Positions 1 to 64,000 of a DNA stretch of 64,000 bases are shown piece by piece; within the stretch, counting starts at the first letter, position 1, and every line of letters begins with the position of its first letter. This DNA is from Jiulongibacter sediminis (lineage in GTDB: Bacteria; Bacteroidota; Bacteroidia; Cytophagales; Spirosomataceae): the NCBI RefSeq assembly GCF_001306455.1, contig NZ_LGTQ01000006.1, forward strand, positions 992,001 to 1,056,000. Reading direction: 5' to 3'. A model generated the notes under the pieces. It saw only the letters and a program-made list of their open reading frames with translations, was not told the DNA's origin and made no database searches. Position numbers and translations under genes: made by a program.

Positions 1-722
1 TTTTTCAGAATGATTGGCTGAAGCGATACATTACCGGGCTTATATACACCGTGAACGTTACCAAAAGCAGCCGCTACCGTAAAGTTCGGAGAAATCTTCA
101 TCAGTGTCTCATAAACATAAGCTACTTCAGATGGCTGCGTATAAAGCTTCGAGCTATCAACATCAGTATTGTCAACTCCATCTTCTTCACCACCTGTGAT
201 ACCTAATTCAATTTCAAGGGTCATGTCAATCTTAGCCATACGTTCAAGGTATTTGGCACAGATTTCCATGTTCTCTTCCAAAGGCTCTTCAGAAAGGTCA
301 ATCATGTGAGAGCTGAAAAGCGGCTTACCTGTTTTTTTGTAATGCTCTTCACCGGCATCCAGAAGGCCGTCAACCCACGGGAGAAGTTTCTTGGCACAGT
401 GGTCAGTATGTAATACGACTGGTACACCATAGTGCTCAGCCATTTGGTGTACGTGCATGGCACCGGAGATGGAACCGGCAATTGCCGCTTTCTGGCCTTC
501 ATTTGATAAGCTCTTTCCGGCGTAGAACACTCCGCCACCATTCGAAAACTGAATGATAACCGGTGAATTTACAGCAGCAGCTGTCTCCAAAACGGCATTG
601 ATAGAGTTTGTACCTACCACGTTTACCGCTGGCAGAGCAAAATTGTTTTTGTTAGCGTAGGCCAGCAATTCGTTCAAAGCTTCACCTGTTACTACACCCG
701 GCTTAATCAAAGATTGACTCAT
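1..722 (-). CDS. fbaA: Class II fructose-1,6-bisphosphate aldolase (partial)
   Basis: This is the N-terminal 240 residues of a zinc-dependent aldolase that splits fructose-1,6-bisphosphate into glyceraldehyde-3-phosphate and dihydroxyacetone phosphate in the cytosol. The reading frame is open from an ATG at 722 to the left edge, where it is cut off; the family is usually about 355 residues. Visible landmarks are LHTDHCAKK (catalytic Asp and first zinc His), the acidic loop ELGITGGEEDGVD and AFGNVHGVYKPGN with a second metal His. The start is supported by a good Bacteroidota promoter 80-110 bases upstream. The gene stands alone, and the next gene (AlkD-like) ends 116 bases upstream on the same strand. 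The identification is firm. Confidence 0.95.
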   Translation of the reverse strand, partial: MSQSLIKPGVVTGEALNELLAYANKNNFALPAVNVVGTNSINAVLETAAAVNSPVIIQFSNGGGVFYAGKSLSNEGQKAAIAGSISGAMHVHQMAEHYGVPVVLHTDHCAKKLLPWVDGLLDAGEEHYKKTGKPLFSSHMIDLSEEPLEENMEICAKYLERMAKIDMTLEIELGITGGEEDGVDNTDVDSSKLYTQPSEVAYVYETLMKISPNFTVAAAFGNVHGVYKPGNVSLQPIILK

Positions 723-800
723 GAATAAGTTTTTTTGTATTTAAATTAGATTTCTTTTGATTCTCTCAATATGACGGCTTAATAGCCTTTAAAAGAGGGA

Positions 801-832
801 CAAAAGTACATTTAATAGCCTAAAAAAACAAT
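801..832 (-). promoter_or_regulatory. Promoter of the aldolase gene
   Basis: Read on the minus strand there is TTG (829-831), 20 bases, then TACTTTTG (801-808). This matches the Bacteroidota -33/-7 consensus (TTTG, 19-21, TAnnTTTG). The predicted transcription start is near 795, giving a leader of about 70 bases. It is the cleanest promoter in the window. Confidence 0.7.
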
Positions 833-837
833 TGAGC

Positions 838-1557
838 TTAAGCGGCTTCCGCTTTAAGGTTTTTGAAGAACTGCTTACGCTCCTGACTAAAATCCTGAAT
901 GGCTATGGTAAGTACTTTACCTTGTATATCACTTATATTTTGCGTCAAGAACTCTTCCAGTTCTTTTTGACCTCCACGACTATGGATTTCCCGAAGCATC
1001 CAGCCTATTCCTTTGAGCAGAATGTCTTCTTTTTTATCGAACATTCGTTTGGTTATTTCGAAGGTATCGGTAAAATCGCCGGTTTTTATCAAAGCGTAAG
1101 TGCTTACAATAGCAACCCTCTGTTTCCAAATGTTTTCCTCATTGGCAAGCTTATATAGGATGTCTCTCGGTCGCGTTATCAGGTAATCACCCAATAGGTC
1201 ACGACAGGAACCATCAACCAGATCCCAGTTATTGACATAGTCGAGGTGATCAAGGTACAGGTTCACAAATGGCTCTGGGTCTTTCTTTCGGTTTTTCTGG
1301 TATTGCTTGACCAGAATCAGCAGCCCCGCCATTCTGATTTCGTGGATAGGATGGGTTATCAAGACCGAGAGGTCAGACTGATTAATATGGTAGAAAGGCT
1401 TGATGATTTTTCTGATAGCGGTAGTTTTCAAACCCATGAATTCGTCATGTTCGGCATACTCGCCCTTGCCGGTTTTGAAGAAGCGTTTCATGCTTTCTTT
1501 GTATTCGTCGTCGGCATGAGCATTTAAAAGTTCGAAAAGAGGGTAAAGAGCAGACAT
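838..1557 (-). CDS. DNA alkylation repair protein (AlkD-like)
   Basis: This is a 239-residue, all-helical HEAT-like repeat protein of the AlkC/AlkD superfamily. Such proteins excise positively charged alkylated bases such as 7-methylguanine and 3-methyladenine. The AlkD core motifs are present: NNWDLVDGS near residue 110 (the Trp and Asp that line the lesion pocket), IWKQRVAI near 142 (the conserved Arg) and KGIGWMLRE near 183. Family members are usually 220-240 residues, so it is full length. It starts at an ATG 74 bases from the divergent FMN reductase start. It is not an operon partner of the aldolase, which has its own promoter. Confidence 0.9.
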   Translation of the reverse strand: MSALYPLFELLNAHADDEYKESMKRFFKTGKGEYAEHDEFMGLKTTAIRKIIKPFYHINQSDLSVLITHPIHEIRMAGLLILVKQYQKNRKKDPEPFVNLYLDHLDYVNNWDLVDGSCRDLLGDYLITRPRDILYKLANEENIWKQRVAIVSTYALIKTGDFTDTFEITKRMFDKKEDILLKGIGWMLREIHSRGGQKELEEFLTQNISDIQGKVLTIAIQDFSQERKQFFKNLKAEAA

Positions 1558-1583
1558 GGCAGAGTTTTAAAATGGAACCAGAT

Positions 1584-1615
1584 TTGGCTGAGATTGTTTT
1601 AAGCTCGTAATATTG
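1584..1615 (+). promoter_or_regulatory. Promoter of the FMN reductase gene
   Basis: TTG at 1584-1586, 21 bases, then TAATATTG at 1608-1615, one mismatch from TAnnTTTG. It lies 17 bases upstream of the TTG start at 1632 and faces the FMN reductase. The site sits in the 74-base gap between two divergent genes. Confidence 0.5.
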
Positions 1616-1631
1616 ATCAAATTTAAGGACA

Positions 1632-2165
1632 TTGAAAAAACCGGTAGGAATTTTAGTAGGTACTAATCGCCCCTCAGCCATGACTCTGGAAATGGCTATG
1701 TATTACAAAGAAAAGTTGGAAGAAATAGGAGAGGAAGTTGTACTTATGGATCTTGGTCAATTGCCCGAAGATTTTGCTTTTTCAGCTCTCTATGCCAACA
1801 AAGGCAAAAGTGAAGGCTATAATGGATTTCAGGCCATGCTTGATTCTGTTGATAAATGCATTATTCTTGCTCCTGAATACAACGGGTCGTACCCGGGTGT
1901 CCTGAAAACTTTTATTGATGGTCTTCGATACCCCGATTCATTTCGCGATAAGAAAGTGGCTTTGGTTGGCCTTGCTAATGGCGTACAAGGTAATGCCGTG
2001 GGGCTTGGTCACCTCAATGATGTTTTGTCTTACATGGGAGCCAATGTGCTCGGTCTGCGTGTCAAACTTGGGGAGATTGCCCGTCATTTTGACGCCAATA
2101 AGATCAGCCACCCACTTTACGAAAAGTTTGTTAACGAGCAGATTGAAAAGTTTCTCAGCTTTTAA
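1632..2165 (+). CDS. NADPH-dependent FMN reductase family protein
   Basis: A 177-residue flavodoxin-fold protein of the NADPH-dependent FMN reductase family (azoreductase/quinone-reductase-like). It would use NADPH to reduce flavin or quinones in the cytosol. The phosphate-binding loop GTNRPSAMT (residues 9-17) and the flavin loop PEYNGSYPGVLKTFID (near 78-93) are typical. The start is a TTG at 1632. The first in-frame ATG (1680) would cut off the P-loop, so the TTG is preferred. It overlaps the end of the convergent pcaF by 4 bases. A link to aromatic catabolism cannot be shown from position alone. Confidence 0.85.
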   Translation: MKKPVGILVGTNRPSAMTLEMAMYYKEKLEEIGEEVVLMDLGQLPEDFAFSALYANKGKSEGYNGFQAMLDSVDKCIILAPEYNGSYPGVLKTFIDGLRYPDSFRDKKVALVGLANGVQGNAVGLGHLNDVLSYMGANVLGLRVKLGEIARHFDANKISHPLYEKFVNEQIEKFLSF

Positions 2166-3373
2166 GAAACATTCTCAATAACCACGGCATAACCCATTCC
2201 CACGCCAACGCACATGGCGGCTAGACCGTATCGGCCACCAGTTCTTCGAAGTTGGTTAGCAGCAGCCTGGACAATTCTGGTACCAGACATGCCGAGTGGG
2301 TGTCCGATCGCAATTGCTCCTCCATTCGGATTTATTCGTAGATCATCATCGGCCAAACCGAGATTTCGGCTCACAGCAAGGCACTGGGCTGCAAAGGCCT
2401 CGTTGAATTCAATTACATCCATTTGATCAAGGCTTAAACCTGCTTTTTTCAGAGCCTTTTGAGTTGCACCCACTGGTCCGATACCCATGATTCTTGGCTC
2501 TACACCCACCACTCCGGAACTAATAATGCGGGCCATAGGCTTTAGTGAATGATTTTTGATGGCTTCTTCTGAGGCGATCAGCATGGCTGCCGCCCCATCG
2601 TTCAGCCCTGAAGCGTTACCGGCAGTCACCGTTCCGCCTTCTTTTTTGAAAACTGTTTTTAAGGTTGCCAATTTTTCCAGGGTGGAATTGCCTTTGATGA
2701 ACTCATCCTGATCAAAAACGGTAACATTTCCTTTACGGTCAGTCATTTCAACAGGTACAATTTCTTCTGCTAAAATTCCATTTTGTTGTGCTTTGAAGGC
2801 CTTTTGTTGAGAATTGTAGGCAAATAAATCCTGATCGTCTCTGCTTATGTTGTACAGCTCGGCCAGGTTTTCTGCGGTAACACCCATGGCGTCGGTGCCG
2901 TACATTTTATGGAGTTTTGGGTTGACAAATCTCCAGCCGAAACTCGAGTCCTCCATTTTGGCATCATTCCCGAAAGAAGCCGAGGCTTTCGAGATCACAA
3001 GAGGTCCACGGGTCATATGTTCCATGCCTCCGCTAATGAAAAGGTCGCCATCACCGGCTTTGATGGCCCGGTTGGCTTGCACCACTGCTGACATGCCTGA
3101 AGAGCAAAGCCTGTTCACCGTTTCACCCGGAATGGTATGAGGTAATCCGGCCAGTAAAAGAGCCATTCGTGCGACGTTCCGGTTGTCTTCTCCGGCCTGG
3201 TTATGGCAACCCAGAATCACATCCTCTATTTCCTCAACAGGGATATTCGGATTTCGACGAATCAGCTCCTTGATTGGAATGGCCGCCAAATCATCAGCCC
3301 GAACTGGCGAAAGTCTTCCTCTGAAACTTCCAATGGGCGTTCTGATGGCGTCAATGATGTATGCTTCTTTCAT
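2162..3373 (-). CDS. pcaF: Beta-ketoadipyl-CoA thiolase
   Basis: Last gene of the protocatechuate operon. The enzyme cleaves beta-ketoadipyl-CoA with CoA to acetyl-CoA and succinyl-CoA. It is 403 residues, the normal size for a type I thiolase. The catalytic residues are visible: acylated Cys90 in [15 protein letters not shown], His358 in [11 protein letters not shown] and Cys388 in CVGVGMG. Sequence alone does not cleanly separate PcaF from acetoacetyl-CoA thiolase or FadA. The assignment to the final beta-ketoadipate step rests on its place 2 bases downstream of the CoA transferase in a complete pca operon. Confidence 0.9.
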
Positions 3374-3375
3374 AA

Positions 3376-4719
3376 TTATGACAATTTCTCTTCAAATTTT
3401 GCTGCAGTCTTCGCTCTTACTTCTTCCAAACTACTGCCCGGCATAACCTCTAATAAGGTTAGTTTTCCATTGATATATTTGAATACTGCCAGTTCTGTGA
3501 TACACATATCTACACAGTTATGGGCGGTCAAAGGAAGGGTGCATTCTGGCACTACTTTCGAATTTCCGGCTCTGTCAGTATGGCTTAATGTGATAATCAG
3601 TTTTTTGGCTCCACTGGCCAGATCCATTGCCCCGCCTACCCCAAGCAAAGGTTTTCCGGGAACAGCCCAGTTGGCCAGGTTGCCGGCCTCATCAATTTCC
3701 AGTCCTCCCATAATAGCGACATCGATATGGCCGCCACGGATCATCGCAAAGCTATCAGCACTGTCGAAGTAGCTGCTACCGGGTAAGGCTGTAACGGGTA
3801 CTTTGCCGGCGTTCACCGGGTATTTCATGGCCCCGCCACCATCGGTGGGTTCCGGACCTACTCCGAGCATGCCGTTTTCGGTATGGAGGATGATGCCGTC
3901 TTCGGGTTTGATGAGGTCTGCCACCAGGGTAGGAATGCCGATGCCCAGATTCACGACGTCTCCCTTCTGCAACTCGGCAAAAGCTCTTTTCGCCATGTTC
4001 ATCCGAAGGTCATCGACTTTCTTTGAACCTGTAGAGGCCGAGCTTCCGAGGTCTTCTTCGGTGAGTTTTCGTTCCACAAGATAGTCGACAAAACAGCCGG
4101 GCGTATGAATTTCGTTCGGATCCAATTCGCCTACGGGTACGATTTCCTGAACCTCGGCGATCACCAGGTCGGCCGCTGTGGCCATAGCCCGGTTAAAGTT
4201 CTGCTCGGTCATACGGTATTGGAGGTTTCCGGCGGTATCGGCCTTCCAGGCTCTGATGATGGCTACGTTGCCCCGGATGCCTTTGACAAAGACCTGCTCT
4301 ACGCCGTCTATAACTTTGGTTTCATGCCCGTCGGCGATTTTTGTACCGGCTGAAGTGACGGTGTAAAATCCACCAATACCCGCCCCGCCGGCTCTGATGG
4401 CTTCTGCCAAGGTGCCCTGAGGAATCAATTCGTATTCAACTTTTCCTTCCTGTGCTGCTTTCACCGCCTCGGGGTTTGAGGTAAAAAAGGAACCGATCAT
4501 TTTTTTCAATTGACCGTTATTGAGAAGTCTGCCACCACCCATATTGGGCTCGCCCACGTTATTGGCCACAAAAGTTAAATTCTTCGTACTCGTTTTGGCG
4601 AGTTCGTGCAAGATGTTGACAGGGTTTCCGGTCATACCAAAACCGCCACCTAAGACCACATCTCCATCTTTTATTAACGCTGCGGCTTCAGTGGCCGAAA
4701 TTACTTTAACCTGCTTCAT
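3376..4719 (-). CDS. pcaIJ: 3-oxoadipate CoA-transferase, fused A and B subunits
   Basis: The enzyme transfers CoA from succinyl-CoA to beta-ketoadipate. In most bacteria this is two polypeptides (PcaI, PcaJ); here one 447-residue chain holds both. Residues 1-220 are the A subunit ([10 protein letters not shown] glycine loop, GAGIGGFYT). Residues 233-447 are the B subunit with the CoA-accepting Glu281 in [10 protein letters not shown] and the [13 protein letters not shown] signature. A short Ser/Thr-rich linker (near 226-232) joins them, as in mammalian SCOT. The fused reading frame has no stop or frameshift. It sits 3 bases after pobA and 2 before pcaF. Acetoacetate:succinyl-CoA transferase is the alternative; context favours 3-oxoadipate. 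Confidence 0.9.
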
Positions 4720-4722
4720 AAA

Positions 4723-5916
4723 TTAATCTTCAAACGCCTCAAAAGGTAAGCCAACGTAGTTTTCTGCAATGGTGGTAGCATAGGCTTTTGAGGTTTTTAT
4801 ATAGTCAAATTTCGCTTTTTGTAATTGATATTTAAATGCTCCATGCTCACCTTGTTTGTGAAAAAGGGTAGTCATAAAATTGGAGAAATCCTGTGCCCGC
4901 CAGATTCTTTTCAGAGCTGTTTTGGAGTAATTGTTAAGAGATTCTCTGGAGTTATTTTGATAGAAATCTGTAAGGCCGTCTACAAGGTGTTTTACATCTG
5001 CAATGGCCAGGTTAAGTCCTTTTCCACCAGTGGGTGGGACAATATGAGCTGCATCGCCGGCCAGAAAAAGATTTCCAAACTGCATATTATCAATAAAGTA
5101 ACTACGCATTGGCGTAATGCTTTTTTCAAAAATAGGGCCTGATTTCAGTTCCCAGTTTTCAGTTCCCAGTCTTGTAGCCAGTTCTTCCCAGATTTTTTCG
5201 TCAGGCCAGTTGGATACGTCCTCGTCATTGTCGACCTGAATGTACAGACGACTAACAGTCTCAGATCGCATACTATGAAGGGCGAAACCTCTTTCATGGT
5301 ACGCATAGATCAATTCATCTGAAGATGGAGCTACATTGGCCAAGATGCCCAACCAACTGAACGGATAGGTGACTGTAAATTCTCTAAAATTTTCAGTTGG
5401 TAAGGTCTTTCGGCCAATGCCATGAAAGCCATCACAAGCGGCAATAAAATCACATTCAAGTATTCCATTTTCACCCTGATACTCAAAAACAATTTCCGGG
5501 GAATCTGTTTCAAAGTTTTTAAGCTCGGTGGCCTCGGCTTCAAAAAGCAGTGTTTCACCGGCTTCCAGCCAGGCATCTGTGAGGTCTTTGACAACTTCTT
5601 GTTGTCCATATATCCAGATGTTTCTACCTCTGGTTAGTTCACCAAACGGTACGCGGGTTCGTTCTCCGTCAAAATTAAGATAAACACCATGATGTTCTTG
5701 TCCTTCTTTCCGAAGTCTGTTGGCTAATCCTAATTCAGTTAAGATATCAACCGTGTTTTGTTCCAGTAAACCTGCTCTGACCCGACCTTCTACATACTCC
5801 CGACTTCGGTTTTCAAGAATTACAGAAGAAATGCCATTTTTCTTTAACCAATGTGCCAAAGTAAGTCCGGCTGGACCGGCACCTATGATTCCTACTTGAG
5901 TTTTAAGGTTTTTCAT
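4723..5916 (-). CDS. pobA: 4-hydroxybenzoate 3-monooxygenase
   Basis: A class A flavoprotein hydroxylase that converts 4-hydroxybenzoate to protocatechuate using NADPH and oxygen. It is 397 residues (Pseudomonas PobA is 394) and matches that family along its length: FAD motif GIIGAGPAGLTLA (residues 8-20), GRVRAGLLEQ near 45, the DG motif CDGFHGIGRKTLP near 160, YAYHERGFALHSMRS near 205, GDAAHIVPPTGGKGLNLA near 288 and the C-terminal ATIAENYVGLP. In the operon it feeds its product to the co-transcribed pcaGH dioxygenase. A 69-base gap with a repeat-like sequence separates it from pcaL upstream. Confidence 0.96.
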   Translation of the reverse strand: MKNLKTQVGIIGAGPAGLTLAHWLKKNGISSVILENRSREYVEGRVRAGLLEQNTVDILTELGLANRLRKEGQEHHGVYLNFDGERTRVPFGELTRGRNIWIYGQQEVVKDLTDAWLEAGETLLFEAEATELKNFETDSPEIVFEYQGENGILECDFIAACDGFHGIGRKTLPTENFREFTVTYPFSWLGILANVAPSSDELIYAYHERGFALHSMRSETVSRLYIQVDNDEDVSNWPDEKIWEELATRLGTENWELKSGPIFEKSITPMRSYFIDNMQFGNLFLAGDAAHIVPPTGGKGLNLAIADVKHLVDGLTDFYQNNSRESLNNYSKTALKRIWRAQDFSNFMTTLFHKQGEHGAFKYQLQKAKFDYIKTSKAYATTIAENYVGLPFEAFED

Positions 5917-5944
5917 GTTATGATTTTTGGCTTTTAAGGGTTTT

Positions 5945-5966
5945 GCCTTCGGGAGGCTCAGGCACC
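5945..5966. repeat. REP-like short repeat, copy 1
   Basis: The gap between pcaL and pobA carries CCTTC-N5-GCTCAGG-N-ACC. The same pattern occurs on the opposite strand at 36961-36983. The conserved blocks agree exactly and only the spacer differs. It resembles the short dispersed repeats with CCTTCG..GCTCAGG cores seen in many bacterial genomes. Two copies in 64 kb support a repeat, but not a family or a mechanism. Confidence 0.45.
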
Positions 5967-5985
5967 AACTGCAATTTTCGTCAAA

Positions 5986-7107
5986 TTAACCTTCAACTAT
6001 TTCCTTCAGTACTTCTTCCGTTTTATGAAATGCTTCGTTAGCTGCCGGTAGTCCACAGTAGAGTGATGCCTGCATGATGACCTCTTTAATTTCATCAAGT
6101 GAAACACCATTATTAAAGGCTGCCTTCACGTGCATTTTGAACTCGGCTTCTCGGTTCAGGGCGATAAGCATGGCCAGCGTAATCAGGCTTCGGTTTGGTT
6201 TTGAAAGGCCCGGCCTTGTCCAGATTTCTCCCCATGCGTAATGGCTGATGAACTCCTGGAAGTCGCCATTGAGCTCATTGATTTTGCTATTTGCTCTGTC
6301 TACATGGGCATTGCCTAAAACAGTTCGCCTAACATGCATTCCCCTCTCAAAAGTGCTCTCTCCAACAAAAAAATCGATTAAAGCTTCTGAATATTCCTCG
6401 GGTAATTCGGTAGCTGCTAAATGTCTGGCAGGCAGAATTTTAAGTTCAGCATCTTGTATTTGACTTACCAGAAATTCAGCATGTTCCACATTAGTGACAA
6501 GATCCTGATCGCCTGTGATCACCAAGGCCTCTGCCGAAAATTTCGACAGGCTATCCCTAAAATCGGCATCCCGTATGGCCGCACAACAATTGCTGTAGCC
6601 TATCACCGGACTACTCAAAAACATATCGTAGGTTTGAGCCACTCTCTTCGGGGTTTTAGCTTTGAATTCATCGGTAAACCAACGGTCTATGGAGGCATCG
6701 ACGATCGACTCCATGCCATTCTCAGAAATGGTGCTGATTCGGGTATTCCACCGCTCATCATCGCCGATTTTGGCTCCCGTATTGCTCAAAACAATTTTAT
6801 AAAATCGCTTAGGTCGGTGAATGCCTAACCATTGACCAATCAAACCTCCCATGGAAAGTCCACAGAAAAAAGCTTTTTCAATGGAAAGACGATCCATCAG
6901 GTCAATTACATCTTGCCCCAGTTGATCAATGGTGTAAGGTTCTGTCGTTACCGGGCTTCCTCCGTGACCACGCGTGTCGTATCTCAAGACCCGGAAATAG
7001 GGCAAGAGAAAAGGCACCAGTTCTTCCCACATATCCATGGTAGAGCCCAGGGAATTGGAGAAAATCAGCACCGGACTGTTGGGTGTTCCTTCTAATTTAT
7101 AGTTCAT
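5986..7107 (-). CDS. pcaL: Fused 3-oxoadipate enol-lactonase / 4-carboxymuconolactone decarboxylase
   Basis: A 373-residue bifunctional enzyme. Residues 1-245 are an alpha/beta hydrolase (PcaD) with nucleophile Ser85 in CGLSMGG, an acid at Asp200 or Asp202 (TGDQDLV) and His229 (ARHL). Residues 255-373 are a carboxymuconolactone decarboxylase (PcaC) with FERGMHVRRTVLG, AFNNGVSLDEIKEV and YCGLPAANEAFH. Together they turn 4-carboxymuconolactone into beta-ketoadipate. This D-then-C fusion is known as PcaL in some actinobacteria and proteobacteria. Its ATG overlaps the pcaB stop by 4 bases, so the two are translationally coupled. Confidence 0.95.
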   Translation of the reverse strand: MNYKLEGTPNSPVLIFSNSLGSTMDMWEELVPFLLPYFRVLRYDTRGHGGSPVTTEPYTIDQLGQDVIDLMDRLSIEKAFFCGLSMGGLIGQWLGIHRPKRFYKIVLSNTGAKIGDDERWNTRISTISENGMESIVDASIDRWFTDEFKAKTPKRVAQTYDMFLSSPVIGYSNCCAAIRDADFRDSLSKFSAEALVITGDQDLVTNVEHAEFLVSQIQDAELKILPARHLAATELPEEYSEALIDFFVGESTFERGMHVRRTVLGNAHVDRANSKINELNGDFQEFISHYAWGEIWTRPGLSKPNRSLITLAMLIALNREAEFKMHVKAAFNNGVSLDEIKEVIMQASLYCGLPAANEAFHKTEEVLKEIVEG

Positions 7108-8408
7108 TTTTTGAGTATTTCGTCAATCATTTCGTGGACTAAACCCAGGGCGTTTTCAGGTTTGAATAATTCTGCGAGATTGGGTAGTTTTACGCCCTGC
7201 TCCTCCAGAACTTGCTTTAAATGTTTCTGCTCGTAAAGAGCCGTTTTGCAGGCTTTTTGCACGAATTCATGAGCTTTCAATTTTCCCATTTCAGGAGCCA
7301 GAGCCAGAGAAACGCCTTCGGCAAAAATAAGGCCTTGGGTGACCTCCAGGTTTTCTCTCATTTTATCTTGGTTTACCTCCAAATGGGCAAGCAGGTCGAC
7401 CGATTTTTCCAGAGAACCTCCGGTAAGTTGGATGAGGTCATGAAGGGTTTCCCATTCAGCGTGCCAGAGCCCGGCCGAACGCTCATGTTCCTGTAGCATG
7501 GCCGAAAGCATGGTGCTTACCAAAGCCGGTGTTCTGGTGGCGTTGGAAAGGATGAGAGCACAATTGACCGGATTTCGTTTATGGGGCATAGTGCTGGACC
7601 CTCCTTTGCCTTCGGCGGCTCCCTCAAAAACTTCGGCAATTTCGGTCTGCATCAGCAAAGAAATGTCTTTGGCTATTTTTCCGAGGTTACCGGATAAAAT
7701 CCCCAGAGCCGAAGCGAATTCGCACAGATTTCCACGGGACGATTGCCAGCTACCTTCGGTTTTTAAATCTAGGGCAACAGCCAGCTTTTCAAGTACTTCG
7801 GCATTCATCCTGGCATGACCTGCCCCTACAGCTCCGTACATTTGCAGGATCTTGTTGTTCTCAACCGCCTGCTGAAGTCGTGTACGATCCTGACGAATGC
7901 TTTTCAACCAAAGGGCCGCTTTAAAACCAAAAGTAATGGGTTTGGCCTGTTGCAGTAAGGTGCGGCCAATCATGAGTGTATCGCGATGCGTTTCGACCAG
8001 TTGCTCCAAGACAGATTCCAAGTGTTTCAGCTGATTGTCCATCCAGGCTGCGGCCTGAATCAGTTGTAGAACGGTGGCCGAATCAATGATGTCTTGGCTG
8101 GTGGCTCCAAAATGTACATGTTTTGAGGCCTCAAAGTCTTTGGTTTTTACCAGAGTGGTCAGTTGTTTGACCAGCGGTATGGCGGCATTGCCGCCCAGGA
8201 TGATGTCTTTTTTGAGACGATCCAGATCGATAAATGCGATTTTAGCACACGTTTGAATCGTTTCTGCAGAACTTTCAGGAAAAATACCCGCAGCTGCCTG
8301 AGTCTCTGCCAGGCTCGCTTCTACCTTAAGCATCTGCTCAATGAACGACTCTTTGTCCATGATGCGTCCGAGTTCCTCACTGTAAAAAGTGTGCTGATAT
8401 AAACCCAT
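7104..8408 (-). CDS. pcaB: 3-carboxy-cis,cis-muconate cycloisomerase
   Basis: A 434-residue member of the fumarase/aspartase superfamily that lactonises 3-carboxymuconate, the ring-opening product of protocatechuate. Landmarks are HFGATSQDIIDSATVLQ near residue 98 and the superfamily signature GSSTMPHKRNPVN near 270. The N-terminus (MGLYQHTFYSEEL...) and length fit PcaB better than adenylosuccinate lyase, and the pca context settles it. It starts 2 bases after the pcaG stop and overlaps pcaL by 4 bases. Confidence 0.95.
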   Translation of the reverse strand: MGLYQHTFYSEELGRIMDKESFIEQMLKVEASLAETQAAAGIFPESSAETIQTCAKIAFIDLDRLKKDIILGGNAAIPLVKQLTTLVKTKDFEASKHVHFGATSQDIIDSATVLQLIQAAAWMDNQLKHLESVLEQLVETHRDTLMIGRTLLQQAKPITFGFKAALWLKSIRQDRTRLQQAVENNKILQMYGAVGAGHARMNAEVLEKLAVALDLKTEGSWQSSRGNLCEFASALGILSGNLGKIAKDISLLMQTEIAEVFEGAAEGKGGSSTMPHKRNPVNCALILSNATRTPALVSTMLSAMLQEHERSAGLWHAEWETLHDLIQLTGGSLEKSVDLLAHLEVNQDKMRENLEVTQGLIFAEGVSLALAPEMGKLKAHEFVQKACKTALYEQKHLKQVLEEQGVKLPNLAELFKPENALGLVHEMIDEILKK

Positions 8409-8410
8409 GA

Positions 8411-8935
8411 TCAGATATCAAAAAAGACGGTTTCGTTCTCGCCCTGCATATGGATATCCATTTGATAACCATTGCTGGTCTTTTTGGCGATGATGGTATT
8501 TCGGCGATCTTCCGGCACTTGATTCAGTATTTTATCTTTGGCGTTTAGCCCGGGTTCGTCCTCAAAATACAGACGTGTGTACGAGTGAATCAATTGACCA
8601 CGCATAAAAACGATAACGGATAGGTGCGGGGCTTGGCCGTCAACTGATTTTGGTTTGATGGTATGAAAAACGTATCTGTTCTTTGGGTCGGTTCCTGTTC
8701 CAAATCGACCGAAAAGCTGCTTCTCGCCATCATTTTGCCAGATTTCCAACATGGCGTCGGGGATTAATTTCCCTTCTCCGTCAAAAACTTGTCCGCTGAT
8801 CTGAATACAGTTGAGGTCGTCCATCGGGCTCACCATTTCGTTTCCGACCAAAGCCTTGAAATCATATAAATATTGCTCGGGCGTAAGTCCATAAGCGAAA
8901 TAAGGCCCGACGGTTTGTGAAGGTGTTTGTTTCAT
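8411..8935 (-). CDS. pcaG: Protocatechuate 3,4-dioxygenase, alpha subunit
   Basis: The structural (non-iron) subunit of the intradiol dioxygenase that cleaves protocatechuate between its two hydroxyls. It is 174 residues and begins with the family hallmark QTPSQTVGPYFAYGL, followed by DAMLEIWQND near 60 and LSVIVFMRGQLIHSYTRLYFEDE near 105-127. The iron His pair of the beta subunit is absent, as expected for an alpha chain. It lies 176 bases downstream of pcaH, an unusually large gap for this operon. Confidence 0.94.
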   Translation of the reverse strand: MKQTPSQTVGPYFAYGLTPEQYLYDFKALVGNEMVSPMDDLNCIQISGQVFDGEGKLIPDAMLEIWQNDGEKQLFGRFGTGTDPKNRYVFHTIKPKSVDGQAPHLSVIVFMRGQLIHSYTRLYFEDEPGLNAKDKILNQVPEDRRNTIIAKKTSNGYQMDIHMQGENETVFFDI

Positions 8936-9111
8936 TTTTTTCTTTTTTGGTTGATTGGGAAATTGGATAATCGGGAAACTGGTTATTGATTTATTTTTGC
9001 TCTCAGCTTTAAAGGGATGTATTACTGGTATCGAACATCAAACGTCTCGTACCGTCTTCTGTCTTATACGCTCTCCTTTCCCCTTATTCCATTTTCCTTT
9101 CTCCAACCAGA
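8936..9111. other. pcaH-pcaG spacer with degenerate repeats
   Basis: This 176-base gap inside the pca operon codes for nothing recognisable. Near 8950-8995 it holds near-repeats of TTGATTGGGAAATTGGATAATCGGGAAACTGG character. A similar AATAACCAAT-like tract lies at 16405-16466. It may be a processing or stability element; no clear hairpin terminator is seen. Confidence 0.3.
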
Positions 9112-9819
9112 TCAAATATTCTCAAAAGGAGTCGCATTATTACCTCGAAGCACAAAGTCAAAACGGTAGGCCAGGGCATAACCTTCTTCGGTCGCATCCA
9201 TGTCGAATTTTGAAATCAGGAGGTCTCTTCCTTTTGGTGGTACTCCCAAGAAAATCGGATCGTACTGAAGGAGCGGATCTCCCGGGAAATACATTTGGGT
9301 CACCAGACGATTGGTGATATTGGCTCCGAAAAGTGAAAAATGGATGTGATTGGGTCTCCAGGCATTATAGTGATTGCCCCAGGGATATGCTCCCGGCTTG
9401 ATCGTATAGAACTTATAGTTACCGTTGGCATCACTCATACAGCGTCCGGCACCCAGGAAATTAGGATCCAGCGGAGCATCATGTTGATCAACCTTGTGCA
9501 CATATCGCCCGCAGGAGTTGGCTTGCCAGATTTCAATGAGGGTATTCGGAATGGGCTGACCGTTTTCGTTCAGAACTCTTCCATGAACCAGAATCCGCTC
9601 ACCGAGAGGTTCTCCGTTAACGATCGAGTTTTTGGAAAGATCGTGATCAAGTGGCCCCAGGTTGAAATCCCCGAAGACGGGTCCGGAAAGCTCTGACAAT
9701 GTTTGTTTGGTTAAGATCAAGGGCTTCGTTGGAGCCCTGAGGACGGTCGACTTATATTCGGGCGAAAGCCTTGGCGGCTGCACATCCCAGTCGAACTTAT
9801 TATAAATGATTTCGCTCAT
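9112..9819 (-). CDS. pcaH: Protocatechuate 3,4-dioxygenase, beta subunit
   Basis: The iron-bearing catalytic subunit that opens protocatechuate to 3-carboxy-cis,cis-muconate. It has 235 residues. All four Fe(III) ligands can be placed: Tyr106 (CGRYVHK), Tyr145 (PGAYPWG), His158 and His160 (RPNHIHF), each offset by two from the Pseudomonas numbering. LIEIWQANSCGRY and the GRCMSDANGNYKFYTIKPG block are typical. It is the first gene of the seven-gene operon and faces a divergent AraC-type regulator across a 162-base control region. Confidence 0.96.
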   Translation of the reverse strand: MSEIIYNKFDWDVQPPRLSPEYKSTVLRAPTKPLILTKQTLSELSGPVFGDFNLGPLDHDLSKNSIVNGEPLGERILVHGRVLNENGQPIPNTLIEIWQANSCGRYVHKVDQHDAPLDPNFLGAGRCMSDANGNYKFYTIKPGAYPWGNHYNAWRPNHIHFSLFGANITNRLVTQMYFPGDPLLQYDPIFLGVPPKGRDLLISKFDMDATEEGYALAYRFDFVLRGNNATPFENI

Positions 9820-9913
9820 GCTTAACTATTTTTGTGATACAAAGTTCTCAAAAAGATCCTACAACCTCTTGGATATATGAAATGAATATCTTGTACATTT
9901 GAAACATTATATT

Positions 9914-9946
9914 TTTCTCAATAGGGTTTATATAGGTTTTGAGAAA
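9914..9946. promoter_or_regulatory. Inverted repeat in the pcaH/araC control region
   Basis: TTTCTCAA (9914-9921) and TTGAGAAA (9939-9946) form a perfect 8-base inverted repeat with 17 bases between the arms. It lies in the intergenic region between pcaH and the divergent AraC regulator. Its symmetry and position suggest an operator for the neighbouring regulator, but no binding evidence exists. It could also form a hairpin in the leader of the regulator mRNA. Confidence 0.4.
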
Positions 9947-9981
9947 GGTTAGTTCACTTTTAGCTTGTAATAAAGGAACAA

Positions 9982-10854
9982 ATGAGAACGAGGCTACAAC
10001 ATTTTGATGGACTTTTTGGGGACCAGCAATTGGACGCCTCTTCTGATTTTTTTCAATGTGAATCGCTGGAGGTTCGTAGTAAGGCCTATAATTGGGAAAT
10101 TACCGAGCATTTTCATTCAGACCTGCTTCAGCTATTTTTTATCCGATCCGGTGGCGGGCGGTTTTCTTTGTCAAAAAAGCAATTTCTTATTGAAGAGAAA
10201 TCGGTATTGCTGATTCCTGCCAATACCCTGCATGGTTTTCAATTTGAAGAAGGGGTGGAGGGCGAAGTTATGACGTTCTCGACCCGCTTTCCGGAGAATC
10301 TGATGAAGGGGCGACCTGAAATGCAGGAGTCTATTCTTTCAAGAAATCAGTTGAATTTTCAGCAGCAGCCAGAATGTTTTGATCGGCTATTGGTGTATTA
10401 CCAATGCATTGAGGCCGAGCTGCCCGAGCATAAAATTGAAAAGTGGGCGGTGGTGAGATCTCTGCTGGAGTTAATTCTCACCGAATTATACCGTAGTAGT
10501 TTTGAGGCCGAACGCCTGGAATTGCTGACCAGCCACCGCTCGTTGGCCTATTACCAGCAGTTTCTGACCTCTGTGAAAAGACAAATGAACCAATCAATAG
10601 CGGTATCGGCTTACGCGGCGGATGTTGGTATTACAGTGGTGCACCTAAACCGGGTTTGCCGCGAGGTGGTGGGTAAGTCGGCTTTGGAAGTCGTGCAGGA
10701 AGTGCTCCTACAGGAAGCCAAAAACTATCTGCTCAACACACAATACAGCATCGCAGAAATTGCTTATTTCCTCAATTTCAATGACCCCGCCTATTTTAAC
10801 AGGTTATTCAAAAAGAAGGTCGGTGTGCCGCCCGGGGAGTTTCGTAGAGGGTAG
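9982..10854 (+). CDS. AraC-family regulator of the pca operon (PobR-like)
   Basis: A 290-residue transcription factor with an N-terminal cupin-like sensing half (HFHSDLLQLFFIRSGGGRF near 43-60, LIPANTLHGFQF near 78) and a C-terminal AraC double helix-turn-helix (residues 190-290: AVSAYAADVGITVVHLNRV, SIAEIAYFLNFNDPAYFNRLFKKKVGVPPGEFR). It is divergent from pcaH. AraC-type PobR/PcaQ-like activators of 4-hydroxybenzoate or protocatechuate genes are well known, so a role as local activator is likely. The ligand cannot be told from sequence. Confidence 0.88.
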   Translation: MRTRLQHFDGLFGDQQLDASSDFFQCESLEVRSKAYNWEITEHFHSDLLQLFFIRSGGGRFSLSKKQFLIEEKSVLLIPANTLHGFQFEEGVEGEVMTFSTRFPENLMKGRPEMQESILSRNQLNFQQQPECFDRLLVYYQCIEAELPEHKIEKWAVVRSLLELILTELYRSSFEAERLELLTSHRSLAYYQQFLTSVKRQMNQSIAVSAYAADVGITVVHLNRVCREVVGKSALEVVQEVLLQEAKNYLLNTQYSIAEIAYFLNFNDPAYFNRLFKKKVGVPPGEFRRG

Positions 10855-10862
10855 ATAAATGG

Positions 10863-11522
10863 CTAAAAACTACGTATCGCTCTAACAAGCTGATTGGTTG
10901 ATTTTACCGCCAAAGATGCAAATCCCAAAGAAAAATCATAATAGTATACAGTGGAGGAGTATTCAGTTGAAGTCCAATATAACTTGCTTGTTGATAATGA
11001 CTCTCCTCCGTTGGCCGTGGAGGAAGAATCAATTACTGACTTTACGCTGTCCACCAAACCCATTTCATTCAGTGATGGTAAATACCAATCGTTATAGCCG
11101 CTGTAAGAAAGTTTAAGGCAATGTTCTGCTGCGGAGACTATATGGCCATCCTGTAATGTTATCGCCACGGAATTGCCTGCTCCATTAATTAAACTCTGTG
11201 CAGTGGACCCAATTTGAGTATTTGTGATGTTGCTCCAGGTCGTTGAACCGGCGTCATAAAGACTTATTACTTTGCCATGTTTCGTGTCCGGGCTTACCCA
11301 AAAAATTATTCCTCCCTGAGCAAAATCTCCAACTGTATAAGTTGCTGAGTTTTCAGTCAACTGAGATAAGGTGCCATCCGGTTCTCTGGTCACTATTTTG
11401 GCTGAATTACTAGCGGGCTCCATAACTTTGACTCTGGCTTTTCCACTGATGTCTAAATTCTGGGAGAATACTGAAATGAGCGGAACAGCTAATATTAAAA
11501 GAAAGATATAAAATGTTTTCAT
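10863..11522 (-). CDS. Secreted DUF1566 (Lcl C-terminal domain) protein
   Basis: About 219 residues from the ATG at 11522, which gives a clean signal peptide (MKTFYIFLLILAVPLISVFS, then QN). An upstream in-frame ATG at 11552 would hide that signal and is less likely. The C-terminal half is the DUF1566/Lcl-like domain: GGIIFWVSPDTKHGKVI, YNDWYLPSLNEMGL, YWTSTEYSS and LVRAIRSF. Such domains occur in exported proteins of unknown job. It is convergent with the AraC gene (8 bases between stops) and looks unrelated to the aromatic genes around it. Confidence 0.75.
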   Translation of the reverse strand: MKTFYIFLLILAVPLISVFSQNLDISGKARVKVMEPASNSAKIVTREPDGTLSQLTENSATYTVGDFAQGGIIFWVSPDTKHGKVISLYDAGSTTWSNITNTQIGSTAQSLINGAGNSVAITLQDGHIVSAAEHCLKLSYSGYNDWYLPSLNEMGLVDSVKSVIDSSSTANGGESLSTSKLYWTSTEYSSTVYYYDFSLGFASLAVKSTNQLVRAIRSF

Positions 11523-11791
11523 GTACTGTTGTCCTGATATTTTAATAATCAAAGAAAAGGATTTTCTTTAAAAGGATTGTTCTCTTCGGAGGCATGAAGA
11601 TGACAAAGTAAAGTGTTTTGGAAGACTTCTGCCTCTACTTTTACTGCTATTCCAGCTACTTTGAAATGTATGCGTGAGTAGGCTTAAGAAAGGTGGGCGA
11701 TAGGTCTTAGTAGGTGCAGGAAAAGCCATAAATAAACCACCTGATCGCCTAAAAATCCGTAACGAACAGATACTCGTCTTTTTAACTCCGC

Positions 11792-12556
11792 TCACATCAT
11801 CCCCAATGCTAAACTGATCTCCTGACAGGTTTTTTGCATGGCGGGGAGAAAACGGTTGATCATTTCTTCTTTGCCGGTGCGGTTGGTGGTACTTACAATG
11901 GTCATCGCATATTTTACCGAACCGTTTTTTGAGAAAATAGGGGTGGAAATAGCCCGGAGGCCATATTCCAGCTCTTCATCCACAAAGGCCCAGCCTTGTA
12001 TTTTAATGATGGCCAGTTCGGCTTTGAGTTTGTCTTTGTCGGTAATGGTGTGGCTCGTGTAGGTTGTAAAGTCAATTTTGTCCAGCAGCTCTTCCTGCAT
12101 TTGTTCATTCATGGCCAGAATCATTCGGCCCATCGAGGTCACATGGGCAGGAATCCTAGAGCCTACTTTGAGCGAAACTGTCATCACGCGTGCCACTTGT
12201 TCCTGTACAATGTACACGATGTCGGTATCCTGAATTTCGCCGATTGAGCAGGATTCGTTCAGCTCCTGAGAAAGTTTTAACATGTAGGGTTTGGCGATAT
12301 CAATGATGTCCATCGACGAAATATAGCTGTAGCCCAGATCCAGCACCTTGGCAGTCAGGCTGAAACGCTTTCCATCGGTTTGCATATACCCCAGGTGGGT
12401 AAACGTCAGCAAAAAACGGCGAGCCGCGGCCCGGCTCATCTGTGTTTGGGCGGCTACTTCAGAGAGCGTAAGAGGGCGTTGCTCTTTTGAAAAGACGAGT
12501 AAAACCCGCAATCCTTTGTCCAACGATTGCACATAATCTGAGGCTTTGATCTCCAT
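11792..12556 (-). CDS. IclR-family transcriptional regulator
   Basis: A 254-residue IclR protein: winged helix at residues 8-70 (LTLSEVAAQTQMSRAAARRFLLTFTHLGYM) and effector domain at 85-250 (YIVQEQVARVMTVSLKVGSRIPAHVTSMGRMILA, EELEYGLRAISTPIF). It is closest in character to the PcaR/PcaU/PobR branch of IclR that controls aromatic catabolism. It is divergent from vanA over a 110-base gap containing a near-perfect 20-base palindrome, so it probably controls vanAB and itself. Vanillate or protocatechuate are plausible effectors. Confidence 0.88.
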   Translation of the reverse strand: MEIKASDYVQSLDKGLRVLLVFSKEQRPLTLSEVAAQTQMSRAAARRFLLTFTHLGYMQTDGKRFSLTAKVLDLGYSYISSMDIIDIAKPYMLKLSQELNESCSIGEIQDTDIVYIVQEQVARVMTVSLKVGSRIPAHVTSMGRMILAMNEQMQEELLDKIDFTTYTSHTITDKDKLKAELAIIKIQGWAFVDEELEYGLRAISTPIFSKNGSVKYAMTIVSTTNRTGKEEMINRFLPAMQKTCQEISLALGMM

Positions 12557-12620
12557 ATTTCAATTAAAAGTTTAAAATCAAGTGCGAATAATGCAATTGA
12601 TCTGTTAAGTTTAAGCTGTT

Positions 12621-12640
12621 ATTCGAACATGTGTGCGAAT
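12621..12640. promoter_or_regulatory. Putative IclR operator between iclR and vanA
   Basis: ATTCGAACATGTGTGCGAAT pairs in 8 of 10 positions and sits 27 bases upstream of the vanA ATG. Additional half-sites GTGCGAAT at 12582 and TGCGAAC at 12641 flank it. It lies between an IclR gene and its likely target. It also overlaps an in-frame GTG (12631) that could be mistaken for the vanA start. Confidence 0.5.
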
Positions 12641-12666
12641 TGCGAACAAATATAGAAAATTTGAAC

Positions 12667-13713
12667 ATGGATCAGTCAAAGTTTACAATGAATTACAGTT
12701 TCCCGAAAAATGCCTGGTATGCCGCGGCCCGAGATGTGGAAATTGGCTATTCTTTATTCCCGAGAAAAATCTGCAATGAGCCTTTGGTGATGTACCGCAA
12801 TAAAGCCGGCAAGGCTGTGGTACTTCAGGATGCCTGTTGGCATCGTCTGTTACCGCTTTCCAAAGGAACACTGATCAATGACGAAGTACGCTGTGGCTAT
12901 CATGGCTTGCGATATAATAAAGACGGGCGGTGCACCTTCATGCCTTCTCAGGAAACCATCAATCCTTCGGCTTGTGTCAAGAGCTATCCGGTGGTGGAGC
13001 GTCACCGCTATATCTGGGTCTGGATGGGTAATCCGGCGGAGGCCGATGAATCCAAGGTGCCGGATTTATTCTGGAATGATCATCCCGAATGGACCGGCGA
13101 CGGTGATGTGATCTACGGGAAATGCAATTATAAACTGGTGCTTGATAACCTGATGGATCTCACCCACGAGACTTTCGTGCACAGTGAGAGTATCGGGAAC
13201 GACGCAGTGGCCGAGGCCCCGTTTGATGTAACCCATACCGATGAATCGGCTACCGTAACCCGATGGATGAAGAATATTGATGCACCGCCTTTCTGGGTGG
13301 CTCAGCTGGGGAAAGACGTAAAGGTAGATCGCTGGCAAATCATCAATTTCATTGCTCCGGCGAGCATTGCTATCGATGTGGGTGTAGCTCCGGAAGGTAC
13401 GGGTGCTCCCGAGGGCGATCGCTCACAGGGTGTTAATGGTTGCGTGGTGAATACCATCACTCCAGAGACCGATACCACATGCCACTATTTCTGGGCTTTT
13501 TGCCGGAACTATAATTTAAAAAACGTGGCCCGAACACATCAGCTTAGGGCAGGGGTTACCCGCATTTTCAGTCAGGACGAGGATATTTTAGAGGCCCAGC
13601 AAAAGGCCATTGAGGCCAATCCGGGCCGGGAGTTCTATAATCTCAATATTGATGGCGGAGCCATGTGGACACGTCGTATCATTGACAAACTGGTAGAAAA
13701 AGAAAGAAGCTGA
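12667..13713 (+). CDS. vanA: Vanillate O-demethylase, oxygenase subunit
   Basis: A Rieske non-heme iron oxygenase that removes the methoxy methyl of vanillate to give protocatechuate and formaldehyde. From the ATG at 12667 it is 348 residues. The Rieske ligands are Cys57, His59, Cys76 and His79 (CWHR, CGYHGL). The mononuclear iron site is DNLMDLTHETFVH with Asp160/164, His167 and His172. The N-terminus FPKNAWYAAA matches VanA proteins, so the ATG at 12667 or 12688 is the start; the GTG at 12631 lies in an operator-like palindrome. It overlaps vanB by one base. Other methoxy-aromatic substrates (syringate, veratrate) are possible. Confidence 0.92.
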   Translation: MDQSKFTMNYSFPKNAWYAAARDVEIGYSLFPRKICNEPLVMYRNKAGKAVVLQDACWHRLLPLSKGTLINDEVRCGYHGLRYNKDGRCTFMPSQETINPSACVKSYPVVERHRYIWVWMGNPAEADESKVPDLFWNDHPEWTGDGDVIYGKCNYKLVLDNLMDLTHETFVHSESIGNDAVAEAPFDVTHTDESATVTRWMKNIDAPPFWVAQLGKDVKVDRWQIINFIAPASIAIDVGVAPEGTGAPEGDRSQGVNGCVVNTITPETDTTCHYFWAFCRNYNLKNVARTHQLRAGVTRIFSQDEDILEAQQKAIEANPGREFYNLNIDGGAMWTRRIIDKLVEKERS

Positions 13714-14684
13714 TGAGATTTTCCAATGAATGGTCTGAGGGCCGAATCAAAAGCATAAAGCAGGTCGGCGAAACGGTCAGGCAGTTTGAGATTGACATTC
13801 CGGCTGAGGTTTCTTTTTCGGCTGGTTCGCATATCAATGTGGAGGTGTATTTTAAAGGGCATCCCGAGATCAGAAGTTATTCGCTTGTGGGAAAGCCTCG
13901 TCGTACTTCGGTTTTGAAAATTGCGGTCAAATTATTGCCCGAAAGTAAAGGGGGTTCTGCTTATATGTGGACGCTGGAAGAAGGGCAGAAAATAAGGGTT
14001 TCTCAACCTAAAAATCATTTTGAACTGACATACGGAAGTTCCGAATATGTGCTTCTTGCCGGCGGAATTGGCATCACGCCAATGGTCTCAATGGCGGAAG
14101 AGTTACTGGCCAAAGGTGAAAATTTCAGATTTGTGTATGCGGCTCAAAAACGCAGTGATATGCCTTTCTCGGAGGACTTGAATACCCTTCTGGGTGATCG
14201 ACTTCAATTGTTTGTGCAAGATGAGCACGGCCTGGTCGATATTCCCGCCTTGGTGAATTCGATGAAAAAAGGATCACAACTCTATGTTTGCGGCCCTATG
14301 GGCATGTTGGAGGCGGCCAAGTTGGCCTGGTTCCAGTCGGCCCTGCCGGCCGAAGACTTACGCTACGAGACCTTCGGTACCACCGGTTTATATCCTACAG
14401 TGGCCTTTAAAGTAAACCTGCCAAGGTTTAACAAAACCGTGGAGGTCAGTGCCAACCAAACCTTATTGGATGCTCTGGAAGAGGAAGGAATTGAAGTCAT
14501 GTACGACTGCAAACGAGGCGAATGCGGCCTGTGTCAGGTCGATATTATAGAATACAGCGGCACAATAGATCACCGTGACGCCTTCTTTAGCTCAGAGGAG
14601 CGAGCTTGTGACAAAAAACTCTGTGCTTGCGTATCGAGGGTATTTGAAGGTGAGTTGACTTTGGATACCTCTTATAGAGGTTAA
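13713..14684 (+). CDS. vanB: Vanillate O-demethylase, reductase subunit
   Basis: The electron-transfer partner of VanA, a 323-residue phthalate-dioxygenase-reductase type protein. It has a flavin domain (residues 1-100, RSYSLVG), an NAD domain (105-220, LLAGGIGITPMVSM and YVCGPMGMLEAA) and a C-terminal plant-type [2Fe-2S] domain (235-323, CKRGECGLC plus the last Cys in KLCAC). It moves electrons from NADH to the VanA Rieske centre. TGATG stop/start overlap with vanA indicates translational coupling. Confidence 0.94.
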   Translation: MRFSNEWSEGRIKSIKQVGETVRQFEIDIPAEVSFSAGSHINVEVYFKGHPEIRSYSLVGKPRRTSVLKIAVKLLPESKGGSAYMWTLEEGQKIRVSQPKNHFELTYGSSEYVLLAGGIGITPMVSMAEELLAKGENFRFVYAAQKRSDMPFSEDLNTLLGDRLQLFVQDEHGLVDIPALVNSMKKGSQLYVCGPMGMLEAAKLAWFQSALPAEDLRYETFGTTGLYPTVAFKVNLPRFNKTVEVSANQTLLDALEEEGIEVMYDCKRGECGLCQVDIIEYSGTIDHRDAFFSSEERACDKKLCACVSRVFEGELTLDTSYRG

Positions 14685-14838
14685 CTGACAAATTTTTACA
14701 CCTATTTTTGATGATATTCATTGATATGGATTGATAATGAATAATAATAGATCATTTATGATAAATGTCAGGTTTTAACTTTGGTTAAATTTGTCCTAGT
14801 TAAAATAGGTAAAGTACCACTTCAAAAACTGTCGAAGA

Positions 14839-15126
14839 ATGATTCTTGAATTTGCTAAGCTTTCTATCCTTGAGGACAAAATGGAAAGCTTTCTGGCCGC
14901 CATTCCGAAGGCGAAAGCCGTTATTTCTCAATCCAAAGGTTTCATCGCGATCAACTTTAAACGTTCGGTTGAAAATCCGAATACCGTAGTCGCCCTGATT
15001 GAATGGGAGACTTTGGAGGATCATACCATTGGCTTTCGGGAATCAGATCTTTTTCCGCAATGGAGGGCTGTGATTTCTCCATTTTTTAGTGCTGCACCTG
15101 AAGTTGAACATTTTTCAATTGTCTGA
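14839..15126 (+). CDS. ABM-domain protein (antibiotic biosynthesis monooxygenase family)
   Basis: A 95-residue single-domain protein of the dimeric alpha/beta-barrel ABM superfamily: IWETLEDHT-like block (ALIEWETLEDHTIGF near 53-67), SKGFIAINF near 34 and a C-terminal VEHFSIV strand. Family members act as cofactor-free quinol monooxygenases or as stress/aldehyde-related proteins. Sequence does not say which. It is the first gene of a five-gene cluster ending in an AraC regulator, and its stop is directly followed by the HisD-like gene. The 154-base upstream region is AT-rich with TAACTTTG and TAAATTTG boxes. Confidence 0.75.
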   Translation: MILEFAKLSILEDKMESFLAAIPKAKAVISQSKGFIAINFKRSVENPNTVVALIEWETLEDHTIGFRESDLFPQWRAVISPFFSAAPEVEHFSIV

Positions 15127-16407
15127 ATGAAAAGAATATTAAAGGAAGCCATTGGCCTTTTTGAGGCGGACACCAATGATCGGAAGGTCAGAGACGCAGT
15201 CGAGGGATTAATAGAGGAGGTAAGAGCTGGCGGTGATGTAGCTGTTCGTTCGATTTCAGAGCGTTTCGATAAGTGGTCACCAAAGAGTTTCAAGCTTTCG
15301 AAAGAGGAAATTGAAGAAATCGTGTCTTCGGTGAATCCACAAACAATAGAAGATATCAAGTTTGCACAGACTCAAATCCGGAATTTTGCCACTCATCAAA
15401 AAAATGCCTTGAAGGATATTGAGGTGGAAACGTTACCGGGTGTAATACTTGGGCATAAAAATATACCCGTAAATTCAGTAGGCTGCTACATTCCCGGAGG
15501 TCGTTATCCGATGGTGGCCTCGGCTCATATGAGCGTGTTAACGGCAAAGGTGGCCGGAGTGAAAAAGGTCCTGGCATTAACCCCGCCAATTCAGGGGAAA
15601 ATTCCGGCTGAAACGGTTACTGCGATGCATCTGGCGGGAGCTGATGAGATTTATCTTTTAGGAGGTGTTCCGGCTATCGCAGCTATGGCACTGGGTACTG
15701 AATCCATTGAAAAAGTGGATATGGTGGTGGGTCCCGGAAACGCTTATGTTGCCGAGGCAAAACGTCAGCTTTTTGGTAAAATTGGAATTGACCTGCTGGC
15801 GGGGCCAACGGAAACTTTGGTCATCGCTGATGAAAGCAGTGATGCCGAAATATGTGCAACTGACCTTCTGGGTCAGGCCGAGCATGGGCCCGGCTCACCG
15901 GCTATTTTACTGACAAACTCTGAAAAGCTGGGAAGAGAGACGATAGCCGAAGTAGAAAGACAGCTAAAAACCTTGCCTACGGCAGATGTGGCCAGCATCA
16001 GTTGGAGAGATTACGGACAAGTAATTGTGGTAGATACGCTTGAAGAAATGGTAGAAGAGGCAGATCGGATTGCAAGTGAGCATGTTCAGGTAATGACTGA
16101 AAATCCGAGGTATTTCCTCGAAAATATGACCAATTACGGAGCCTTGTTTTTAGGGAAATATACCAATGTTGCTTATGGCGATAAGGTTATAGGAACAAAT
16201 CATACACTACCTACTAAACATGGAGCCAAATACACGGGCGGCCTTTGGGTTGGGAAGTTTATGAAAACATGCACCTATCAGGAGGTTAGAACTCCGGAAG
16301 CCAGTGCTATGATTGGTGAATATTGCTCCCGCCTTTGCGAAATTGAAAACTTTGCCGGTCATAAAGAGCAAGCGGATATTCGGGTGAGAAGACTTGGTGA
16401 TTGGTGA
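15127..16407 (+). CDS. HisD-family NAD-dependent alcohol dehydrogenase (not histidine biosynthesis)
   Basis: A 426-residue member of the histidinol dehydrogenase family. The zinc ligands and catalytic pair are retained: GQAEHGPGS (Gln, His), SEHVQV (Glu-His), [11 protein letters not shown] (Asp) and [11 protein letters not shown] (His). The region after NHTLPT reads [14 protein letters not shown], in place of the SGGLS-type block of true HisD; this variant resembles sulfopropanediol 3-dehydrogenase (HpsN)-type proteins as I recall them. A four-electron oxidation of a primary alcohol to an acid is therefore likely, substrate unknown. No his genes are nearby. It starts at the base after the ABM stop and is followed by an SDR. 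Confidence 0.8.
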
Positions 16408-16466
16408 TTCGTTATGTGATGGGTAAACCAATAACTAATCAACCAATAGCCAATAACCAGTGAACT
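16405..16466. repeat. Degenerate TTGGTGATT / CCAATAACC repeat tract
   Basis: The gap between the HisD-like and SDR genes is a run of near-repeats (TTGGTGATTGGTGATT, then ACCAATAACTAATCAACCAATAGCCAATAACC). Tracts of this kind are common between genes in Bacteroidota. No stable terminator is evident, so read-through to the SDR gene is plausible. Confidence 0.4.
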
Positions 16467-16475
16467 AAATAAATA

Positions 16476-17243
16476 ATGAAAACAGTACTCGTAACCGGAG
16501 GGGCAGGAGAGATTGGTTCGGCAATTTGTCAGAAATTTGCCGAGAACGGGTATGTGGTCATTGCTACCTATAATGCTAACCGAGAAAAGGCCGAAAGGCT
16601 GCTCCGTTCCCTTCCCGGGACGGAGCATGCTGTTATTCAGGCCCCCTCAACAGATGCACAGGCTTTACTCGAACTGGTCGATTTTGTTAGCGAAAAATTC
16701 GGGCATTTAAATGTGCTTGTGAATAATGCCGGTATCACCACACCTGTAGCACATGACGACCTGGAAGGATTGACAGATGAATGGATAGACAAAATAATGC
16801 AAACCAACTTCAGGGGTAGTTTTGCAATGGTAAGGGCGATGAGAGGTTTGCTGGAACAAGCGGTTTCGAAAAATCAACAATCGGAAATCTCAATTCAAAA
16901 TGCCTCTTTAGTTGTCAACATCTCTTCCATAGCCGGAATTTTCGGTATCGGGTCAAATGTTGCCTACTGTGCCTCAAAGGCTGCTCTGGATTCAATGACC
17001 AGATCGCTCGCCCGGGTACTGGCCCCAAAAATCAGGGTCATGTCTGTTTCGCCTGGTTTTGTAGAGGGAGAATACACTAAGAACTTTCCAAAAGAATTTT
17101 TGCAAAATCAAATTGACCATACACCTATGGAGCGTTTTGCAACAGGAGAAGATGTGGCAAATGCTGTGTTTGCTCTGGCTGATCATCTTAAAATGTCAAC
17201 CGGGGGAATTCTTACGGTTGACGGAGGAAGACTTTTGAAGTAG
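16476..17243 (+). CDS. Short-chain dehydrogenase/reductase
   Basis: A 255-residue classical SDR: nucleotide-binding TGGAGEIGSAI (residues 7-17), LVNNAGIT near 86, catalytic Ser in VNISSIAG and YCASK (Tyr-x3-Lys) near 168, C-terminal GGILTVDGGR. It would interconvert an alcohol and a carbonyl with NAD(P). An insert near residues 125-145 (SKNQQSEISIQNAS) lengthens the loop before the catalytic serine. It lies between the HisD-like dehydrogenase and a cyclase-family hydrolase; the three plus the ABM protein probably form one pathway. Confidence 0.85.
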   Translation: MKTVLVTGGAGEIGSAICQKFAENGYVVIATYNANREKAERLLRSLPGTEHAVIQAPSTDAQALLELVDFVSEKFGHLNVLVNNAGITTPVAHDDLEGLTDEWIDKIMQTNFRGSFAMVRAMRGLLEQAVSKNQQSEISIQNASLVVNISSIAGIFGIGSNVAYCASKAALDSMTRSLARVLAPKIRVMSVSPGFVEGEYTKNFPKEFLQNQIDHTPMERFATGEDVANAVFALADHLKMSTGGILTVDGGRLLK

Positions 17244-17311
17244 ATATTTATGAATGAAAATGATGAATACGCAAGTCTTCATTAATACTTTAACCAATAA
17301 CATTACACCGG

Positions 17312-18070
17312 ATGAAAATTATTGACCTCTCCATTACCATCTCTGAAGAAGTAAAGGAGCCTTTGCCGACAAAGATTGTTTACGAAAATCATGAGGAAGG
17401 GGCTAAGAAAATCGGAGCCGGTCTTTTTGGTGGTATGACAGATTGCTTTATTGACAACAAAGGGCCAGCAGGTGAAATGTTGACGGTGACGAGTCATTGC
17501 GGTACGCACGTTGATGCACCTTATCACTATTTTCCGACCAGTGAGGGCAAACCCGCAAGGACTATCGACCAGATGCCACTCGAATGGTTTTTTCATGATG
17601 GAGTGGTGCTTGACTTTACAGATAAACCTGATGGTTTTATGTTTGAGCCTGAGGATCTCATTGAAAAGTTGGCAGCTATTAATTACACCCTCAAACCTTA
17701 TGATATCGTTTTGATTCGTTGCGACGCGGATAAGCGACTTCATGACGATGATTATGTGAAAATTCATGTCGGAGCTTCGGCCAAAGCTACCCACTGGCTT
17801 ATTGATCAGGGTATCAAAGTAATGGGAACCGACGGTTGGGGCTGGGATATTCCGCTTCACATTCAGGCAGAGGATTATAAAGCAAACCCAAGACCGGGCA
17901 TCATTTGGCAAGCTCATTATGTAGGAATTGAAAAGGAATATTGTCAAATTGAGAAATTGGCAAATCTTGATCAATTGCCTCCTTTTGGCTTTAAAGTAGC
18001 TTGTTTTCCAGCCAAAATAAAAGATGCAAGTGCCGGATGGACCCGGGCCGTAGCTATTCTAAATGATTGA
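17312..18070 (+). CDS. Cyclase-family metal-dependent hydrolase (PF04199)
   Basis: A 252-residue protein of the kynurenine formamidase/isatin hydrolase fold. The diagnostic metal motif HCGTHVDAPYHYFP is near residue 60, with a later conserved MGTDGWGWD near 172. Family members hydrolyse amides or lactone-like rings using Mn or Zn. The substrate is not predictable here; ring opening of a lactone or cyclic intermediate made by the neighbouring dehydrogenases is a reasonable guess. The AraC gene begins at its stop. Confidence 0.82.
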   Translation: MKIIDLSITISEEVKEPLPTKIVYENHEEGAKKIGAGLFGGMTDCFIDNKGPAGEMLTVTSHCGTHVDAPYHYFPTSEGKPARTIDQMPLEWFFHDGVVLDFTDKPDGFMFEPEDLIEKLAAINYTLKPYDIVLIRCDADKRLHDDDYVKIHVGASAKATHWLIDQGIKVMGTDGWGWDIPLHIQAEDYKANPRPGIIWQAHYVGIEKEYCQIEKLANLDQLPPFGFKVACFPAKIKDASAGWTRAVAILND

Positions 18071-18075
18071 AAGAG

Positions 18076-18975
18076 ATGAACAGAAACGAAGTTCCGGTTT
18101 TAACCCTTGAGGAGACAGATCGTTTTCATTTTGGAGACAATCAGTCCTCTTTTGTAAGGTCAACCGGGCATCATCTTTTCCATATTAATCGGGTGGAAAC
18201 ATATAGAGATAAACTGGTTTTTCCTCTGCCACCTCACCGTAAAATCACATATGATTTTATTTTTCTGACTAAAGGAAGTTCAGTTCGCAGCAAGGGATTG
18301 TCAGAATTTACAATCACAGCAAACAGCTTCTTTTTTCTGCCTGCATACCAAATAACGGAGCATCGGTCGATGAGTAAAGATGTCGAAGGTTTTTACGTGC
18401 ATTTCAGTCCCGATATTTTTCAGGAGTCCGGCCAGATGAAGGTCATTGAACAGTTTAGTTTCTATGATTTTCTGACGTATCCTTTAGTAGAGGTTGACCA
18501 GGCTGCCAAAGAAAGAATCTGTCGTAGTCTGAATGACTTGCTGCAGGTGTATCAGGATCCTAACCGGAAAGGTTACGATCAGGTGATTTTTAAAATTCTT
18601 GATATCCTGACAGAGGCCAATGCCTTTTACCAGGAGGAAGGCGAAGTGAGTAAGACGGCTGCTGCGTATTTAGTGAACCATTATAAAGATGCCTTGTCTC
18701 AAAAGATTTATCAGTTGCAAAAGGTTTCGGAGTATGCCGATTTGCTGAACGTTACGCCCAATCATTTGAATAAATGTGTCAAAAAAATCACGCATAAAAC
18801 GGCTCAGGAGTTGCTGAACGAGATGATTATTATGGAAGCAAAAAGTCTGTTGAAATATACTGACTTGCAGGTAGCAGAGGTGGCTGTGAGGCTCTGTAAT
18901 CAAAACCCGAGTAATTTCTCTCGTTTTTTCAAAAGCCAGACCGGCTATAGCCCCAAGGCCTATCAAACGAGCTGA
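18076..18975 (+). CDS. AraC-family transcriptional regulator
   Basis: About 299 residues with an N-terminal cupin-like sensor half (residues 1-160) and a C-terminal AraC domain (200-299: QKVSEYADLLNVTPNHLNKCVKKITHKTAQELL, QVAEVAVRLCNQNPSNFSRFFKSQTGYSPKAYQ). I take the ATG at 18076; a TTG at 18067 that overlaps the upstream stop is an alternative. Last gene of the ABM-HisD-SDR-cyclase cluster, so it probably senses that pathway's substrate. It may also control the secreted-enzyme operon that starts 147 bases downstream. Confidence 0.87.
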   Translation: MNRNEVPVLTLEETDRFHFGDNQSSFVRSTGHHLFHINRVETYRDKLVFPLPPHRKITYDFIFLTKGSSVRSKGLSEFTITANSFFFLPAYQITEHRSMSKDVEGFYVHFSPDIFQESGQMKVIEQFSFYDFLTYPLVEVDQAAKERICRSLNDLLQVYQDPNRKGYDQVIFKILDILTEANAFYQEEGEVSKTAAAYLVNHYKDALSQKIYQLQKVSEYADLLNVTPNHLNKCVKKITHKTAQELLNEMIIMEAKSLLKYTDLQVAEVAVRLCNQNPSNFSRFFKSQTGYSPKAYQTS

Positions 18976-19054
18976 TTTGACGCATAGGAGGCTCCAAGAG
19001 TCCTTCAAAAGTGAATGGTGGTAGAGTATTCTGTTGATTGGGCTGGTAAAGGTG

Positions 19055-19084
19055 TTGCCCCTTGGTGAGAATGCTGTATTTTAG
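19055..19084 (+). promoter_or_regulatory. Promoter of the sulfatase operon
   Basis: TTG at 19055-19057, 19 bases, TATTTTAG at 19077-19084, one mismatch from TAnnTTTG. It lies 38 bases upstream of the sulfatase ATG in the gap after the AraC gene, consistent with a separate start for the secreted-enzyme operon. Confidence 0.45.
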
Positions 19085-19122
19085 TTGTAATCAACTGTTT
19101 TGGAATAATAACCTATTGAATA

Positions 19123-20808
19123 ATGAAATCAATCCGACAGGCACTCGTCCTCTTTTTGCTTGCGTTTGCCTTTTTTAGTTTTAATCAGAGTGAGAAACCA
19201 AATTCTTCGGAGAAGCCACCTAATATTCTCTGGCTGGTGGCAGAGGATCTGAGTCCTTATATTGCAGCCTTCGGAGACTCCACAGTTTCTACACCTAACC
19301 TTGATTGGCTGGCCAGTGAGGGTGTGGTATATGAAAATGTATTTTCTCCTTCCCCGGTTTGTGCTCCTTCCAGATCTGCTCTGGCGACAGGGATGTACCC
19401 GACGCAAATGGGGGCGAATCATATGCGTACAGGCCCTTGGTTTATGTGGCCTTTACCACCGGCTGCTGAAAAAATGTTTGAACAGCAGGAAAAAGATGGA
19501 GCTCGTTTTTATGAGGCCGTCCCGGCTCCTGAGGTGAAGATGTTCACCGAGTATTTGAGAAAAGCCGGTTACTACTGTACCAATAATTCAAAGGAAGATT
19601 ACCAGTTCAGACGTACCCTTACCGCCTGGGATGAATGCAGCCCTCAGGCTCATTGGAAAAACAGGAAGGAAGGACAGCCTTTCTTTGCCATGAAGACTTT
19701 TATGGTCACGCATGAGTCCCAAATCTGGGCTAAAGCCAAAGATTCTCTCTGGGTAGATGAGGACTTGGAAGTGCCTGTTCCGCCTTATTTGCCAAATACT
19801 GAGGTTGCCAAAAAAGATATCCGACGGATGTATTCCAATATTAAAGAAATGGATGCTCAGGTAGGAGAAATGATTCAGGAGTTGAAAGATGCCGGTGAAT
19901 TGGAGAACACCATTATCGTCTGGTTTACGGATCATGGCGGTCCGCTTCCGCGTCAGAAAAGGCTGATTTATGATTCCGGTTTGCAGGTACCCATGATTAT
20001 TCGATACCCCAATAAAGAAAGAGCAGGAACCCGCGAAGACCGACTGATCAGTTTTGTTGATTTCGCCCCTACTGCGATGTCAATGGCTGGAATTGAGCCG
20101 CCTGCCTACATGAATGGAAAAGCATTTGCCGGATCTTATGAAGCTAAAGAAAGAGAATACATTTATGCCGCATCAGATCGTTATGATGAGTCGACTGACG
20201 CCCTTCGTGCTGTTCGGGATAGCCGGTATCTGTATGTCAGAAATTTCAAACCTGAGTTGCCCCGTTTTCTTCATGTCAGCTATCGTGACCAAATGCCAAT
20301 CATGCAGGAGCTTTATCGCCTGCGGGATGAAGGAAAACTGACTCCGGAGCAAGCTCTTTGGTTTGCTGAAACAAAGCCTGAGGAGGAACTGTATGATACC
20401 TGGAATGATCCCCATCAGTTGCATGATATTGCCGGAGAGGCTGCTCTTCAGGCAAAGAAAACTGAATTAAAAAAGGCTTTGGAAAACTGGATCAGCTCCA
20501 CCAATGACCTCAACTTAATCCCTGAAGATTCACTCCTGACCAAAATCTGGCCGGAAGGTCATAAGCCGCAAACAGCTACCCCGGAAATAAAGAAAGTGGC
20601 CAAAGCTGATGGTTCCGGAAGTCAGTTTATTGTAACCTGTTCTACTCCCGGAGCTACTCTGGCTTATAAAATTGTGGAACGAGGGGGAAATCCTGACAAT
20701 CAGCATTGGAATATCTATCACAAACCGGTTGATGCGGTGCCTGGGAAGGAGTTTGTAGTAGTTGCTCATAGAATTGGTTATAACCCTATAGAAATAAGAC
20801 ATGAATAA
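19123..20808 (+). CDS. Secreted family S1 sulfatase (N-sulfoglucosamine sulfohydrolase-like)
   Basis: A 561-residue exported sulfatase with an N-terminal hydrophobic signal (residues 5-22). The formylglycine site is PVCAPSRSALATG near residue 86: the Cys is matured to formylglycine and the following PSR is canonical. Metal and active-site residues occur in NILWLVAEDLS and WFTDHGGPLPRQK (near 270). The sequence after residue 480 resembles a chitobiase-type C-terminal beta domain (PGATLAYKIVERGG). It would remove sulfate esters outside the cytoplasm; the family suggests S1_8-like heparan-type enzymes, but the genes around it deal with plant phenolics and sugars. It overlaps the GH3 gene by 8 bases. 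Confidence 0.9.
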   Translation: MKSIRQALVLFLLAFAFFSFNQSEKPNSSEKPPNILWLVAEDLSPYIAAFGDSTVSTPNLDWLASEGVVYENVFSPSPVCAPSRSALATGMYPTQMGANHMRTGPWFMWPLPPAAEKMFEQQEKDGARFYEAVPAPEVKMFTEYLRKAGYYCTNNSKEDYQFRRTLTAWDECSPQAHWKNRKEGQPFFAMKTFMVTHESQIWAKAKDSLWVDEDLEVPVPPYLPNTEVAKKDIRRMYSNIKEMDAQVGEMIQELKDAGELENTIIVWFTDHGGPLPRQKRLIYDSGLQVPMIIRYPNKERAGTREDRLISFVDFAPTAMSMAGIEPPAYMNGKAFAGSYEAKEREYIYAASDRYDESTDALRAVRDSRYLYVRNFKPELPRFLHVSYRDQMPIMQELYRLRDEGKLTPEQALWFAETKPEEELYDTWNDPHQLHDIAGEAALQAKKTELKKALENWISSTNDLNLIPEDSLLTKIWPEGHKPQTATPEIKKVAKADGSGSQFIVTCSTPGATLAYKIVERGGNPDNQHWNIYHKPVDAVPGKEFVVVAHRIGYNPIEIRHE

Positions 20809-22834
20809 GAGAATTAAAAGTATAGCTCTTGTGAGTTTATCCCTGAGTTATGGTGTTTTTAGCTGCCAGAATAATGGCACAGACAAGGTGGAACAGCCTG
20901 AGTTAGGTTCCCGGTCGGTAAACGTTATCGAAATTGAAGGTTTACAGTTTAAAGACCTCAATCGGAACGGAGAGCTGGATGCCTATGAAGATTGGAGGCT
21001 TTCAGCAGAAGAACGAAGTGCAGATCTAACTGCCCGTTTAAGCACGGAGCAGAAAGTGGGCTTGATGCTGATTAGTACCACTCAGCTGGAAAATGATGCT
21101 ATGTTTGGCCGTGGCCAGGCCGGAAAGCCGGTTACAAGCAATTTTAATGAAAATGATAATGTCAGTGAGGTGAATTTCTTTACCAGAAAGCCACTTCCTG
21201 TGCCCATGATGTCATCGGCAGGTACGACTAAAGACGTTACAGAGTTTTACAAAAGAAGTTTTATTCTAAGGGCCAATACAGCCGTTGATACCTTGGCTAA
21301 ATGGGCGAATAACTTACAAGCACTTTGTGAGGAGGACGATTTCGGAATTCCTGCAACGATAGCGTCTAACCCACGAAATCATATCTCTATTGACGCTTCC
21401 ATTGGTTTGACCATGGGCAGAACTGCCTTTACGGCTTTCCCCGGAGAACTGGGATTGGCCGCAATGCGAGATTTTGACATGGTTAGGGAGTTTGCGGATA
21501 TCTCACGGCAGGAATGGAGAGCTGTTGGGATAAACAAGGGTTATATGTACATGGCTGATTTGGCCACTGAACCGCGTTGGCAGCGAATCGAAGGTACATT
21601 TGGTGAAGATGCTGAACTCTCGGCCAAAGTAATGCGTGAAATAGTTCTGGGTTTTCAGGGCGTGAGCCTGGGCTCTGGTTCTGTCGCTTTGACGACGAAA
21701 CACTTCCCCGGAGGGGGGTCGGGAGAAGGCGGACAAGACCCGCATTTTGATTGGGGTAAAAGAGAGGTTTACCCGGGTGGAATGTTTGATAACAACATAA
21801 TTCCTTTTAAAGCGGCTATTGACGCCGGTACTTCGGCCATAATGCCTTACTATTCTTTGCCTTCAGGAACAGAATATGAAGAGGTTGGTTTTGCCTACAA
21901 TAAGCGAATCCTTCAGGAAATTCTGAGAGGGGAATTGGGCTTCAAAGGGATTATTAACTCGGATACAGGTCCTATTGAAATGATGCCTTGGGGCGTAGAA
22001 GATTTGTCTATAATTGAGCGATATAAAAAGGCTTTGGAAGCAGGTGTTAATCTTTTTTCGGGAACAGCAGACCCCACTCTTTTGATTGAAACCATTCATA
22101 CTTATCCGGAGCTGATGCCTCTTATCGATGAGTCAGTTCAGAAAATACTGGCTGAAAAGTTCCGTTTGGGTCTTTTTGAAAACCCTTACGTAGATGAGGC
22201 TGAAGCGAGTAAAATTGTTGGAAATGAAGTCTTTCAAAAGGCGGCTGATGAGGCTTTGAGAAAGTCAATTGTGCTTTTGAGAAACGAAAAAGAGGCTTTA
22301 CCAATTAAGGCCAGAACGAAGGTCTATTTTGAGACTTATATGCAGAGTAGAGATGGCTCACCATCAAATGTTTATCAACCGGAAAATAACAGCTGGGATG
22401 TTGACTTTGTAGGCACTGCTGAGGAGGCTGATGTGGTATTACTTTGGTTGATTCCTAAAGCTCCTTCTCTGTTTCAATCGCAGGGTGATCCGCTTCATGT
22501 CAATCTCTCCAATAATGGGGTCGATTTGGATTATCTGAAAAAACTGACTGAGAAGCCAACTGTTTTGGTGGTCAATTATACCAATCCATGGGCGATTGAT
22601 GAATTATACACAGGCGGCGAAGAGAATATTCCGGCAGTGCTGGCCACCTTTGGTAATACACCTGAAGCCATTTTAGATGTGGTGTCCGGAAAGTTTACAC
22701 CGGGTGGTAAAATGCCATTCTCAACCCCTGTTAATGATGAAGCCGCTCAAAATCAAAAGTCGGATGTACCAGGTTATCTGGAAGGTGCCGGCTATGAGTT
22801 TTTCAAGTTTGATGAAGGATTGACAAGTTTTTAA
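20801..22834 (+). CDS. Glycoside hydrolase family 3 lipoprotein
   Basis: A 677-residue GH3 enzyme, probably a beta-glucosidase or beta-xylosidase on the outer face. The N-terminus ends in a lipobox (YGVFSC, Cys near 22), followed by an EF-hand-like DLNRNGELDAYEDW (near 54-67). The GH3 N-domain has TTKHFPGGGSGEGG near 299 and the nucleophile Asp in GIINSDTGPIEMMPWG near 387. In most GH3 proteins this reads SDW, so the Trp is replaced by Thr-Gly. The C-domain (near 470-677) contains IVLLRNE and TPGGKMPFSTP. Translationally coupled to the sulfatase. Confidence 0.9.
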   Translation: MNKRIKSIALVSLSLSYGVFSCQNNGTDKVEQPELGSRSVNVIEIEGLQFKDLNRNGELDAYEDWRLSAEERSADLTARLSTEQKVGLMLISTTQLENDAMFGRGQAGKPVTSNFNENDNVSEVNFFTRKPLPVPMMSSAGTTKDVTEFYKRSFILRANTAVDTLAKWANNLQALCEEDDFGIPATIASNPRNHISIDASIGLTMGRTAFTAFPGELGLAAMRDFDMVREFADISRQEWRAVGINKGYMYMADLATEPRWQRIEGTFGEDAELSAKVMREIVLGFQGVSLGSGSVALTTKHFPGGGSGEGGQDPHFDWGKREVYPGGMFDNNIIPFKAAIDAGTSAIMPYYSLPSGTEYEEVGFAYNKRILQEILRGELGFKGIINSDTGPIEMMPWGVEDLSIIERYKKALEAGVNLFSGTADPTLLIETIHTYPELMPLIDESVQKILAEKFRLGLFENPYVDEAEASKIVGNEVFQKAADEALRKSIVLLRNEKEALPIKARTKVYFETYMQSRDGSPSNVYQPENNSWDVDFVGTAEEADVVLLWLIPKAPSLFQSQGDPLHVNLSNNGVDLDYLKKLTEKPTVLVVNYTNPWAIDELYTGGEENIPAVLATFGNTPEAILDVVSGKFTPGGKMPFSTPVNDEAAQNQKSDVPGYLEGAGYEFFKFDEGLTSF

Positions 22835-22847
22835 AACATAAATATCA

Positions 22848-23984
22848 ATGAAGAATACCTTAACCGCCTTATTCTTTTTATTGGGTTCATTGGCTTTTGC
22901 CCAATTTCCCAACCGTACTCCAACACCTAATGATACCTTAAAATCAGTTCAGATTCAGGAAGATGGTAAACTGAAATTCAGCATTTATGCCCCAAAGTCT
23001 TCCGAAGTTAGGGTTTCCGGTGATTTTACCGGCGGCTTTCCGGGTTTAACTCTGGAGAAGTCAGAAATTGGAGTTTGGTCAGCGACCACATCAGGGCCTG
23101 TAAGCCCTGATGTGTACACCTATGATTTTTATGTTGATGACCTGAAGGTCTTTGATCCAAAGAATTCTCTTTCAAAAGAAAGTAACAGCGGCTACTCAAA
23201 TCTTTTTGAGATATCAGGTGAGGAAAATGAATTTCAAACACTGCAGGACGTGCCTCATGGAAGGGTAGAAAAAGTTTGGTACAAATCTGAAACCTTAGAT
23301 GGTGTTACCCGCAGACTTCATGTTTATCTCCCGCCAAATTATGACGAAATAAGCAAAACTCAGAAGTTGCCGGTACTCTATCTTCTACATGGCGGAGGCG
23401 ATAATGATGCCAGCTGGACAACCGCTGGCCGGGCCAATTTGATTTTGGACAACCTTTATGCCGAAGGTAAAATTGAACCCATGATCGTTGTAATGCCTGC
23501 CGGGCATACCGGTATCCCGGGCTTCTTTATGGGAGCGGGTTATTGGCAAGATCCTGCTTGCCGGGACCTGGTCCATACTGTAATTCCTTTTATTGATTCC
23601 AATTATCCAACCTTGTCAGATCGTGAACATCGGGCTATTGCCGGATTATCAATGGGTGGAGTTCAAACCTTGAATACGGCCCTATGGAACCCAGAATTAT
23701 TCAGCTATGTCTTCCCGATGAGTACGGGGTATTTCCCGCCTAATATTCAAGAGATAAAGGATAAGCACGTAGATGTGATGACGAACAAGGAAATTAATAA
23801 TTTCAAAGTCTTCAAAATCTACATGGGAGGGGAGACAGACATCGCTTATCAAAACAATCTGAATATGATGGAAATGTTTGATGGCTTCGGTATTAGCTAT
23901 CAATACCAGAATGGAAGCTATGCCCATACGTTCAGGGAGTGGAGAAGAAACCTGCTGGATTTAGCTCCCTTGCTCTTCAGATAG
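22848..23984 (+). CDS. Secreted CE1-type esterase with N-terminal E-set domain (feruloyl-esterase-like)
   Basis: 378 residues: signal peptide (1-18, ending AFA), an E-set/CBM48-like beta domain (40-115, FSIYAPKSSEVRVSGDF and PDVYTYDFYVDD) and an esterase D-type alpha/beta hydrolase (140-378). LLHGGGDND is the oxyanion region, GLSMGG the nucleophile elbow and HTFREWRRNL the catalytic His. This architecture is typical of bacterial feruloyl and acetylxylan esterases. With vanAB and the pca operon nearby, release of feruloyl or coumaroyl groups is a sensible inference. It begins 13 bases after the GH3 stop. Confidence 0.88.
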   Translation: MKNTLTALFFLLGSLAFAQFPNRTPTPNDTLKSVQIQEDGKLKFSIYAPKSSEVRVSGDFTGGFPGLTLEKSEIGVWSATTSGPVSPDVYTYDFYVDDLKVFDPKNSLSKESNSGYSNLFEISGEENEFQTLQDVPHGRVEKVWYKSETLDGVTRRLHVYLPPNYDEISKTQKLPVLYLLHGGGDNDASWTTAGRANLILDNLYAEGKIEPMIVVMPAGHTGIPGFFMGAGYWQDPACRDLVHTVIPFIDSNYPTLSDREHRAIAGLSMGGVQTLNTALWNPELFSYVFPMSTGYFPPNIQEIKDKHVDVMTNKEINNFKVFKIYMGGETDIAYQNNLNMMEMFDGFGISYQYQNGSYAHTFREWRRNLLDLAPLLFR

Positions 23985-24045
23985 AGTTGTGACTTCCTGA
24001 AGCTACCAATTCCACACCCTTTGCACCCTTCAACCCTTAATTGAA

Positions 24046-25239
24046 ATGAAAAAACTTTTCACCTATGAAAACAGGGTGGTGCTGCTGATGGCACTCACCT
24101 TCGGTTGTTTGTTTTTTGACAGACTCTCGCTCAATTTTCTGATGCCCTATGTGTCAGAGGATTTGAATCTGAACAACACACAGATAGGCCTTTTAGCCGG
24201 AGTGCTGTCTTTAGCTTGGGCCTTCTCCAGTTTCTTTTCTACCGCATGGGCGGAGGCAAAAAACAGAAAACGGCTGGTTTTTCTTGCGGGGGTTTTTGTG
24301 TTTTCGCTCTGTTCTTTTGGCTCCGGCTTAGCCATGACTTTTGGCGGGCTTTTGCTGGCCAGAATGGTAATGGGTTTTGCCGAAGGGCCTGTCATTCCTT
24401 TGGCTCAGAATTTTGTTGAGAAAGAGTCTTCACCGGGTCGACTTGGACTGAACACCGGCCTTTTGCAGGCGGTAGGTTCAGCTCTCTTCGGGTCTATTCT
24501 GGCACCGGTTATTCTGGTTCAAATTGCCGAGAATATGGGCTGGCGTTCGGCTTTTTATATCGCTGGTGTTCCCGGTTTGATGATGGGTCTTTTAAGCTGG
24601 TTCTTACTGAAAAAATCAACCACAGAAAGTGAAGGAATAGCGGAGCGTGACCAGGGCCTGAATCTTAAAGAATTATGGAGCTATACCAATGTTCGCTGGG
24701 GTATGGCCATTGCCTGCTGTGTTTTTGGCTGGTGGTTTGCCACTCTGCCATTTATTTCAAACTATTTTGTAAATCAACAAGGGATGACCGGCGATGAAAT
24801 GGGAAAAACAATGGGGCTTCTCGGGGTCTCAGGCCTGCTTTCATCAGTTTTAGTGCCGGGTTTATCTGATAAATTTGGTCGGAAAAAAATCCTACTCATT
24901 TTTAGTCTCATTGGAGCTTTCTATCCGTTTGCTGTTTATTCTTTGAGTGGGTCAGGTCTTCATTTACCTGCAATGTTCTTGACCTATTTTATGATGGGAT
25001 TAATCCCGGTAGCTGCGGCCGTCATTCCATCAGAAGCTGTTCCGGGACGGCTAAAAGCGAAGGCCATTGGATTAATCACCGCCGTGGGCGAAATCATTGG
25101 TGGAGTTTTGGTGCCAGCCTTGGCCGGAATGCTCTCAGATACCTATGATGCCTCGGCATTTCTTTGGGTGGCTGCGGCTTTAGCCGTGTTAACCTTTCTT
25201 TTTTCTTTTAAATTGGACTCCAAATCAACTCTATCTTAA
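24046..25239 (+). CDS. MFS transporter (ACS-like, organic anion uptake)
   Basis: A 397-residue inner-membrane carrier with about 12 hydrophobic segments. The N-terminal half has FFDRLSLNFLMPYVSEDLNL, typical of the anion:cation symporter group, and GFAEGPVIPLAQNFV near 108. The C-terminal half has PGLSDKFGRKK near 278. ACS members import hexuronates, phthalates and other aromatic acids with protons. Its place between esterases suggests uptake of an aromatic acid or aglycone released outside. Substrate not determinable from sequence. Confidence 0.85.
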   Translation: MKKLFTYENRVVLLMALTFGCLFFDRLSLNFLMPYVSEDLNLNNTQIGLLAGVLSLAWAFSSFFSTAWAEAKNRKRLVFLAGVFVFSLCSFGSGLAMTFGGLLLARMVMGFAEGPVIPLAQNFVEKESSPGRLGLNTGLLQAVGSALFGSILAPVILVQIAENMGWRSAFYIAGVPGLMMGLLSWFLLKKSTTESEGIAERDQGLNLKELWSYTNVRWGMAIACCVFGWWFATLPFISNYFVNQQGMTGDEMGKTMGLLGVSGLLSSVLVPGLSDKFGRKKILLIFSLIGAFYPFAVYSLSGSGLHLPAMFLTYFMMGLIPVAAAVIPSEAVPGRLKAKAIGLITAVGEIIGGVLVPALAGMLSDTYDASAFLWVAAALAVLTFLFSFKLDSKSTLS

Positions 25240-25243
25240 AATA

Positions 25244-26797
25244 ATGAGATCTTTTCTATGTCTGCTTCTTCTTTTCGGAAGTCAATTTGTCAATGCTCAG
25301 GAAGTTATCAAGCTATACGATGGCGTACCTCCCGGTTCCGAAAATGCCACCTGGAGTGAAGCTACTTCTACGAAAAATATGTTTAACACGGAGGTGGTGT
25401 ATAATGTGAAGGAACCAACAATAACGGCCTACCTTCCCGAAAAACACCTCAATACCGGCACAGCGATTATTGTAGCTCCCGGAGGGGCATTCCACACCTT
25501 GAGTATCAATAATGAAGGAGTGGATGTGGCCAAATGGCTCAATAGTAAAGGAATAGCTGCTTTCGTGCTCAAATATAGGGTTGCTCCCAGTTTTACGGAT
25601 GATCCGGTTAAAGAGCTCATGCCAAAAATGGCAAACTTCGATGCTTTGGATAAAGAAAATGAACCCTATGTAAGGCTGGCAACAGCCGATGGTCTTAAAG
25701 CTGTTGAATATGTGAGAAAGCATGCTGAAGAAATGGAGATTAATCCTGATAAAATTGGCTTCATGGGCTTTTCTGCCGGTGGTACGCTGACCATGTCGGT
25801 GGTATATAATGGCACCGAGAAAGACAGACCTAATTTTGTGGCTCCCATTTATGCCTATGAGCCAGCAGTGATTGGTTCAAAAATCCCGGTAGAGAAAACA
25901 CCTATTTTTGTTTGTGTAGCCGGTGATGATCAACTAAAAATGATGCCTATGAGTATATCCATCTATAAAAAGTGGTTTGATGCTGGCCAACCGGCTGAAC
26001 TACATATTTATGAGAAAGGAGGCCATGGTTTCGGGATGCGGGAGCAGAAGCTGCCGGTAGATAGCTGGTATGATCGTTTCGGTGACTGGCTAAGGGATCA
26101 AGGTTTGAGAGATAAAATCAGACCCAGCAAATACGAAAAGCAATTTGGCGAAGCTGAAGTAGAGAAAGGTGAACGAATGGCAGCCGAAAGATTGAGAAGA
26201 AATTTCGGAGGAATGGATCGATACAAAGAGGCTAATGCAAAACTCAATGGTGAAGCTCAAAAAGTCGTATTTCTCGGTAATTCCATCACCGAAGGATGGT
26301 ACCGTCAGGATGAAGATTTCTTTAAACGAAATCAGTTTGTAGGTCGTGGGATCAGTGGTCAAACCTCCTCGCAACTGCTCGTTCGTTTCAGACAGGATGT
26401 TGTGGATTTACATCCTGAGAAGGTGATCATTCACATCGGAACCAATGACGTTGCCGAAAACACCGGTCCGTATGATGAAGATTTCACCATCGGCAATATC
26501 GAATCCATGATTGACATTGCTGAACAAAACGGTATTCAGGTGTTGATTGCTTCGGTATTACCCGCAACCAAATTTGAGTGGAGGTTGGCCTTGGGTGACC
26601 GTTCCGCAGAAATCGTAAAGCTTAATGAACGTCTGAAAAGCCTGGCTAAGGAGAGAGTTTTGAAATACATCGACTACCACTCTGCCATGAAAAATGAGTC
26701 AAACGGCCTTAGCCCTGAACTGGCCGCAGACGGTGTGCACCCTACCGCCGAAGGCTTCAAAATCATGGAAAAACTGGTCCTTGAAGCTCTTAAATAA
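25244..26797 (+). CDS. Secreted fusion: alpha/beta-hydrolase esterase plus SGNH esterase
   Basis: 517 residues after a signal peptide (1-18, ending NAQ). Residues 20-290 are an alpha/beta hydrolase of the acetylxylan/feruloyl (BD-FAE-like) esterase group with GFSAGG (nucleophile) and EKGGHGFGM (His). Residues 335-517 are an SGNH/GDSL esterase with block I FLGNSITEGW, block III HIGTNDVAENT and block V DGVHPTAEGF. Both catalytic sets look intact, so it could remove two different acyl groups from one substrate. It starts 4 bases after the MFS stop. Confidence 0.9.
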   Translation: MRSFLCLLLLFGSQFVNAQEVIKLYDGVPPGSENATWSEATSTKNMFNTEVVYNVKEPTITAYLPEKHLNTGTAIIVAPGGAFHTLSINNEGVDVAKWLNSKGIAAFVLKYRVAPSFTDDPVKELMPKMANFDALDKENEPYVRLATADGLKAVEYVRKHAEEMEINPDKIGFMGFSAGGTLTMSVVYNGTEKDRPNFVAPIYAYEPAVIGSKIPVEKTPIFVCVAGDDQLKMMPMSISIYKKWFDAGQPAELHIYEKGGHGFGMREQKLPVDSWYDRFGDWLRDQGLRDKIRPSKYEKQFGEAEVEKGERMAAERLRRNFGGMDRYKEANAKLNGEAQKVVFLGNSITEGWYRQDEDFFKRNQFVGRGISGQTSSQLLVRFRQDVVDLHPEKVIIHIGTNDVAENTGPYDEDFTIGNIESMIDIAEQNGIQVLIASVLPATKFEWRLALGDRSAEIVKLNERLKSLAKERVLKYIDYHSAMKNESNGLSPELAADGVHPTAEGFKIMEKLVLEALK

Positions 26798-26881
26798 CTC
26801 CGTGGCCCTCCTTGCCTCCATGGTGTCCTCTGTGTTTCCAAATTCGACGAAAAGAGTTATACTGAGACTAAATTGACGAAC

Positions 26882-27826
26882 ATGAAAAAATTAATCATTC
26901 TATTACTACTGGCAACTGAAATTACCTTTGCCCAGCAAGTAGTTCCCCTATACGATGGCCTGCCACCCAATTCATTGGAAACAACAGATGAGGAGTCTAC
27001 CGGAGCAGAAAATCCGGGATGGTTTACCACCGTTTTGACTCCAACATTGACCCTTTATTTGCCTGAGCAAAGTAAAAATACAGGCACCGCGGTTATCGTT
27101 TCCCCGGGCGGCGGATACACCGGGCTGGCGATGCAACATGAAGGTCATGATATCGCCAAAAAATTACAGGAGAACGGAATCGCAGGCATTGTTTTGAAAT
27201 ACCGGCTCCCGAACCCTAAGTATGTAAAAAACAAAGAAGTTGTGCCTTTGCAGGACGCTCAAAGGGCTATTCAACTTGTACGTGAAAAAGCTGGAGGATG
27301 GGGTATTGACCCAACGAAAGTCGGCATCATGGGCAGCTCTGCCGGAGGGCATCTGGTTTCTACGGTAGGTACCCATTTTGGCAAAGCACAAATATCTAAT
27401 CCGCTGAACACTAGCCTTCGGCCAGGTTTTTTGATTCTGAATTATCCAGTCATCAGTTTTAAGGATGGAGTAGCACATAACGGTTCACGATATAATCTTG
27501 TTGGAGAAATGGCCCTTGGTTCTTATGAACAAAAATTTGGCAAGTCGCTGAAATATTATCCAGTGGCACTGGATCAAATTGAAGAGTATTCAAATGAACT
27601 TAAGGTGACAAAAGATACCCCGCCTACTTTCATCATGCATGCCGTTGATGATAAAGTGGTGCCCGTCGAAAATAGCCTGTTATTCATTTCTTCACTGCTG
27701 CAGCATGGGGTTGAGGTAGAATCTTTCTTCTACGAAAAAGGGGGACACGGTTTCGGAATGACCAACCCTGAAGCCAAAGTGCAATGGATAGATGCCTGCC
27801 TGTCATGGATTCTTGAAAGGAGATGA
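26882..27826 (+). CDS. Secreted alpha/beta-hydrolase esterase
   Basis: 314 residues from the ATG at 26882, with signal peptide MKKLIILLLLATEITFAQ. A TTG nine bases earlier is in frame but unlikely. It is a paralogue of the N-terminal domain of the preceding protein: both begin VxxLYDGxPP after the signal. Catalytic residues: GSSAGGHL (Ser), HAVDDKVVP (Asp), KGGHGFGM (His), oxyanion PGGGY. Acetylxylan or feruloyl esterase activity is likely, exact ester unknown. It overlaps an upstream possible start of the NIPSNAP gene by 4 bases. Confidence 0.88.
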   Translation: MKKLIILLLLATEITFAQQVVPLYDGLPPNSLETTDEESTGAENPGWFTTVLTPTLTLYLPEQSKNTGTAVIVSPGGGYTGLAMQHEGHDIAKKLQENGIAGIVLKYRLPNPKYVKNKEVVPLQDAQRAIQLVREKAGGWGIDPTKVGIMGSSAGGHLVSTVGTHFGKAQISNPLNTSLRPGFLILNYPVISFKDGVAHNGSRYNLVGEMALGSYEQKFGKSLKYYPVALDQIEEYSNELKVTKDTPPTFIMHAVDDKVVPVENSLLFISSLLQHGVEVESFFYEKGGHGFGMTNPEAKVQWIDACLSWILERR

Positions 27827-27873
27827 CTAACTTGTCCTCCCTTAAAGTAGAAAATAAACCCATATTGAAACCG

Positions 27874-28656
27874 ATGAAAATAATTCAAAAGTCTTTAGGT
27901 CTGACAATCCTTTTGCTGATCAGTAGTGTGTTGGTTACGCAGGCAGCCAAAAGAGAATTTTACGAAATCAAAATTTATTCAATTAGTTCTGAAGACCAGG
28001 AAGACCGCCTGGATGCCTACCTCTCGGAGGCCTATTTGCCAGCCTTACACCGAATGGGTATCAGTACTGTTGGTGTTTTTAAGCCCAGAAAAGATACCGA
28101 CGATGCCGGCAAAAAAGTGTATGTTTTTACACCACTTAAAGCTCCTTCTGATGTGATGAAAATTGAAGAAAAGCTGGCCGTGGATAAAGCCTATCAGGCC
28201 GCCGGAAATGACTATATCAATGCCGCATATAATGATGCCCCTTATGATCGTTTTGAGTCAATTATTCTGAAAGCCTTTGTTGATGCTCCTCAAATGGCTG
28301 TTCCGAACCTAAAGGGGCCTAAAAGTGAGCGATTCTATGAATTGAGAAGTTACGAAGGCCCGACTGAAAAATTGTATCGGAACAAAGTGGATATGTTTAA
28401 CGCGGGCGGAGAAGTCGTTTTATTTAAAGATTTGAACTTTAACGCCGTTTTCTACGGTGAGGTGGTTACCGGTAGTCATATGCCAAACCTAATGTATATG
28501 ACCACCTTTGAAAATAAGGAAGACCGTGATGCTCATTGGAAGTCATTCGTAGATTCGCCGGTTTGGGACAAACTAAAATCTGACCCGAAATACCAGCATA
28601 ATGTGTCAAAGAACACGCAGTATTACCTCTATCCCACAGAGTATTCAGATATTTGA
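27874..28656 (+). CDS. Secreted NIPSNAP-family protein
   Basis: 260 residues from the ATG at 27874, which gives a signal peptide (MKIIQKSLGLTILLLISSVLVTQA). A longer version starting at 27823 would bury the signal. Two tandem NIPSNAP domains (near 25-120 and 155-255) are seen: REFYEIKIYSI and ERFYELRSYEG open each. NIPSNAP domains are dimeric ferredoxin-like folds of unclear chemistry; secreted versions are frequent beside carbohydrate and aromatic catabolic genes in Bacteroidota and Planctomycetes. Last gene of the operon, followed by a terminator. Confidence 0.85.
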   Translation: MKIIQKSLGLTILLLISSVLVTQAAKREFYEIKIYSISSEDQEDRLDAYLSEAYLPALHRMGISTVGVFKPRKDTDDAGKKVYVFTPLKAPSDVMKIEEKLAVDKAYQAAGNDYINAAYNDAPYDRFESIILKAFVDAPQMAVPNLKGPKSERFYELRSYEGPTEKLYRNKVDMFNAGGEVVLFKDLNFNAVFYGEVVTGSHMPNLMYMTTFENKEDRDAHWKSFVDSPVWDKLKSDPKYQHNVSKNTQYYLYPTEYSDI

Positions 28657-28674
28657 TCCGATAAAACTATCGAT

Positions 28675-28704
28675 AAAAAGCACTGCATTGGCGGTGCTTT
28701 TTTG
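28675..28704 (+). terminator. Rho-independent terminator after the NIPSNAP gene
   Basis: AAAGCAC (28677-28683) pairs with GTGCTTT (28694-28700), a 7-base perfect stem extended by A/T pairs, and is followed by a T-rich run. It lies 18 bases past the NIPSNAP stop and closes the sulfatase-to-NIPSNAP operon. Confidence 0.8.
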
Positions 28705-28753
28705 TTTTAATAAATACGGTTCAGTACAGGACAGCTTAAGAAGGGGGAATGCG

Positions 28754-28761
28754 TAGTTTTG
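28754..28761 (+). promoter_or_regulatory. -7 element of the rhamnosidase operon
   Basis: TAGTTTTG matches TAnnTTTG exactly, 26 bases upstream of the GH106 ATG and just after the preceding terminator. No convincing -33 TTTG at the usual spacing, so an activator may be needed. Confidence 0.45.
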
Positions 28762-28787
28762 CTATGACCTAATGAAAACCTTAACCT

Positions 28788-31700
28788 ATGAAAAATTTAC
28801 AATCAGCATTGGCCTTGACCTTGCTGGCTCTTACGGCCACAGCTCAATCACCTGAAAATTTCCAAAACCCGCCAAATTCGGCCAAACCTCGAGTATGGTG
28901 GCACTGGATGAATGGCAACGTCACCAAAGAAGGCATTCAAAAAGACCTCGACTGGATGGAACGAACAGGCATAGGCGGCTTCCAAAATTTTGATGCCAAC
29001 CTGATGACTCCACCAGTGGTGAAAGAAAAGCTTGTTTTCATGACACCCAAATGGAAGGAGGCTTTTAAGTTCACAACTGATCTTGCCAAAGAAAAAGATT
29101 TGGAAATGGCCATCGCCGGCTCACCGGGTTGGAGTGTTACCGGAGGCCCTTGGGTAAAGCCGGAGCACGGTATGAAGAAATATGTCTGGTCAGAAGTTTT
29201 ACTGAAAGGTGGTCAAACATTTTCGGGTAAAATACCTCAACCTTCTGATGTGGCGGGACCTTTTCAGGATGTGCCCATGGTTGGAGAAGCGGTGCTGAGT
29301 GATGAGAGCAATCATCAACTGCCACATTTTTACAGGGATGCCTATGTAATCGCCTACAAACTACCTGAAACGGAAAAACATCTGATGGATGCTCATCCTA
29401 AAATTTCTGTGAGCGGAGGTGATTTTGATGTGAGTAAATTGCTGGATCATGACATTGTCACCCGATTTGAAATTCCACCAACAGAAGTAGGTCAGGATAT
29501 GTATATTCAATATGCTTTTGATGAACCACAAACATTCAAAGCATTTGGAGTTGCCGGGGCATCAGAAGATCGTCTGGCTCAGTTTAACGGAGTTCCATTG
29601 AACAGGTCTCTGAAAGTCTCGGATGATGGGATTAATTTCAGAGAGGTGGTTCGGATGACCGGCAGCTATGTGGCTTTCAATACGATGTCAATTCCTGAAA
29701 CCACGGCAAAATACTGGCGTATGTGTTTTACAACCATGAAGCCTGAGCTGAGCCCGATTATGCGAATGATGGGCGTTACCGAGGCCAAGCCGCAAGGAGT
29801 AAAAGTTGGGGAGTTTGTCCTATTTAATACAAGCCGAATTGATCAATGGGAAGATAAGGCCGGATTTATGCCATGGACAGAAACAGGTCTGGAAAGTGGT
29901 TCAGCATCAGATGACGTCATTGCTCCACAAAATATCATTAACCTTAGCTCCAAAATGGCGGAAGATGGTAGTTTAACCTGGGAGGTTCCACCGGGAGAAT
30001 GGATGATTCTGAGATTGGGCTATTCCCTGACCGGGCGTGAGAATCATCCGGCATCACCCGAAGCTACAGGTCTGGAAGTGGATAAGCTGGATGAAAACGC
30101 GGTGAGAACCTATATCAATGCTTACCTAGATATGTATCAGGATGCCACCGGAAATCAAATGGGAGAGAATGGTTTGGGTTATATGATCTTGGATAGCTAC
30201 GAAGCAGGTCATATGAACTGGACGCATGATTTTCCTGAAGAATTTAAAAGAAGAAGAGGATATGATCTGCTTCCATGGCTGCCTGCTTTAACCGGCCGGG
30301 TGGTCAAAAGCATGGAAGCCAGCGAAAAATTCCTTTGGGATTTCCGTAAAACCATTGGTGAAATGATTGTTGATAATCATTATGAGGTGATCGGTGAAGA
30401 ATTGCATAAAAGAGGGATGAAACGTTATACCGAATCACACGAAAACAAACGGATTTATTTGGCTGACGGTATGGATGTGAAAAAGAATGCAGACATTCCT
30501 ATGTCAGCCATGTGGACTCCGGGCAGCCTTGCCGGAGGAGAAGATGAAGAACCACGCAGTGAGGCTGATATTCGTGAGGCAGCATCTGTGGCCAATATTT
30601 ATGGTAAACCGTATGTAGCGGCAGAGTCGATGACTTCTGTTGGTAAGTCTTTTCAGGAATACCCGGAGAAGCTCAAAAGAACGGCTGATCTCGAGCTGGC
30701 TTCCGGTCTGAATCGTTTTGTAATTCACACTTCAGTTCACCAGCCTCTGGATAAAGGCCCGGGTTTTTCTTTAGGACCATTCGGGCAATATTTCAGTCGT
30801 TTGGAAACCTGGAGTGGAGCAGGTGCCAGAGCCTGGATAGGTTATCTGGGCAGAAGCTCCTACATGATGCAACAAGGTCAGAATGTCGCTGACATCCTTT
30901 ATCTGTATGGAGAAAATACAAATGCCACATGGGTGAGTCGTGAGAAACTTCCTGAAACCCCTGAAGGGTATGAATGGGATTTTGTGAGTGCTTCTATCTT
31001 GAAAGAGGCGATCAAGGCCAATGATCAGGGAGAATTGGTAGCTCCTTCCGGAAATCGATATAAGGTTTTAATGCTGGATGAAAGTACGAGCGAAATGACA
31101 CTTTCCACTCTGCAGAAAATTGGAGAGTTGGCTACCAATGGGGTAAAAATTATTGGTAAAAAACCTGTAAAATCTCCATCTCTGGTTGATAATCAGTGGT
31201 ATTTTGAAAAACTGGCCAATGCTATTTGGAGCAGAAGTAATGTAGGGCCAAATGTAAGTATAGATTCATCGCCGGATGTTTTAGTGAACGGAACAGATCA
31301 TAAGGTTTTGTTCCGTCATAGAAAAACAGAAGATGCTGATATTTATTGGTTGAATAACCGAAATGTAGAGCCAACTGAAGCGACGATTAGCTTCAATGTT
31401 AGTAACAAAACTCCAAAACTTTGGAATGCGGAAACAGGTGAAATTACGGAACTGGCGTATTCCCAAAAAGATGGCAGAACGGAAGTGCCTCTTCATTTGA
31501 AATCCTGGGATGCCGTATTTGTTGTTTTTGATGAGCCTTCGGCTCAAAATCAGGTAGCTGTGGCCTTGCCCGTTAAAAAATCGGAGCAGGTGATTGCTGG
31601 TCAGTGGAATGTCAATTTTGATGGACTCTCAAAACAAATGACGCATCTGGTTTCGTGGACGGAAGACGAGAATACTAAACATTTCAGCGGTACGGCAGTA

Positions 31701-32039
31701 TACTCCTTAAGCTTCAAAAAGAAGAAAATTAATTCCAATGAGACCTATTTGTTAGAGTTGGAGGATTTGAAAAATATTGCTGAGGTTTCATTGAATGGTC
31801 AGGTTGTAAGCACCATCTGGAAGAAGCCCTATCAAGCTGACCTAACCGGAGCTATCAAAAAAGGAATAAACACGCTGGAAATTAAAGTCACCAACACCTG
31901 GGTAAACAAGTTGGTTGGCGATGCTGCGAAACAAGGTGAAGAAAAGGAGACGTTTACGACCATGCCATTTTATGCTCCAAACAGCCCTCTTTATCCAGCG
32001 GGTATTCTAGGAAAAGTGAAATTGATCTCTTTGGAGTAA
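28788..32039 (+). CDS. Secreted GH106 alpha-L-rhamnosidase-like glycoside hydrolase
   Basis: A 1083-residue exported enzyme (signal 1-19, ending TAQ). The GH106 opening block is clear: KPRVWWHWMNGNVTKEGI near residues 32-49, then GGFQNFDANL and AGSPGWSVTGGPWVKPE. Later blocks include DSYEAGHMNWTHDFPEEF near 467 and a C-terminal beta domain with a galactose-binding-like fold (near 940-1080). GH106 enzymes remove terminal alpha-L-rhamnose from plant polysaccharides or from flavonoid glycosides. It is followed 4 bases later by a cytosolic cupin and an SDR, an odd company for a polysaccharide enzyme and suggestive of a rhamnosylated small molecule. Confidence 0.9.
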   Translation: MKNLQSALALTLLALTATAQSPENFQNPPNSAKPRVWWHWMNGNVTKEGIQKDLDWMERTGIGGFQNFDANLMTPPVVKEKLVFMTPKWKEAFKFTTDLAKEKDLEMAIAGSPGWSVTGGPWVKPEHGMKKYVWSEVLLKGGQTFSGKIPQPSDVAGPFQDVPMVGEAVLSDESNHQLPHFYRDAYVIAYKLPETEKHLMDAHPKISVSGGDFDVSKLLDHDIVTRFEIPPTEVGQDMYIQYAFDEPQTFKAFGVAGASEDRLAQFNGVPLNRSLKVSDDGINFREVVRMTGSYVAFNTMSIPETTAKYWRMCFTTMKPELSPIMRMMGVTEAKPQGVKVGEFVLFNTSRIDQWEDKAGFMPWTETGLESGSASDDVIAPQNIINLSSKMAEDGSLTWEVPPGEWMILRLGYSLTGRENHPASPEATGLEVDKLDENAVRTYINAYLDMYQDATGNQMGENGLGYMILDSYEAGHMNWTHDFPEEFKRRRGYDLLPWLPALTGRVVKSMEASEKFLWDFRKTIGEMIVDNHYEVIGEELHKRGMKRYTESHENKRIYLADGMDVKKNADIPMSAMWTPGSLAGGEDEEPRSEADIREAASVANIYGKPYVAAESMTSVGKSFQEYPEKLKRTADLELASGLNRFVIHTSVHQPLDKGPGFSLGPFGQYFSRLETWSGAGARAWIGYLGRSSYMMQQGQNVADILYLYGENTNATWVSREKLPETPEGYEWDFVSASILKEAIKANDQGELVAPSGNRYKVLMLDESTSEMTLSTLQKIGELATNGVKIIGKKPVKSPSLVDNQWYFEKLANAIWSRSNVGPNVSIDSSPDVLVNGTDHKVLFRHRKTEDADIYWLNNRNVEPTEATISFNVSNKTPKLWNAETGEITELAYSQKDGRTEVPLHLKSWDAVFVVFDEPSAQNQVAVALPVKKSEQVIAGQWNVNFDGLSKQMTHLVSWTEDENTKHFSGTAVYSLSFKKKKINSNETYLLELEDLKNIAEVSLNGQVVSTIWKKPYQADLTGAIKKGINTLEIKVTNTWVNKLVGDAAKQGEEKETFTTMPFYAPNSPLYPAGILGKVKLISLE

Positions 32040-32043
32040 AGTC

Positions 32044-32529
32044 ATGGATAAAATTCGACGAATTGTAACAGGTCATGATAGTGACGGATCAGCAATTTTC
32101 AGAGATGATGATTTAATTGAACCTTTAGTCATACCTACTGGAGATGCAGCCATGGCCACTCTTTGGACTTCCGAAAGTTTACCTGCAGACTGTAATGACG
32201 AAACAGATGGCCGACTTCGGGATGCCGGGACAACCATTCAGCAAGGTTCAGTACTTCGAGTAGTAGATATGCTTCCGGGAGCTTCTTCTCCAATGCATCG
32301 CACCAGTAGTATAGATTATGGAATAGTAATTTCTGGTTCCATTGAGCTGGAGTTAGATCACGGTGTTTTTAAGACCGTAAATGCCGGGGAGGTTATTGTT
32401 CAGAGGGGCACCATTCATAAATGGAGGAATCCAAGTAATAATAATATTTGCCGAATCATTTTTGTGCTCACAGAGGCCAAAGCTTTTGAAGTCAATGGAT
32501 TGCCATTACCCGAGGTAATGGAGCATTAA
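32044..32529 (+). CDS. Cupin-domain protein
   Basis: 161 residues, one cupin barrel (residues 70-150) with PMHRTSSIDYGIVISGSIELELD as motif 1 and GEVIVQRGTIHKWRNPS as motif 2, supplying metal His residues. No signal peptide, so cytosolic. Small cupins in aromatic operons act as dioxygenases, isomerases or decarboxylation helpers; none can be chosen from sequence. It starts 4 bases after the GH106 stop. Confidence 0.8.
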   Translation: MDKIRRIVTGHDSDGSAIFRDDDLIEPLVIPTGDAAMATLWTSESLPADCNDETDGRLRDAGTTIQQGSVLRVVDMLPGASSPMHRTSSIDYGIVISGSIELELDHGVFKTVNAGEVIVQRGTIHKWRNPSNNNICRIIFVLTEAKAFEVNGLPLPEVMEH

Positions 32530-32556
32530 AAAGAATGGGGTCAAATTCGTATTTGT

Positions 32557-33321
32557 ATGGAATTTTTGAATAAGGTCTGTTACGTAACGGGAGCGGGTTC
32601 AGGTATTGGTAAAGCTACGGCTTTAGCATTCGCACGAGATGGAGCTCATGTTGTTGTTTGTGATATTAACGCTGAAGGTGCTTCCCAGACCGGAAAGGAA
32701 ATTTCGGATATGGGAGGAGAAGTCCTTTGTCTTCCCTTAAATATTGCCCGTCCCGACGAAGTTGAGCGATCGATTCAGCAAACGGTTGAGAGGTTTGGCC
32801 GATTAGACTGTGCGGCCAACATCGCTGGTATAGCTGGGCCGGTTTCAAAAAGAATTCATGAGTACCCTGAAGAATTTTGGAAACAACAGATCGAGGTAAA
32901 TCTTACAGGAACCTGGTATTGCTTGAAATATCAACTTGCTCAGATGTTAGTCAATGGCGGAGGTTCCATTGTCAATCTTTCCTCTGCTGCGGGGCTGATT
33001 GCTCAGCCCGAAAACTCTCCTTATGCCGCTTCCAAACATGGGGTGGTTGGTTTAACCCGAACTGCGGCCAAAGAATACGCAACTGATCATATTCGGGTTA
33101 ACGCTGTTTGTCCTACAGCAATTGAAACTCCAATGATCATGGAAGGACGTCGAAAACTCGCCCATAACCCGGAGGCCCGTCAGGCAGCGATTGATTTTCA
33201 GGCCATGAAGCGAATGGGAACCCCACAAGAAATTGCAAATGTCATTCTTTGGCTTTGTTCCGAGAAATCAAGCTTTATAACCGGGGTAGCTTTTGCCGCT
33301 GATGGCGGGGCCTTGGCTTGA
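32557..33321 (+). CDS. Short-chain dehydrogenase/reductase
   Basis: A 254-residue classical SDR with TGAGSGIGKA (residues 10-19), CDIN (Asp, hinting at NAD preference), NIAGIAG near 88, VNLSSAAG (catalytic Ser), YAASK (Tyr-x3-Lys) near 155 and a C-terminal FAADGGALA. It lies 27 bases after the cupin and probably closes the GH106-cupin-SDR transcript. It could oxidise an alcohol or cis-diol intermediate of the adjacent ring-cleavage pathway. Confidence 0.85.
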   Translation: MEFLNKVCYVTGAGSGIGKATALAFARDGAHVVVCDINAEGASQTGKEISDMGGEVLCLPLNIARPDEVERSIQQTVERFGRLDCAANIAGIAGPVSKRIHEYPEEFWKQQIEVNLTGTWYCLKYQLAQMLVNGGGSIVNLSSAAGLIAQPENSPYAASKHGVVGLTRTAAKEYATDHIRVNAVCPTAIETPMIMEGRRKLAHNPEARQAAIDFQAMKRMGTPQEIANVILWLCSEKSSFITGVAFAADGGALA

Positions 33322-33630
33322 AAATTTTGAGCCATGAAATATACGGTAATCATGGAAGATTTCATTCTTCACACGGAAAGGGATGGTTTATTTTAAAACC
33401 GAGTAAGATCTGAGTTTCTTTTCTCCGTTGACTCAATACTCATAAGTCATAGATTTCTGAAATAGAAGTTTCGATTAGTTAAAGCCAAAATTGAATATCA
33501 GGAGGCTCAAAATGAAAACTATTTAAATAAATTGGATTGATAGTGAATATTTTAGGAATGAATCTGATTCAAAAGAAACAGGTCTATGACTTAAATTTGT
33601 ACAATTCAAAAAGCAAATAGTATCATTTAT
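33322..33630 (+). promoter_or_regulatory. Non-coding gap with -7 element for the dioxygenase operon
   Basis: 309 bases without a credible gene. Near the right end TAAATTTG (33592-33599) is an exact TAnnTTTG box, 31 bases before the dioxygenase ATG. No strong hairpin terminator for the SDR was seen; GGTTTATTTTAAAACC (near 33384) is a weak inverted repeat. Confidence 0.4.
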
Positions 33631-34623
33631 ATGGCAAAGAACCCGCATTTCCTATCTCAAATGGCCCATGTTGAGGTACTCACAAAAGATTTGGAGAAGT
33701 CTGTTGAGTTTTTTAGAGACGTTGTAGGAATGGATGAGACCGGTAGAGAGGAAAATTCAGTTTACCTGAGAGCCTGGGGAGATTACTTTCATCATACACT
33801 TAAATTAACTCAAAGTGAACAATCCGGCCTTGGACATATTGGCTGGCGTGCCGATAGCCCGGAAGCTTTGCAAGAATGTGTCGCCTATCTTGAAAATATT
33901 GGTGCTGGTCGCGGCTGGCATGATGGTGATTTGGGGCATGGGAAGGCCTATCGGTTTCAATCGCCGGACGGCCACATGCACGAGGTGTTCTGGGATGTGG
34001 TTTGGTTGAGAGAAGAAGGTGAACGAGGAAGTATTTATGCGGACCGTTACTCAAGCAATCGACTGAAAGGTGCAAACCCGAGAAGGTTTGACCACGTCAC
34101 TTATATGGTGGCTAAAGGGAAATACCCGGCAGAAAAGGCCTTTTGGAAGGGAATGGGTTTGAAAAATCCGGATGAAATCAGAATGACAGATGACATGCCA
34201 CCTATCGGGGGGTTACACACAATTGCTAACCTTTCTCATGATATTGCTGTCTTTACTGATCCAAATATTGGCGAAAACGAGGCAGTTCTAAACCACATTT
34301 GCTGGAATGTTGATAGCCGTGAAGAAGTGCTATTGGCTCTCGACTATTTCATCGAAAAGGGCTTCAAAAGTGTGATGGGAGCACCTACCCGCCATAAGGC
34401 TGACGAAGGTTTCTTCATTTACATCACTGATCCGGGAAGCGGAATTCTGTTTGAGTATTACGCTTGTGCCCGCCTGGTTTTTGCTCCTGACCATCTGGAT
34501 GTTCATTATCTCAAAGATAATCCGAATGACGCCTGGGGATCGGCCAACCCGTTTGCAGAAATGGGGAAAGGGAAAAAACTGGGGCTTTCAGAGGATGGAA
34601 CCGTAAAGCCGGTTGACATTTAA
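33631..34623 (+). CDS. Extradiol (catechol 2,3-dioxygenase-like) ring-cleavage enzyme, VOC family
   Basis: 330 residues with two tandem VOC modules, the architecture of type I extradiol dioxygenases. The Fe(II) ligands are His155 (RRFDHVTY), His222 (LNHICWN) and Glu275 (GILFEYYA). The second-sphere catalytic residues His203, His255 (PTRHKADEG) and Tyr264 are also kept, so the enzyme should be active. It would open a catechol-type ring next to the hydroxyls. Its partner in the same operon, an FAD monooxygenase, would make that catechol. The substrate is unlikely to be free catechol because of the unusual C-terminal extension (300-330) and context. Confidence 0.9.
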   Translation: MAKNPHFLSQMAHVEVLTKDLEKSVEFFRDVVGMDETGREENSVYLRAWGDYFHHTLKLTQSEQSGLGHIGWRADSPEALQECVAYLENIGAGRGWHDGDLGHGKAYRFQSPDGHMHEVFWDVVWLREEGERGSIYADRYSSNRLKGANPRRFDHVTYMVAKGKYPAEKAFWKGMGLKNPDEIRMTDDMPPIGGLHTIANLSHDIAVFTDPNIGENEAVLNHICWNVDSREEVLLALDYFIEKGFKSVMGAPTRHKADEGFFIYITDPGSGILFEYYACARLVFAPDHLDVHYLKDNPNDAWGSANPFAEMGKGKKLGLSEDGTVKPVDI

Positions 34624-34668
34624 GTCAACCTGTTTTTACACAATAGAAATTCAAAATATCAAGAATAT

Positions 34669-35784
34669 ATGTGGCATTATTTTCCCGGGCATTACATGCC
34701 TTCTTATCAGGTAAACAGAGCTCTTACTCAGGCCCATTATGGTGGAGGTGAGTTTGCAGAAATACTGGAAGTTGCAAGTGAAATTGATCCCGAAAACAGA
34801 GAAACTTTTAATCTCGCCTGGCTTAAAAAAGGCAATGAGGTTTTTGAGTGGGCAGAGGCGTATGAGAAAAAAAAAGCCTTCGTTTCAGCTCGAAGAACCT
34901 ACCTGAGGGCTTTCAATTATTTACGAAGTGCAGAGTTTTTTATGAATCTGCATGATGAGCGAAAAAACGAAACTTATATCAAAGCCCGGGAGGCATTTTT
35001 AAGAGCGATCAAATACTTTGACGAAAAGCCTTTGCAGATAGAAGTTCCTTTTGAAGGTTCTTTTTTGCCCGGGTATTTATTCAAACCTACGGGTGTTAAA
35101 AATCCACCGGTGATGCTGATGTTTGGCGGTCTGGATAGCCTGGCGGAGGAATTGTATTTTGGCATTGGAAATCATTTAAATGAGCGGGGGATTGCTCTTT
35201 TAGCCGTAGACGGGCCGGGACAAGGAGCAGCATTAAGGCTAAATCATATTCATTCGCGTTATGACTTTAATGTTGCAGGAACTGCCGTACTTGATTGGAT
35301 TCTGGAAAATCTCGGAGATGAAGTGGATACCAGCCGTGTTGGTATTGCCGGCGTCTCTATGGGAGGTTATATGGCGGCTCGTTGTGCAGCTTTTGAGCCT
35401 CGATTTAAGGTATGTATGATTTTTGGTGCAGTCTGGTCTTACTATTCGGTATGGGCCGGTCGCAGCGGGAAACATCCACTGGCTGAAATTGTCATGCATA
35501 TCATGGATGCTGAGTCGTACGAAGAAGTACTTGAGAAACTCAAGGGATACACTTTGGAAAATGGTGTTGCTGAAAAAATTTCCATGCCGACCTTCATTAT
35601 GCACGGTGGTGGAGATAAACAGAATTTTGTGTCACATGCCATTGAATTAGAGAAACACCTGACCTGTGAACATGAAATGAAAATAGTGCCCGAAGGGCAA
35701 AGCGGAGCTCAACACTGTCAGGTCGATGATTTTATGCCCACGTTAGATATGTACGATTGGATTGCAGAAAAAATAAAAGCCTGA
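34669..35784 (+). CDS. Alpha/beta hydrolase with N-terminal helical cap (C-C bond hydrolase type)
   Basis: 371 residues. A helical N-terminal part (1-120) precedes the alpha/beta core (125-371), as in 2,6-dihydropseudooxynicotine hydrolase and FrsA-like proteins. The core has VDGPGQGAA, nucleophile Ser in GIAGVSMGGYMAAR near 227, an Asp in HGGGDKQN and His in AQHCQVDDF near 345. DHPON hydrolase splits a C-C bond of a diketone-like side chain, so hydrolysis of the ring-cleavage product or its keto tail is plausible. It lies 45 bases after the dioxygenase. Confidence 0.85.
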   Translation: MWHYFPGHYMPSYQVNRALTQAHYGGGEFAEILEVASEIDPENRETFNLAWLKKGNEVFEWAEAYEKKKAFVSARRTYLRAFNYLRSAEFFMNLHDERKNETYIKAREAFLRAIKYFDEKPLQIEVPFEGSFLPGYLFKPTGVKNPPVMLMFGGLDSLAEELYFGIGNHLNERGIALLAVDGPGQGAALRLNHIHSRYDFNVAGTAVLDWILENLGDEVDTSRVGIAGVSMGGYMAARCAAFEPRFKVCMIFGAVWSYYSVWAGRSGKHPLAEIVMHIMDAESYEEVLEKLKGYTLENGVAEKISMPTFIMHGGGDKQNFVSHAIELEKHLTCEHEMKIVPEGQSGAQHCQVDDFMPTLDMYDWIAEKIKA

Positions 35785-35810
35785 TCTCAAACTCAACCCA
35801 GAATTGAAAA

Positions 35811-36947
35811 ATGAATGCTGTAAAAAAAGTACTTGTTGTCGGAGGTGGCATTGGAGGACAATCTGTAGCCATTGGTCTCAGACGTGCCGGTATTGATGTT
35901 GAAATTGCTGAAATTCTTCCCGAATTCAATGTTTATGGTGTTGGAATTATCCAACAGCAAAATGCACTAAGAGCACTTGATGATCTGGGCATTGGGCAGG
36001 AGGCCCTTCGCAGAGGATCACCTTATGGTCAGGTGAAAATGTTTACAGCAGGAGGGCATCCTGTGGGTCTGGCAGGTGCTCCGGCCAATGAAAAATATCC
36101 GAGCCATAACGGTATTTCAAGAAGAGTACTTCACGAAGTGATGTTTGAGGAAGCATCTAAACTTGGAGTTCCCTTTAGAATGGGTTTAACTGTTGAAAAC
36201 CTTGAAAACCGGGAAGATGGAGTAAGCGTCACTTTTACAGATGGTTCTGAAGGAGAATATGATTTGTTGATAGCTTCTGATGGTATCAATTCGAAAGTTC
36301 GGGGAATGGTCTTTGAAGATTTGCAACCGCGGTACGTCGGCCTTTCGGTTTGGCGATACCCCTTCAAAAGACATGAAGATTTAGACACAGGATATATTTA
36401 TTACGGTCGCAGGAGCAAGATTGGGTTTATCCCCATGAATGAAGAGAGCATGTACATGTTTTTAGTTTCTGCAGAAGGTGTAGACCCCTCGATTCCCAAA
36501 GAACAATTGGTGCCTAAGCTGGTGGATTACATGTCTGAGTACCCGGTGAAAATTGCTCAGGATGCCATCAAAGAAGTCACAAGGGCTGAGCTTGTCAATT
36601 ATCGGCCTTTGGAGGCTCTTCGGCTTTCGAACCCCTGGTATAAAAACCGGGTGGTTATTATTGGAGACGCGGCTCATGCCACCATTCCTCAATTGGGTTC
36701 AGGAGCGGCTCTAGCTATTGAAGATGCAGTAGTATTAGCAGATGAGTTACAAAAGAATCCGGAAGTAAACATAGCTTTAGAAGCCTTCATGAAACGTCGT
36801 TATGATCGATGTATGATGGTGGTCAATGCTTCCGAAACCCTCGGCGAATGGGAGCTTTTAGAATTTGAAGGAAAGCCTTTGCCCGAAGGTGCTAACCCCG
36901 GAGCTTTAATCGGGAGAACTGTAGGAGCCTTGGGGGCACCGATTTAG
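35811..36947 (+). CDS. FAD-dependent aromatic monooxygenase
   Basis: A 378-residue class A flavin hydroxylase. FAD motifs: VVGGGIGGQSVAIGLRRAGIDV (residues 8-29), LIASDGINSKVR near 152 and VVIIGDAAHATIPQLGSGAALAIEDA near 280. The overall pattern is of the salicylate hydroxylase/6-hydroxynicotinate monooxygenase group. It would ortho-hydroxylate a phenol to give the catechol for the upstream extradiol enzyme. The pairing is like FdeE with FdeC of naringenin degradation. Starts 26 bases after the hydrolase. Confidence 0.9.
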   Translation: MNAVKKVLVVGGGIGGQSVAIGLRRAGIDVEIAEILPEFNVYGVGIIQQQNALRALDDLGIGQEALRRGSPYGQVKMFTAGGHPVGLAGAPANEKYPSHNGISRRVLHEVMFEEASKLGVPFRMGLTVENLENREDGVSVTFTDGSEGEYDLLIASDGINSKVRGMVFEDLQPRYVGLSVWRYPFKRHEDLDTGYIYYGRRSKIGFIPMNEESMYMFLVSAEGVDPSIPKEQLVPKLVDYMSEYPVKIAQDAIKEVTRAELVNYRPLEALRLSNPWYKNRVVIIGDAAHATIPQLGSGAALAIEDAVVLADELQKNPEVNIALEAFMKRRYDRCMMVVNASETLGEWELLEFEGKPLPEGANPGALIGRTVGALGAPI

Positions 36948-36960
36948 TGTTTGAATCCGA

Positions 36961-36983
36961 GGTCCCTGAGCTTGTTGAAGGGC
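36961..36983. repeat. REP-like short repeat, copy 2
   Basis: GGTCCCTGAGCTTGTTGAAG followed by GGC. On the reverse strand it has the pattern CCTTC-N5-GCTCAGG-N-ACC shared with 5945-5966. It sits in the gap between the FAD monooxygenase stop and the true FAH-family start, like copy 1 between two operon genes. Confidence 0.45.
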
Positions 36984-36998
36984 AAAAAAAACAAAAAA

Positions 36999-37952
36999 AT
37001 GAAACTTATTACATTTCGTAAGAAAGACAATAAAACCAGCATAGGATGGCTTCAGGGAAATGATGTTGTGGATATGCAAAAGGCAAGTCCGGAGCTTCCG
37101 GGTGATATGTTGACGTTTATTGATCATCACGAAACATATTTTGATATCATCGAAAAGCTTGGCAAAATTGAGCCTCATTTTTCAATCGATGAGGTAAAAT
37201 TGCTTCCGCCATTACCAAACCCGCGAAGTGTACGCGATTATATTGGTTTTGAAATGCATATGCTGAATGCTTCGCGTTCATTTGGACATAGCATCAGCGA
37301 AGTATGGTATGAAATGCCTATTTACTATTTCACCAATCATCAGGCGATTTACGGACCGGAGGATGAAATTGCACGGCCTCCAAAAGAAACCAAAATGGAT
37401 TTGGAGCTGGAAATCGCAGCTATTATTGGTAAAGGAGGTAAGGACATCGAAGCCGGTAAGGCAGATGCTCATATTTTCGGGTATACCATTTTTAACGACT
37501 GGACAGCCCGGGCCATCCAAAAACGAGAGATGGAAATGCCTTTAGGGCCTTGCAAGGGGAAGGACTTTGCCAATGCCTTTGGTCCTTGCATTGTAACAGC
37601 CGATGAATTCGAACAATACCGGGTACCATTTTCTGAAGAATTTTTCAATGAGCCGTTGCGAACTCCTGAACGCAAAGCCGATCGTTTCAATGTAAAAATG
37701 GAAGCCAGAATAAATGGTGTAACTGTTTGTGAAGGTAATTATAAAACAGTTTACCACTCTTTTGGTGAGATGATAGAGCGAGCCTCTGAGAATGGTGTAC
37801 AGCTTATGCCCGGTGATATTCTGGGTTCAGGAACAGTAGGGTGGGGTAGTCTGATTGAAAATAAATTCAGCGTTCACAGGCCCATTGTGCCGGGTGATGT
37901 AGTAGAGCTTGAAATTGAAGGAATTGGAGTTTTGAGAAATAAGGTGATATAG
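36999..37952 (+). CDS. Fumarylacetoacetate hydrolase (FAH) family protein
   Basis: 317 residues from the ATG at 36999; an in-frame start at 36951 would read through the repeat and is rejected. The FAH core (residues 80-315) has the metal-binding acids MDLELEIAAII and FNDWTARAIQ, and the C-terminal GDILGSGTVGWGS. Members hydrolyse C-C bonds of acylpyruvates or hydrate 2-hydroxypentadienoate-type products of meta cleavage. It is the last gene of the dioxygenase operon and is followed by a strong terminator. The step is probably cleavage of the final acylpyruvate-like intermediate. Confidence 0.9.
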   Translation: MKLITFRKKDNKTSIGWLQGNDVVDMQKASPELPGDMLTFIDHHETYFDIIEKLGKIEPHFSIDEVKLLPPLPNPRSVRDYIGFEMHMLNASRSFGHSISEVWYEMPIYYFTNHQAIYGPEDEIARPPKETKMDLELEIAAIIGKGGKDIEAGKADAHIFGYTIFNDWTARAIQKREMEMPLGPCKGKDFANAFGPCIVTADEFEQYRVPFSEEFFNEPLRTPERKADRFNVKMEARINGVTVCEGNYKTVYHSFGEMIERASENGVQLMPGDILGSGTVGWGSLIENKFSVHRPIVPGDVVELEIEGIGVLRNKVI

Positions 37953-37974
37953 AAAATTAAGTTTAAGTTAAAAT

Positions 37975-38009
37975 GGGTCGGTCAACTTTTTGACCGGCCT
38001 TATTTTTTT
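37975..38009 (+). terminator. Rho-independent terminator after the FAH gene
   Basis: GGTCGGTCAA (37976-37985) pairs with TTGACCGGCC (37990-37999) with one wobble, and is followed by TATTTTTTT. It closes the extradiol-dioxygenase operon. Confidence 0.88.
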
Positions 38010-38168
38010 GCTCGTTTCTTTATTTGTTTTCGGCTATTATTTTATCGCTTTGATTGGGCGATTGTGAGAGTATAGCACAGATTTTTGACAATAATTGCAA
38101 ATTTTTGCCGTAAATCAGTTGGTATCTTTACCGCATAGATTGAACCAAAAGTCTTTATTCTCAACCTT

Positions 38169-40415
38169 ATGAAAATCGCAAAAACAATTAAGTTTTTAGG
38201 TATAACTTTTTCATCTCTTCTTTTATTCTCCTTCGTTGGACAGCTCTTTTTTGATGGCTCTGAGTTTTCATTGAAAGACTATAAAATTGAAGAAGGTTTT
38301 GACCTTAGTCTGGTGGCCGAAGCCCCGCATTTTGAAGCACCCGTTACCATGGATTTTGATGATCAGGGAAGAATTTGGGTTGTGGAAATGAGAGGTTATA
38401 TGCCAAATCTTGAGGGCATAGGGGAGGATATGCCAAACGGCCGGATTACCATTCTCGAAGATCTTGATAAAGATGGTATCGTGGATAACTCAAAGGTCTT
38501 TCTGGATGGCCTGGTACTGCCACGAGCCCTTGCCCATGTCTATGGCGGACTACTTTATACGGATGGTCCGGCTTTGTATTTCGTGAAAATAAAAAATGAC
38601 AAACCGGGCAAACGCGTTTTGGTAGACCCTATTTACGCCGATGGCGGAAATGTAGAACATCAGCCGAACGGACTGATGATGAATATTGACAACTGGATTT
38701 ATAATGCGAATACCCATTTCAGATACCGCATGGTAGATGGAGAATGGATAAAGGAGCCGACGTCATACCGTGGTCAGTGGGGAATTTCAAAAGACAATTT
38801 TGGTCGCTTGTATGTCAATAATAACTCGACCCAGCTGCAGGGTGATCATGTGTTGCCTAACACTGTAATTCGCAATCCGTTTTTTAAGCCGAGATATTCG
38901 GTTAATCAGCGATTGACACCCAATCAAAAAGTATATCCTTTACATGCCACGGCGGTAAACCGCGGTTACATGAAGGGAGTTTTAGATGAAGAAGGCAAGC
39001 TTACGACCGTTACCGCTTCTTGCGGACCAATGGTTTACCGTGGTGGTTCTTTCCCCGCAGGGTATGATCAGAATGCTTTTGTCTGTGTGCCGGAGGCTAA
39101 CCTTATCAAAAGAAACTTATTAACCATTAAGCCGACAGAGGTTTCAGCCGACCAGGCTTGGGACGGTAAAGAATTTCTGGCTTCAACAGATGAAGGTTTC
39201 CGTCCGGTTAATTTATTCAATGGGCCGGATGGTGCCATGTATATCGTGGATATGCACCGCGGAATTATCCAGCATAAAGCCTTTATTTCTCAATATCTGA
39301 CTCAAATGCTCTCTGACAGAAAGCTGGATACACTACAACATCAGGGGCGTATTCTGAAGGTTACCGCTACAGGGAATTCGAATAAAGGTATTCCTGATTT
39401 GTCAAAAGCAAAACCGCAGGACCTCGTCAAATATCTGAATCACGAAAATGGCTGGTTGAGAGACCGTGCACAGCAATTGCTGATTCGTGGTAAAGGCAAA
39501 AAAGTGAAGGATGAACTTTGGCAATTGACTAAAACCGATAACCAATACGCCTCGGCTGTTCACGCTCTTTACACCCTTGAGGGGCTCAATCTTCTCTCTT
39601 TTGAGGAGTTAAACGCTTTGCTCAAAGTGAGCCCGAACAGCGAAACCTCTGCTCATATCTTGAGATTAATGGAAAGTTTTGCTTCGCCTCAATACATTAC
39701 TCAAATGGCTGCATCGAGTACAGAGCTTCTGACCCAAAATGATGTGTTGGTTGATCTTTATCTGGCCTCTTCGCTGAAGCCATGGATTGATTTATCACCA
39801 GAAACTTTTCTGCCAAAGCTGAACGAAATCGCTGCCAGATACCCGGATGATAATGTAGTGCAGGAGGTAATTGTAAGCAGTCTGGATGGCAAAGAGCAGA
39901 ATTTCAATGAAGATTTTGATGTTAATGCTGTGCTTGGCAAATACCTAAGCCAGGCGATAGAGAGCCGTGAGAAAAACGACATGAATTCCATTTATGTGGT
40001 GGAGAGCAGAAAAGACGATGGCCGTACCAATGGACTGAAGCTCTTCCGTACCATTTGTGGTGCCTGTCATGGAGCTGATGGTTCCGGGATTCCGGATCTT
40101 GCCCCGCCGTTGAAAAATTCGGAGTATATCGATGGTTCTGTCCAACGATTAGCTTCTGTTCTGTTACACGGAATAAGTGGACCACTTCATGTCAACGGCG
40201 AACTCTACGAGCTTAATAATGATATGCCAGGCCTGGTTAATAACCCGGATATTAGCGATCAGGATATTGCTGATATAATAGGCTTCCTTCAAAATGCTTT
40301 TGCGAAAGAAGGTAAACGTATCAGAGCCAGCGAAATTGAAAAGCTGAGAAGTGATGTGCCTGAAGGAGGCGTGTACACAGAGAAGCTTTTGCTGGAGACT
40401 AAGTTTGAAAGATAA
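38169..40415 (+). CDS. Secreted beta-propeller dehydrogenase with C-terminal cytochrome c (PVC-type)
   Basis: 748 residues: signal/anchor (8-27), a beta-propeller dehydrogenase-like domain (35-400: VTMDFDDQGRIWVVEMRGYMPN, NGPDGAMYIVDMHRG), a HEAT-like helical stretch (415-590) and a class I cytochrome c domain (630-715) with CGACH heme site and MPG near the likely Met ligand. This is the putative membrane-bound dehydrogenase plus heme-domain architecture that is common in Planctomycetes and Cytophagales. It probably oxidises a sugar or alcohol in the periplasm and passes electrons to the respiratory chain. It stands alone after a terminator. Confidence 0.85.
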   Translation: MKIAKTIKFLGITFSSLLLFSFVGQLFFDGSEFSLKDYKIEEGFDLSLVAEAPHFEAPVTMDFDDQGRIWVVEMRGYMPNLEGIGEDMPNGRITILEDLDKDGIVDNSKVFLDGLVLPRALAHVYGGLLYTDGPALYFVKIKNDKPGKRVLVDPIYADGGNVEHQPNGLMMNIDNWIYNANTHFRYRMVDGEWIKEPTSYRGQWGISKDNFGRLYVNNNSTQLQGDHVLPNTVIRNPFFKPRYSVNQRLTPNQKVYPLHATAVNRGYMKGVLDEEGKLTTVTASCGPMVYRGGSFPAGYDQNAFVCVPEANLIKRNLLTIKPTEVSADQAWDGKEFLASTDEGFRPVNLFNGPDGAMYIVDMHRGIIQHKAFISQYLTQMLSDRKLDTLQHQGRILKVTATGNSNKGIPDLSKAKPQDLVKYLNHENGWLRDRAQQLLIRGKGKKVKDELWQLTKTDNQYASAVHALYTLEGLNLLSFEELNALLKVSPNSETSAHILRLMESFASPQYITQMAASSTELLTQNDVLVDLYLASSLKPWIDLSPETFLPKLNEIAARYPDDNVVQEVIVSSLDGKEQNFNEDFDVNAVLGKYLSQAIESREKNDMNSIYVVESRKDDGRTNGLKLFRTICGACHGADGSGIPDLAPPLKNSEYIDGSVQRLASVLLHGISGPLHVNGELYELNNDMPGLVNNPDISDQDIADIIGFLQNAFAKEGKRIRASEIEKLRSDVPEGGVYTEKLLLETKFER

Positions 40416-40482
40416 TTTAACTGTTATTCATAATTGAATTTAACTAATGGGGTTTGATCAATAGTTTTTATCGTTTTCTCCA

Positions 40483-40860
40483 TTACTTTTTGATCATTTT
40501 CAACTCATTTTTTTTTGTAATATCTTCTCGCCTGTAGAAATGGAAAGTGCTGTCGTTACTTATGGTAACAAATAACCTATGTTTGAATGTATCAATCAAA
40601 CGGACCGCTATAGTCTCCGATCCATCACTTTCTTTGGCGTCTACTACAATGGTTTTGAGAAGTTCATGCTTATGGCGGTTATCTCTTGAGCCTTTTCTCC
40701 TAAAAATGTGGAATTTGTTTACTCCCTGATCAGAAATCAGAATGTACCCTTATTTCTTGTTCAATTTACAAGTAGAAGAGCCTTCGTTTTCTTCAGTAAA
40801 CCCTTCAGTGGCAAATAATACGGTAAACAATTGAGAAGGTAATAATATGAACTTAAAGTA
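40483..40860 (-). pseudogene. Degraded 3-phytase (beta-propeller) C-terminal remnant
   Basis: No intact gene occupies the 559-base gap. On the minus strand one frame reads EGFTEENEG...KLNKK, a TAA at 40750-40752, then GYILISDQGVNKFHIFRRKG, AKESDGSETIAV and RLFVTISNDSTFHFYRRED, ending at TAA 40485. This follows the phytase pattern: EGLT...GYLIASSQGNN..I..R.G, then ESDGSE, then G-LFV...WEDI. The rest of the roughly 350-residue protein is missing and the in-frame stop interrupts what is left, so it is a decayed gene. It is read in the opposite direction to both neighbours. Confidence 0.55.
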
Positions 40861-40964
40861 AAGACTGATGCTAAACCATAATTGTTAGGTTGTGAAGGTT
40901 GTAACTATTTAATAGTTAGATTTTTATTTGTAAGTTGATATCTGGAGGATATCTATTACACGGA

Positions 40965-40971
40965 GGAAAAG
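40965..40971 (+). promoter_or_regulatory. Strong Shine-Dalgarno ahead of the desaturase-family gene
   Basis: ACACGGAGGAAAAGAAA precedes the ATG at 40975, with GGAGG about 8-10 bases before it. Genes elsewhere in this window, as usual for Bacteroidota, have no such purine-rich site, so this one is exceptional. Confidence 0.5.
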
Positions 40972-40974
40972 AAA

Positions 40975-41817
40975 ATGGAAGTACTAAATACTATTTTAGA
41001 CACGGACCCTAATTATATCATAATCGGGTTATTGGCATTTTTCTTTACCATGGAACAGGTCGCCGGAAATCCTTTTCAATTCAAGCAAAGAGGGAGGCAT
41101 TTGTTTCAAAACATACTTTTTCAGCTTGTGTTTTTTGGCCTTAATTTATTCTTCTTTTCAATTTTAGTCTATCTGATCGAAAGACTAAATGCCGGAGAAA
41201 TAGGTCTCTTATATCTTGTAGAATTGCCCTTTTGGGTAAAATTATTTTTGAGCGTAGTCCTTTATGATTTTGCTACCTATTGGTTACACAGGGCTTCGCA
41301 CAAAATACCTCTTTTATGGAGGCTACATCGAGTACATCATAGCGATACCACGATGGATTCCTCCACCACGTTCAGGTTTCACCCGGTTGAATTGGCCATT
41401 GTATACCAAGCCGGTAACATCGTTGTTGCAGGTTTATTTGGACTGGATATAACTTCGCTGGCACTTTATTATTTCGTCGTTTATATTTTCTTCTTTCTTG
41501 AACATTCAAACCTTAATTACCCAAATTGGCTAAATCACACTTTAGGGCTGGTCTTTGTAATGCCTGATCATCATCGAGTACATCATCATAAAGAACAGTT
41601 TTACACAGATTCAAACTTTGCCGATATTTTTATACTCTGGGATAGAATTTTTGGTACGTTTAAACTGATACCAGTTGATCAAATGCGGTATGGTTTAATT
41701 GAATTTGAAGAAGAAAAGAGGCAATCTTTTTTGTATCTGATGAAAAGTCCGTTCATAAATATGGATAGGATAAAATCGGAGAAATCAAAGAGCACTGATG
41801 GAGCGGGAGGTGGTTGA
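40975..41817 (+). CDS. Sterol desaturase / fatty acid hydroxylase family membrane protein
   Basis: A 280-residue di-iron membrane oxygenase. Four or so hydrophobic helices surround the His clusters HRASH (near 108), HRVHHSD (near 120), and DHHRVHHHKE (near 199-208), the signature of the family. Members hydroxylate or desaturate sterols, carotenoids, fatty acids or alkylglycerols. The Bacteroidota versions are mostly uncharacterised. The gene is single, framed by the phytase remnant and the tRNA. Confidence 0.88.
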   Translation: MEVLNTILDTDPNYIIIGLLAFFFTMEQVAGNPFQFKQRGRHLFQNILFQLVFFGLNLFFFSILVYLIERLNAGEIGLLYLVELPFWVKLFLSVVLYDFATYWLHRASHKIPLLWRLHRVHHSDTTMDSSTTFRFHPVELAIVYQAGNIVVAGLFGLDITSLALYYFVVYIFFFLEHSNLNYPNWLNHTLGLVFVMPDHHRVHHHKEQFYTDSNFADIFILWDRIFGTFKLIPVDQMRYGLIEFEEEKRQSFLYLMKSPFINMDRIKSEKSKSTDGAGGG

Positions 41818-41864
41818 TGTTTTACCTTCGAACTTTCGGTTAGGATGTACTTCTTTGTGCTAAA

Positions 41865-41896
41865 CAAAAAAATCCCAGACTTTCGCCTGAGATTTT
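41865..41896 (-). terminator. Terminator of tRNA-Arg
   Basis: On the minus strand AAAATCTCAG pairs with CTGGGATTTT (one G-T wobble) over the loop GCGAAAGT and runs into a T-tract. It begins two bases after the tRNA 3' end. Confidence 0.8.
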
Positions 41897-41897
41897 G

Positions 41898-41969
41898 TAG
41901 CTCCGGAAGGAATCGAACCTTCATCTTGGGTACCGGAAACCCACATTCTATCCATTGAACTACGGAGCC
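41898..41969 (-). tRNA. tRNA-Arg (anticodon CCG)
   Basis: A 72-base cloverleaf can be drawn on the minus strand. The acceptor stem is GGCTCCG with CGGAGCT (G-T at the base), the D-arm GTTC/GAAT, the anticodon stem TGGGT/ACCCA with loop TTCCGGT giving anticodon CCG, and the T-arm GAAGG TTCGATT CCTTC. CCA is not encoded. It reads CGG arginine codons. It has its own -7 box and terminator. Confidence 0.93.
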
Positions 41970-41982
41970 ATCCATGAGGCTG

Positions 41983-41990
41983 CAAAATTA
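41983..41990 (-). promoter_or_regulatory. -7 element of tRNA-Arg
   Basis: On the minus strand TAATTTTG, an exact TAnnTTTG match, 13 bases upstream of the tRNA 5' end. It lies just after the stop of the thioesterase gene, so the tRNA need not depend on read-through. Confidence 0.5.
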
Positions 41991-42011
41991 ACAGGATTAT
42001 TTAAACCAGAA

Positions 42012-42530
42012 TTATTTCAGGTCAAATAAAGCCCTGAGTTCGGTGGCGTCATTGGGCTTCATTCGTCCGGCAAGAATAAGACGTAGCTGACGCCTTCTCA
42101 AAGCCGCTTCATAGAATGCTTTTTCCTCTTCAGTTTCGGGAATGGCCTCGGCTATTTCTATGGGTCTTCCGCTTTGGTCTACGGCCACAAAAGTCAGGAA
42201 AGCCTGATTGGTTTGTTTCTTAGTTCCGGCCGGAATATTCTCAGTATATACAGTTACTACTACTTCCATTGAGGTATTAAAAGAGCGGGTCACCTTGGCT
42301 TCAAGCGTAACCACATCACCTAGTGGCACTACATTGGTGAAAGACACATTATCTATGGAGGCCGTCACCACAATACGGTTTGAGTGCTTTTGGGCGGCAA
42401 TGGCCCCAATCACATCTACCATTCGCATCAGATTGCCCCCCATCAAATTACCCAGCGTGTTGGTATCATTGGGCATGATCATTTCAGATTTTATGGATAG
42501 GCTCTCAGAGACTTTTTTCGGTTTTGGCAT
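42012..42530 (-). CDS. Acyl-CoA thioesterase, hot-dog fold
   Basis: A 172-residue YciA/ACOT-type thioesterase. It opens with the family block PNDTNTLGNLMGGNLMRMVD (residues 20-39), followed by SIDNVSFTNVVPLGDVV near 58 and AFLTFVAVDQSGRP near 110. It would hydrolyse medium- to long-chain acyl-CoA in the cytosol. Length and motifs are normal. It is not linked to the catabolic operons; it lies on the minus strand just upstream of tRNA-Arg. Confidence 0.9.
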   Translation of the reverse strand: MPKPKKVSESLSIKSEMIMPNDTNTLGNLMGGNLMRMVDVIGAIAAQKHSNRIVVTASIDNVSFTNVVPLGDVVTLEAKVTRSFNTSMEVVVTVYTENIPAGTKKQTNQAFLTFVAVDQSGRPIEIAEAIPETEEEKAFYEAALRRRQLRLILAGRMKPNDATELRALFDLK

Positions 42531-42701
42531 TTGATTGAGGTGTTTTTACAAAACTAGAATTTTATCGGGAAGACCACACTCTTTTTGATTTTTGAAAACT
42601 GTCGTGTCTTCTTCATAGGCTTTCGTCTTAATATTGAAAGAAGCGTGAAGCTAAACTGTTTCAATAGTATAAGAAAGGGATTATAACCCCTGAATCCATA
42701 G

Positions 42702-42734
42702 GCCCTGTCGCTTCGGCGGCAGGGCATTTTTTTT
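42702..42734 (+). terminator. Orphan Rho-independent terminator
   Basis: GCCCTGTCGC (42702-42711), tetraloop TTCG, GCGGCAGGGC (42716-42725), then ATTTTTTTT. It is the strongest hairpin in the window and works on the plus strand. No plus-strand gene precedes it: it sits between a minus-strand gene and the first gene of the creD operon. A small RNA or an attenuated leader ending here would explain it. Confidence 0.8.
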
Positions 42735-42768
42735 GTCAATTGTTTGGTGAGCTTATTTTCATTTATTT

Positions 42769-42785
42769 ACTTTGAATTTCAAAGT
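42769..42785. promoter_or_regulatory. Operator palindrome ahead of the creD operon
   Basis: ACTTTGAATTTCAAAGT is a perfect 17-base palindrome ending 11 bases before the first ATG of the operon (42797). A near-identical copy lies before creD at 44735. It is the probable binding site of the winged-helix regulator encoded in the same operon. Confidence 0.6.
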
Positions 42786-42796
42786 ACTTTTATTGA

Positions 42797-43438
42797 ATGC
42801 AAATCAGTCGTCAAACCAGAGGATTTATTCTTCTAACCGCTTTTAGTGTGTTATTGCTGGGAGTGAGATACCTGCGGACTTCAGATCATGTGGGTTTTGG
42901 TTTATTGTGGAATCTCTTTCTGGCTGGTGTTCCGGTGGCTTTTGCTTTAGCTGCCGGTCGGTTTACGAAGGCCGGTAAACACAAATTCGCCTACCTATTT
43001 ACAGCCTTATGGCTGCTGTTTTATCCCAATTCAGCCTATATCATTACGGATTTAATTCACCTCGACCATCTGCCCAAATCGCTTTGGTGGTTTGATTCGC
43101 TCGGGATTTTCCACACCGCATTGACCGGCCTTATTCTGGGTCTGTATTCGGTCTGGATCATCCACACCCGGGTACTCAGTAAATTACTTTCTCCGGCGTT
43201 TATCTGGCCGGTTATTCTTTTTTTTATGGGACTTTCGGGTTATGGCATCTATCTCGGCCGTTTTCTGCGGTTTAATTCCTGGGATATCGTTTCGTCGCCG
43301 AGCGAGCTGCTGCTGACATCCGTTTTACATTTGAGAAATCCACTAGCCATTAAAATGACGATGTTGTTTGCGGCCATGCAGTTTGTAGTTTATTTCGCCT
43401 ATTGGTTACAAAAAGATAAAAGCTATGAATCTGCCTAA
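42797..43438 (+). CDS. DUF1361 membrane protein
   Basis: 213 residues with six or seven hydrophobic segments. The DUF1361 pattern is clear: NLFLAGVPVAFAL, LLFYPNSAYIITDLIHLDHLP and WWFDSLGIFHTALTGLILG near 95-118. The function of the family is unknown. It opens a compact operon (DUF1361, undecaprenol/diacylglycerol kinase, unknown membrane protein, winged-helix regulator, creD) in which adjacent genes overlap or nearly touch. Confidence 0.85.
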   Translation: MQISRQTRGFILLTAFSVLLLGVRYLRTSDHVGFGLLWNLFLAGVPVAFALAAGRFTKAGKHKFAYLFTALWLLFYPNSAYIITDLIHLDHLPKSLWWFDSLGIFHTALTGLILGLYSVWIIHTRVLSKLLSPAFIWPVILFFMGLSGYGIYLGRFLRFNSWDIVSSPSELLLTSVLHLRNPLAIKMTMLFAAMQFVVYFAYWLQKDKSYESA

Positions 43439-43799
43439 AATGCTAAAGAGTTTCCGCTATGCGGGGGTGGGTTTTACCAAACTACTGAGATCTGAGAATA
43501 ATTTTCAGTTTCACGCTCTGGCGGCGGTGCTGGTTTTGGTGTTGAGTTCGCTGTGCAACTTGGCCCGGTGGGAGTGGTTGGTAGTTTGTATCAGTATTGC
43601 GGCTGTTTTTACAGCCGAGGCCTTTAATACCGCTATTGAGAAACTTTGCGACCTTGTGAGCAAAGAGCGATTACAGGAAATTGAAGATATAAAGGATATT
43701 GCGGCTACGGGTGTTTTGCTTACCGCCGTAGGGGCTTTGATAGTGGCCTTTTTTGTGTTCGGAAAACGACTTTTAGAATCAGAACTTTTTACCCTATGA
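43425..43799 (+). CDS. dgkA: Diacylglycerol / undecaprenol kinase (DgkA family)
   Basis: A 124-residue integral membrane kinase with three helices. The family core is present: SENNFQFHALAAV near 23-35, AEAFNTAIEKLCD near 64-76 and IKDIAATGVLL near 88-98, including the Glu and Asn of the active site. It phosphorylates undecaprenol or diacylglycerol with ATP, which recycles lipid carriers for envelope synthesis. It overlaps the DUF1361 gene by 14 bases and the next gene by 4. Confidence 0.92.
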   Translation: MNLPKMLKSFRYAGVGFTKLLRSENNFQFHALAAVLVLVLSSLCNLARWEWLVVCISIAAVFTAEAFNTAIEKLCDLVSKERLQEIEDIKDIAATGVLLTAVGALIVAFFVFGKRLLESELFTL

Positions 43800-44422
43800 C
43801 CAGTCATTTAAACGATCTCCAGGAAATTAGAAAAATGATGGAGAAATCATCACGGTTTCTCTCCCTAAGTGGCCTTTCAGGTGTTTCTGCCGGTGTGGTG
43901 GCCCTTGTGGCTGCTGCTTTAGCCTATTTCAAGAGAGAAGAACTCATGGGTAGTTTGGTGGGCAAGGGTTTTACCTATGCAGGCAAAGTGGTACCAGCCT
44001 ATGTGGACTTTTTGATTAAACTGGCTGTTATCACTTTGATTCTGGCCATTGTCTCCGGAATTTTCTTTACTTGGCGAAAAGCCAAAAAATCAATAAGCTC
44101 GCTCTGGAATCCGGTGTCTAAAAAGCTGGTACTCAATATGGCCATTCCTCTATTGTCCGGTGGAGCTGTTATTCTGGCTCTTTTGGCTAACCATGTTTAT
44201 TTTCTGATTCCTGAGCTAACGCTCATCTTCTACGGGCTGGCCCTGATCAGTGCTTCTCAATATACCTATCGTGATGTTTTTTATCTTGGGCTTTGTGAGC
44301 TTATTTTGGGGGTTCTGGGCCTTGGTATCAATGGTTATTCTTTACTGCTCTGGACGATGGGCTTCGGACTTTTACACATTTTATATGGTATAATTATGCA
44401 TCTGAAATACGATAGGAAGTAA
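43796..44422 (+). CDS. Conserved membrane protein of the creD operon
   Basis: 208 residues with about six predicted membrane segments (near 22-42, 64-94, 116-134, 139-155, 163-180, 185-200). The N-terminal MTSHLNDLQEIRKMMEKSSRF stretch is polar and helical. I do not recognise a named domain. Proteins of this type regularly precede a winged-helix regulator in Bacteroidota, so a membrane role tied to the regulator or CreD is likely. It overlaps the kinase by 4 bases; the regulator starts 2 bases after it. Confidence 0.75.
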   Translation: MTSHLNDLQEIRKMMEKSSRFLSLSGLSGVSAGVVALVAAALAYFKREELMGSLVGKGFTYAGKVVPAYVDFLIKLAVITLILAIVSGIFFTWRKAKKSISSLWNPVSKKLVLNMAIPLLSGGAVILALLANHVYFLIPELTLIFYGLALISASQYTYRDVFYLGLCELILGVLGLGINGYSLLLWTMGFGLLHILYGIIMHLKYDRK

Positions 44423-44424
44423 GA

Positions 44425-44718
44425 ATGAATCTCGACAATTTTCATAAGGCTTTTGAGAACAAGGTTCGTCTCGGCATTATGTCGGTGCTGATGGTCAATG
44501 ACGCCGTGAGTTTCAATCAACTCAAAGAGTTGTTAGAACTTACCGATGGCAACCTGGCTTCTCACCTGAAAGCCCTTGAAAAGTTTAAGTTCATTGAGGT
44601 CAAAAAGGAGTTTATTGACCGTAAGCCCAACACCACATATTTGTCAACAAGGGCCGGAAAGACTGCTTTTGAGGAGCATCTGGCCGCTTTAGAAAAGCTT
44701 ATCAAAGAACACCTGTAA
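44425..44718 (+). CDS. Winged-helix transcriptional regulator (PF13601 type)
   Basis: A 97-residue DNA-binding protein without a separate ligand domain. The winged helix covers residues 8-80: VRLGIMSVLMVNDAVSFNQLKELLELTDGNLASHLKALEKFKFI, then wing KKEFIDRKPNTTYLST. It resembles MarR/ArsR-like dimeric repressors that sit upstream of creD in Bacteroidota. The near-identical palindromes at 42769 and 44735 are probably its sites, so it would repress its own operon and creD. Confidence 0.88.
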   Translation: MNLDNFHKAFENKVRLGIMSVLMVNDAVSFNQLKELLELTDGNLASHLKALEKFKFIEVKKEFIDRKPNTTYLSTRAGKTAFEEHLAALEKLIKEHL

Positions 44719-44734
44719 ATTTTTTTATCACTTA

Positions 44735-44751
44735 ACTTTGAAATGCAAAGT
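44735..44751. promoter_or_regulatory. Second operator palindrome, ahead of creD
   Basis: ACTTTGAAATGCAAAGT differs from the 42769 copy in two bases and pairs in 7 of 8 positions. It falls between the regulator stop (44718) and the creD ATG (44771), 19 bases before the latter. It overlaps an in-frame TTG at 44738 that is therefore not the start. Confidence 0.6.
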
Positions 44752-44770
44752 GCTTTTAAATAATATAATT

Positions 44771-46102
44771 ATGTCTCAAAACGATCAATTCAGTCCAAAC
44801 AGAAAAAAGACCCTGACAAAAGGACTCATCACCTCGGGCCTTTTCTTGCTCTTACTTTTACCAATGGGTATGATTCGCGGACTCATCAGAGAACGCCAGC
44901 AACGAAAGATGGAAGTCGTCTCCGAAATCGGTTCAAAATGGGGGCTGGAGCAGCAAATCAAAGGCCCGATCTTGGCAATTCATCACACCAAAGAAAACAC
45001 TGTAGAGTATAAAGACCGGGACGGAAAGCCTCATACCCGCACTGAGACCGATCCCGAGGTCACCTACCTCATACCCGAAAACCTAAGGGTCAAAACCAAT
45101 ATCAATCCTTCCATCAGAAATATCAGCATTTTTGAGACGGTTATTTATAATGCTGATCTCTCGATGAAAGGTAATTTCGGCGATTTGAAAGACCGACTTT
45201 ATTTTCTTAAACCAGAAAGCATTGATTGGCAGAAAACTGAGCTCTACATCGGTTTATCTGATCTGCGAGGATTGAAATCTGATTCTCAAATAAAAGTGAA
45301 TGGTCAAAATTTGTCTTTTTCAGGTAGTGGAGCGGTTGATGCCAATTTTGGCTCTGCCGTAAAAACCGAAATCAAAACGTTGGCTGAGAACGGTAAACTC
45401 AATTTTGAAATTGATTTTTCTGTCAAAGGCTCTGAGCGGTTAAGTTTTGTGCCGCTGGCCAAACAAAATAAATTTCTCGCGACCTCGAACTGGTCAAATC
45501 CGGGTTTTGACGGAGCCTTTTTACCGGATACCCATGAGGTGAAAAAAGATGGCTTCTCTGCCGAATACAGCATTTCACATCTTAACAGAAACCTGCCTGA
45601 AACCTGGAAAAAAGAAGCAAAACAGGACTACGAGCTGGCTGCTTTCGGCGTGTCGCTTTTACAACTCAATGATAACTACCAAAAAGCCGATCGATCAGCC
45701 AAATATGCCTTGCTTGTGATCGCCCTGACGTTTTTGAGCTTCTTCTTTGTGGAGCTTCTAAATGGTCTTGAAGTGCATCCTTTTCAGTACGTTTTGGTGG
45801 GAGTGGCTCTTTGCTTATTCTACGTTTTGCTCGTGGCTATTTCGGAGGTTCTGTTATTCAACTATGCTTACCTGATCAGCTCATTGATGATTCTAGGTAT
45901 GATTTGGCTCTATGCCAAATCAGTTTTTGGAGCATTCAGGCTTTCCACCTTAGTAACCGTTATCATGACGGGTTTGTACACCTATGTTTTTTCCATCATT
46001 CAGTTGGAAGATCGTGCCTTGCTGGTCGGTAGTCTGGGACTTTTCTGTATTCTGGCTCTCACCATGTATTTCTCCCGAAAGGTGGATTGGAAAAGCATTT
46101 AA
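44771..46102 (+). CDS. creD: Inner-membrane protein CreD
   Basis: 443 residues from the ATG at 44771. One membrane helix near 21-38, a large periplasmic beta-rich part (40-300) and five C-terminal helices (310-430) make the CreD topology. Family blocks include GPILAIHH near 66, YLIPENLRVKTNINPSIRNISIFETVIYN near 100 and FVELLNGLEVHPFQYVLVGVALCLFYVLL near 325-353. CreD is linked to envelope stress and beta-lactam or colicin tolerance in proteobacteria, mechanism unclear. It has its own operator and may be expressed apart from the upstream genes. Confidence 0.92.
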   Translation: MSQNDQFSPNRKKTLTKGLITSGLFLLLLLPMGMIRGLIRERQQRKMEVVSEIGSKWGLEQQIKGPILAIHHTKENTVEYKDRDGKPHTRTETDPEVTYLIPENLRVKTNINPSIRNISIFETVIYNADLSMKGNFGDLKDRLYFLKPESIDWQKTELYIGLSDLRGLKSDSQIKVNGQNLSFSGSGAVDANFGSAVKTEIKTLAENGKLNFEIDFSVKGSERLSFVPLAKQNKFLATSNWSNPGFDGAFLPDTHEVKKDGFSAEYSISHLNRNLPETWKKEAKQDYELAAFGVSLLQLNDNYQKADRSAKYALLVIALTFLSFFFVELLNGLEVHPFQYVLVGVALCLFYVLLVAISEVLLFNYAYLISSLMILGMIWLYAKSVFGAFRLSTLVTVIMTGLYTYVFSIIQLEDRALLVGSLGLFCILALTMYFSRKVDWKSI

Positions 46103-46131
46103 AAGCCGTTCTCACTATTAAATCCTGAAAA

Positions 46132-47283
46132 ATGAAGTTGAAATTCCAAAGAAACTATGCCTTGATAGCTCTGTTCATTTTTTGTCTGGAGTTGTGCATT
46201 GCCCTGTTTTTCCATGACCGATTCATTCGGCCTTTTGTCGGTGATGTGCTGGCTACTGCAGGAGTATATTGCCTGTTGAGAATCTTTGATCTCTCTAAAG
46301 CAAAAAGTCTGTTTTCGGCTTTATCGATATCTTTTGTGATTGAGCTTTTGCAATATCTACACTTCCTGGAATGGGCCGGTTTGTATGATATCCGTTGGTT
46401 GAGAACAGTGTTGGGTAGCTCATTTTCTGTTGCCGATTTGTGGGCTTATGCTATCGGTGGTCTGCTGGCTGTTAGTCTGGATGTCTCCTCAGGTATCCGG
46501 GCTGATGGCGGGCCAGATCCTATCAAAAGAGTCTGGTCTGACCCGGATGCCATTTTGTTGATTTTCGCCGGTTGCTCTGCTGAATTTGCTTTGAGCAAAC
46601 ATGTGGATTGGCTGTTTTTCACGGGTAAAATTCCAAACCAGCCGATTGACCGCATGGTTTCTACATTGAGCTATGCTCAAAAATTACTCTTCACTGATCC
46701 TGAAACTCGAAAATTACACCTTCAGCAATTGGTTGAAGTTCATGCAGGAGTGGGTCAAAAAAGAGGTTTTCAAATCCCGAATGAAGCTTTTATGGATGTG
46801 CTGAATATGTTGATTTTTCAAACTATTGAGGCGTATGAAACCTGCTTTGAGAAGCTTTCTGAAATTGAAAAAGAAGAAATTTTCCTCGAGTTCAGGAGTA
46901 TCGGCGAAGGAATGCAAATTCAGAATTTGCCAAACACTTGGGAAGAATGTCAACAATGGAGAGCTATTGCAATGCAAGCAAACTATAGCTTCAGCCACGA
47001 ATCGGACAAGCTTTTTGATGCTTACAAAAGGAATCTTGGTTCTTTCACTTTTGGGGCTTTGAAGTTTGTTTACAAAGCGTTTTTACCTCAAAAGTTACTC
47101 AATAAGACACTTTGGCGGACTCAAATTTTTAATAAAAGCCTGTTTGAAATCCTCTTTTGGTTTCGCAGAAACCTGATCATGCGTTCTTTTTTATTCAGGT
47201 TTTTGCCCGAAAGTCTGCATAAACTCAAATTGATCTTTGAGGCTCAAAAACATCCGCAAATCGCAGTCATGAAGCAAAACTAA
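46132..47283 (+). CDS. DUF2809 membrane domain fused to an MpaB-like (DUF2236) domain
   Basis: 383 residues. Residues 5-120 form four hydrophobic helices with the DUF2809 pattern (RFIRPFVGDVLATAGVYCLL, FVIELLQYLHFLEW, SSFSVADLWAYAIGG). Residues 130-370 resemble the DUF2236/MpaB-like oxygenase family: RVWSDPDAILLIFAGCSAEFAL, HVDWLFFTGKIPNQPIDRMVSTLSYAQ and EVHAGVGQKRGFQIP. MpaB-type proteins bind b-type heme or carry out latex-clearing-like chemistry. Each half normally exists alone. No frameshift is needed to explain the fusion. Starts 29 bases after creD. Confidence 0.7.
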   Translation: MKLKFQRNYALIALFIFCLELCIALFFHDRFIRPFVGDVLATAGVYCLLRIFDLSKAKSLFSALSISFVIELLQYLHFLEWAGLYDIRWLRTVLGSSFSVADLWAYAIGGLLAVSLDVSSGIRADGGPDPIKRVWSDPDAILLIFAGCSAEFALSKHVDWLFFTGKIPNQPIDRMVSTLSYAQKLLFTDPETRKLHLQQLVEVHAGVGQKRGFQIPNEAFMDVLNMLIFQTIEAYETCFEKLSEIEKEEIFLEFRSIGEGMQIQNLPNTWEECQQWRAIAMQANYSFSHESDKLFDAYKRNLGSFTFGALKFVYKAFLPQKLLNKTLWRTQIFNKSLFEILFWFRRNLIMRSFLFRFLPESLHKLKLIFEAQKHPQIAVMKQN

Positions 47284-47298
47284 AGTCTCATTTTTCGC

Positions 47299-47306
47299 TA
47301 CCTTTG
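47299..47306 (+). promoter_or_regulatory. -7 element of purM
   Basis: TACCTTTG, an exact TAnnTTTG match, 28 bases before the purM ATG. No clear -33 TTTG at the usual spacing. Confidence 0.45.
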
Positions 47307-47334
47307 CCCCTTAATCAAAACTACGAAGACCGGC

Positions 47335-48507
47335 ATGTCTGAAAGATATATGCAGCGGGGCGTTTCGGCCTCAAAAGAAGATGTCCATAAAGCCATTGAA
47401 AAACTGGATAAAGGCCTTTTCCCGAAAGCGTTCTGTAAGATTTCTCCTGACACGCTGGGCGGCGATCCGGACTATTGCAATATCATGCATGCCGATGGAG
47501 CTGGTACCAAAACCTCGCTGGCTTACCTGTATTGGAAAGAAACCGGCGATTTGAGTGTTTGGAAAGGCATCGCTCAGGATAGCATCATCATGAATACGGA
47601 TGATCTGCTGTGTGTGGGAGCTACCGGCCCGATTTTGATGTCTTCATCTATTGACAGAAATAAAAATAAAATCCCGGGCGAAGTACTGGCGGCTTTGATT
47701 AATGGTAGTGAGGAGGTTCTTGAAATGCTTCGGGAAAACGGTGTTGAAATTTACAGCACCGGTGGCGAAACCGCCGATGTTGGAGACCTGGTGAGAACCA
47801 TCACGGTAAACACAACAGTAATCGGCAGAATGAAACGTTCTGAGGTCATCTCAAATGATAATATTCAGCCGGGTGATGTCATTGTTGGTTTGGCTTCTTA
47901 CGGTAAAGCCAGCTATGAAACCGAATATAACGGAGGCATGGGGAGTAACGGACTTACCTCTGCTCGTCATGATGTTTTAGATAATGCGTATGCCGAAAAA
48001 TATCCTGAAAGCTATGACTCTGAAATTCACAGCTCTCTGGTTTATTCAGGTAGTAAGAACCTCACGCAAAAGATTGATATTGGTAATGGCGTCAAAATAG
48101 ATGCTGGAAAGCTTATTCTTTCTCCTACCCGTACCTATGCCCCGGTAGCCAAGCAGCTGCTTGATGAGTTACGTTCACAGATACACGGCATGGTCCATTG
48201 CAGTGGTGGTGCCCAGACCAAGGTATTACATTTTGTGGATGATGTTCACGTAATTAAAGATAATCTATTCCCTATTCCGCCTTTGTTCAAACTCATTCAA
48301 GAGGAAAGCAAGACCGACTGGAAAGAGATGTATAAGGTTTTCAATATGGGCCACCGCCTGGAGGTTTATTTGCCTGAAGAGCATGCTGCCCGGGTGATTG
48401 AAATCTCAAAATCGTTCAATATCGATGCTCAAATAGTAGGTCGGGTAGAAGCTTCATCTGAAAAGAAACTGACGATAAAGAGTGAGTTTGGCACGTTTGA
48501 GTACTAA
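47335..48507 (+). CDS. purM: Phosphoribosylformylglycinamidine cyclo-ligase (AIR synthase)
   Basis: Fifth step of purine synthesis: ATP-dependent ring closure of FGAM to AIR. 390 residues, the size of the Bacteroidota form, longer than the 345 of E. coli. Landmarks: MHADGAGTKTSLAYLY near 54, MNTDDLLCVGATGP near 87, GGETADVGDLV near 143, GDVIVGLASYGKASYETEYNGGMGSNGLT near 184 and FNMGHRLEVYL near 338. It stands alone with its own promoter and terminator. Confidence 0.95.
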   Translation: MSERYMQRGVSASKEDVHKAIEKLDKGLFPKAFCKISPDTLGGDPDYCNIMHADGAGTKTSLAYLYWKETGDLSVWKGIAQDSIIMNTDDLLCVGATGPILMSSSIDRNKNKIPGEVLAALINGSEEVLEMLRENGVEIYSTGGETADVGDLVRTITVNTTVIGRMKRSEVISNDNIQPGDVIVGLASYGKASYETEYNGGMGSNGLTSARHDVLDNAYAEKYPESYDSEIHSSLVYSGSKNLTQKIDIGNGVKIDAGKLILSPTRTYAPVAKQLLDELRSQIHGMVHCSGGAQTKVLHFVDDVHVIKDNLFPIPPLFKLIQEESKTDWKEMYKVFNMGHRLEVYLPEEHAARVIEISKSFNIDAQIVGRVEASSEKKLTIKSEFGTFEY

Positions 48508-48519
48508 GCTCTTGGGGCT

Positions 48520-48543
48520 TTTTGAGGAAACCGTTCCTCAAAA
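48520..48543 (+). terminator. Hairpin terminator after purM
   Basis: TTTTGAGGAA (48520-48529), loop ACCG, TTCCTCAAAA (48534-48543): a perfect 10-base stem 13 bases past the purM stop. The T-run after it is short, so termination may be partial; the hairpin is symmetric enough to serve either strand. Confidence 0.65.
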
Positions 48544-48680
48544 TTATTCACCAAATTTTTTCTCTTTTTTGAACAGGAATTGTTAAAACGCGTTTTCGTA
48601 CCGAGAATCCCGTTTTTTAGTTTTAAGTGGTAGTAGGGCATAGTTTTTGAAATTGTTAAAGCAATACCCAGTACCGTTTT

Positions 48681-50558
48681 ATGAGACTAACTCTACCCCT
48701 GGCAATTCTATTTGCTTTAAATTCCTGTTTTGCTCAGAAAACCGAGACTTTTGGTCTTGGGCATGTTGGTAATGTGAGCGTTACTGCCAGTTCTAATTCT
48801 CCTAACGGTATTAAAACATTAACGCTTGATGGGTTTCTGCCTAATCATAATTCCGCTTCCAGATTTTTATCGCAGGCTACTCTGGGCCCTAGGCCGGCTG
48901 AAATAGAAAACGTAACTGTAATAGGAGAGGAGGCCTGGATGAATCAACAGCTTGCATTGCCAAACTCCTTTAGCACTGAGGCCTACATCCGGTCTATTGC
49001 TCAACAAGTCGCGGATACGTTAAATTTACAGGACCCTAATAGAGAGGAGCCGTATACTGTTGAAAACCTCAACCTGAACCATGATTACTTTGACATCGCA
49101 TGGTTTCAGGGGAGTATGACTTCACCGGATCGTCTCAGGTGGCGAATGGCCTTTGCCCTCAGTGAGATCTTTGTGGCTTCTCGGATTTCTTCTTTCGATA
49201 ATAATCCTTATGCCTTAGCGAGCTATTATGACGTTTTGCTGGAGCATTCTCTCGGTAATTATCGCGACCTGCTGGAGGCCGTAACTTTTCATCCTACCAT
49301 GGCGGTTTATTTGACGTACATGAATAATCATGCAGAAGGCATCGTGGGAGGTAATCACGTTTTCCCGGATGAAAACTATGCCCGGGAGGTTATGCAGCTG
49401 TTTAGTATAGGTTTGTTTGAACTAAATACGGACGGAACCGAAAAGCAAGACGTCAATGGCAATCCGATTCCGACGTATGATAATGACGACATTGGCGGCC
49501 TGGCCAAAGTATTTACAGGCCTTTCCTGGCATAATAGCGACTATCTGGGTGATAATACCAGCAATGAACAAGCTTACACGCATCCGCTGAAGTTTTTTCC
49601 GATTGATAGCAGTGATGCATACCGTAGACCGTGGAGAAGCGAGCCTGATATCGTGGATGGTCATGATCGTGGCCCCAAAACATTTTTAGGTCAAACCATT
49701 CCGGCAAGAGACCCTTCTTTGGGTTTACAGGATTTTCAGGATGCTATAGACGTCATTTTTAATCACCCGAATGTGGGTCCATTCATTTGCAAGCAATTGA
49801 TTCAGCGAATGGTGACTTCGAACCCTTCTCCTTCTTATGTGCAAAGAGTAGCTGAAGTTTTCAATAATAATGGTTCGGGAGTTCGTGGAGATTTCAAAGC
49901 GGTTCTGCAGGCCATTTTGCTTGATCGTGAAGCACGTGTTATTGAAGAAAGAAATGAGCGGTACAGCGGAATGCTTCGTGAACCTTTTGTGAGATATACC
50001 AACCTTGTTAATGCTTTGAATCTGACTTCTTCTATTGGTGTTTACCGTAATGACATGGATGAGGTCTATGAGCAGATGGGACAGCGACCGCTTCAGTCAC
50101 CGTCAGTATTTAACTTTTTCCAGACTTCATATACACCTGATGGAGAACTGGCTGAACAGGGTAAGGTGGCTCCTGAGTTTCAAATTCTTAATTCAATAAC
50201 GCTCACAGGCTATCTCAATGCCCTTGCTGAATGGTTGATAGACAATGATCCCATTGATTATTACTGGTATGGAGGAGATACCGTTTACAAAGAAGATGAA
50301 GTGCCTGAATTTGACTTTTCAGGGGATTATCTCTTTGCCAGCAATAAGAACCTTCCAATTCTTCTGGATAAATACAATATGCTTTTGGCTCATGGCAGCA
50401 TATCCGAAACGAACATCAATCATATCAAAACGGCGATAGAAGCTATGCCGGATATCTATGACTCCAATGGAGAAATAGATGAAATTGATGCTCGCAGAAG
50501 AGTTGCCCTGACTCTGTTTTTGATCATGTCAAGCCCTGAATACATTATAAACCGTTGA
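48681..50558 (+). CDS. Secreted DUF1800 protein
   Basis: 625 residues with an N-terminal signal (1-18, ending CFA). The DUF1800 core is clear: HNSASRFLSQATLGPRPAEIENV near 51, RLRWRMAFALSEIFVAS near 151, DENYAREVMQLFSIGLFELN near 229, KTFLGQTIPAR near 333 and FICKQLIQRMV near 369. The function of DUF1800 is unknown. It almost always pairs with a DUF1501 protein, here 3 bases downstream. Together they probably handle export or assembly of a surface protein or polymer. Confidence 0.92.
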   Translation: MRLTLPLAILFALNSCFAQKTETFGLGHVGNVSVTASSNSPNGIKTLTLDGFLPNHNSASRFLSQATLGPRPAEIENVTVIGEEAWMNQQLALPNSFSTEAYIRSIAQQVADTLNLQDPNREEPYTVENLNLNHDYFDIAWFQGSMTSPDRLRWRMAFALSEIFVASRISSFDNNPYALASYYDVLLEHSLGNYRDLLEAVTFHPTMAVYLTYMNNHAEGIVGGNHVFPDENYAREVMQLFSIGLFELNTDGTEKQDVNGNPIPTYDNDDIGGLAKVFTGLSWHNSDYLGDNTSNEQAYTHPLKFFPIDSSDAYRRPWRSEPDIVDGHDRGPKTFLGQTIPARDPSLGLQDFQDAIDVIFNHPNVGPFICKQLIQRMVTSNPSPSYVQRVAEVFNNNGSGVRGDFKAVLQAILLDREARVIEERNERYSGMLREPFVRYTNLVNALNLTSSIGVYRNDMDEVYEQMGQRPLQSPSVFNFFQTSYTPDGELAEQGKVAPEFQILNSITLTGYLNALAEWLIDNDPIDYYWYGGDTVYKEDEVPEFDFSGDYLFASNKNLPILLDKYNMLLAHGSISETNINHIKTAIEAMPDIYDSNGEIDEIDARRRVALTLFLIMSSPEYIINR

Positions 50559-50561
50559 AAA

Positions 50562-52085
50562 ATGAACCGAAGAGATTTTATTAGAAATGTAGGTTGCGGA
50601 GCTATGGGCTCTACCACTTTGCTGAGCACCTTAGCTAATCTTGGTGTGGTCAATGGTGCCATGGCTAATAAGTCGTTTCATAATGCTCCTCCTGATGATT
50701 ATAAGGCCATTGTTTGTGTCTTGCTGGCCGGCGGGATGGACTCTTACAACATGCTTATTCCGAACGGAACCGGTAGTGGAGGCGATAACGGTTTTGCTAA
50801 TTATCAGACCGTTAGGGGTGGTTTGGCACTTCAGGATGTAAACGCTCTTCACAATTTGAATATTCTGGAGCATGTGGGTGTAAGAGGTGTAACAAATGCC
50901 TACGATTCTTTTGCGGTACATACTCAAATGCCGGAGTTACAGCAATTATTCGATGCCGGTAATCTGGCCTTTATGTCAAACATCGGTACACTGGTAGAAC
51001 CTCTGGCTAATGAAGCCGATTATGATAATGACTTGAAGAAAAAGCCGCTGGGAATTTATTCTCATTCAGATCAGATTCAGCAGTGGCAAACGAGTGTGCC
51101 ACAGAGTAGAGATTCTTTGGGCTTCGGTGGGAGAATTGCTGATCTGCTACATGCCGGAAACGACAATGTTAACCTGAGTATGAATATCTCTCTGGGAGGT
51201 AAAAATATCTTTCAGCGAGGCAAAGAAGTTTCTGAATACGCAATTCGCAATAACATCAATGCCAATAATGTAGGTTTTGAAGGCTTGCCGGGCGGTTGGT
51301 CAAACTCGGGATATATGACTCAATTAAGAAATCAGGCTGTAGATAATCTGGTGGCTGAAACATACAGAAATGCTTTGCATACGGCCTATGGTGTAAATAC
51401 TCAGTCGTCTATTGCGGCGTTTGAGACTTTCAAAAAGGCCCTTTTGAAGGTGCCTTCATTTACAACTTCTTTTCCACAAACTGGTTTGGCAGAAGACCTT
51501 TTTGCTGTTTCCAGAGTGATGAGTATCAGAAATGAGCTTGGTGTGAAGCGTCAGATTTTCTTTGTAACCTATGGTGGATGGGATATGCACGACAACCTTA
51601 TCGCCAGTTTGAATGGACGTTTACCTGTGGTTAGTCAGGCTCTTAAAGCATTTTATGACAGCACCGTGGAATTAGGTATTGCAGACAAGGTGACTACCAT
51701 TACAATCTCTGATTTTGGGAGAACATTGACTTCAAACGGTACAGGTACTCAGCAAGGATCTGATCATGCCTGGGGTGGTAATTCTATAGTAATGGGTGGT
51801 TCGGTAAACGGGCGTAAAATCTACGGTGGTTACCCTCAAATGGAAATCGAAACGAATGCAAGGAACATTTCAAATCGGGGAAACTTTATTCCGGCAGTTT
51901 CTACTGATGAACTTTACGCCGAGCTGGCTCTCTGGTATGGTGTGAGCCCTTCTGATTTGTGTTATGCTTTGCCGAATATTGGTAATTTCTATTCCTATTC
52001 TGCAGGCAACTATCCGCTTGGCTTAATGAACATGTCCGGTGGAATATCTACCGTAGATCAACCTCAAAACTGCCTGACTTATTAG
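50562..52085 (+). CDS. DUF1501 protein with Tat-like signal
   Basis: 507 residues. The N-terminus MNRRDFIRNVGCGAMGSTTLLS is a twin-arginine signal, so the folded protein is exported. DUF1501 blocks include CVLLAGGMDSYNMLIP near 52, FAVHTQMPELQQLFDAGNLAFMSNIGTLV near 117-145, FFVTYGGWDMHDN near 335 and GSDHAWGGNSIVMGG near 402. The fold is alkaline-phosphatase/sulfatase-like, but the classical catalytic Cys/Ser is not evident. It is translationally close to DUF1800 (3 bases) and to the following PA14 protein (2 bases). Confidence 0.92.
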   Translation: MNRRDFIRNVGCGAMGSTTLLSTLANLGVVNGAMANKSFHNAPPDDYKAIVCVLLAGGMDSYNMLIPNGTGSGGDNGFANYQTVRGGLALQDVNALHNLNILEHVGVRGVTNAYDSFAVHTQMPELQQLFDAGNLAFMSNIGTLVEPLANEADYDNDLKKKPLGIYSHSDQIQQWQTSVPQSRDSLGFGGRIADLLHAGNDNVNLSMNISLGGKNIFQRGKEVSEYAIRNNINANNVGFEGLPGGWSNSGYMTQLRNQAVDNLVAETYRNALHTAYGVNTQSSIAAFETFKKALLKVPSFTTSFPQTGLAEDLFAVSRVMSIRNELGVKRQIFFVTYGGWDMHDNLIASLNGRLPVVSQALKAFYDSTVELGIADKVTTITISDFGRTLTSNGTGTQQGSDHAWGGNSIVMGGSVNGRKIYGGYPQMEIETNARNISNRGNFIPAVSTDELYAELALWYGVSPSDLCYALPNIGNFYSYSAGNYPLGLMNMSGGISTVDQPQNCLTY

Positions 52086-52087
52086 CC

Positions 52088-54463
52088 ATGAAAAGAACCT
52101 TACTCAGTCTGTTTTTATTGGTTGGCTTTGCTCATTCGCTTTCAGCTCAAAGTTGCGTTGGCGAGTCAGGTTATGTTAATTGGAGTTTATGGATGAATTT
52201 TTCCAGTCAGCCTGATTCCGCTGATTTGTCGGTTATGGAAAACTATCCGGAATACCCTGATCAGCAAAATATTTTGGGCTCGCTACAAACACCGGCCAAT
52301 TTCAATAATTATTACGCATCTTTGATAAGAGGCTACATCTCAGTGCCAGTTACAGCCACTTACTATTTCAATGTAGTGGGTGATGACGATACCTTCTTTT
52401 ATCTGAGTTCAAATGAGAGCAGAAATAATCTGATTGAAAGAGCAAGAGTTACCGGGTACACGAGCTCGGGGCAGCATAATAAATACCCTGAACAAACCTC
52501 AGGGTTGATTACTTTAAATGCGGGCCAGAACTATTATTTTGAGTTACATCATTACGAAGGGGGCGGCTCAGATCACGCCACCGTTTACTGGAGAATTCCT
52601 GATACCCCTGATATTGACACCGTTTGGCAGGTCATTGACTATAATTATCTGAAAGCTTATAGTTGCGATGGCAGTTGCCCGCCCAGAGGTACGCTTTGTG
52701 ATGATGGTAATGCTCAAACGACCAACGACCGTCAGGACGGCTTCTGTAATTGTGTTGGTGAATATCCCAAGCCTTCTTCATGCGTAGGGGAATCTGGAAA
52801 AGTAGAGGCCTATTATTTTGACAATATTGAAGGAAATTATGTGGAGTATGATCTCGTTAATTCTCCCAATTTTCCATTGGTTCCTGATAGGGCTGAGACT
52901 CTGGCAGGTGCCTACGGCCCTTTGCAGCCCTATACCCGTGATCAATATGGTTCCCTCGTTCAGGGTTATTTGACAGTACCGGTTACCGGTCAGTACTCTT
53001 TTAATATTACGGGTGACAATCAAACTTTTTTCTATCTCAGCAGCGATCATAATATTGCCAATAAACAAAGCCACCAAGCTCTCGTTTTTTATGGAATTAG
53101 TGAGGCTGATCATGCGAATTCAAGCTTTCAGACGATTGGTCCTTTGACCATGGAGGCGGGTAAATACTATTATTACGAATTCAGACACAAAGAAAATGGC
53201 TGGAGAGACTTTTTTAGTCTGCACTGGAAAACTCCATGGCAGCAAAACTGGAAGAGAATTCCGAAATTCTACCTCTTCGATTACGACTGTGAAATCTCTT
53301 GTATAACTCAAGGGACGCCTTGCGATGATGGTAATATTTATACCAATAACGACCAGTACGATGCCAATTGTAATTGCGTAGGAACACCATGCTCAGGCCC
53401 TGATTGTGACGATACGCTTGCTAAATACAGCTTTTATGATCCGGCAGGTACCACCGGAAATAATATTACCACTACCGAGAACTCATGGGAGTCGTGTGGG
53501 ACAGGTTTGGGGTCAAACCCCAATTTGGCCAGAGCTGGGAATTCGCACTGGATCATGTATGACTTTGATAAGAAGTATAAGTTTCAGGGCAGTAGAGTTT
53601 GGAACTATAATGTGACTGGAGAGACCGACAAGGGATTCCGTCAGGTATATGTTGATTATTCAGTGGACGGAGTGAACTGGACTGCTTTAGGAGGAGTTTA
53701 CAACTGGCCGCAAGCCCCGGGAAATGTAGATTACGGAGGATTTATCGGACCAAATTTCAATGATGTCAAAGCTCGTTACATTTTACTTTCCTCAGTCAAT
53801 AATCACGGTGATCCGCTTTGTTCGGGTTTCAGTGATATTTCAATTGATGCTATTCATTGCGATGATAAGGATACTCCATGTGACGATAATGATCCATTGA
53901 CCTCATACGATAAGTTTGATGCTGATTGTAACTGTAAAGGAGTAGATATTCGCTGTGCTTCAGATACTATTCACTTGGCCAGAGAAACGCTGGCAGACCC
54001 CGAGTTTAAAGCTAAAATGCACATTCAGGCACAGGCTCTGGTGCCGTCTACCGAAAATATCAGCTTTACGGCAGGAAATAGTATCGTACTGCTTCCTGGT
54101 TTTGAAGTTTCAAATCAAGGAGTCTTCAAGGCAGAAATCGCCAACTGTCTGCAAGAGGCTTTCGTAGAAAATCAACTGACAGGTAAGAAAGGAGATGAGA
54201 AGACTTCTGGGGGTATTTTGTCTTCTTCAGAGGAGGTCAGTCAGCGAAAAGAGGTGATTTTCAGGCTCAATGAGCCTGGCCATGTGCAGTTGACTTTGAA
54301 AGACAATTCAGGAAATACCATCGTCATCATTCTTGATGAGGAACTCGAAGTTTTGGGAACGTACACCAAGTATCTTCCAACAAACCGTCTTCCAAAAGGC
54401 ACTTATAAGGTTGAGCTGAAAATCAATACAAATCTTCTACAAGAAAGCTTTGAGGTTCCTTAG
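52088..54463 (+). CDS. Secreted PA14-repeat protein with three Cys-rich repeats and coathanger-like end
   Basis: 791 residues with signal peptide (1-20, ending SAQ). Two PA14-like beta modules (near 25-195 and 230-400) are each introduced by SCVGESG. Three short Cys repeats follow the pattern G/D-T-x-CDDxxxxTxxDxxDxxCNCxG near 196, 405 and 598. A discoidin-like module lies near 440-595. Near 625-690 FTAGNSIVLLPGFEVSNQGVFKAEI is the 3-coathanger-stack motif, and residues 715-791 resemble a type IX sorting-like C-terminal beta domain. It is probably the exported client of the DUF1800/DUF1501 pair. Ligand unknown; PA14 suggests glycan or adhesin function. Confidence 0.8.
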   Translation: MKRTLLSLFLLVGFAHSLSAQSCVGESGYVNWSLWMNFSSQPDSADLSVMENYPEYPDQQNILGSLQTPANFNNYYASLIRGYISVPVTATYYFNVVGDDDTFFYLSSNESRNNLIERARVTGYTSSGQHNKYPEQTSGLITLNAGQNYYFELHHYEGGGSDHATVYWRIPDTPDIDTVWQVIDYNYLKAYSCDGSCPPRGTLCDDGNAQTTNDRQDGFCNCVGEYPKPSSCVGESGKVEAYYFDNIEGNYVEYDLVNSPNFPLVPDRAETLAGAYGPLQPYTRDQYGSLVQGYLTVPVTGQYSFNITGDNQTFFYLSSDHNIANKQSHQALVFYGISEADHANSSFQTIGPLTMEAGKYYYYEFRHKENGWRDFFSLHWKTPWQQNWKRIPKFYLFDYDCEISCITQGTPCDDGNIYTNNDQYDANCNCVGTPCSGPDCDDTLAKYSFYDPAGTTGNNITTTENSWESCGTGLGSNPNLARAGNSHWIMYDFDKKYKFQGSRVWNYNVTGETDKGFRQVYVDYSVDGVNWTALGGVYNWPQAPGNVDYGGFIGPNFNDVKARYILLSSVNNHGDPLCSGFSDISIDAIHCDDKDTPCDDNDPLTSYDKFDADCNCKGVDIRCASDTIHLARETLADPEFKAKMHIQAQALVPSTENISFTAGNSIVLLPGFEVSNQGVFKAEIANCLQEAFVENQLTGKKGDEKTSGGILSSSEEVSQRKEVIFRLNEPGHVQLTLKDNSGNTIVIILDEELEVLGTYTKYLPTNRLPKGTYKVELKINTNLLQESFEVP

Positions 54464-54498
54464 GAGGTAATTTCCGTTGATTAGATGTTCTTTATTTG

Positions 54499-54855
54499 TT
54501 AGAGCAAACAGCTTAACTCCGTTTTGACCCGGCTACGGGCAGCGGCTATTTCTGAATCAATGGTTTCATACCGAATTTGAGTAGCTTCCGGGCCAAGTAA
54601 ATTCATTCTGATAGCCTGAGAAAATTGAGTGATCTTTCCGGCCAGTTCAGTAAAGCCAACCTTCTTAACAGCAGGTTGTAAGGCATTTAGTTTTTCCACA
54701 GCCTTTGATTTTTGACCATGCTCCATGAGCTGAGCCACTTCAACCCAGTTGAGTCTGGTGTTATTTAAAAAGCTGTCAAAAGCTTTTTGTAAAGCGGCTG
54801 GGTTTTCACCATAATGCACTGAGAGATAGGTAGAGTTGATTTCGTAATTCATCAT
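54499..54855 (-). CDS. Small helical protein, HPt-like without the phospho-His
   Basis: 118 residues from the ATG at 54855 (one codon later is another ATG). The helical pattern LNNTRLNWVEVAQLM...AVEKLNALQPAVKKVGFTELAGKITQFSQ matches HPt four-helix domains around the usual AHKLKPxxxxxGL motif. Here the residue in the His position reads Asn or Ala (LNALQP), so phosphotransfer looks lost. It may be a phosphatase-type or pseudo-HPt partner, or an unrelated helical bundle. It stands alone between the PA14 gene and the CPBP protease. Confidence 0.55.
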   Translation of the reverse strand: MMNYEINSTYLSVHYGENPAALQKAFDSFLNNTRLNWVEVAQLMEHGQKSKAVEKLNALQPAVKKVGFTELAGKITQFSQAIRMNLLGPEATQIRYETIDSEIAAARSRVKTELSCLL

Positions 54856-55018
54856 TATTTTCCTGAACAAATATTAATGAGTTACAAATTTCAACTTCTG
54901 TGCCAATAGGTTGAAGACATATAAGTGTTTGATAGTAAGCCCTTTTTGAAATTGAAGGTGAGTTTGATCTGGATAATTTTCGGAAGAAGTTCCATTTTCT
55001 GGAAAATAGGGCCTTACC

Positions 55019-55954
55019 TTATACTCGGCTTTCTTTAGCCATCTTATTGAAATACCATAGTAAGGCTCCGGTAAGAAAAGCTGAGCCGACAACCATACTG
55101 GTAGGGAAGTGCTCCATCTCAGCTACTTCAGCATCCATGACCTGAGTATTGGCCAGATAATACATGATTACGGCGAAACCATTATTGAAAATATGAGCAA
55201 CTATCGGCACCCAAAGATTACCTGTCCACAAGAAAAAGTAGCCAAACATTGCCCCGAGAAACAAACGCGGCAAAAAGCCATAAAACTGAAAATGAATGGC
55301 TGAGAAAATAAAGGCTGCGAGCCATATAGCTGTATGTGGGTTCTTTAATCCTTTATAAAGTTTTCGCTGGATTAAACCTCTGAAGATCAATTCTTCACCC
55401 ACGCCGGCTACAATTGCAATCACAAAGAAGCCAAAAATGACTTTAGGAAGGGTGTCAAATTGAGTGAGGTATTCCGTCATTTCAGCCAGAGAATCTTCCA
55501 TGCTCTTCATGAACTTCTCTACACCTGAAAGAGCCTCAGGGAGTTGCATGGCTGCATTGATTTCCTGAAACCAGCTGTTTAAAGGAAGAAAACAGAGTTG
55601 AGTTAAAATGACCAGTCCAAAAACTTTGAGATTGTTAACGCTTTCAAAATTCAGCTCGTCAAGATTTTTTTTCTCAACAACTTTCCAGTAAAAAACACCG
55701 GCCAGAATAAAAGTCAGAATAGAAGCCACACCCTGCCCGATCATCAAGGCCCACCAGCCAGAGGATGAACTCATTAAGGCACCGTTAATATCAGTCAGGT
55801 CATCCACGCCGATTCCACCTATCAGAATCATAAAGACTGCAGCGATGATATTACCCACCACCATGGCCAAAAGGAGAATGCCGATGATAATAAGAATGGA
55901 GGATAGAGCCCCTCTTTCATTTTTGAGTTTATCAAGGATGGAATCAAATGACAT
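55019..55954 (-). CDS. CPBP-family intramembrane metalloprotease
   Basis: 311 residues with about eight membrane helices. The CPBP (Abi) motifs are intact: GVGEELIFRGLIQRKL near 183-198 (EExxxR), FIFSAIHFQFYGF near 215-227 (FxxxH) and IVAHIFNNGFAVIMYYL near 252-268 (HxxxN). These are the metal and catalytic residues of the Rce1-like protease fold. Members process prenylated or other small membrane substrates or bacteriocin-related proteins; none is indicated here. It is divergent from dusB over 57 bases. Confidence 0.92.
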   Translation of the reverse strand: MSFDSILDKLKNERGALSSILIIIGILLLAMVVGNIIAAVFMILIGGIGVDDLTDINGALMSSSSGWWALMIGQGVASILTFILAGVFYWKVVEKKNLDELNFESVNNLKVFGLVILTQLCFLPLNSWFQEINAAMQLPEALSGVEKFMKSMEDSLAEMTEYLTQFDTLPKVIFGFFVIAIVAGVGEELIFRGLIQRKLYKGLKNPHTAIWLAAFIFSAIHFQFYGFLPRLFLGAMFGYFFLWTGNLWVPIVAHIFNNGFAVIMYYLANTQVMDAEVAEMEHFPTSMVVGSAFLTGALLWYFNKMAKESRV

Positions 55955-55974
55955 ACGAATCGGTTAATTTGGTG

Positions 55975-55982
55975 TAAATTTG
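55975..55982 (+). promoter_or_regulatory. -7 element of dusB
   Basis: TAAATTTG, an exact TAnnTTTG match, 29 bases before the TTG start of dusB, in the short divergent gap to the CPBP gene. Confidence 0.45.
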
Positions 55983-56011
55983 CGTTTTAGAAAACAAAAA
56001 ACCTATTCGGT

Positions 56012-57040
56012 TTGGTCAAAATAGGAAACATAGAACTCGGTGAATTCCCTCTCTTACTTGCACCTATGGAAGATGTGAGCGATCCTCCTTTTCGTCAGGT
56101 GTGTAAAGAAAACGGAGCAGACATGATGTACACGGAGTTTGTATCGTCAGAGGGACTCATACGTGATGCCTGGAAAAGCAAGCAGAAGCTCGACATTTTT
56201 CCGTACGAGAGGCCTATCGGAATTCAGCTTTTTGGCTCTGATGTGGAAACCATGGCGGAGTGTACCCGAATTGCGGCTGCTGTTAATCCTGACTTGATCG
56301 ATATCAACTACGGTTGCCCGGTAAAAAAAGTAGCTTGCAAAGGTGCCGGTGCTGGTCTTTTACAAGATATCCCCCGAATGGTGGAAATGACCAAAGCCGT
56401 GGTAGATGCTACAGATTTACCGGTGACAGTCAAAACCCGATTAGGCTGGAACGAGGAAACTAAAAATATCGAGGAGGTAGCCGAAAGATTGCAGGATGTA
56501 GGTATTCAGGCCTTGACTATTCATGGCCGTACACGGGCCCAGTTATATAAAGGTGAAGCTGACTGGACACTCATAGCAAAGATTAAGAATAACCCACGAA
56601 TCAAGATTCCTATTTTTGGGAATGGTGATATTGACTCGCCCGAAAAGGCTTTAGAATATCGTAATAAATATGGCGTGGATGGCCACATGATTGGTCGGGC
56701 AGCCATCGGTTATCCGTGGATTTTTAATGAAATCAAGCACTTTTTTGCTACAGGTGAACATCTTCCGCCACCAACAATTCGTCAGCGGGTAGAGGCTACT
56801 AAAAACCACCTGAAATTTTCTATTGAATGGAAAAATGAACGGCAGGGTGTTTTGGAAATGAGAAGGCACTATGCCAATTATTTCCGTGGCTTGCCACATT
56901 TTAAAGATTACCGCATGCGACTTGTTCAAAGCCTTGAACCCGATGAACTCTTCTCTATTCTTGATGAAGTCCTCGCAGAGTTTGACGGCTACTTTCTGGA
57001 GAAGATTCCTAAGAAGGTGGAGTATGCGGGGATCGACTAG
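56012..57040 (+). CDS. dusB: tRNA-dihydrouridine synthase DusB
   Basis: Reduces uridines in the D-loop of tRNA using FMN and NADPH. 342 residues. The start is TTG at 56012: MVKIGNIELG fits the conserved beginning of the family and no ATG is available near it. Catalytic Cys is in INYGCPVKKVACKGAGAGLL near 100; LTIHGRTRAQLYKGEADW near 170 and IGRAAIGYPWIF near 230 are standard. Length is normal. Confidence 0.95.
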   Translation: MVKIGNIELGEFPLLLAPMEDVSDPPFRQVCKENGADMMYTEFVSSEGLIRDAWKSKQKLDIFPYERPIGIQLFGSDVETMAECTRIAAAVNPDLIDINYGCPVKKVACKGAGAGLLQDIPRMVEMTKAVVDATDLPVTVKTRLGWNEETKNIEEVAERLQDVGIQALTIHGRTRAQLYKGEADWTLIAKIKNNPRIKIPIFGNGDIDSPEKALEYRNKYGVDGHMIGRAAIGYPWIFNEIKHFFATGEHLPPPTIRQRVEATKNHLKFSIEWKNERQGVLEMRRHYANYFRGLPHFKDYRMRLVQSLEPDELFSILDEVLAEFDGYFLEKIPKKVEYAGID

Positions 57041-57098
57041 CTTACTCTTTTCTTTATGAACTATAAATCCTTTTCTTAATGTTGGGCGTAAGTTCATT

Positions 57099-57710
57099 GT
57101 GAAAAAATTGACAATCACTATTATTGTTTTGCTTTGGTCTTTTGGTGCCATTGCCCAAACCCGTACCTACCAGGTTAAGGTCATCGGGCTGAAGGTTGGA
57201 GAAATTCATGTTACCAAATCTCAAAAACTGGATTCGACAATTTATAATCTGACGAGTAAAGTGGATGTAAACTTTCTGGTTTATCACCTCAAAGTGGACT
57301 ACCGGGTGAAAAGCGTCTTCCTGAACGATCGTTTTGAAAAATCCGAAGTAAAAGTGATCTCCAATCGCGGCAATTATTTCACAAAAACAGAAAGGTTAGG
57401 CGATGGCTATAGAGTCTTCTCACATCAATTGGAAAAGAAGAAAGTGAACAAAACTATTGACTTGCCCATAGTCAGCACTTTTGCTCATCTATTTTTCAAT
57501 GAGCCAGGTAAACTCAAAAATATCTATGCCGAGTTTTATGCAGACTTTATTGAGCTAAAAGACCTGAAACCGAACGCCTACCTTGGCGAATTGGATAAAA
57601 ATTTTGATGAATACCATTTTGAGAATGGCTTGTTAGTAAAAATGGTGAAGAAAAATCCAATTACTGATATGGTGATTGAGTATCAGCCGCCAAATAAAAA
57701 GAGTCGTTAA
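57099..57710 (+). CDS. Secreted DUF6134-like protein
   Basis: 203 residues starting with GTG at 57099, signal peptide to residue 19 (GAIAQ). The body is beta-rich with the pattern YQVKVIGLKVGEIHVTKSQ at its N-terminus and FENGLLVKMVKKNP near the end, as in small exported DUF6134/DUF3108-type proteins of Bacteroidota. Function unknown. It lies between dusB and the apiosidase gene with no clear operon tie. Confidence 0.7.
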   Translation: MKKLTITIIVLLWSFGAIAQTRTYQVKVIGLKVGEIHVTKSQKLDSTIYNLTSKVDVNFLVYHLKVDYRVKSVFLNDRFEKSEVKVISNRGNYFTKTERLGDGYRVFSHQLEKKKVNKTIDLPIVSTFAHLFFNEPGKLKNIYAEFYADFIELKDLKPNAYLGELDKNFDEYHFENGLLVKMVKKNPITDMVIEYQPPNKKSR

Positions 57711-57779
57711 ATCGCAGCAAAACTTCCTGCATTTTCTCAATTCGGCTATCTTCGTGCAGTTTGAAAACTTTCCAAGCTC

Positions 57780-59171
57780 ATGAATAAAAGCCTTTTTTCG
57801 CTATTTCTTTTACTGTGTACCATCACCACTTTTGCTCAACTTCCTCGTCTGAAAGTCTCCGACAACGGAAGGTTTCTTCAAACAGAAGAAGGAAAGCCTT
57901 TCTTTTGGACTGGCGATACGGCCTGGGAATTATTTCATAAACTCGATAAAGAACAGGCCGCCTACTACCTTGAAACCCGGGCTAAACAAGGTTTTAATGT
58001 GATTCAGGCTGTGGGTTTGGCTGAGCTTGATGGCCTGAATACGCCAAACGCCTACGGTTATAAACCACTGGATAAGACAGACCCGGTAAAAATTAATGTC
58101 CAATATTTTAATCATGTGGCCTGGGTCATGCAAAAGGCGGATTCTTTGGGTATCTATGTTGCCTTTTTACCAACCTGGGGTGATAAACTGTTTAAAGATT
58201 CATGGGGTGACGGACCTGAGATTTTTGATCAGGAAAAGGCTTATCAATTCGGAAAGTCTTTGGCTTTGCGATTGCGTTCACAATCCAATATCATCTGGGT
58301 TTTAGGCGGCGACCGTTTGCCTCGGGAAGGTTCAGAAGATGTGGAGGTTTGGCGATCTATGGCAAAGGGTATTAAGGAAGGTCTGGGCCTTTTTGTAGAT
58401 GGAATTTTCTCTTTTCACCCTCAACCTACCTCACCGGGTGGCAGCTCAAACTGGTTTCATAAAGACGAATGGTTGAGTTTTAATATGCATCAAACCGGAC
58501 ATTGCCCGGGGCAGAGCTATCAGAAAATTGCTCATGATTATCAATTAACACCTGTGAAACCGACAATTGACGGTGAACCTTTGTACGAAGATCATCCCTA
58601 TTGTTTTGATGCCAAACACAAAGGGTATTCTGTGCCTGACGATATCCGGAGAATTATGTACTGGAATGTATTCGCGGGGGCTTTTGGTCAGACTTACGGA
58701 TGCCATGATGTCTGGCAAATGCACAGAGTGGAAGATAAGGGCGTTAATGGTCCGCTTCGCCCGTGGGATGTGGCTTTGAATCTGCCAATGGCGAACCAAA
58801 TGAAACACCTGAAACATCTCATGCTTTCCCGTCCGTTTTTTGACCGGATTCCTGATCAGACACTGATTGAGAGCGAGCAGAAAGATGATGAAACTTACGC
58901 CATCGGTACACGTGATGAAAGCGGAACCTATGCCTTCGTTTATGTACCCACCGGTAAAACCATCAATATCAACACGAAAGAACTCAGAGGTCAGGTGCTT
59001 AATGTGTGGTGGTATGATCCACGAACCGGAGCTACTTTCATGCTTGGGCAAACGCAGAATTTCGGCTCTTTCAGTGCTGTTTGTCCTTCATCAGGATCAG
59101 GTAACGACTGGATTCTGGTGGTGGATGATGCCTCAAAAGGCTATGAGAAGCCCGGAACGGTAGCCTATTAA
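57780..59171 (+). CDS. Secreted GH140 (DUF4038) apiosidase-like glycoside hydrolase
   Basis: 463 residues with signal peptide (1-19, ending FAQ). Family blocks: FFWTGDTAWELFHKLDKEQAAYYLETRAKQGFNVIQA (near 40-75), IIWVLGGDRLP (near 176, catalytic acid Asp) and DGEPLYEDHPY (near 262, nucleophile Glu), then a small C-terminal beta domain (375-460, WWYDPRTGA). GH140 enzymes release apiose from galacturonan backbones such as rhamnogalacturonan II. No other pectin enzyme of that system is adjacent. Confidence 0.9.
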   Translation: MNKSLFSLFLLLCTITTFAQLPRLKVSDNGRFLQTEEGKPFFWTGDTAWELFHKLDKEQAAYYLETRAKQGFNVIQAVGLAELDGLNTPNAYGYKPLDKTDPVKINVQYFNHVAWVMQKADSLGIYVAFLPTWGDKLFKDSWGDGPEIFDQEKAYQFGKSLALRLRSQSNIIWVLGGDRLPREGSEDVEVWRSMAKGIKEGLGLFVDGIFSFHPQPTSPGGSSNWFHKDEWLSFNMHQTGHCPGQSYQKIAHDYQLTPVKPTIDGEPLYEDHPYCFDAKHKGYSVPDDIRRIMYWNVFAGAFGQTYGCHDVWQMHRVEDKGVNGPLRPWDVALNLPMANQMKHLKHLMLSRPFFDRIPDQTLIESEQKDDETYAIGTRDESGTYAFVYVPTGKTININTKELRGQVLNVWWYDPRTGATFMLGQTQNFGSFSAVCPSSGSGNDWILVVDDASKGYEKPGTVAY

Positions 59172-59197
59172 TACCTGGATGTTTAAAAGAATTTGGG

Positions 59198-60004
59198 CTA
59201 CTGAGTCGCCAATTTTTGAAACCGGAAATCACATTTTGATGCCCCCTCGGCAATGGTAGAAGTTCTAATCAATTGAAGTCCCGCGAGTTCTGAAGTCAAA
59301 TGATCCACTTCACATAGGATATTTTGATATTTGCTCGCTTGGTTTTGTTGGAAAAGGTGGCAAATTCCACATTCCAGAATGTCAATGCCGTAACCAAAGC
59401 CCAGCGTTTCATTCTTATCAATTAGAATTTTGGCTCTGAAACCCCCTTCCCGCTGTTTAGAGCCTACTTTGTCGTCTAGTTTTTTAAGAATTCTTTTATA
59501 AAACGGAAAACCCAGAAGTTTTGGGACAAGTTTGAGATACCATTTGTGAATCCTGTTCTTAGGCTTGACATACTCCTTTGCAATAGACAGACAATGCTTT
59601 TTGATTTCGTCAAAACTCAAATTTCGTTTCTCCATTACCTGAATGAAAGCCAGAAAATAAGCTGAAAAACGAAGTCTTTTATCCAGTGGATTTTTTGATT
59701 TTTCTTTGAGATTAGACTTGTCTTCAATTAATTCAAAGGCTTCATTAACCTCCTCAATGATCAATTTGAATGTGTTCGGGTATTCCCGCTCAAGTTCCTC
59801 CGCAAAATATTTTTTGAAGTTACCTTTGAGGTAAATAACGGCCGTAATGGCCGCAACCGTATCGGCGATGGGGAAGAGCAAAAGAAACCAGTAGGTCCAG
59901 AAGCCGGAGTGGTAAAGAAGGAAAATTATCGTCCATTTTGAAGCCATGAAAGCCAAGCCGTAAAGCACGGTTTTTTTGACTTTCGTCTTCATAAAATGCG
60001 TCAT
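59198..60004 (-). CDS. ATC-hydrolase-like (PF14196) protein with N-terminal membrane helices
   Basis: 268 residues from the ATG at 60004; a second ATG at 59992 is equally possible. Two hydrophobic helices (near 10-35 and 38-58) anchor it. The C-terminal third (195-262) fits the L-2-amino-thiazoline-4-carboxylate hydrolase family: GIDILECGICHLFQQNQ, CEVDHLTSELAGLQLIRTSTIAEGASKCDFRF. The family opens thiazoline rings, but most members have no known substrate. A -7 box (TAATTTTG) lies at 60025-60032 on the same strand. Confidence 0.78.
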   Translation of the reverse strand: MTHFMKTKVKKTVLYGLAFMASKWTIIFLLYHSGFWTYWFLLLFPIADTVAAITAVIYLKGNFKKYFAEELEREYPNTFKLIIEEVNEAFELIEDKSNLKEKSKNPLDKRLRFSAYFLAFIQVMEKRNLSFDEIKKHCLSIAKEYVKPKNRIHKWYLKLVPKLLGFPFYKRILKKLDDKVGSKQREGGFRAKILIDKNETLGFGYGIDILECGICHLFQQNQASKYQNILCEVDHLTSELAGLQLIRTSTIAEGASKCDFRFQKLATQ

Positions 60005-60024
60005 CGGTCGAGGTTAAAGTTCGC

Positions 60025-60032
60025 CAAAATTA
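60025..60032 (-). promoter_or_regulatory. -7 element of the ATC-hydrolase-like gene
   Basis: Minus-strand TAATTTTG, an exact TAnnTTTG match, 20 bases upstream of the ATG at 60004. Confidence 0.45.
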
Positions 60033-60100
60033 CAACTTATTTCTTTGAGTGCGAGTGTTTGAACTATTGAGACCTGACTGACCGATATTTTTCTTTATTT

Positions 60101-60116
60101 TTGGTCAATAGACCAA
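60101..60116. promoter_or_regulatory. Palindrome ahead of the serine hydrolase gene
   Basis: TTGGTC-AATA-GACCAA, a perfect 6-base inverted repeat ending 10 bases before the ATG at 60127. It could be an operator or a small hairpin at the ribosome-binding region. Confidence 0.35.
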
Positions 60117-60126
60117 CCCTCTTCTC

Positions 60127-61413
60127 ATGAAAAAAATACTTCTGCTATTCACCGCTATTTCTTTTGCAGCTTCGGCTCAAACGCCTTCTTTAAAGAATAC
60201 ACCTCCATTAACAGAAGCAAAGCCTGCTTCGGCCGGAATTTCAGCCGAGCGATTAAATCGCATTTCAGATATGATTCAGCAGGCTGTTAATGATAATGTG
60301 ATACCTGGAGCCGTGGCTTTGGTAGCCCGGAATGGGAAAATTGTATACCACAAAGCTTTTGGAGAATCAGATGTGGAGAAAGGAAAGGCTTTCGAGAAGA
60401 ATTCCATTTTCAGAATTGCTTCACAGTCTAAAGCCATCACTACTACGGCGGCTATGATGCTTTGGGAAGAAGGCAAATTTCGCTTGGATGACCCGGTTTC
60501 TAAATACATTCCGGAGTTTGCCAATCCTCAGGTGCTTGACCGTTTCAGAATGGCTGATAGCTCGTTCACAACAAAGCCAGCAGGAAAAGAAATTACCATC
60601 AGAAACCTGATTACTCACACCTCTGGTTTGGGTTATGGGGTAATTGACGGTGACGAACGATTTAAAGCCATATATGCCAAGGCAGGTATCACAGATCTTT
60701 TTACTACTGAGCCTGTAACTATTGAAGAAAGTGTAAAAAAACTCGCAAAACTGCCACTTCATCATGTGCCAGGTGAGAAGTTCACCTACTCTGAAGGACT
60801 TGATGTTCTTGGCTACCTGATTGAAATATGGTCTGGTCAGTCTTTTGATGAATACCTGAAGCTGCACATTTTTGAGCCACTCAATATGCAGGATACCTTC
60901 TTTTATCTGCCGGTGGCAAAATCCGATCGTTTGGTGGAGGTTCAGACCAAAGACAAAGACGGAAACTGGGTTCATTTCACCGACGCTTTTTACGATGTCA
61001 ATTATCCTAAAACCGGTGCAAAAAGCTTTTTCTCCGGTGGAGCGGGTCTTTCAAGCACAGCAAAAGACTATGCCATCTTTCTGAATATGTATCTCAATCA
61101 AGGAGAAACCAATGGTGTAAGACTACTGAGCCGTAAAACGGTTGAGTTTATGCTATCGAATCAAATCGGGGAGCTCTTTGGTAACCATGCTGGTTTTGGC
61201 TTAGGGTATGAGGTTTTGAACGCTAATGGTGCCGCTATGGGTGGTCTGGGTAGCGAGGGCACTTTCCGCTGGGGCGGTTATTTCAATACGCAGTATTTCG
61301 CTGATCCCAAGGAGAAAGTTATCGGTATCATCATGAAACAAACCCAGCGGGTTGGTGGCGATTACACAGGGGATATGTTCCGTCAGTTGGTTTTTCAAAC
61401 GATTGATGATTAA
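60127..61413 (+). CDS. Secreted beta-lactamase-type serine hydrolase (class C fold)
   Basis: 428 residues with signal peptide to about 18 (ASAQ). The class C/EstB active-site motif is SQSK with nucleophile Ser99 and Lys102. The second motif is YSEG near 222 where YSN is usual, so the Asn is replaced by Glu. Later blocks LITHTSGLGYG near 161 and HAGFGLGYEVL near 355 are typical of esterase-type members. It is more likely an esterase or peptidase than a beta-lactamase. The sialate esterase gene follows 47 bases later. Confidence 0.88.
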   Translation: MKKILLLFTAISFAASAQTPSLKNTPPLTEAKPASAGISAERLNRISDMIQQAVNDNVIPGAVALVARNGKIVYHKAFGESDVEKGKAFEKNSIFRIASQSKAITTTAAMMLWEEGKFRLDDPVSKYIPEFANPQVLDRFRMADSSFTTKPAGKEITIRNLITHTSGLGYGVIDGDERFKAIYAKAGITDLFTTEPVTIEESVKKLAKLPLHHVPGEKFTYSEGLDVLGYLIEIWSGQSFDEYLKLHIFEPLNMQDTFFYLPVAKSDRLVEVQTKDKDGNWVHFTDAFYDVNYPKTGAKSFFSGGAGLSSTAKDYAIFLNMYLNQGETNGVRLLSRKTVEFMLSNQIGELFGNHAGFGLGYEVLNANGAAMGGLGSEGTFRWGGYFNTQYFADPKEKVIGIIMKQTQRVGGDYTGDMFRQLVFQTIDD

Positions 61414-61460
61414 AACAAGTTATAATTGGATAGCATTGAATGAATAACAAGAATCTTGTC

Positions 61461-63419
61461 ATGAAGAAACTGACACCAATAGTACTCCTTTTTTTGATAT
61501 GTCCTTCATTGTATGCACAACTCAAAGTTGCCAATATCTTCGGCGATCATATGGTTTTGCAACGTAATGAACCTATCAAAGTATGGGGGTGGAATGATCC
61601 CAAAGAGAAGGTTAGTGTTGAGTTTAATGGTCAGTCTGTGAATACGGAGTCAGACGCTTATGGTAACTGGTCTATTGAGTTGGCTTCCCTCCCGGAAGGT
61701 GGCCCTTTAACCATGAAAGTAAGTGATGCGGATGAGTCGGTGGAGTTTACCGATATTCTTATGGGTGAAGTATGGCTTTGCAGTGGCCAGTCAAATATGG
61801 AATGGAAGGTGAACCGCGTGGATAATGCTGAAGAAGAAATAGAAAATGCTAATCACCCTTTGATTCGGCACATTGAAATCCCTAAGGCCCTTGAGTTTGT
61901 TCCTCAATTTGATTTCGAAGATCGGGAGTGGGAGGTGTGTAGCCCTGAAACCGTTGGAGGTTTTACGGCTGTAGGCTATTTCTTTGCCCGTAAATTAAGT
62001 GCAGAACTCGGTGTTCCTGTGGGTTTGGTACATTCCTCATGGGGCGGCTCACATGTAGAAACCTGGATCAGTAAGGAGGCTATGTTAGATTCTGAGGTAT
62101 TGAAAGATTATGCCCAAAATATGCCATCAAACTGGGAAGATTCTGACGCCAAAATGGAGAAGCTGACCATAAAGCGTTTTCATGGAAGTAAGGATTTTGA
62201 TATCTATAATCTAAACGAAAATGACTATCTGACTCCGTCCTATGACTTTAGTTCGTGGACCAAAATTCATCCCATGTATCAGTGGGATTGGAAAGGCGTA
62301 CCGTCATTCAGAGGTACGGTTTTTATTCAAAAAGATATAGAACTGACTGAAGAGCAAATAAGCGGGGTAACAGAAATGAATTTTGGTCAATGTAGTGGGG
62401 AAATGTGGTTTTATATTAACGGGAGATTGGTGCACCAAGGCTACCATGAAGAGCCGATTCATTTTAAGATTCAGGAAGGAGTATTAAATATTGGCAAAAA
62501 CTCCATTTTGGTGAAGTTCTCTGAAAATACAAATCCTGAGGGCTGGGGAGTTGGATTATACGGCAATCGGTCAAACTATAATCTGAAAGTGATTGGTAAA
62601 ACGATTCCTCTTATGGAGGAAGATTGGTATGCCAGACCGAGTTGGCAATCCTCCAGAAAGTATAAACCATGGATGAATAATGAGGGCACACTCTGTTATA
62701 ACGCCATGATTGCTCCACTGACCAATCTCTCCATCAAAGGAGCCCTTTGGTATCAGGGCGAATCTAACGCCGGTCGGGCATCTGATTATCGCAAGTCGTT
62801 TCCTCTTTTAATTAAAGATTGGAGAAACCAGTGGGGTGAAGAGTTTCCTTTTTACTGGGTACAATTATCGAGCTACGGAGACTTTAATGATAGCAATTCT
62901 GGTTCTGATTGGGCCGAGCTTCGTGAAGCACAAAGTATGACGCTTTCGCTGCCCAAAACCGGGGAGGCAGTGACTATAGACATCGGCAATCCGAACGACA
63001 TTCACCCAACAAACAAACAGGATGTAGGATTACGCCTGGCTTTAAATGCTTTGATGAAAACATATGCTAAACCAATTATGGGCTCTGGGCCAAGGTATCA
63101 TTCGATGAAAGTCAAAGGAAATAGGGCAATACTGGATTTCGACTATGTTGGGAACTACCTGAAGTCTTCGAATAAGTACGGTTATCTGGAGGGCTTTGAA
63201 ATTGCTGGAGCAGATCAGAAGTTTCACTTTGCAAATGCCGAAATTGTTGGCAATTCGGTAGTGGTTTCTCATCCTGAAGTCAAAAGCCCCAAAGCTGTCC
63301 GATATGGATGGTCAAATTCTCCGATTGATGCCAATTTGTATAACTCTTTTGATCTCCCTGCTTCCCCGTTCCGAACGGATGATTGGAAAGGCGTGACGGA
63401 AGGGGTGCATTTTGAGTAA
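61461..63419 (+). CDS. Secreted sialate O-acetylesterase-like enzyme (SGNH, CE20-like)
   Basis: 652 residues from the ATG at 61461, giving signal peptide MKKLTPIVLLFLICPSLYAQ. An ATG seven codons earlier is also open. SGNH blocks: GEVWLCSGQSNMEWKVN near 100, SSWGGSHVETW near 192, GALWYQGESNAGRASDYRKSF near 425 and NDIHPTNKQDVGLRLA near 515. A jelly-roll beta module is inserted near 265-375. It deacetylates an exported glycan; 9-O-acetyl sialate or acetylated xylan are possible. It is convergent with the SusD gene (74 bases between stops). Confidence 0.9.
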   Translation: MKKLTPIVLLFLICPSLYAQLKVANIFGDHMVLQRNEPIKVWGWNDPKEKVSVEFNGQSVNTESDAYGNWSIELASLPEGGPLTMKVSDADESVEFTDILMGEVWLCSGQSNMEWKVNRVDNAEEEIENANHPLIRHIEIPKALEFVPQFDFEDREWEVCSPETVGGFTAVGYFFARKLSAELGVPVGLVHSSWGGSHVETWISKEAMLDSEVLKDYAQNMPSNWEDSDAKMEKLTIKRFHGSKDFDIYNLNENDYLTPSYDFSSWTKIHPMYQWDWKGVPSFRGTVFIQKDIELTEEQISGVTEMNFGQCSGEMWFYINGRLVHQGYHEEPIHFKIQEGVLNIGKNSILVKFSENTNPEGWGVGLYGNRSNYNLKVIGKTIPLMEEDWYARPSWQSSRKYKPWMNNEGTLCYNAMIAPLTNLSIKGALWYQGESNAGRASDYRKSFPLLIKDWRNQWGEEFPFYWVQLSSYGDFNDSNSGSDWAELREAQSMTLSLPKTGEAVTIDIGNPNDIHPTNKQDVGLRLALNALMKTYAKPIMGSGPRYHSMKVKGNRAILDFDYVGNYLKSSNKYGYLEGFEIAGADQKFHFANAEIVGNSVVVSHPEVKSPKAVRYGWSNSPIDANLYNSFDLPASPFRTDDWKGVTEGVHFE

Positions 63420-63493
63420 AAAAAATAGAAGCATCCCAATTTTCAGGAATGCTCCTATCTGTTATTTCAACTTAACTCTATTCGAGTTTATCT

Positions 63494-64000
63494 TTAATAT
63501 CCGTCGTTCTGAGCAAACGATCCGACCTCCGATCGGTCGATTTGCGTTTGAGGAATCGGGCGGAGATAATGTTTTTCGGCCACAGCCTGAGCCTGAGGAT
63601 TATATTTCTTTACTCTGTCAACCAATAGTCTCCAGCGTTTTAAGTCCAACCAACGCATCTGCTCCCCGGCAAGCTCACGTGCACGCTCCTCTACAAGGAA
63701 GTCGAAAGTCATTTGAGATTCTGAGATTCTCATATTTTCCTTTTTACCTGGCCAGCCTGCTCTTTCTCTGATGATGTTGACGTCAGCGGTTGCTTCGGCT
63801 TTTTTGCCAAGGGCAAGATTGGCTTCAGCACGCATCAGATAGATATCCGCAAGTCTCCAAACGAAATAATCTCTTGAGCCACGGGGCTCGGTTCTATCAG
63901 ATCTCTTGGTGTCAAAAAACTTCTTAAGTGTTGGGAAAAGAGCCTCATTATATGCACTTGGTACTAATACCTGATAAGGTCTCTTGGCTCTCTCCTCTGC
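63494..64000 (-). CDS. SusD/RagB family nutrient-uptake lipoprotein (C-terminal part)
   Basis: The last 168 residues of a SusD-like surface glycan-binding protein, open to the right edge where the N-terminus is missing. Typical SusD C-terminal features: YFVWRLADIYLMRAEANLALGKKAEATADVNIIRERAGW and ILEERARELAGE-type block VEERARELAGEQMRWLDLKRW, ending ...KHYLRPIPQTQI. A SusC-type TonB receptor gene should lie upstream on the minus strand beyond 64000. The protein captures oligosaccharides on the outer membrane. Confidence 0.93.
   Translation of the reverse strand, partial: AEERAKRPYQVLVPSAYNEALFPTLKKFFDTKRSDRTEPRGSRDYFVWRLADIYLMRAEANLALGKKAEATADVNIIRERAGWPGKKENMRISESQMTFDFLVEERARELAGEQMRWLDLKRWRLLVDRVKKYNPQAQAVAEKHYLRPIPQTQIDRSEVGSFAQNDGY

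What the first reader, a model, noticed from the sequence alone, without database searches (positions are those of the whole stretch)
28788..37952. Rhamnosidase plus extradiol ring-cleavage cluster: candidate flavonoid-glycoside degradation pathway in a Bacteroidota
Seen: a secreted GH106 rhamnosidase is followed by cytosolic cupin, SDR, two-module extradiol dioxygenase with all iron and catalytic residues, a capped C-C-type hydrolase, an FAD aromatic monooxygenase and an FAH-family hydrolase. Known: in Herbaspirillum seropedicae naringenin is hydroxylated at C8 by the FAD monooxygenase FdeE and its A ring is opened by the extradiol enzyme FdeC, with cupin, SDR and hydrolase genes in the same operon (recalled from literature, not checked). 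Inferred: here a rhamnosylated flavonoid (naringin, rutin type) is stripped of rhamnose outside the cell, hydroxylated, meta-cleaved and hydrolysed. Linking the glycosidase and the ring-cleavage steps in one locus, in this phylum, would be new as far as I know.
Basis: partly seen in the sequence, partly recalled or inferred. Interest (0 to 1): 0.85.

Follow-up and report, generated by a model that had tools for sequence, protein, structure and literature searches.

The report
Flavonoid-glycoside breakdown island in Bacteroidota
A stretch of a Bacteroidota chromosome carries what looks like a complete route for stripping sugars from plant flavonoids, breaking one ring open with an unusual dioxygenase and feeding the other ring into central metabolism; the core gene set recurs in many relatives, but what it acts on is inferred, not measured.

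Summary
The genes at 28788-37952 are as described. VOC dioxygenase, alpha/beta hydrolase, FAD monooxygenase and FAH occur together in 44 of 69 related loci, 67 of them Bacteroidota.

Flavonoid breakdown is well supported by sequence. The FAD enzyme is in the same NCBIfam subfamily as those of eight related proteobacterial or Deinococcus clusters, several fde/ifc-like. GH106 matches solved structure 6q2f (flavonoid rhamnosidase RHA-P by recall) far better than Bacteroides BT_0986. The C-glycoside deglycosidase marker was found in 2 of 296 sampled Bacteroidota genomes; both carry this dioxygenase.

It forms a separate Bacteroidota/Bacillota clade and misses the catechol, homoprotocatechuate and biphenyl cut-offs.

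Most likely this is a flavonoid A-ring meta-cleavage pathway with a non-orthologous ring-opening enzyme, joined in one locus to deglycosylation and B-ring catabolism: a new variant of a known kind.

The parts
2162..3373 (-). pcaF, 3-oxoadipyl-CoA thiolase
   Evidence: NCBIfam TIGR02430 616 bits, cut-off 597
3376..4719 (-). pcaIJ fused 3-oxoacid CoA-transferase
   Evidence: TIGR02428 and TIGR02429 above cut-off
4723..5916 (-). pobA-like 4-hydroxybenzoate 3-monooxygenase
   Evidence: PRK08243 564 bits, cut-off 351; equivalog TIGR02360 497 bits, below its cut-off 538.7
5986..7107 (-). pcaDC fusion, enol-lactonase and carboxymuconolactone decarboxylase
   Evidence: NF051488 465 bits, cut-off 390
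7104..8408 (-). pcaB-like 3-carboxymuconate cycloisomerase
   Evidence: TIGR02426 352.7 bits, just under cut-off 355.75; PRK09053 497 bits, under cut-off 595
8411..8935 (-). pcaG, protocatechuate 3,4-dioxygenase alpha
   Evidence: TIGR02423 186 bits, cut-off 126
9112..9819 (-). pcaH, protocatechuate 3,4-dioxygenase beta
   Evidence: TIGR02422 342 bits, cut-off 296; 61% to Hymenobacter PcaH
9982..10854 (+). AraC-type regulator next to the pob/pca operon
   Evidence: PF12833
11792..12556 (-). IclR-type regulator of the PcaR/PcaU/PobR family
   Evidence: TIGR02431 289.5 bits, cut-off 284.75
12631..13713 (+). Rieske oxygenase, VanA-like (O-demethylase or hydroxylase)
   Evidence: PF19112 VanA_C and PF00355
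13713..14684 (+). VanB-like reductase
   Evidence: FAD_binding_6, NAD_binding_1, Fer2
14839..15126 (+). ABM-domain-like small protein of the module
   Evidence: 46% over 95 aa to Hymenobacter monticola ABM protein
15127..16407 (+). HisD-like dehydrogenase, nearest solved relative sulfopropanediol dehydrogenase
   Evidence: PF00815; 8v35 368 bits against 277 for the best entry named histidinol dehydrogenase; second HisD, 38%, elsewhere in the genome
16476..17243 (+). SDR1, partner of HisD
   Evidence: among 48 long loci all 20 with SDR1 also have HisD
17312..18070 (+). PF04199 cyclase-family hydrolase
   Evidence: PF04199; found at E<=1e-60 in 3 of 296 Bacteroidota genomes, all with the dioxygenase
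18067..18975 (+). AraC regulator of the module
   Evidence: present in 39 of 69 loci
19123..20808 (+). Sulfatase
   Evidence: PF00884; not recovered near the dioxygenase in the 69 loci
20801..22834 (+). GH3 glycosidase
   Evidence: PF00933, PF01915; GH3 in 17 of 69 loci
22848..23984 (+). Esterase with CBM48, feruloyl-esterase-like
   Evidence: PF00756; NF041944 188 bits, below cut-off 1200
24046..25239 (+). MFS transporter, probable aglycone importer
   Evidence: PF07690; present in 25 of 69 loci
25244..26797 (+). Esterase with GDSL domain (ABH1)
   Evidence: PF13472, PF01738; 18 of 69 loci
26873..27826 (+). BD-FAE type esterase
   Evidence: PF20434
27823..28656 (+). NIPSNAP-domain protein
   Evidence: PF07978
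28788..32039 (+). GH106 alpha-L-rhamnosidase with N-terminal signal-like leader (by eye)
   Evidence: PF17132 1045 bits; 6q2f 806 bits, 5mqm (BT_0986) 457 bits
32044..32529 (+). Cupin
   Evidence: PF07883; 58% to the Novosphingobium pNL2 cluster cupin
32557..33321 (+). SDR2, partner of cupin
   Evidence: association with cupin
33631..34623 (+). Type I extradiol ring-cleavage dioxygenase (VOC), not FdeC-like
34669..35784 (+). DHPON-hydrolase-like C-C bond hydrolase
   Evidence: 2jbw E 3e-23
35811..36947 (+). FAD monooxygenase, PRK06847 subfamily, proposed A-ring hydroxylase
   Evidence: 408 bits, cut-off 372; same subfamily in related clusters
36951..37952 (+). FAH-family hydrolase
   Evidence: PF01557

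Best explanation
The island at about 2.2-38.0 kb encodes a route that takes glycosylated flavonoids to central metabolism. Secreted GH106 and GH3 glycosidases, esterases and a sulfatase strip the conjugates (inferred from families and co-location). An MFS carrier brings in the aglycone (inferred). The PRK06847-subfamily flavin monooxygenase adds a hydroxyl to the A ring, making a catechol (inferred by analogy with FdeE and IfcA). The extradiol dioxygenase at 33631 opens that ring (its residues are shown, its substrate inferred). The DHPON-type hydrolase cuts a C-C bond of the opened ring (inferred). FAH, cyclase, cupin/SDR2 and HisD/SDR1 process the remaining C-ring fragment (order unknown). 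The B ring leaves as 4-hydroxybenzoate, protocatechuate or a methoxylated acid, which the VanAB-like pair and the adjacent pob/pca operon carry to succinyl-CoA and acetyl-CoA (families shown). It works like the fde and ifc pathways but opens the ring with a dioxygenase of a different subfamily.
For: Conserved module: VOC, ABH, FADMO and FAH in 66, 63, 57 and 51 of 69 loci, all four in 44 of 69 and in 39 of 48 long loci. FADMO subfamily shared with eight related proteobacterial or Deinococcus clusters, at 32-43% identity, like the 36.3% published for IfcA and FdeE. Mixes of ABH, FADMO, cyclase, cupin, FAH, SDR and HisD are found in Burkholderia, Massilia, Azospirillum, Novosphingobium, Rhizobium K84, Deinococcus and Sphingobium plasmid clusters. 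C-glycoside deglycosidase beta subunit in 6 of 69 loci, against 2 of 296 Bacteroidota genomes, both dioxygenase-positive. GH106 in 10 of 69 loci, 1.25 Mb in all, against about one gene per 10 Mb in 98 genomes of the window's order. GH106 closest to 6q2f. pob/pca operon adjacent here and in Hymenobacter monticola.
Against: No substrate, induction or enzyme data. The dioxygenase is not FdeC-like. The window has no match to the FdeD-like Rieske ferredoxin, EthD protein, transporter or epimerase of fde-like clusters. The FAD tree did not resolve how the Bacteroidota clade joins the FdeE-like rows. In the ifc system, disruption of the DHPON-like hydrolase did not affect daidzein degradation. In genome G030 only AraC and cyclase, not hydrolase, FAD enzyme or FAH, were found within the 20 kb around the dioxygenase. 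GH106 was not found in 59 of 69 loci; pcaH was found in only 3 of 69, though flanks were 10-14 kb. Dioxygenase relatives at 36-40% lie in other catabolic settings in Thermus, Methylobacterium, Pantoea and Agrobacterium.
Confidence: 0.7

Rival explanations
1. The core degrades another glycosylated plant or algal polyphenol, such as a C-glycosyl xanthone, dihydrochalcone, stilbene or phlorotannin-like compound, by the same chemistry.
For: Nine loci, all titled as Flavobacteriaceae genera that I recall as marine (Zobellia, Maribacter, Arenibacter and others), carry the module with a shared sulfatase family. Known C-glycoside deglycosidases tolerate varied aglycones including a xanthonoid and an anthraquinone (PMC8563793, passages). 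The dioxygenase is non-orthologous to FdeC-like enzymes.
Against: FAD enzyme subfamily, hydrolase, cyclase and cupin are shared with fde/ifc-like clusters; the adjacent pob/pca operon fits a flavonoid B ring.
Confidence: 0.18
2. Two unrelated clusters lie side by side: a rhamnose-polysaccharide utilisation set (GH106, GH3, sulfatase, esterases) and an aromatic meta-cleavage set.
For: GH106 also acts on pectin in Bacteroides (BT_0986, recalled); no CGD, SMP-30 lactonase or Hymenobacter-like TonB receptor was found in the window; the window's sulfatase was not recovered in related loci.
Against: GH106, GH3 and esterase ABH1 recur near the dioxygenase in 10, 17 and 18 of 69 loci, GH106 in loci titled to at least five families; GH106 is nearer 6q2f (806 bits) than BT_0986 (457 bits); genes run on one strand, most with small gaps.
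Confidence: 0.08
3. A simple aromatic acid or catechol meta-pathway (catechol, homoprotocatechuate, biphenyl) with no link to flavonoids.
For: Best NCBIfam profile of the dioxygenase is catechol 2,3-dioxygenase, 210 bits.
Against: The equivalog cut-offs for catechol 2,3-dioxygenase, HpaD and BphC are missed (320, 321, 366 bits); none of the island proteins scanned was named a semialdehyde dehydrogenase, 2-hydroxypentadienoate hydratase or aldolase; the hydrolase is of the DHPON type.
Confidence: 0.04

Closest known systems
fde operon of Herbaspirillum seropedicae SmR1 (naringenin; Marin et al. 2013, 2016, not read, known here through passages of PMC8552027, PMC11303751 and PMC11069340)
   Same: FAD monooxygenase that hydroxylates the A ring, then A-ring dioxygenation by a glyoxalase-type enzyme; further metabolism through protocatechuate.
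   Different: Window dioxygenase is not of the FdeC-like subfamily; no FdeD-like Rieske ferredoxin found in the window; glycosidases and pca genes lie in the same locus; different phylum.
ifc cluster of Variovorax V35 (isoflavones; PMC11069340, passages and sections 15-16 read)
   Same: FAD monooxygenase, glyoxalase-type dioxygenase, DHPON-like alpha/beta hydrolase, cupins.
   Different: IfcB is 65.8% identical to FdeC by the paper; the window enzyme is of another subfamily than FdeC-like enzymes; IfcA homologues were reported from Proteobacteria only; the parts read name no glycosidase in that cluster.
GH106 rhamnosidase RHA-P of Novosphingobium sp. PP1Y (PDB 6q2f by recall)
   Same: 6q2f is the best solved match of the window GH106, 806 bits over 1058 residues.
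   Different: No GH106 match was found in the 35 kb around the HisD/cupin locus of PP1Y.
PurABC/CarABC C-glycoside deglycosylation (PMC8563793, PMC12724307, passages)
   Same: Related deglycosidase genes adjoin the module in some Bacteroidota and Paenibacillus, and related clusters of Deinococcus and Sphingobium.
   Different: Not found in the window, which has O-glycosidases instead.
beta-ketoadipate (pca/pob) pathway
   Same: pobA, pcaH, pcaG, pcaB, pcaDC, pcaIJ and pcaF in one operon-like run in the window.
   Different: Nothing unusual noticed except its location and the pcaDC and pcaIJ fusions.

Membership tests
fde/ifc flavonoid A-ring meta-cleavage pathway | FAD monooxygenase of the FdeE/IfcA kind | tested here: inconclusive
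   Same NCBIfam subfamily PRK06847 above cut-off as fde/ifc-like cluster enzymes, 32-43% identity; joining unresolved in the tree; authentic FdeE and IfcA not available.
fde/ifc flavonoid A-ring meta-cleavage pathway | FdeC/IfcB-type extradiol dioxygenase | tested here: not met
   33 bits to an FdeC-like enzyme; separated at 100/100 from four FdeC-like enzymes. FdeC-like judged by gene context.
fde/ifc flavonoid A-ring meta-cleavage pathway | Small Rieske ferredoxin FdeD | tested here: not met
   Three such ferredoxins gave no tblastn match in the window at E 1e-3.
fde/ifc flavonoid A-ring meta-cleavage pathway | IfcD-type cupin | tested here: inconclusive
   35% to the Burkholderia fde-like cluster cupin, 58% to the Novosphingobium cluster cupin; IfcD not available.
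fde/ifc flavonoid A-ring meta-cleavage pathway | Activity on flavonoids | not testable with these tools
   Needs enzyme assay.
Type I (VOC) extradiol dioxygenase | Two-His-one-Glu metal site and active-site His and Tyr | tested here: met
   H155, H222, E275, H203, H255, Y264 present; the roles of the residues are recalled.
Catechol 2,3-dioxygenase / HpaD / BphC equivalogs | Score above curated cut-off | tested here: not met
   210 of 320, 123 of 321, 55 of 366 bits.
GH106 alpha-L-rhamnosidase | PF17132 above gathering score | tested here: met
   1045 bits, cut-off 29.
Flavonoid-active GH106 (RHA-P type) | Activity on naringin or rutin | not testable with these tools
   Only sequence proximity to 6q2f.
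Protocatechuate beta-ketoadipate pathway | pcaHG, pcaB, pcaC, pcaD, pcaIJ, pcaF | tested here: met
   All genes found; pcaB three bits under its TIGRFAM equivalog cut-off.
Histidinol dehydrogenase (biosynthetic) | Sole HisD of the genome, nearest to biosynthetic enzymes | tested here: not met
   A second HisD, 38% identical, lies elsewhere; window copy nearer to sulfopropanediol dehydrogenase, although it passes the hisD cut-off TIGR00069. The setting of the second copy was not examined.
C-glycoside deglycosidase system | CGD alpha and beta subunits in the locus | tested here: not met
   No match in window; CGDB not found in own genome; present in 6 of 69 related loci.

The most novel reading that the evidence does not exclude
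Bacteroidota and some Bacillota have their own flavonoid A-ring cleavage pathway. A catechol-dioxygenase-like extradiol enzyme stands in for the FdeC type, and the whole route from O- or C-glycoside to TCA-cycle precursors is packaged as one island that spreads on plasmids and between classes.
Probability: 0.5. Interest if true: 0.75.

Novelty: new variant of a known kind. Interest (0 to 1): 0.62.

Why it matters
Bacteroidota are known mainly as polysaccharide degraders (general knowledge). A conserved pathway for the aromatic part of flavonoid glycosides would assign them a direct part in the turnover of a major class of plant phenolics in fresh water, soil and perhaps the sea. It gives gene markers to find this in metagenomes, names a ring-opening enzyme clade to assay, and makes testable whether sugar removal and ring cleavage are one inducible programme.

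Tried and rejected
FdeC orthology of the window dioxygenase: rejected, against FdeC-like stand-ins. Ordinary catechol, homoprotocatechuate or biphenyl pathway: rejected on cut-offs and missing downstream genes. A strictly exclusive choice between HisD/SDR1 and cupin/SDR2 as alternative branches: looked likely by eye, but the tests gave p 0.17 to 0.36, so it is not claimed. Catechin 4-hydroxylation by the Rieske enzyme: a lead from memory; two literature searches gave nothing usable in their listings. Literature that would name a Bacteroidota flavonoid ring-cleavage cluster: none seen in the listings, which showed 4 to 20 papers each; the library lacks most subscription papers. PMC4440368 held none of the terms sought. 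PMC8305402 and PMC11153144 gave only side information (passages), PMC13298368 only a general account of GH106 (passages). The Variovorax plasmid regions L090, L104 and L105 did not show a clear ifc-like cluster and were not used as references; L089 showed only cupin and SDR, L095 was not used further. No structure prediction was run.

Dropped or faulty rows: in the first tree run (45 dioxygenase rows) the row of the own-genome paralogue was translated from the wrong strand, so that dioxygenase tree is not used. The tree has 26 rows: the paralogue corrected, and about half of the Bacteroidota loci, the Emticicia and Hymenobacter plasmid rows, the Roseomonas FdeC-like row and three more distant VOC rows left out. 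The FAD tree (37 rows) was kept. One search counted 71 loci, one of them (L014) a duplicate of L058, since contig lengths agree; the 69 loci leave out L014 and also L016 (G030), which lacks most of the module. The 67 loci came from a scan for two peptide motifs, so relatives lacking both are missed; some genomes give two loci (for example L054 and L081); several loci are short, so absences are lower bounds. ORFs were picked greedily by length, so 3 of 69 loci show no dioxygenase model there, among them L008, which has one by annotation. The CGDB model was built from four proteins, two of them of locus L024, which it then counts.

Full report
What is there. The seven genes of the finding are real, intact and in the stated order on the + strand: GH106 rhamnosidase, cupin, SDR, two-module extradiol dioxygenase, alpha/beta hydrolase, FAD monooxygenase and FAH-family hydrolase. 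Gaps between them run from 3 to 45 bases except one of 309. The dioxygenase keeps H155, H222 and E275 and the active-site H203, H255 and Y264 (roles recalled from homoprotocatechuate 2,3-dioxygenase). The hydrolase is closest in the PDB to 2,6-dihydroxypseudooxynicotine hydrolase, an enzyme that cuts a C-C bond (as PMC11069340 says).

The island is larger than the finding. Upstream on the same strand lie a VanA-like Rieske oxygenase and a VanB-like reductase, a 95-residue ABM-like protein, a HisD-like dehydrogenase, an SDR, a PF04199 cyclase-family hydrolase, an AraC regulator, a sulfatase, a GH3 glycosidase, esterases and an MFS carrier. The ABM gene was found by comparison with a Hymenobacter protein. 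Further upstream, on the - strand at 2162-9819, is a 4-hydroxybenzoate/protocatechuate operon with all expected functions, and an IclR regulator of the PcaR/PobR family at 11792. PcaF, PcaIJ, PcaDC, PcaG and PcaH score above NCBIfam's curated cut-offs. PcaB is three bits below its TIGRFAM cut-off, and PobA passes the subfamily but not the equivalog cut-off.

Conservation. A motif scan of one genome per species found 67 loci encoding a relative of the dioxygenase: 65 Bacteroidota by title, one Paenibacillus, one Bacillus. With two annotated plasmids (Emticicia oligotrophica; Hymenobacter monticola) this makes 69 loci. By blastp the dioxygenase model was recovered in 66, the hydrolase in 63, the FAD enzyme in 57, FAH in 51, AraC in 39, cyclase in 35, HisD in 31, SDR1 in 26, MFS in 25, SDR2 and esterase ABH1 in 18 each, GH3 in 17, cupin in 12, GH106 in 10, Rieske in 5 and pcaH in 3. 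All four core genes are in 44 of 69 loci and at least three in 59; a number of the loci are short. Among 48 loci of at least 18 kb the core four stand at 48 (dioxygenase), 45, 47 and 43, all four in 39. There HisD and SDR1 go together (all 20 SDR1 loci have HisD; p 1e-9) and so do cupin and SDR2 (9 of 11 cupin loci; p 3e-4). These p values ignore kinship between loci. In an even draw of Bacteroidota genomes the dioxygenase was found at E<=1e-60 in 5 of 395 and the cyclase in 3 of 296, all three of which carry the dioxygenase. One of these, G030, has only AraC and cyclase beside its dioxygenase in 20 kb, so the module is rare and mostly, not always, cohesive.

Link to glycosides. GH106 lies near the dioxygenase in 10 of 69 loci, which span 1.25 Mb in all. 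They include Hymenobacter, Fibrella, Spirosoma, Paraflavisolibacter (two loci of one genome), a Saprospiraceae MAG and a record titled Flavobacterium sp. SUN052. In 98 genomes of the window's order only 25 have any GH106; my hand count of the table gives 43 genes or pieces in about 438 Mb, one per 10 Mb. In the window's own family the same count gives about one per 3 Mb. The co-location is therefore well above background in either case (0.1 to 0.4 expected in 1.25 Mb). The window GH106 matches 6q2f with 806 bits over 1058 residues, and the Bacteroides BT_0986 structure (5mqm) with 457 bits. That 6q2f is RHA-P of Novosphingobium sp. PP1Y, a flavonoid-active rhamnosidase, is recalled; a paper read in passages names RHA-P as a GH106 enzyme of that strain and BT_0986 as 5MQM (PMC6828813). 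Six of 69 loci, and the related clusters of Deinococcus aetherius and Sphingobium sp. TomTYG65, carry the C-glycoside deglycosidase beta subunit PF19906. In 296 Bacteroidota genomes that family was found in two, G190 and G030, and both are among the five genomes. In G030 the deglycosidase is about 5 kb from the dioxygenase; in G190 it is on another contig. Enzymes of this kind act on C-glycosyl flavonoids, a xanthonoid and an anthraquinone (PMC8563793, passages), and a 2025 paper already notes PurABC homologues in Bacteroidota (PMC12724307, passages).

Link to known flavonoid pathways. In Variovorax the ifc genes comprise an FAD monooxygenase (IfcA, 8-hydroxylation of daidzein), a glyoxalase-type dioxygenase (IfcB) and cupins (IfcD1, IfcD2), with a DHPON-like hydrolase in the same cluster (PMC11069340, passages and sections 15-16). 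Disruption of that hydrolase did not affect daidzein degradation, which counts against assuming its role here. In Herbaspirillum, FdeE with the Rieske protein FdeD hydroxylates naringenin (PMC8552027, passages; FdeE also PMC11303751, passages). Plasmid clusters with much of this gene content were read in Burkholderia anthina, Massilia putida, Azospirillum B510, Bradyrhizobium and Roseomonas; I call them fde/ifc-like by content, since authentic Fde and Ifc sequences could not be fetched. Their FAD enzymes, those of Novosphingobium, Rhizobium K84, Deinococcus, Sphingobium and Hymenobacter, and the window's belong to NCBIfam PRK06847 above cut-off, except one gene piece from Roseomonas that is split by an insertion sequence and scores 256 of 372 bits. 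The window enzyme is 32-43% identical to those outside Bacteroidota; IfcA and FdeE are 36.3% identical. In the tree the FdeE-like rows and the Bacteroidota clade are each supported at 90 or more, but how they join is not resolved.

Where the analogy fails. The window dioxygenase shares 33 bits with the FdeC-like enzyme of B. anthina. In a 26-row tree four FdeC-like enzymes and two Novosphingobium enzymes are split from it at 100/100, while it sits in a Bacteroidota clade joined by Paenibacillus and Bacillus. Long branches between the two groups make their exact joining unsure, but not their distinctness. It also misses the equivalog cut-offs for catechol 2,3-dioxygenase, HpaD and BphC. Rhizobium K84 and Deinococcus clusters with related FAD enzymes and hydrolases also hold a catechol-dioxygenase-like enzyme. 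So ring opening appears to be done by at least two non-orthologous dioxygenase types in otherwise similar gene sets. More distant relatives of the window enzyme, at 36-40%, lie in other settings, some beside ligK, on plasmids of Thermus, Methylobacterium, Pantoea and Agrobacterium. No match to an FdeD-like ferredoxin, or to the EthD protein, transporter or epimerase of the B. anthina cluster, was found in the window.

Proposed mechanism. Sugars, acyl groups and sulfate are removed outside the cell or in the periplasm; the aglycone is imported; the flavin enzyme makes an A-ring catechol; the dioxygenase opens it; the hydrolase, FAH, cyclase, cupin/SDR2 and HisD/SDR1 shorten the remainder; the B ring enters the pob/pca operon, after O-demethylation where needed. 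Families, order and residues are shown; every substrate is inferred. That A-ring cleavage of dihydrogossypetin leads to protocatechuate in a pseudomonad is recalled from the 1972 work of Jeffrey and colleagues and was not read. HisD is nearest in the PDB to sulfopropanediol dehydrogenase, which I recall as an alcohol-to-acid enzyme, and close relatives are common on rhizobial plasmids, so it is not specific to this pathway.

Verdict. It is a new variant of a known kind of pathway. Mobility is suggested by plasmid copies in Emticicia and Hymenobacter and by 13.5 kb of 80% DNA identity between Fibrella forsythiae and a record titled Flavobacterium sp. SUN052, if that title is right.

Noticed in passing
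2162-9819 (-): pobA-pca operon with pcaDC and pcaIJ fusions next to the island, flanked by AraC and IclR regulators.
   Followed up: yes
57780-59171 (+): Apiosidase-like enzyme (PF13204) in the same window; apiose occurs on some flavone glycosides (recalled), but no link was tested.
   Followed up: no
38169-40415 (+): PVC-type heme-binding protein with cytochrome c domain (DUF7133) directly downstream of the island; not recovered in the related loci.
   Followed up: no
L030, L031, L032, L034, L035, L036, L041, L042, L064: Nine loci of Flavobacteriaceae genera that I recall as marine (Zobellia, Maribacter, Arenibacter and others) carry the module with a shared sulfatase family and a TonB receptor, seven of them also with an O-methyltransferase; sulfated seagrass flavonoids are a possible substrate (speculation).
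   Followed up: partly
L051 and L053: 13.5 kb at 80% DNA identity between Fibrella forsythiae and a record titled Flavobacterium sp. SUN052, suggesting transfer between classes or a wrong title.
   Followed up: partly
L002 / L017 (G000:C26): Own-genome paralogue of the dioxygenase (36%) that groups with Thermus, Pantoea and Agrobacterium enzymes and has Tyr where the island type has His203.
   Followed up: partly
L033, L037, L053, L055, L056, L060, L066, L076, L077, L081: SMP-30/gluconolactonase gene near the dioxygenase in 10 of 69 loci, and annotated in Azospirillum, Deinococcus and Massilia clusters; a candidate lactonase of the pathway, not found in the window.
   Followed up: partly
L054 and L081 (one contig of Paraflavisolibacter caeni): Two copies of the dioxygenase module lie close together on one contig, one with GH106 and C-glycoside deglycosidase genes, the other with GH106 and HisD.
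   Followed up: no
window 48681-54463: DUF1800/DUF1501 pair followed by a PA14-domain protein, away from the island.
   Followed up: no
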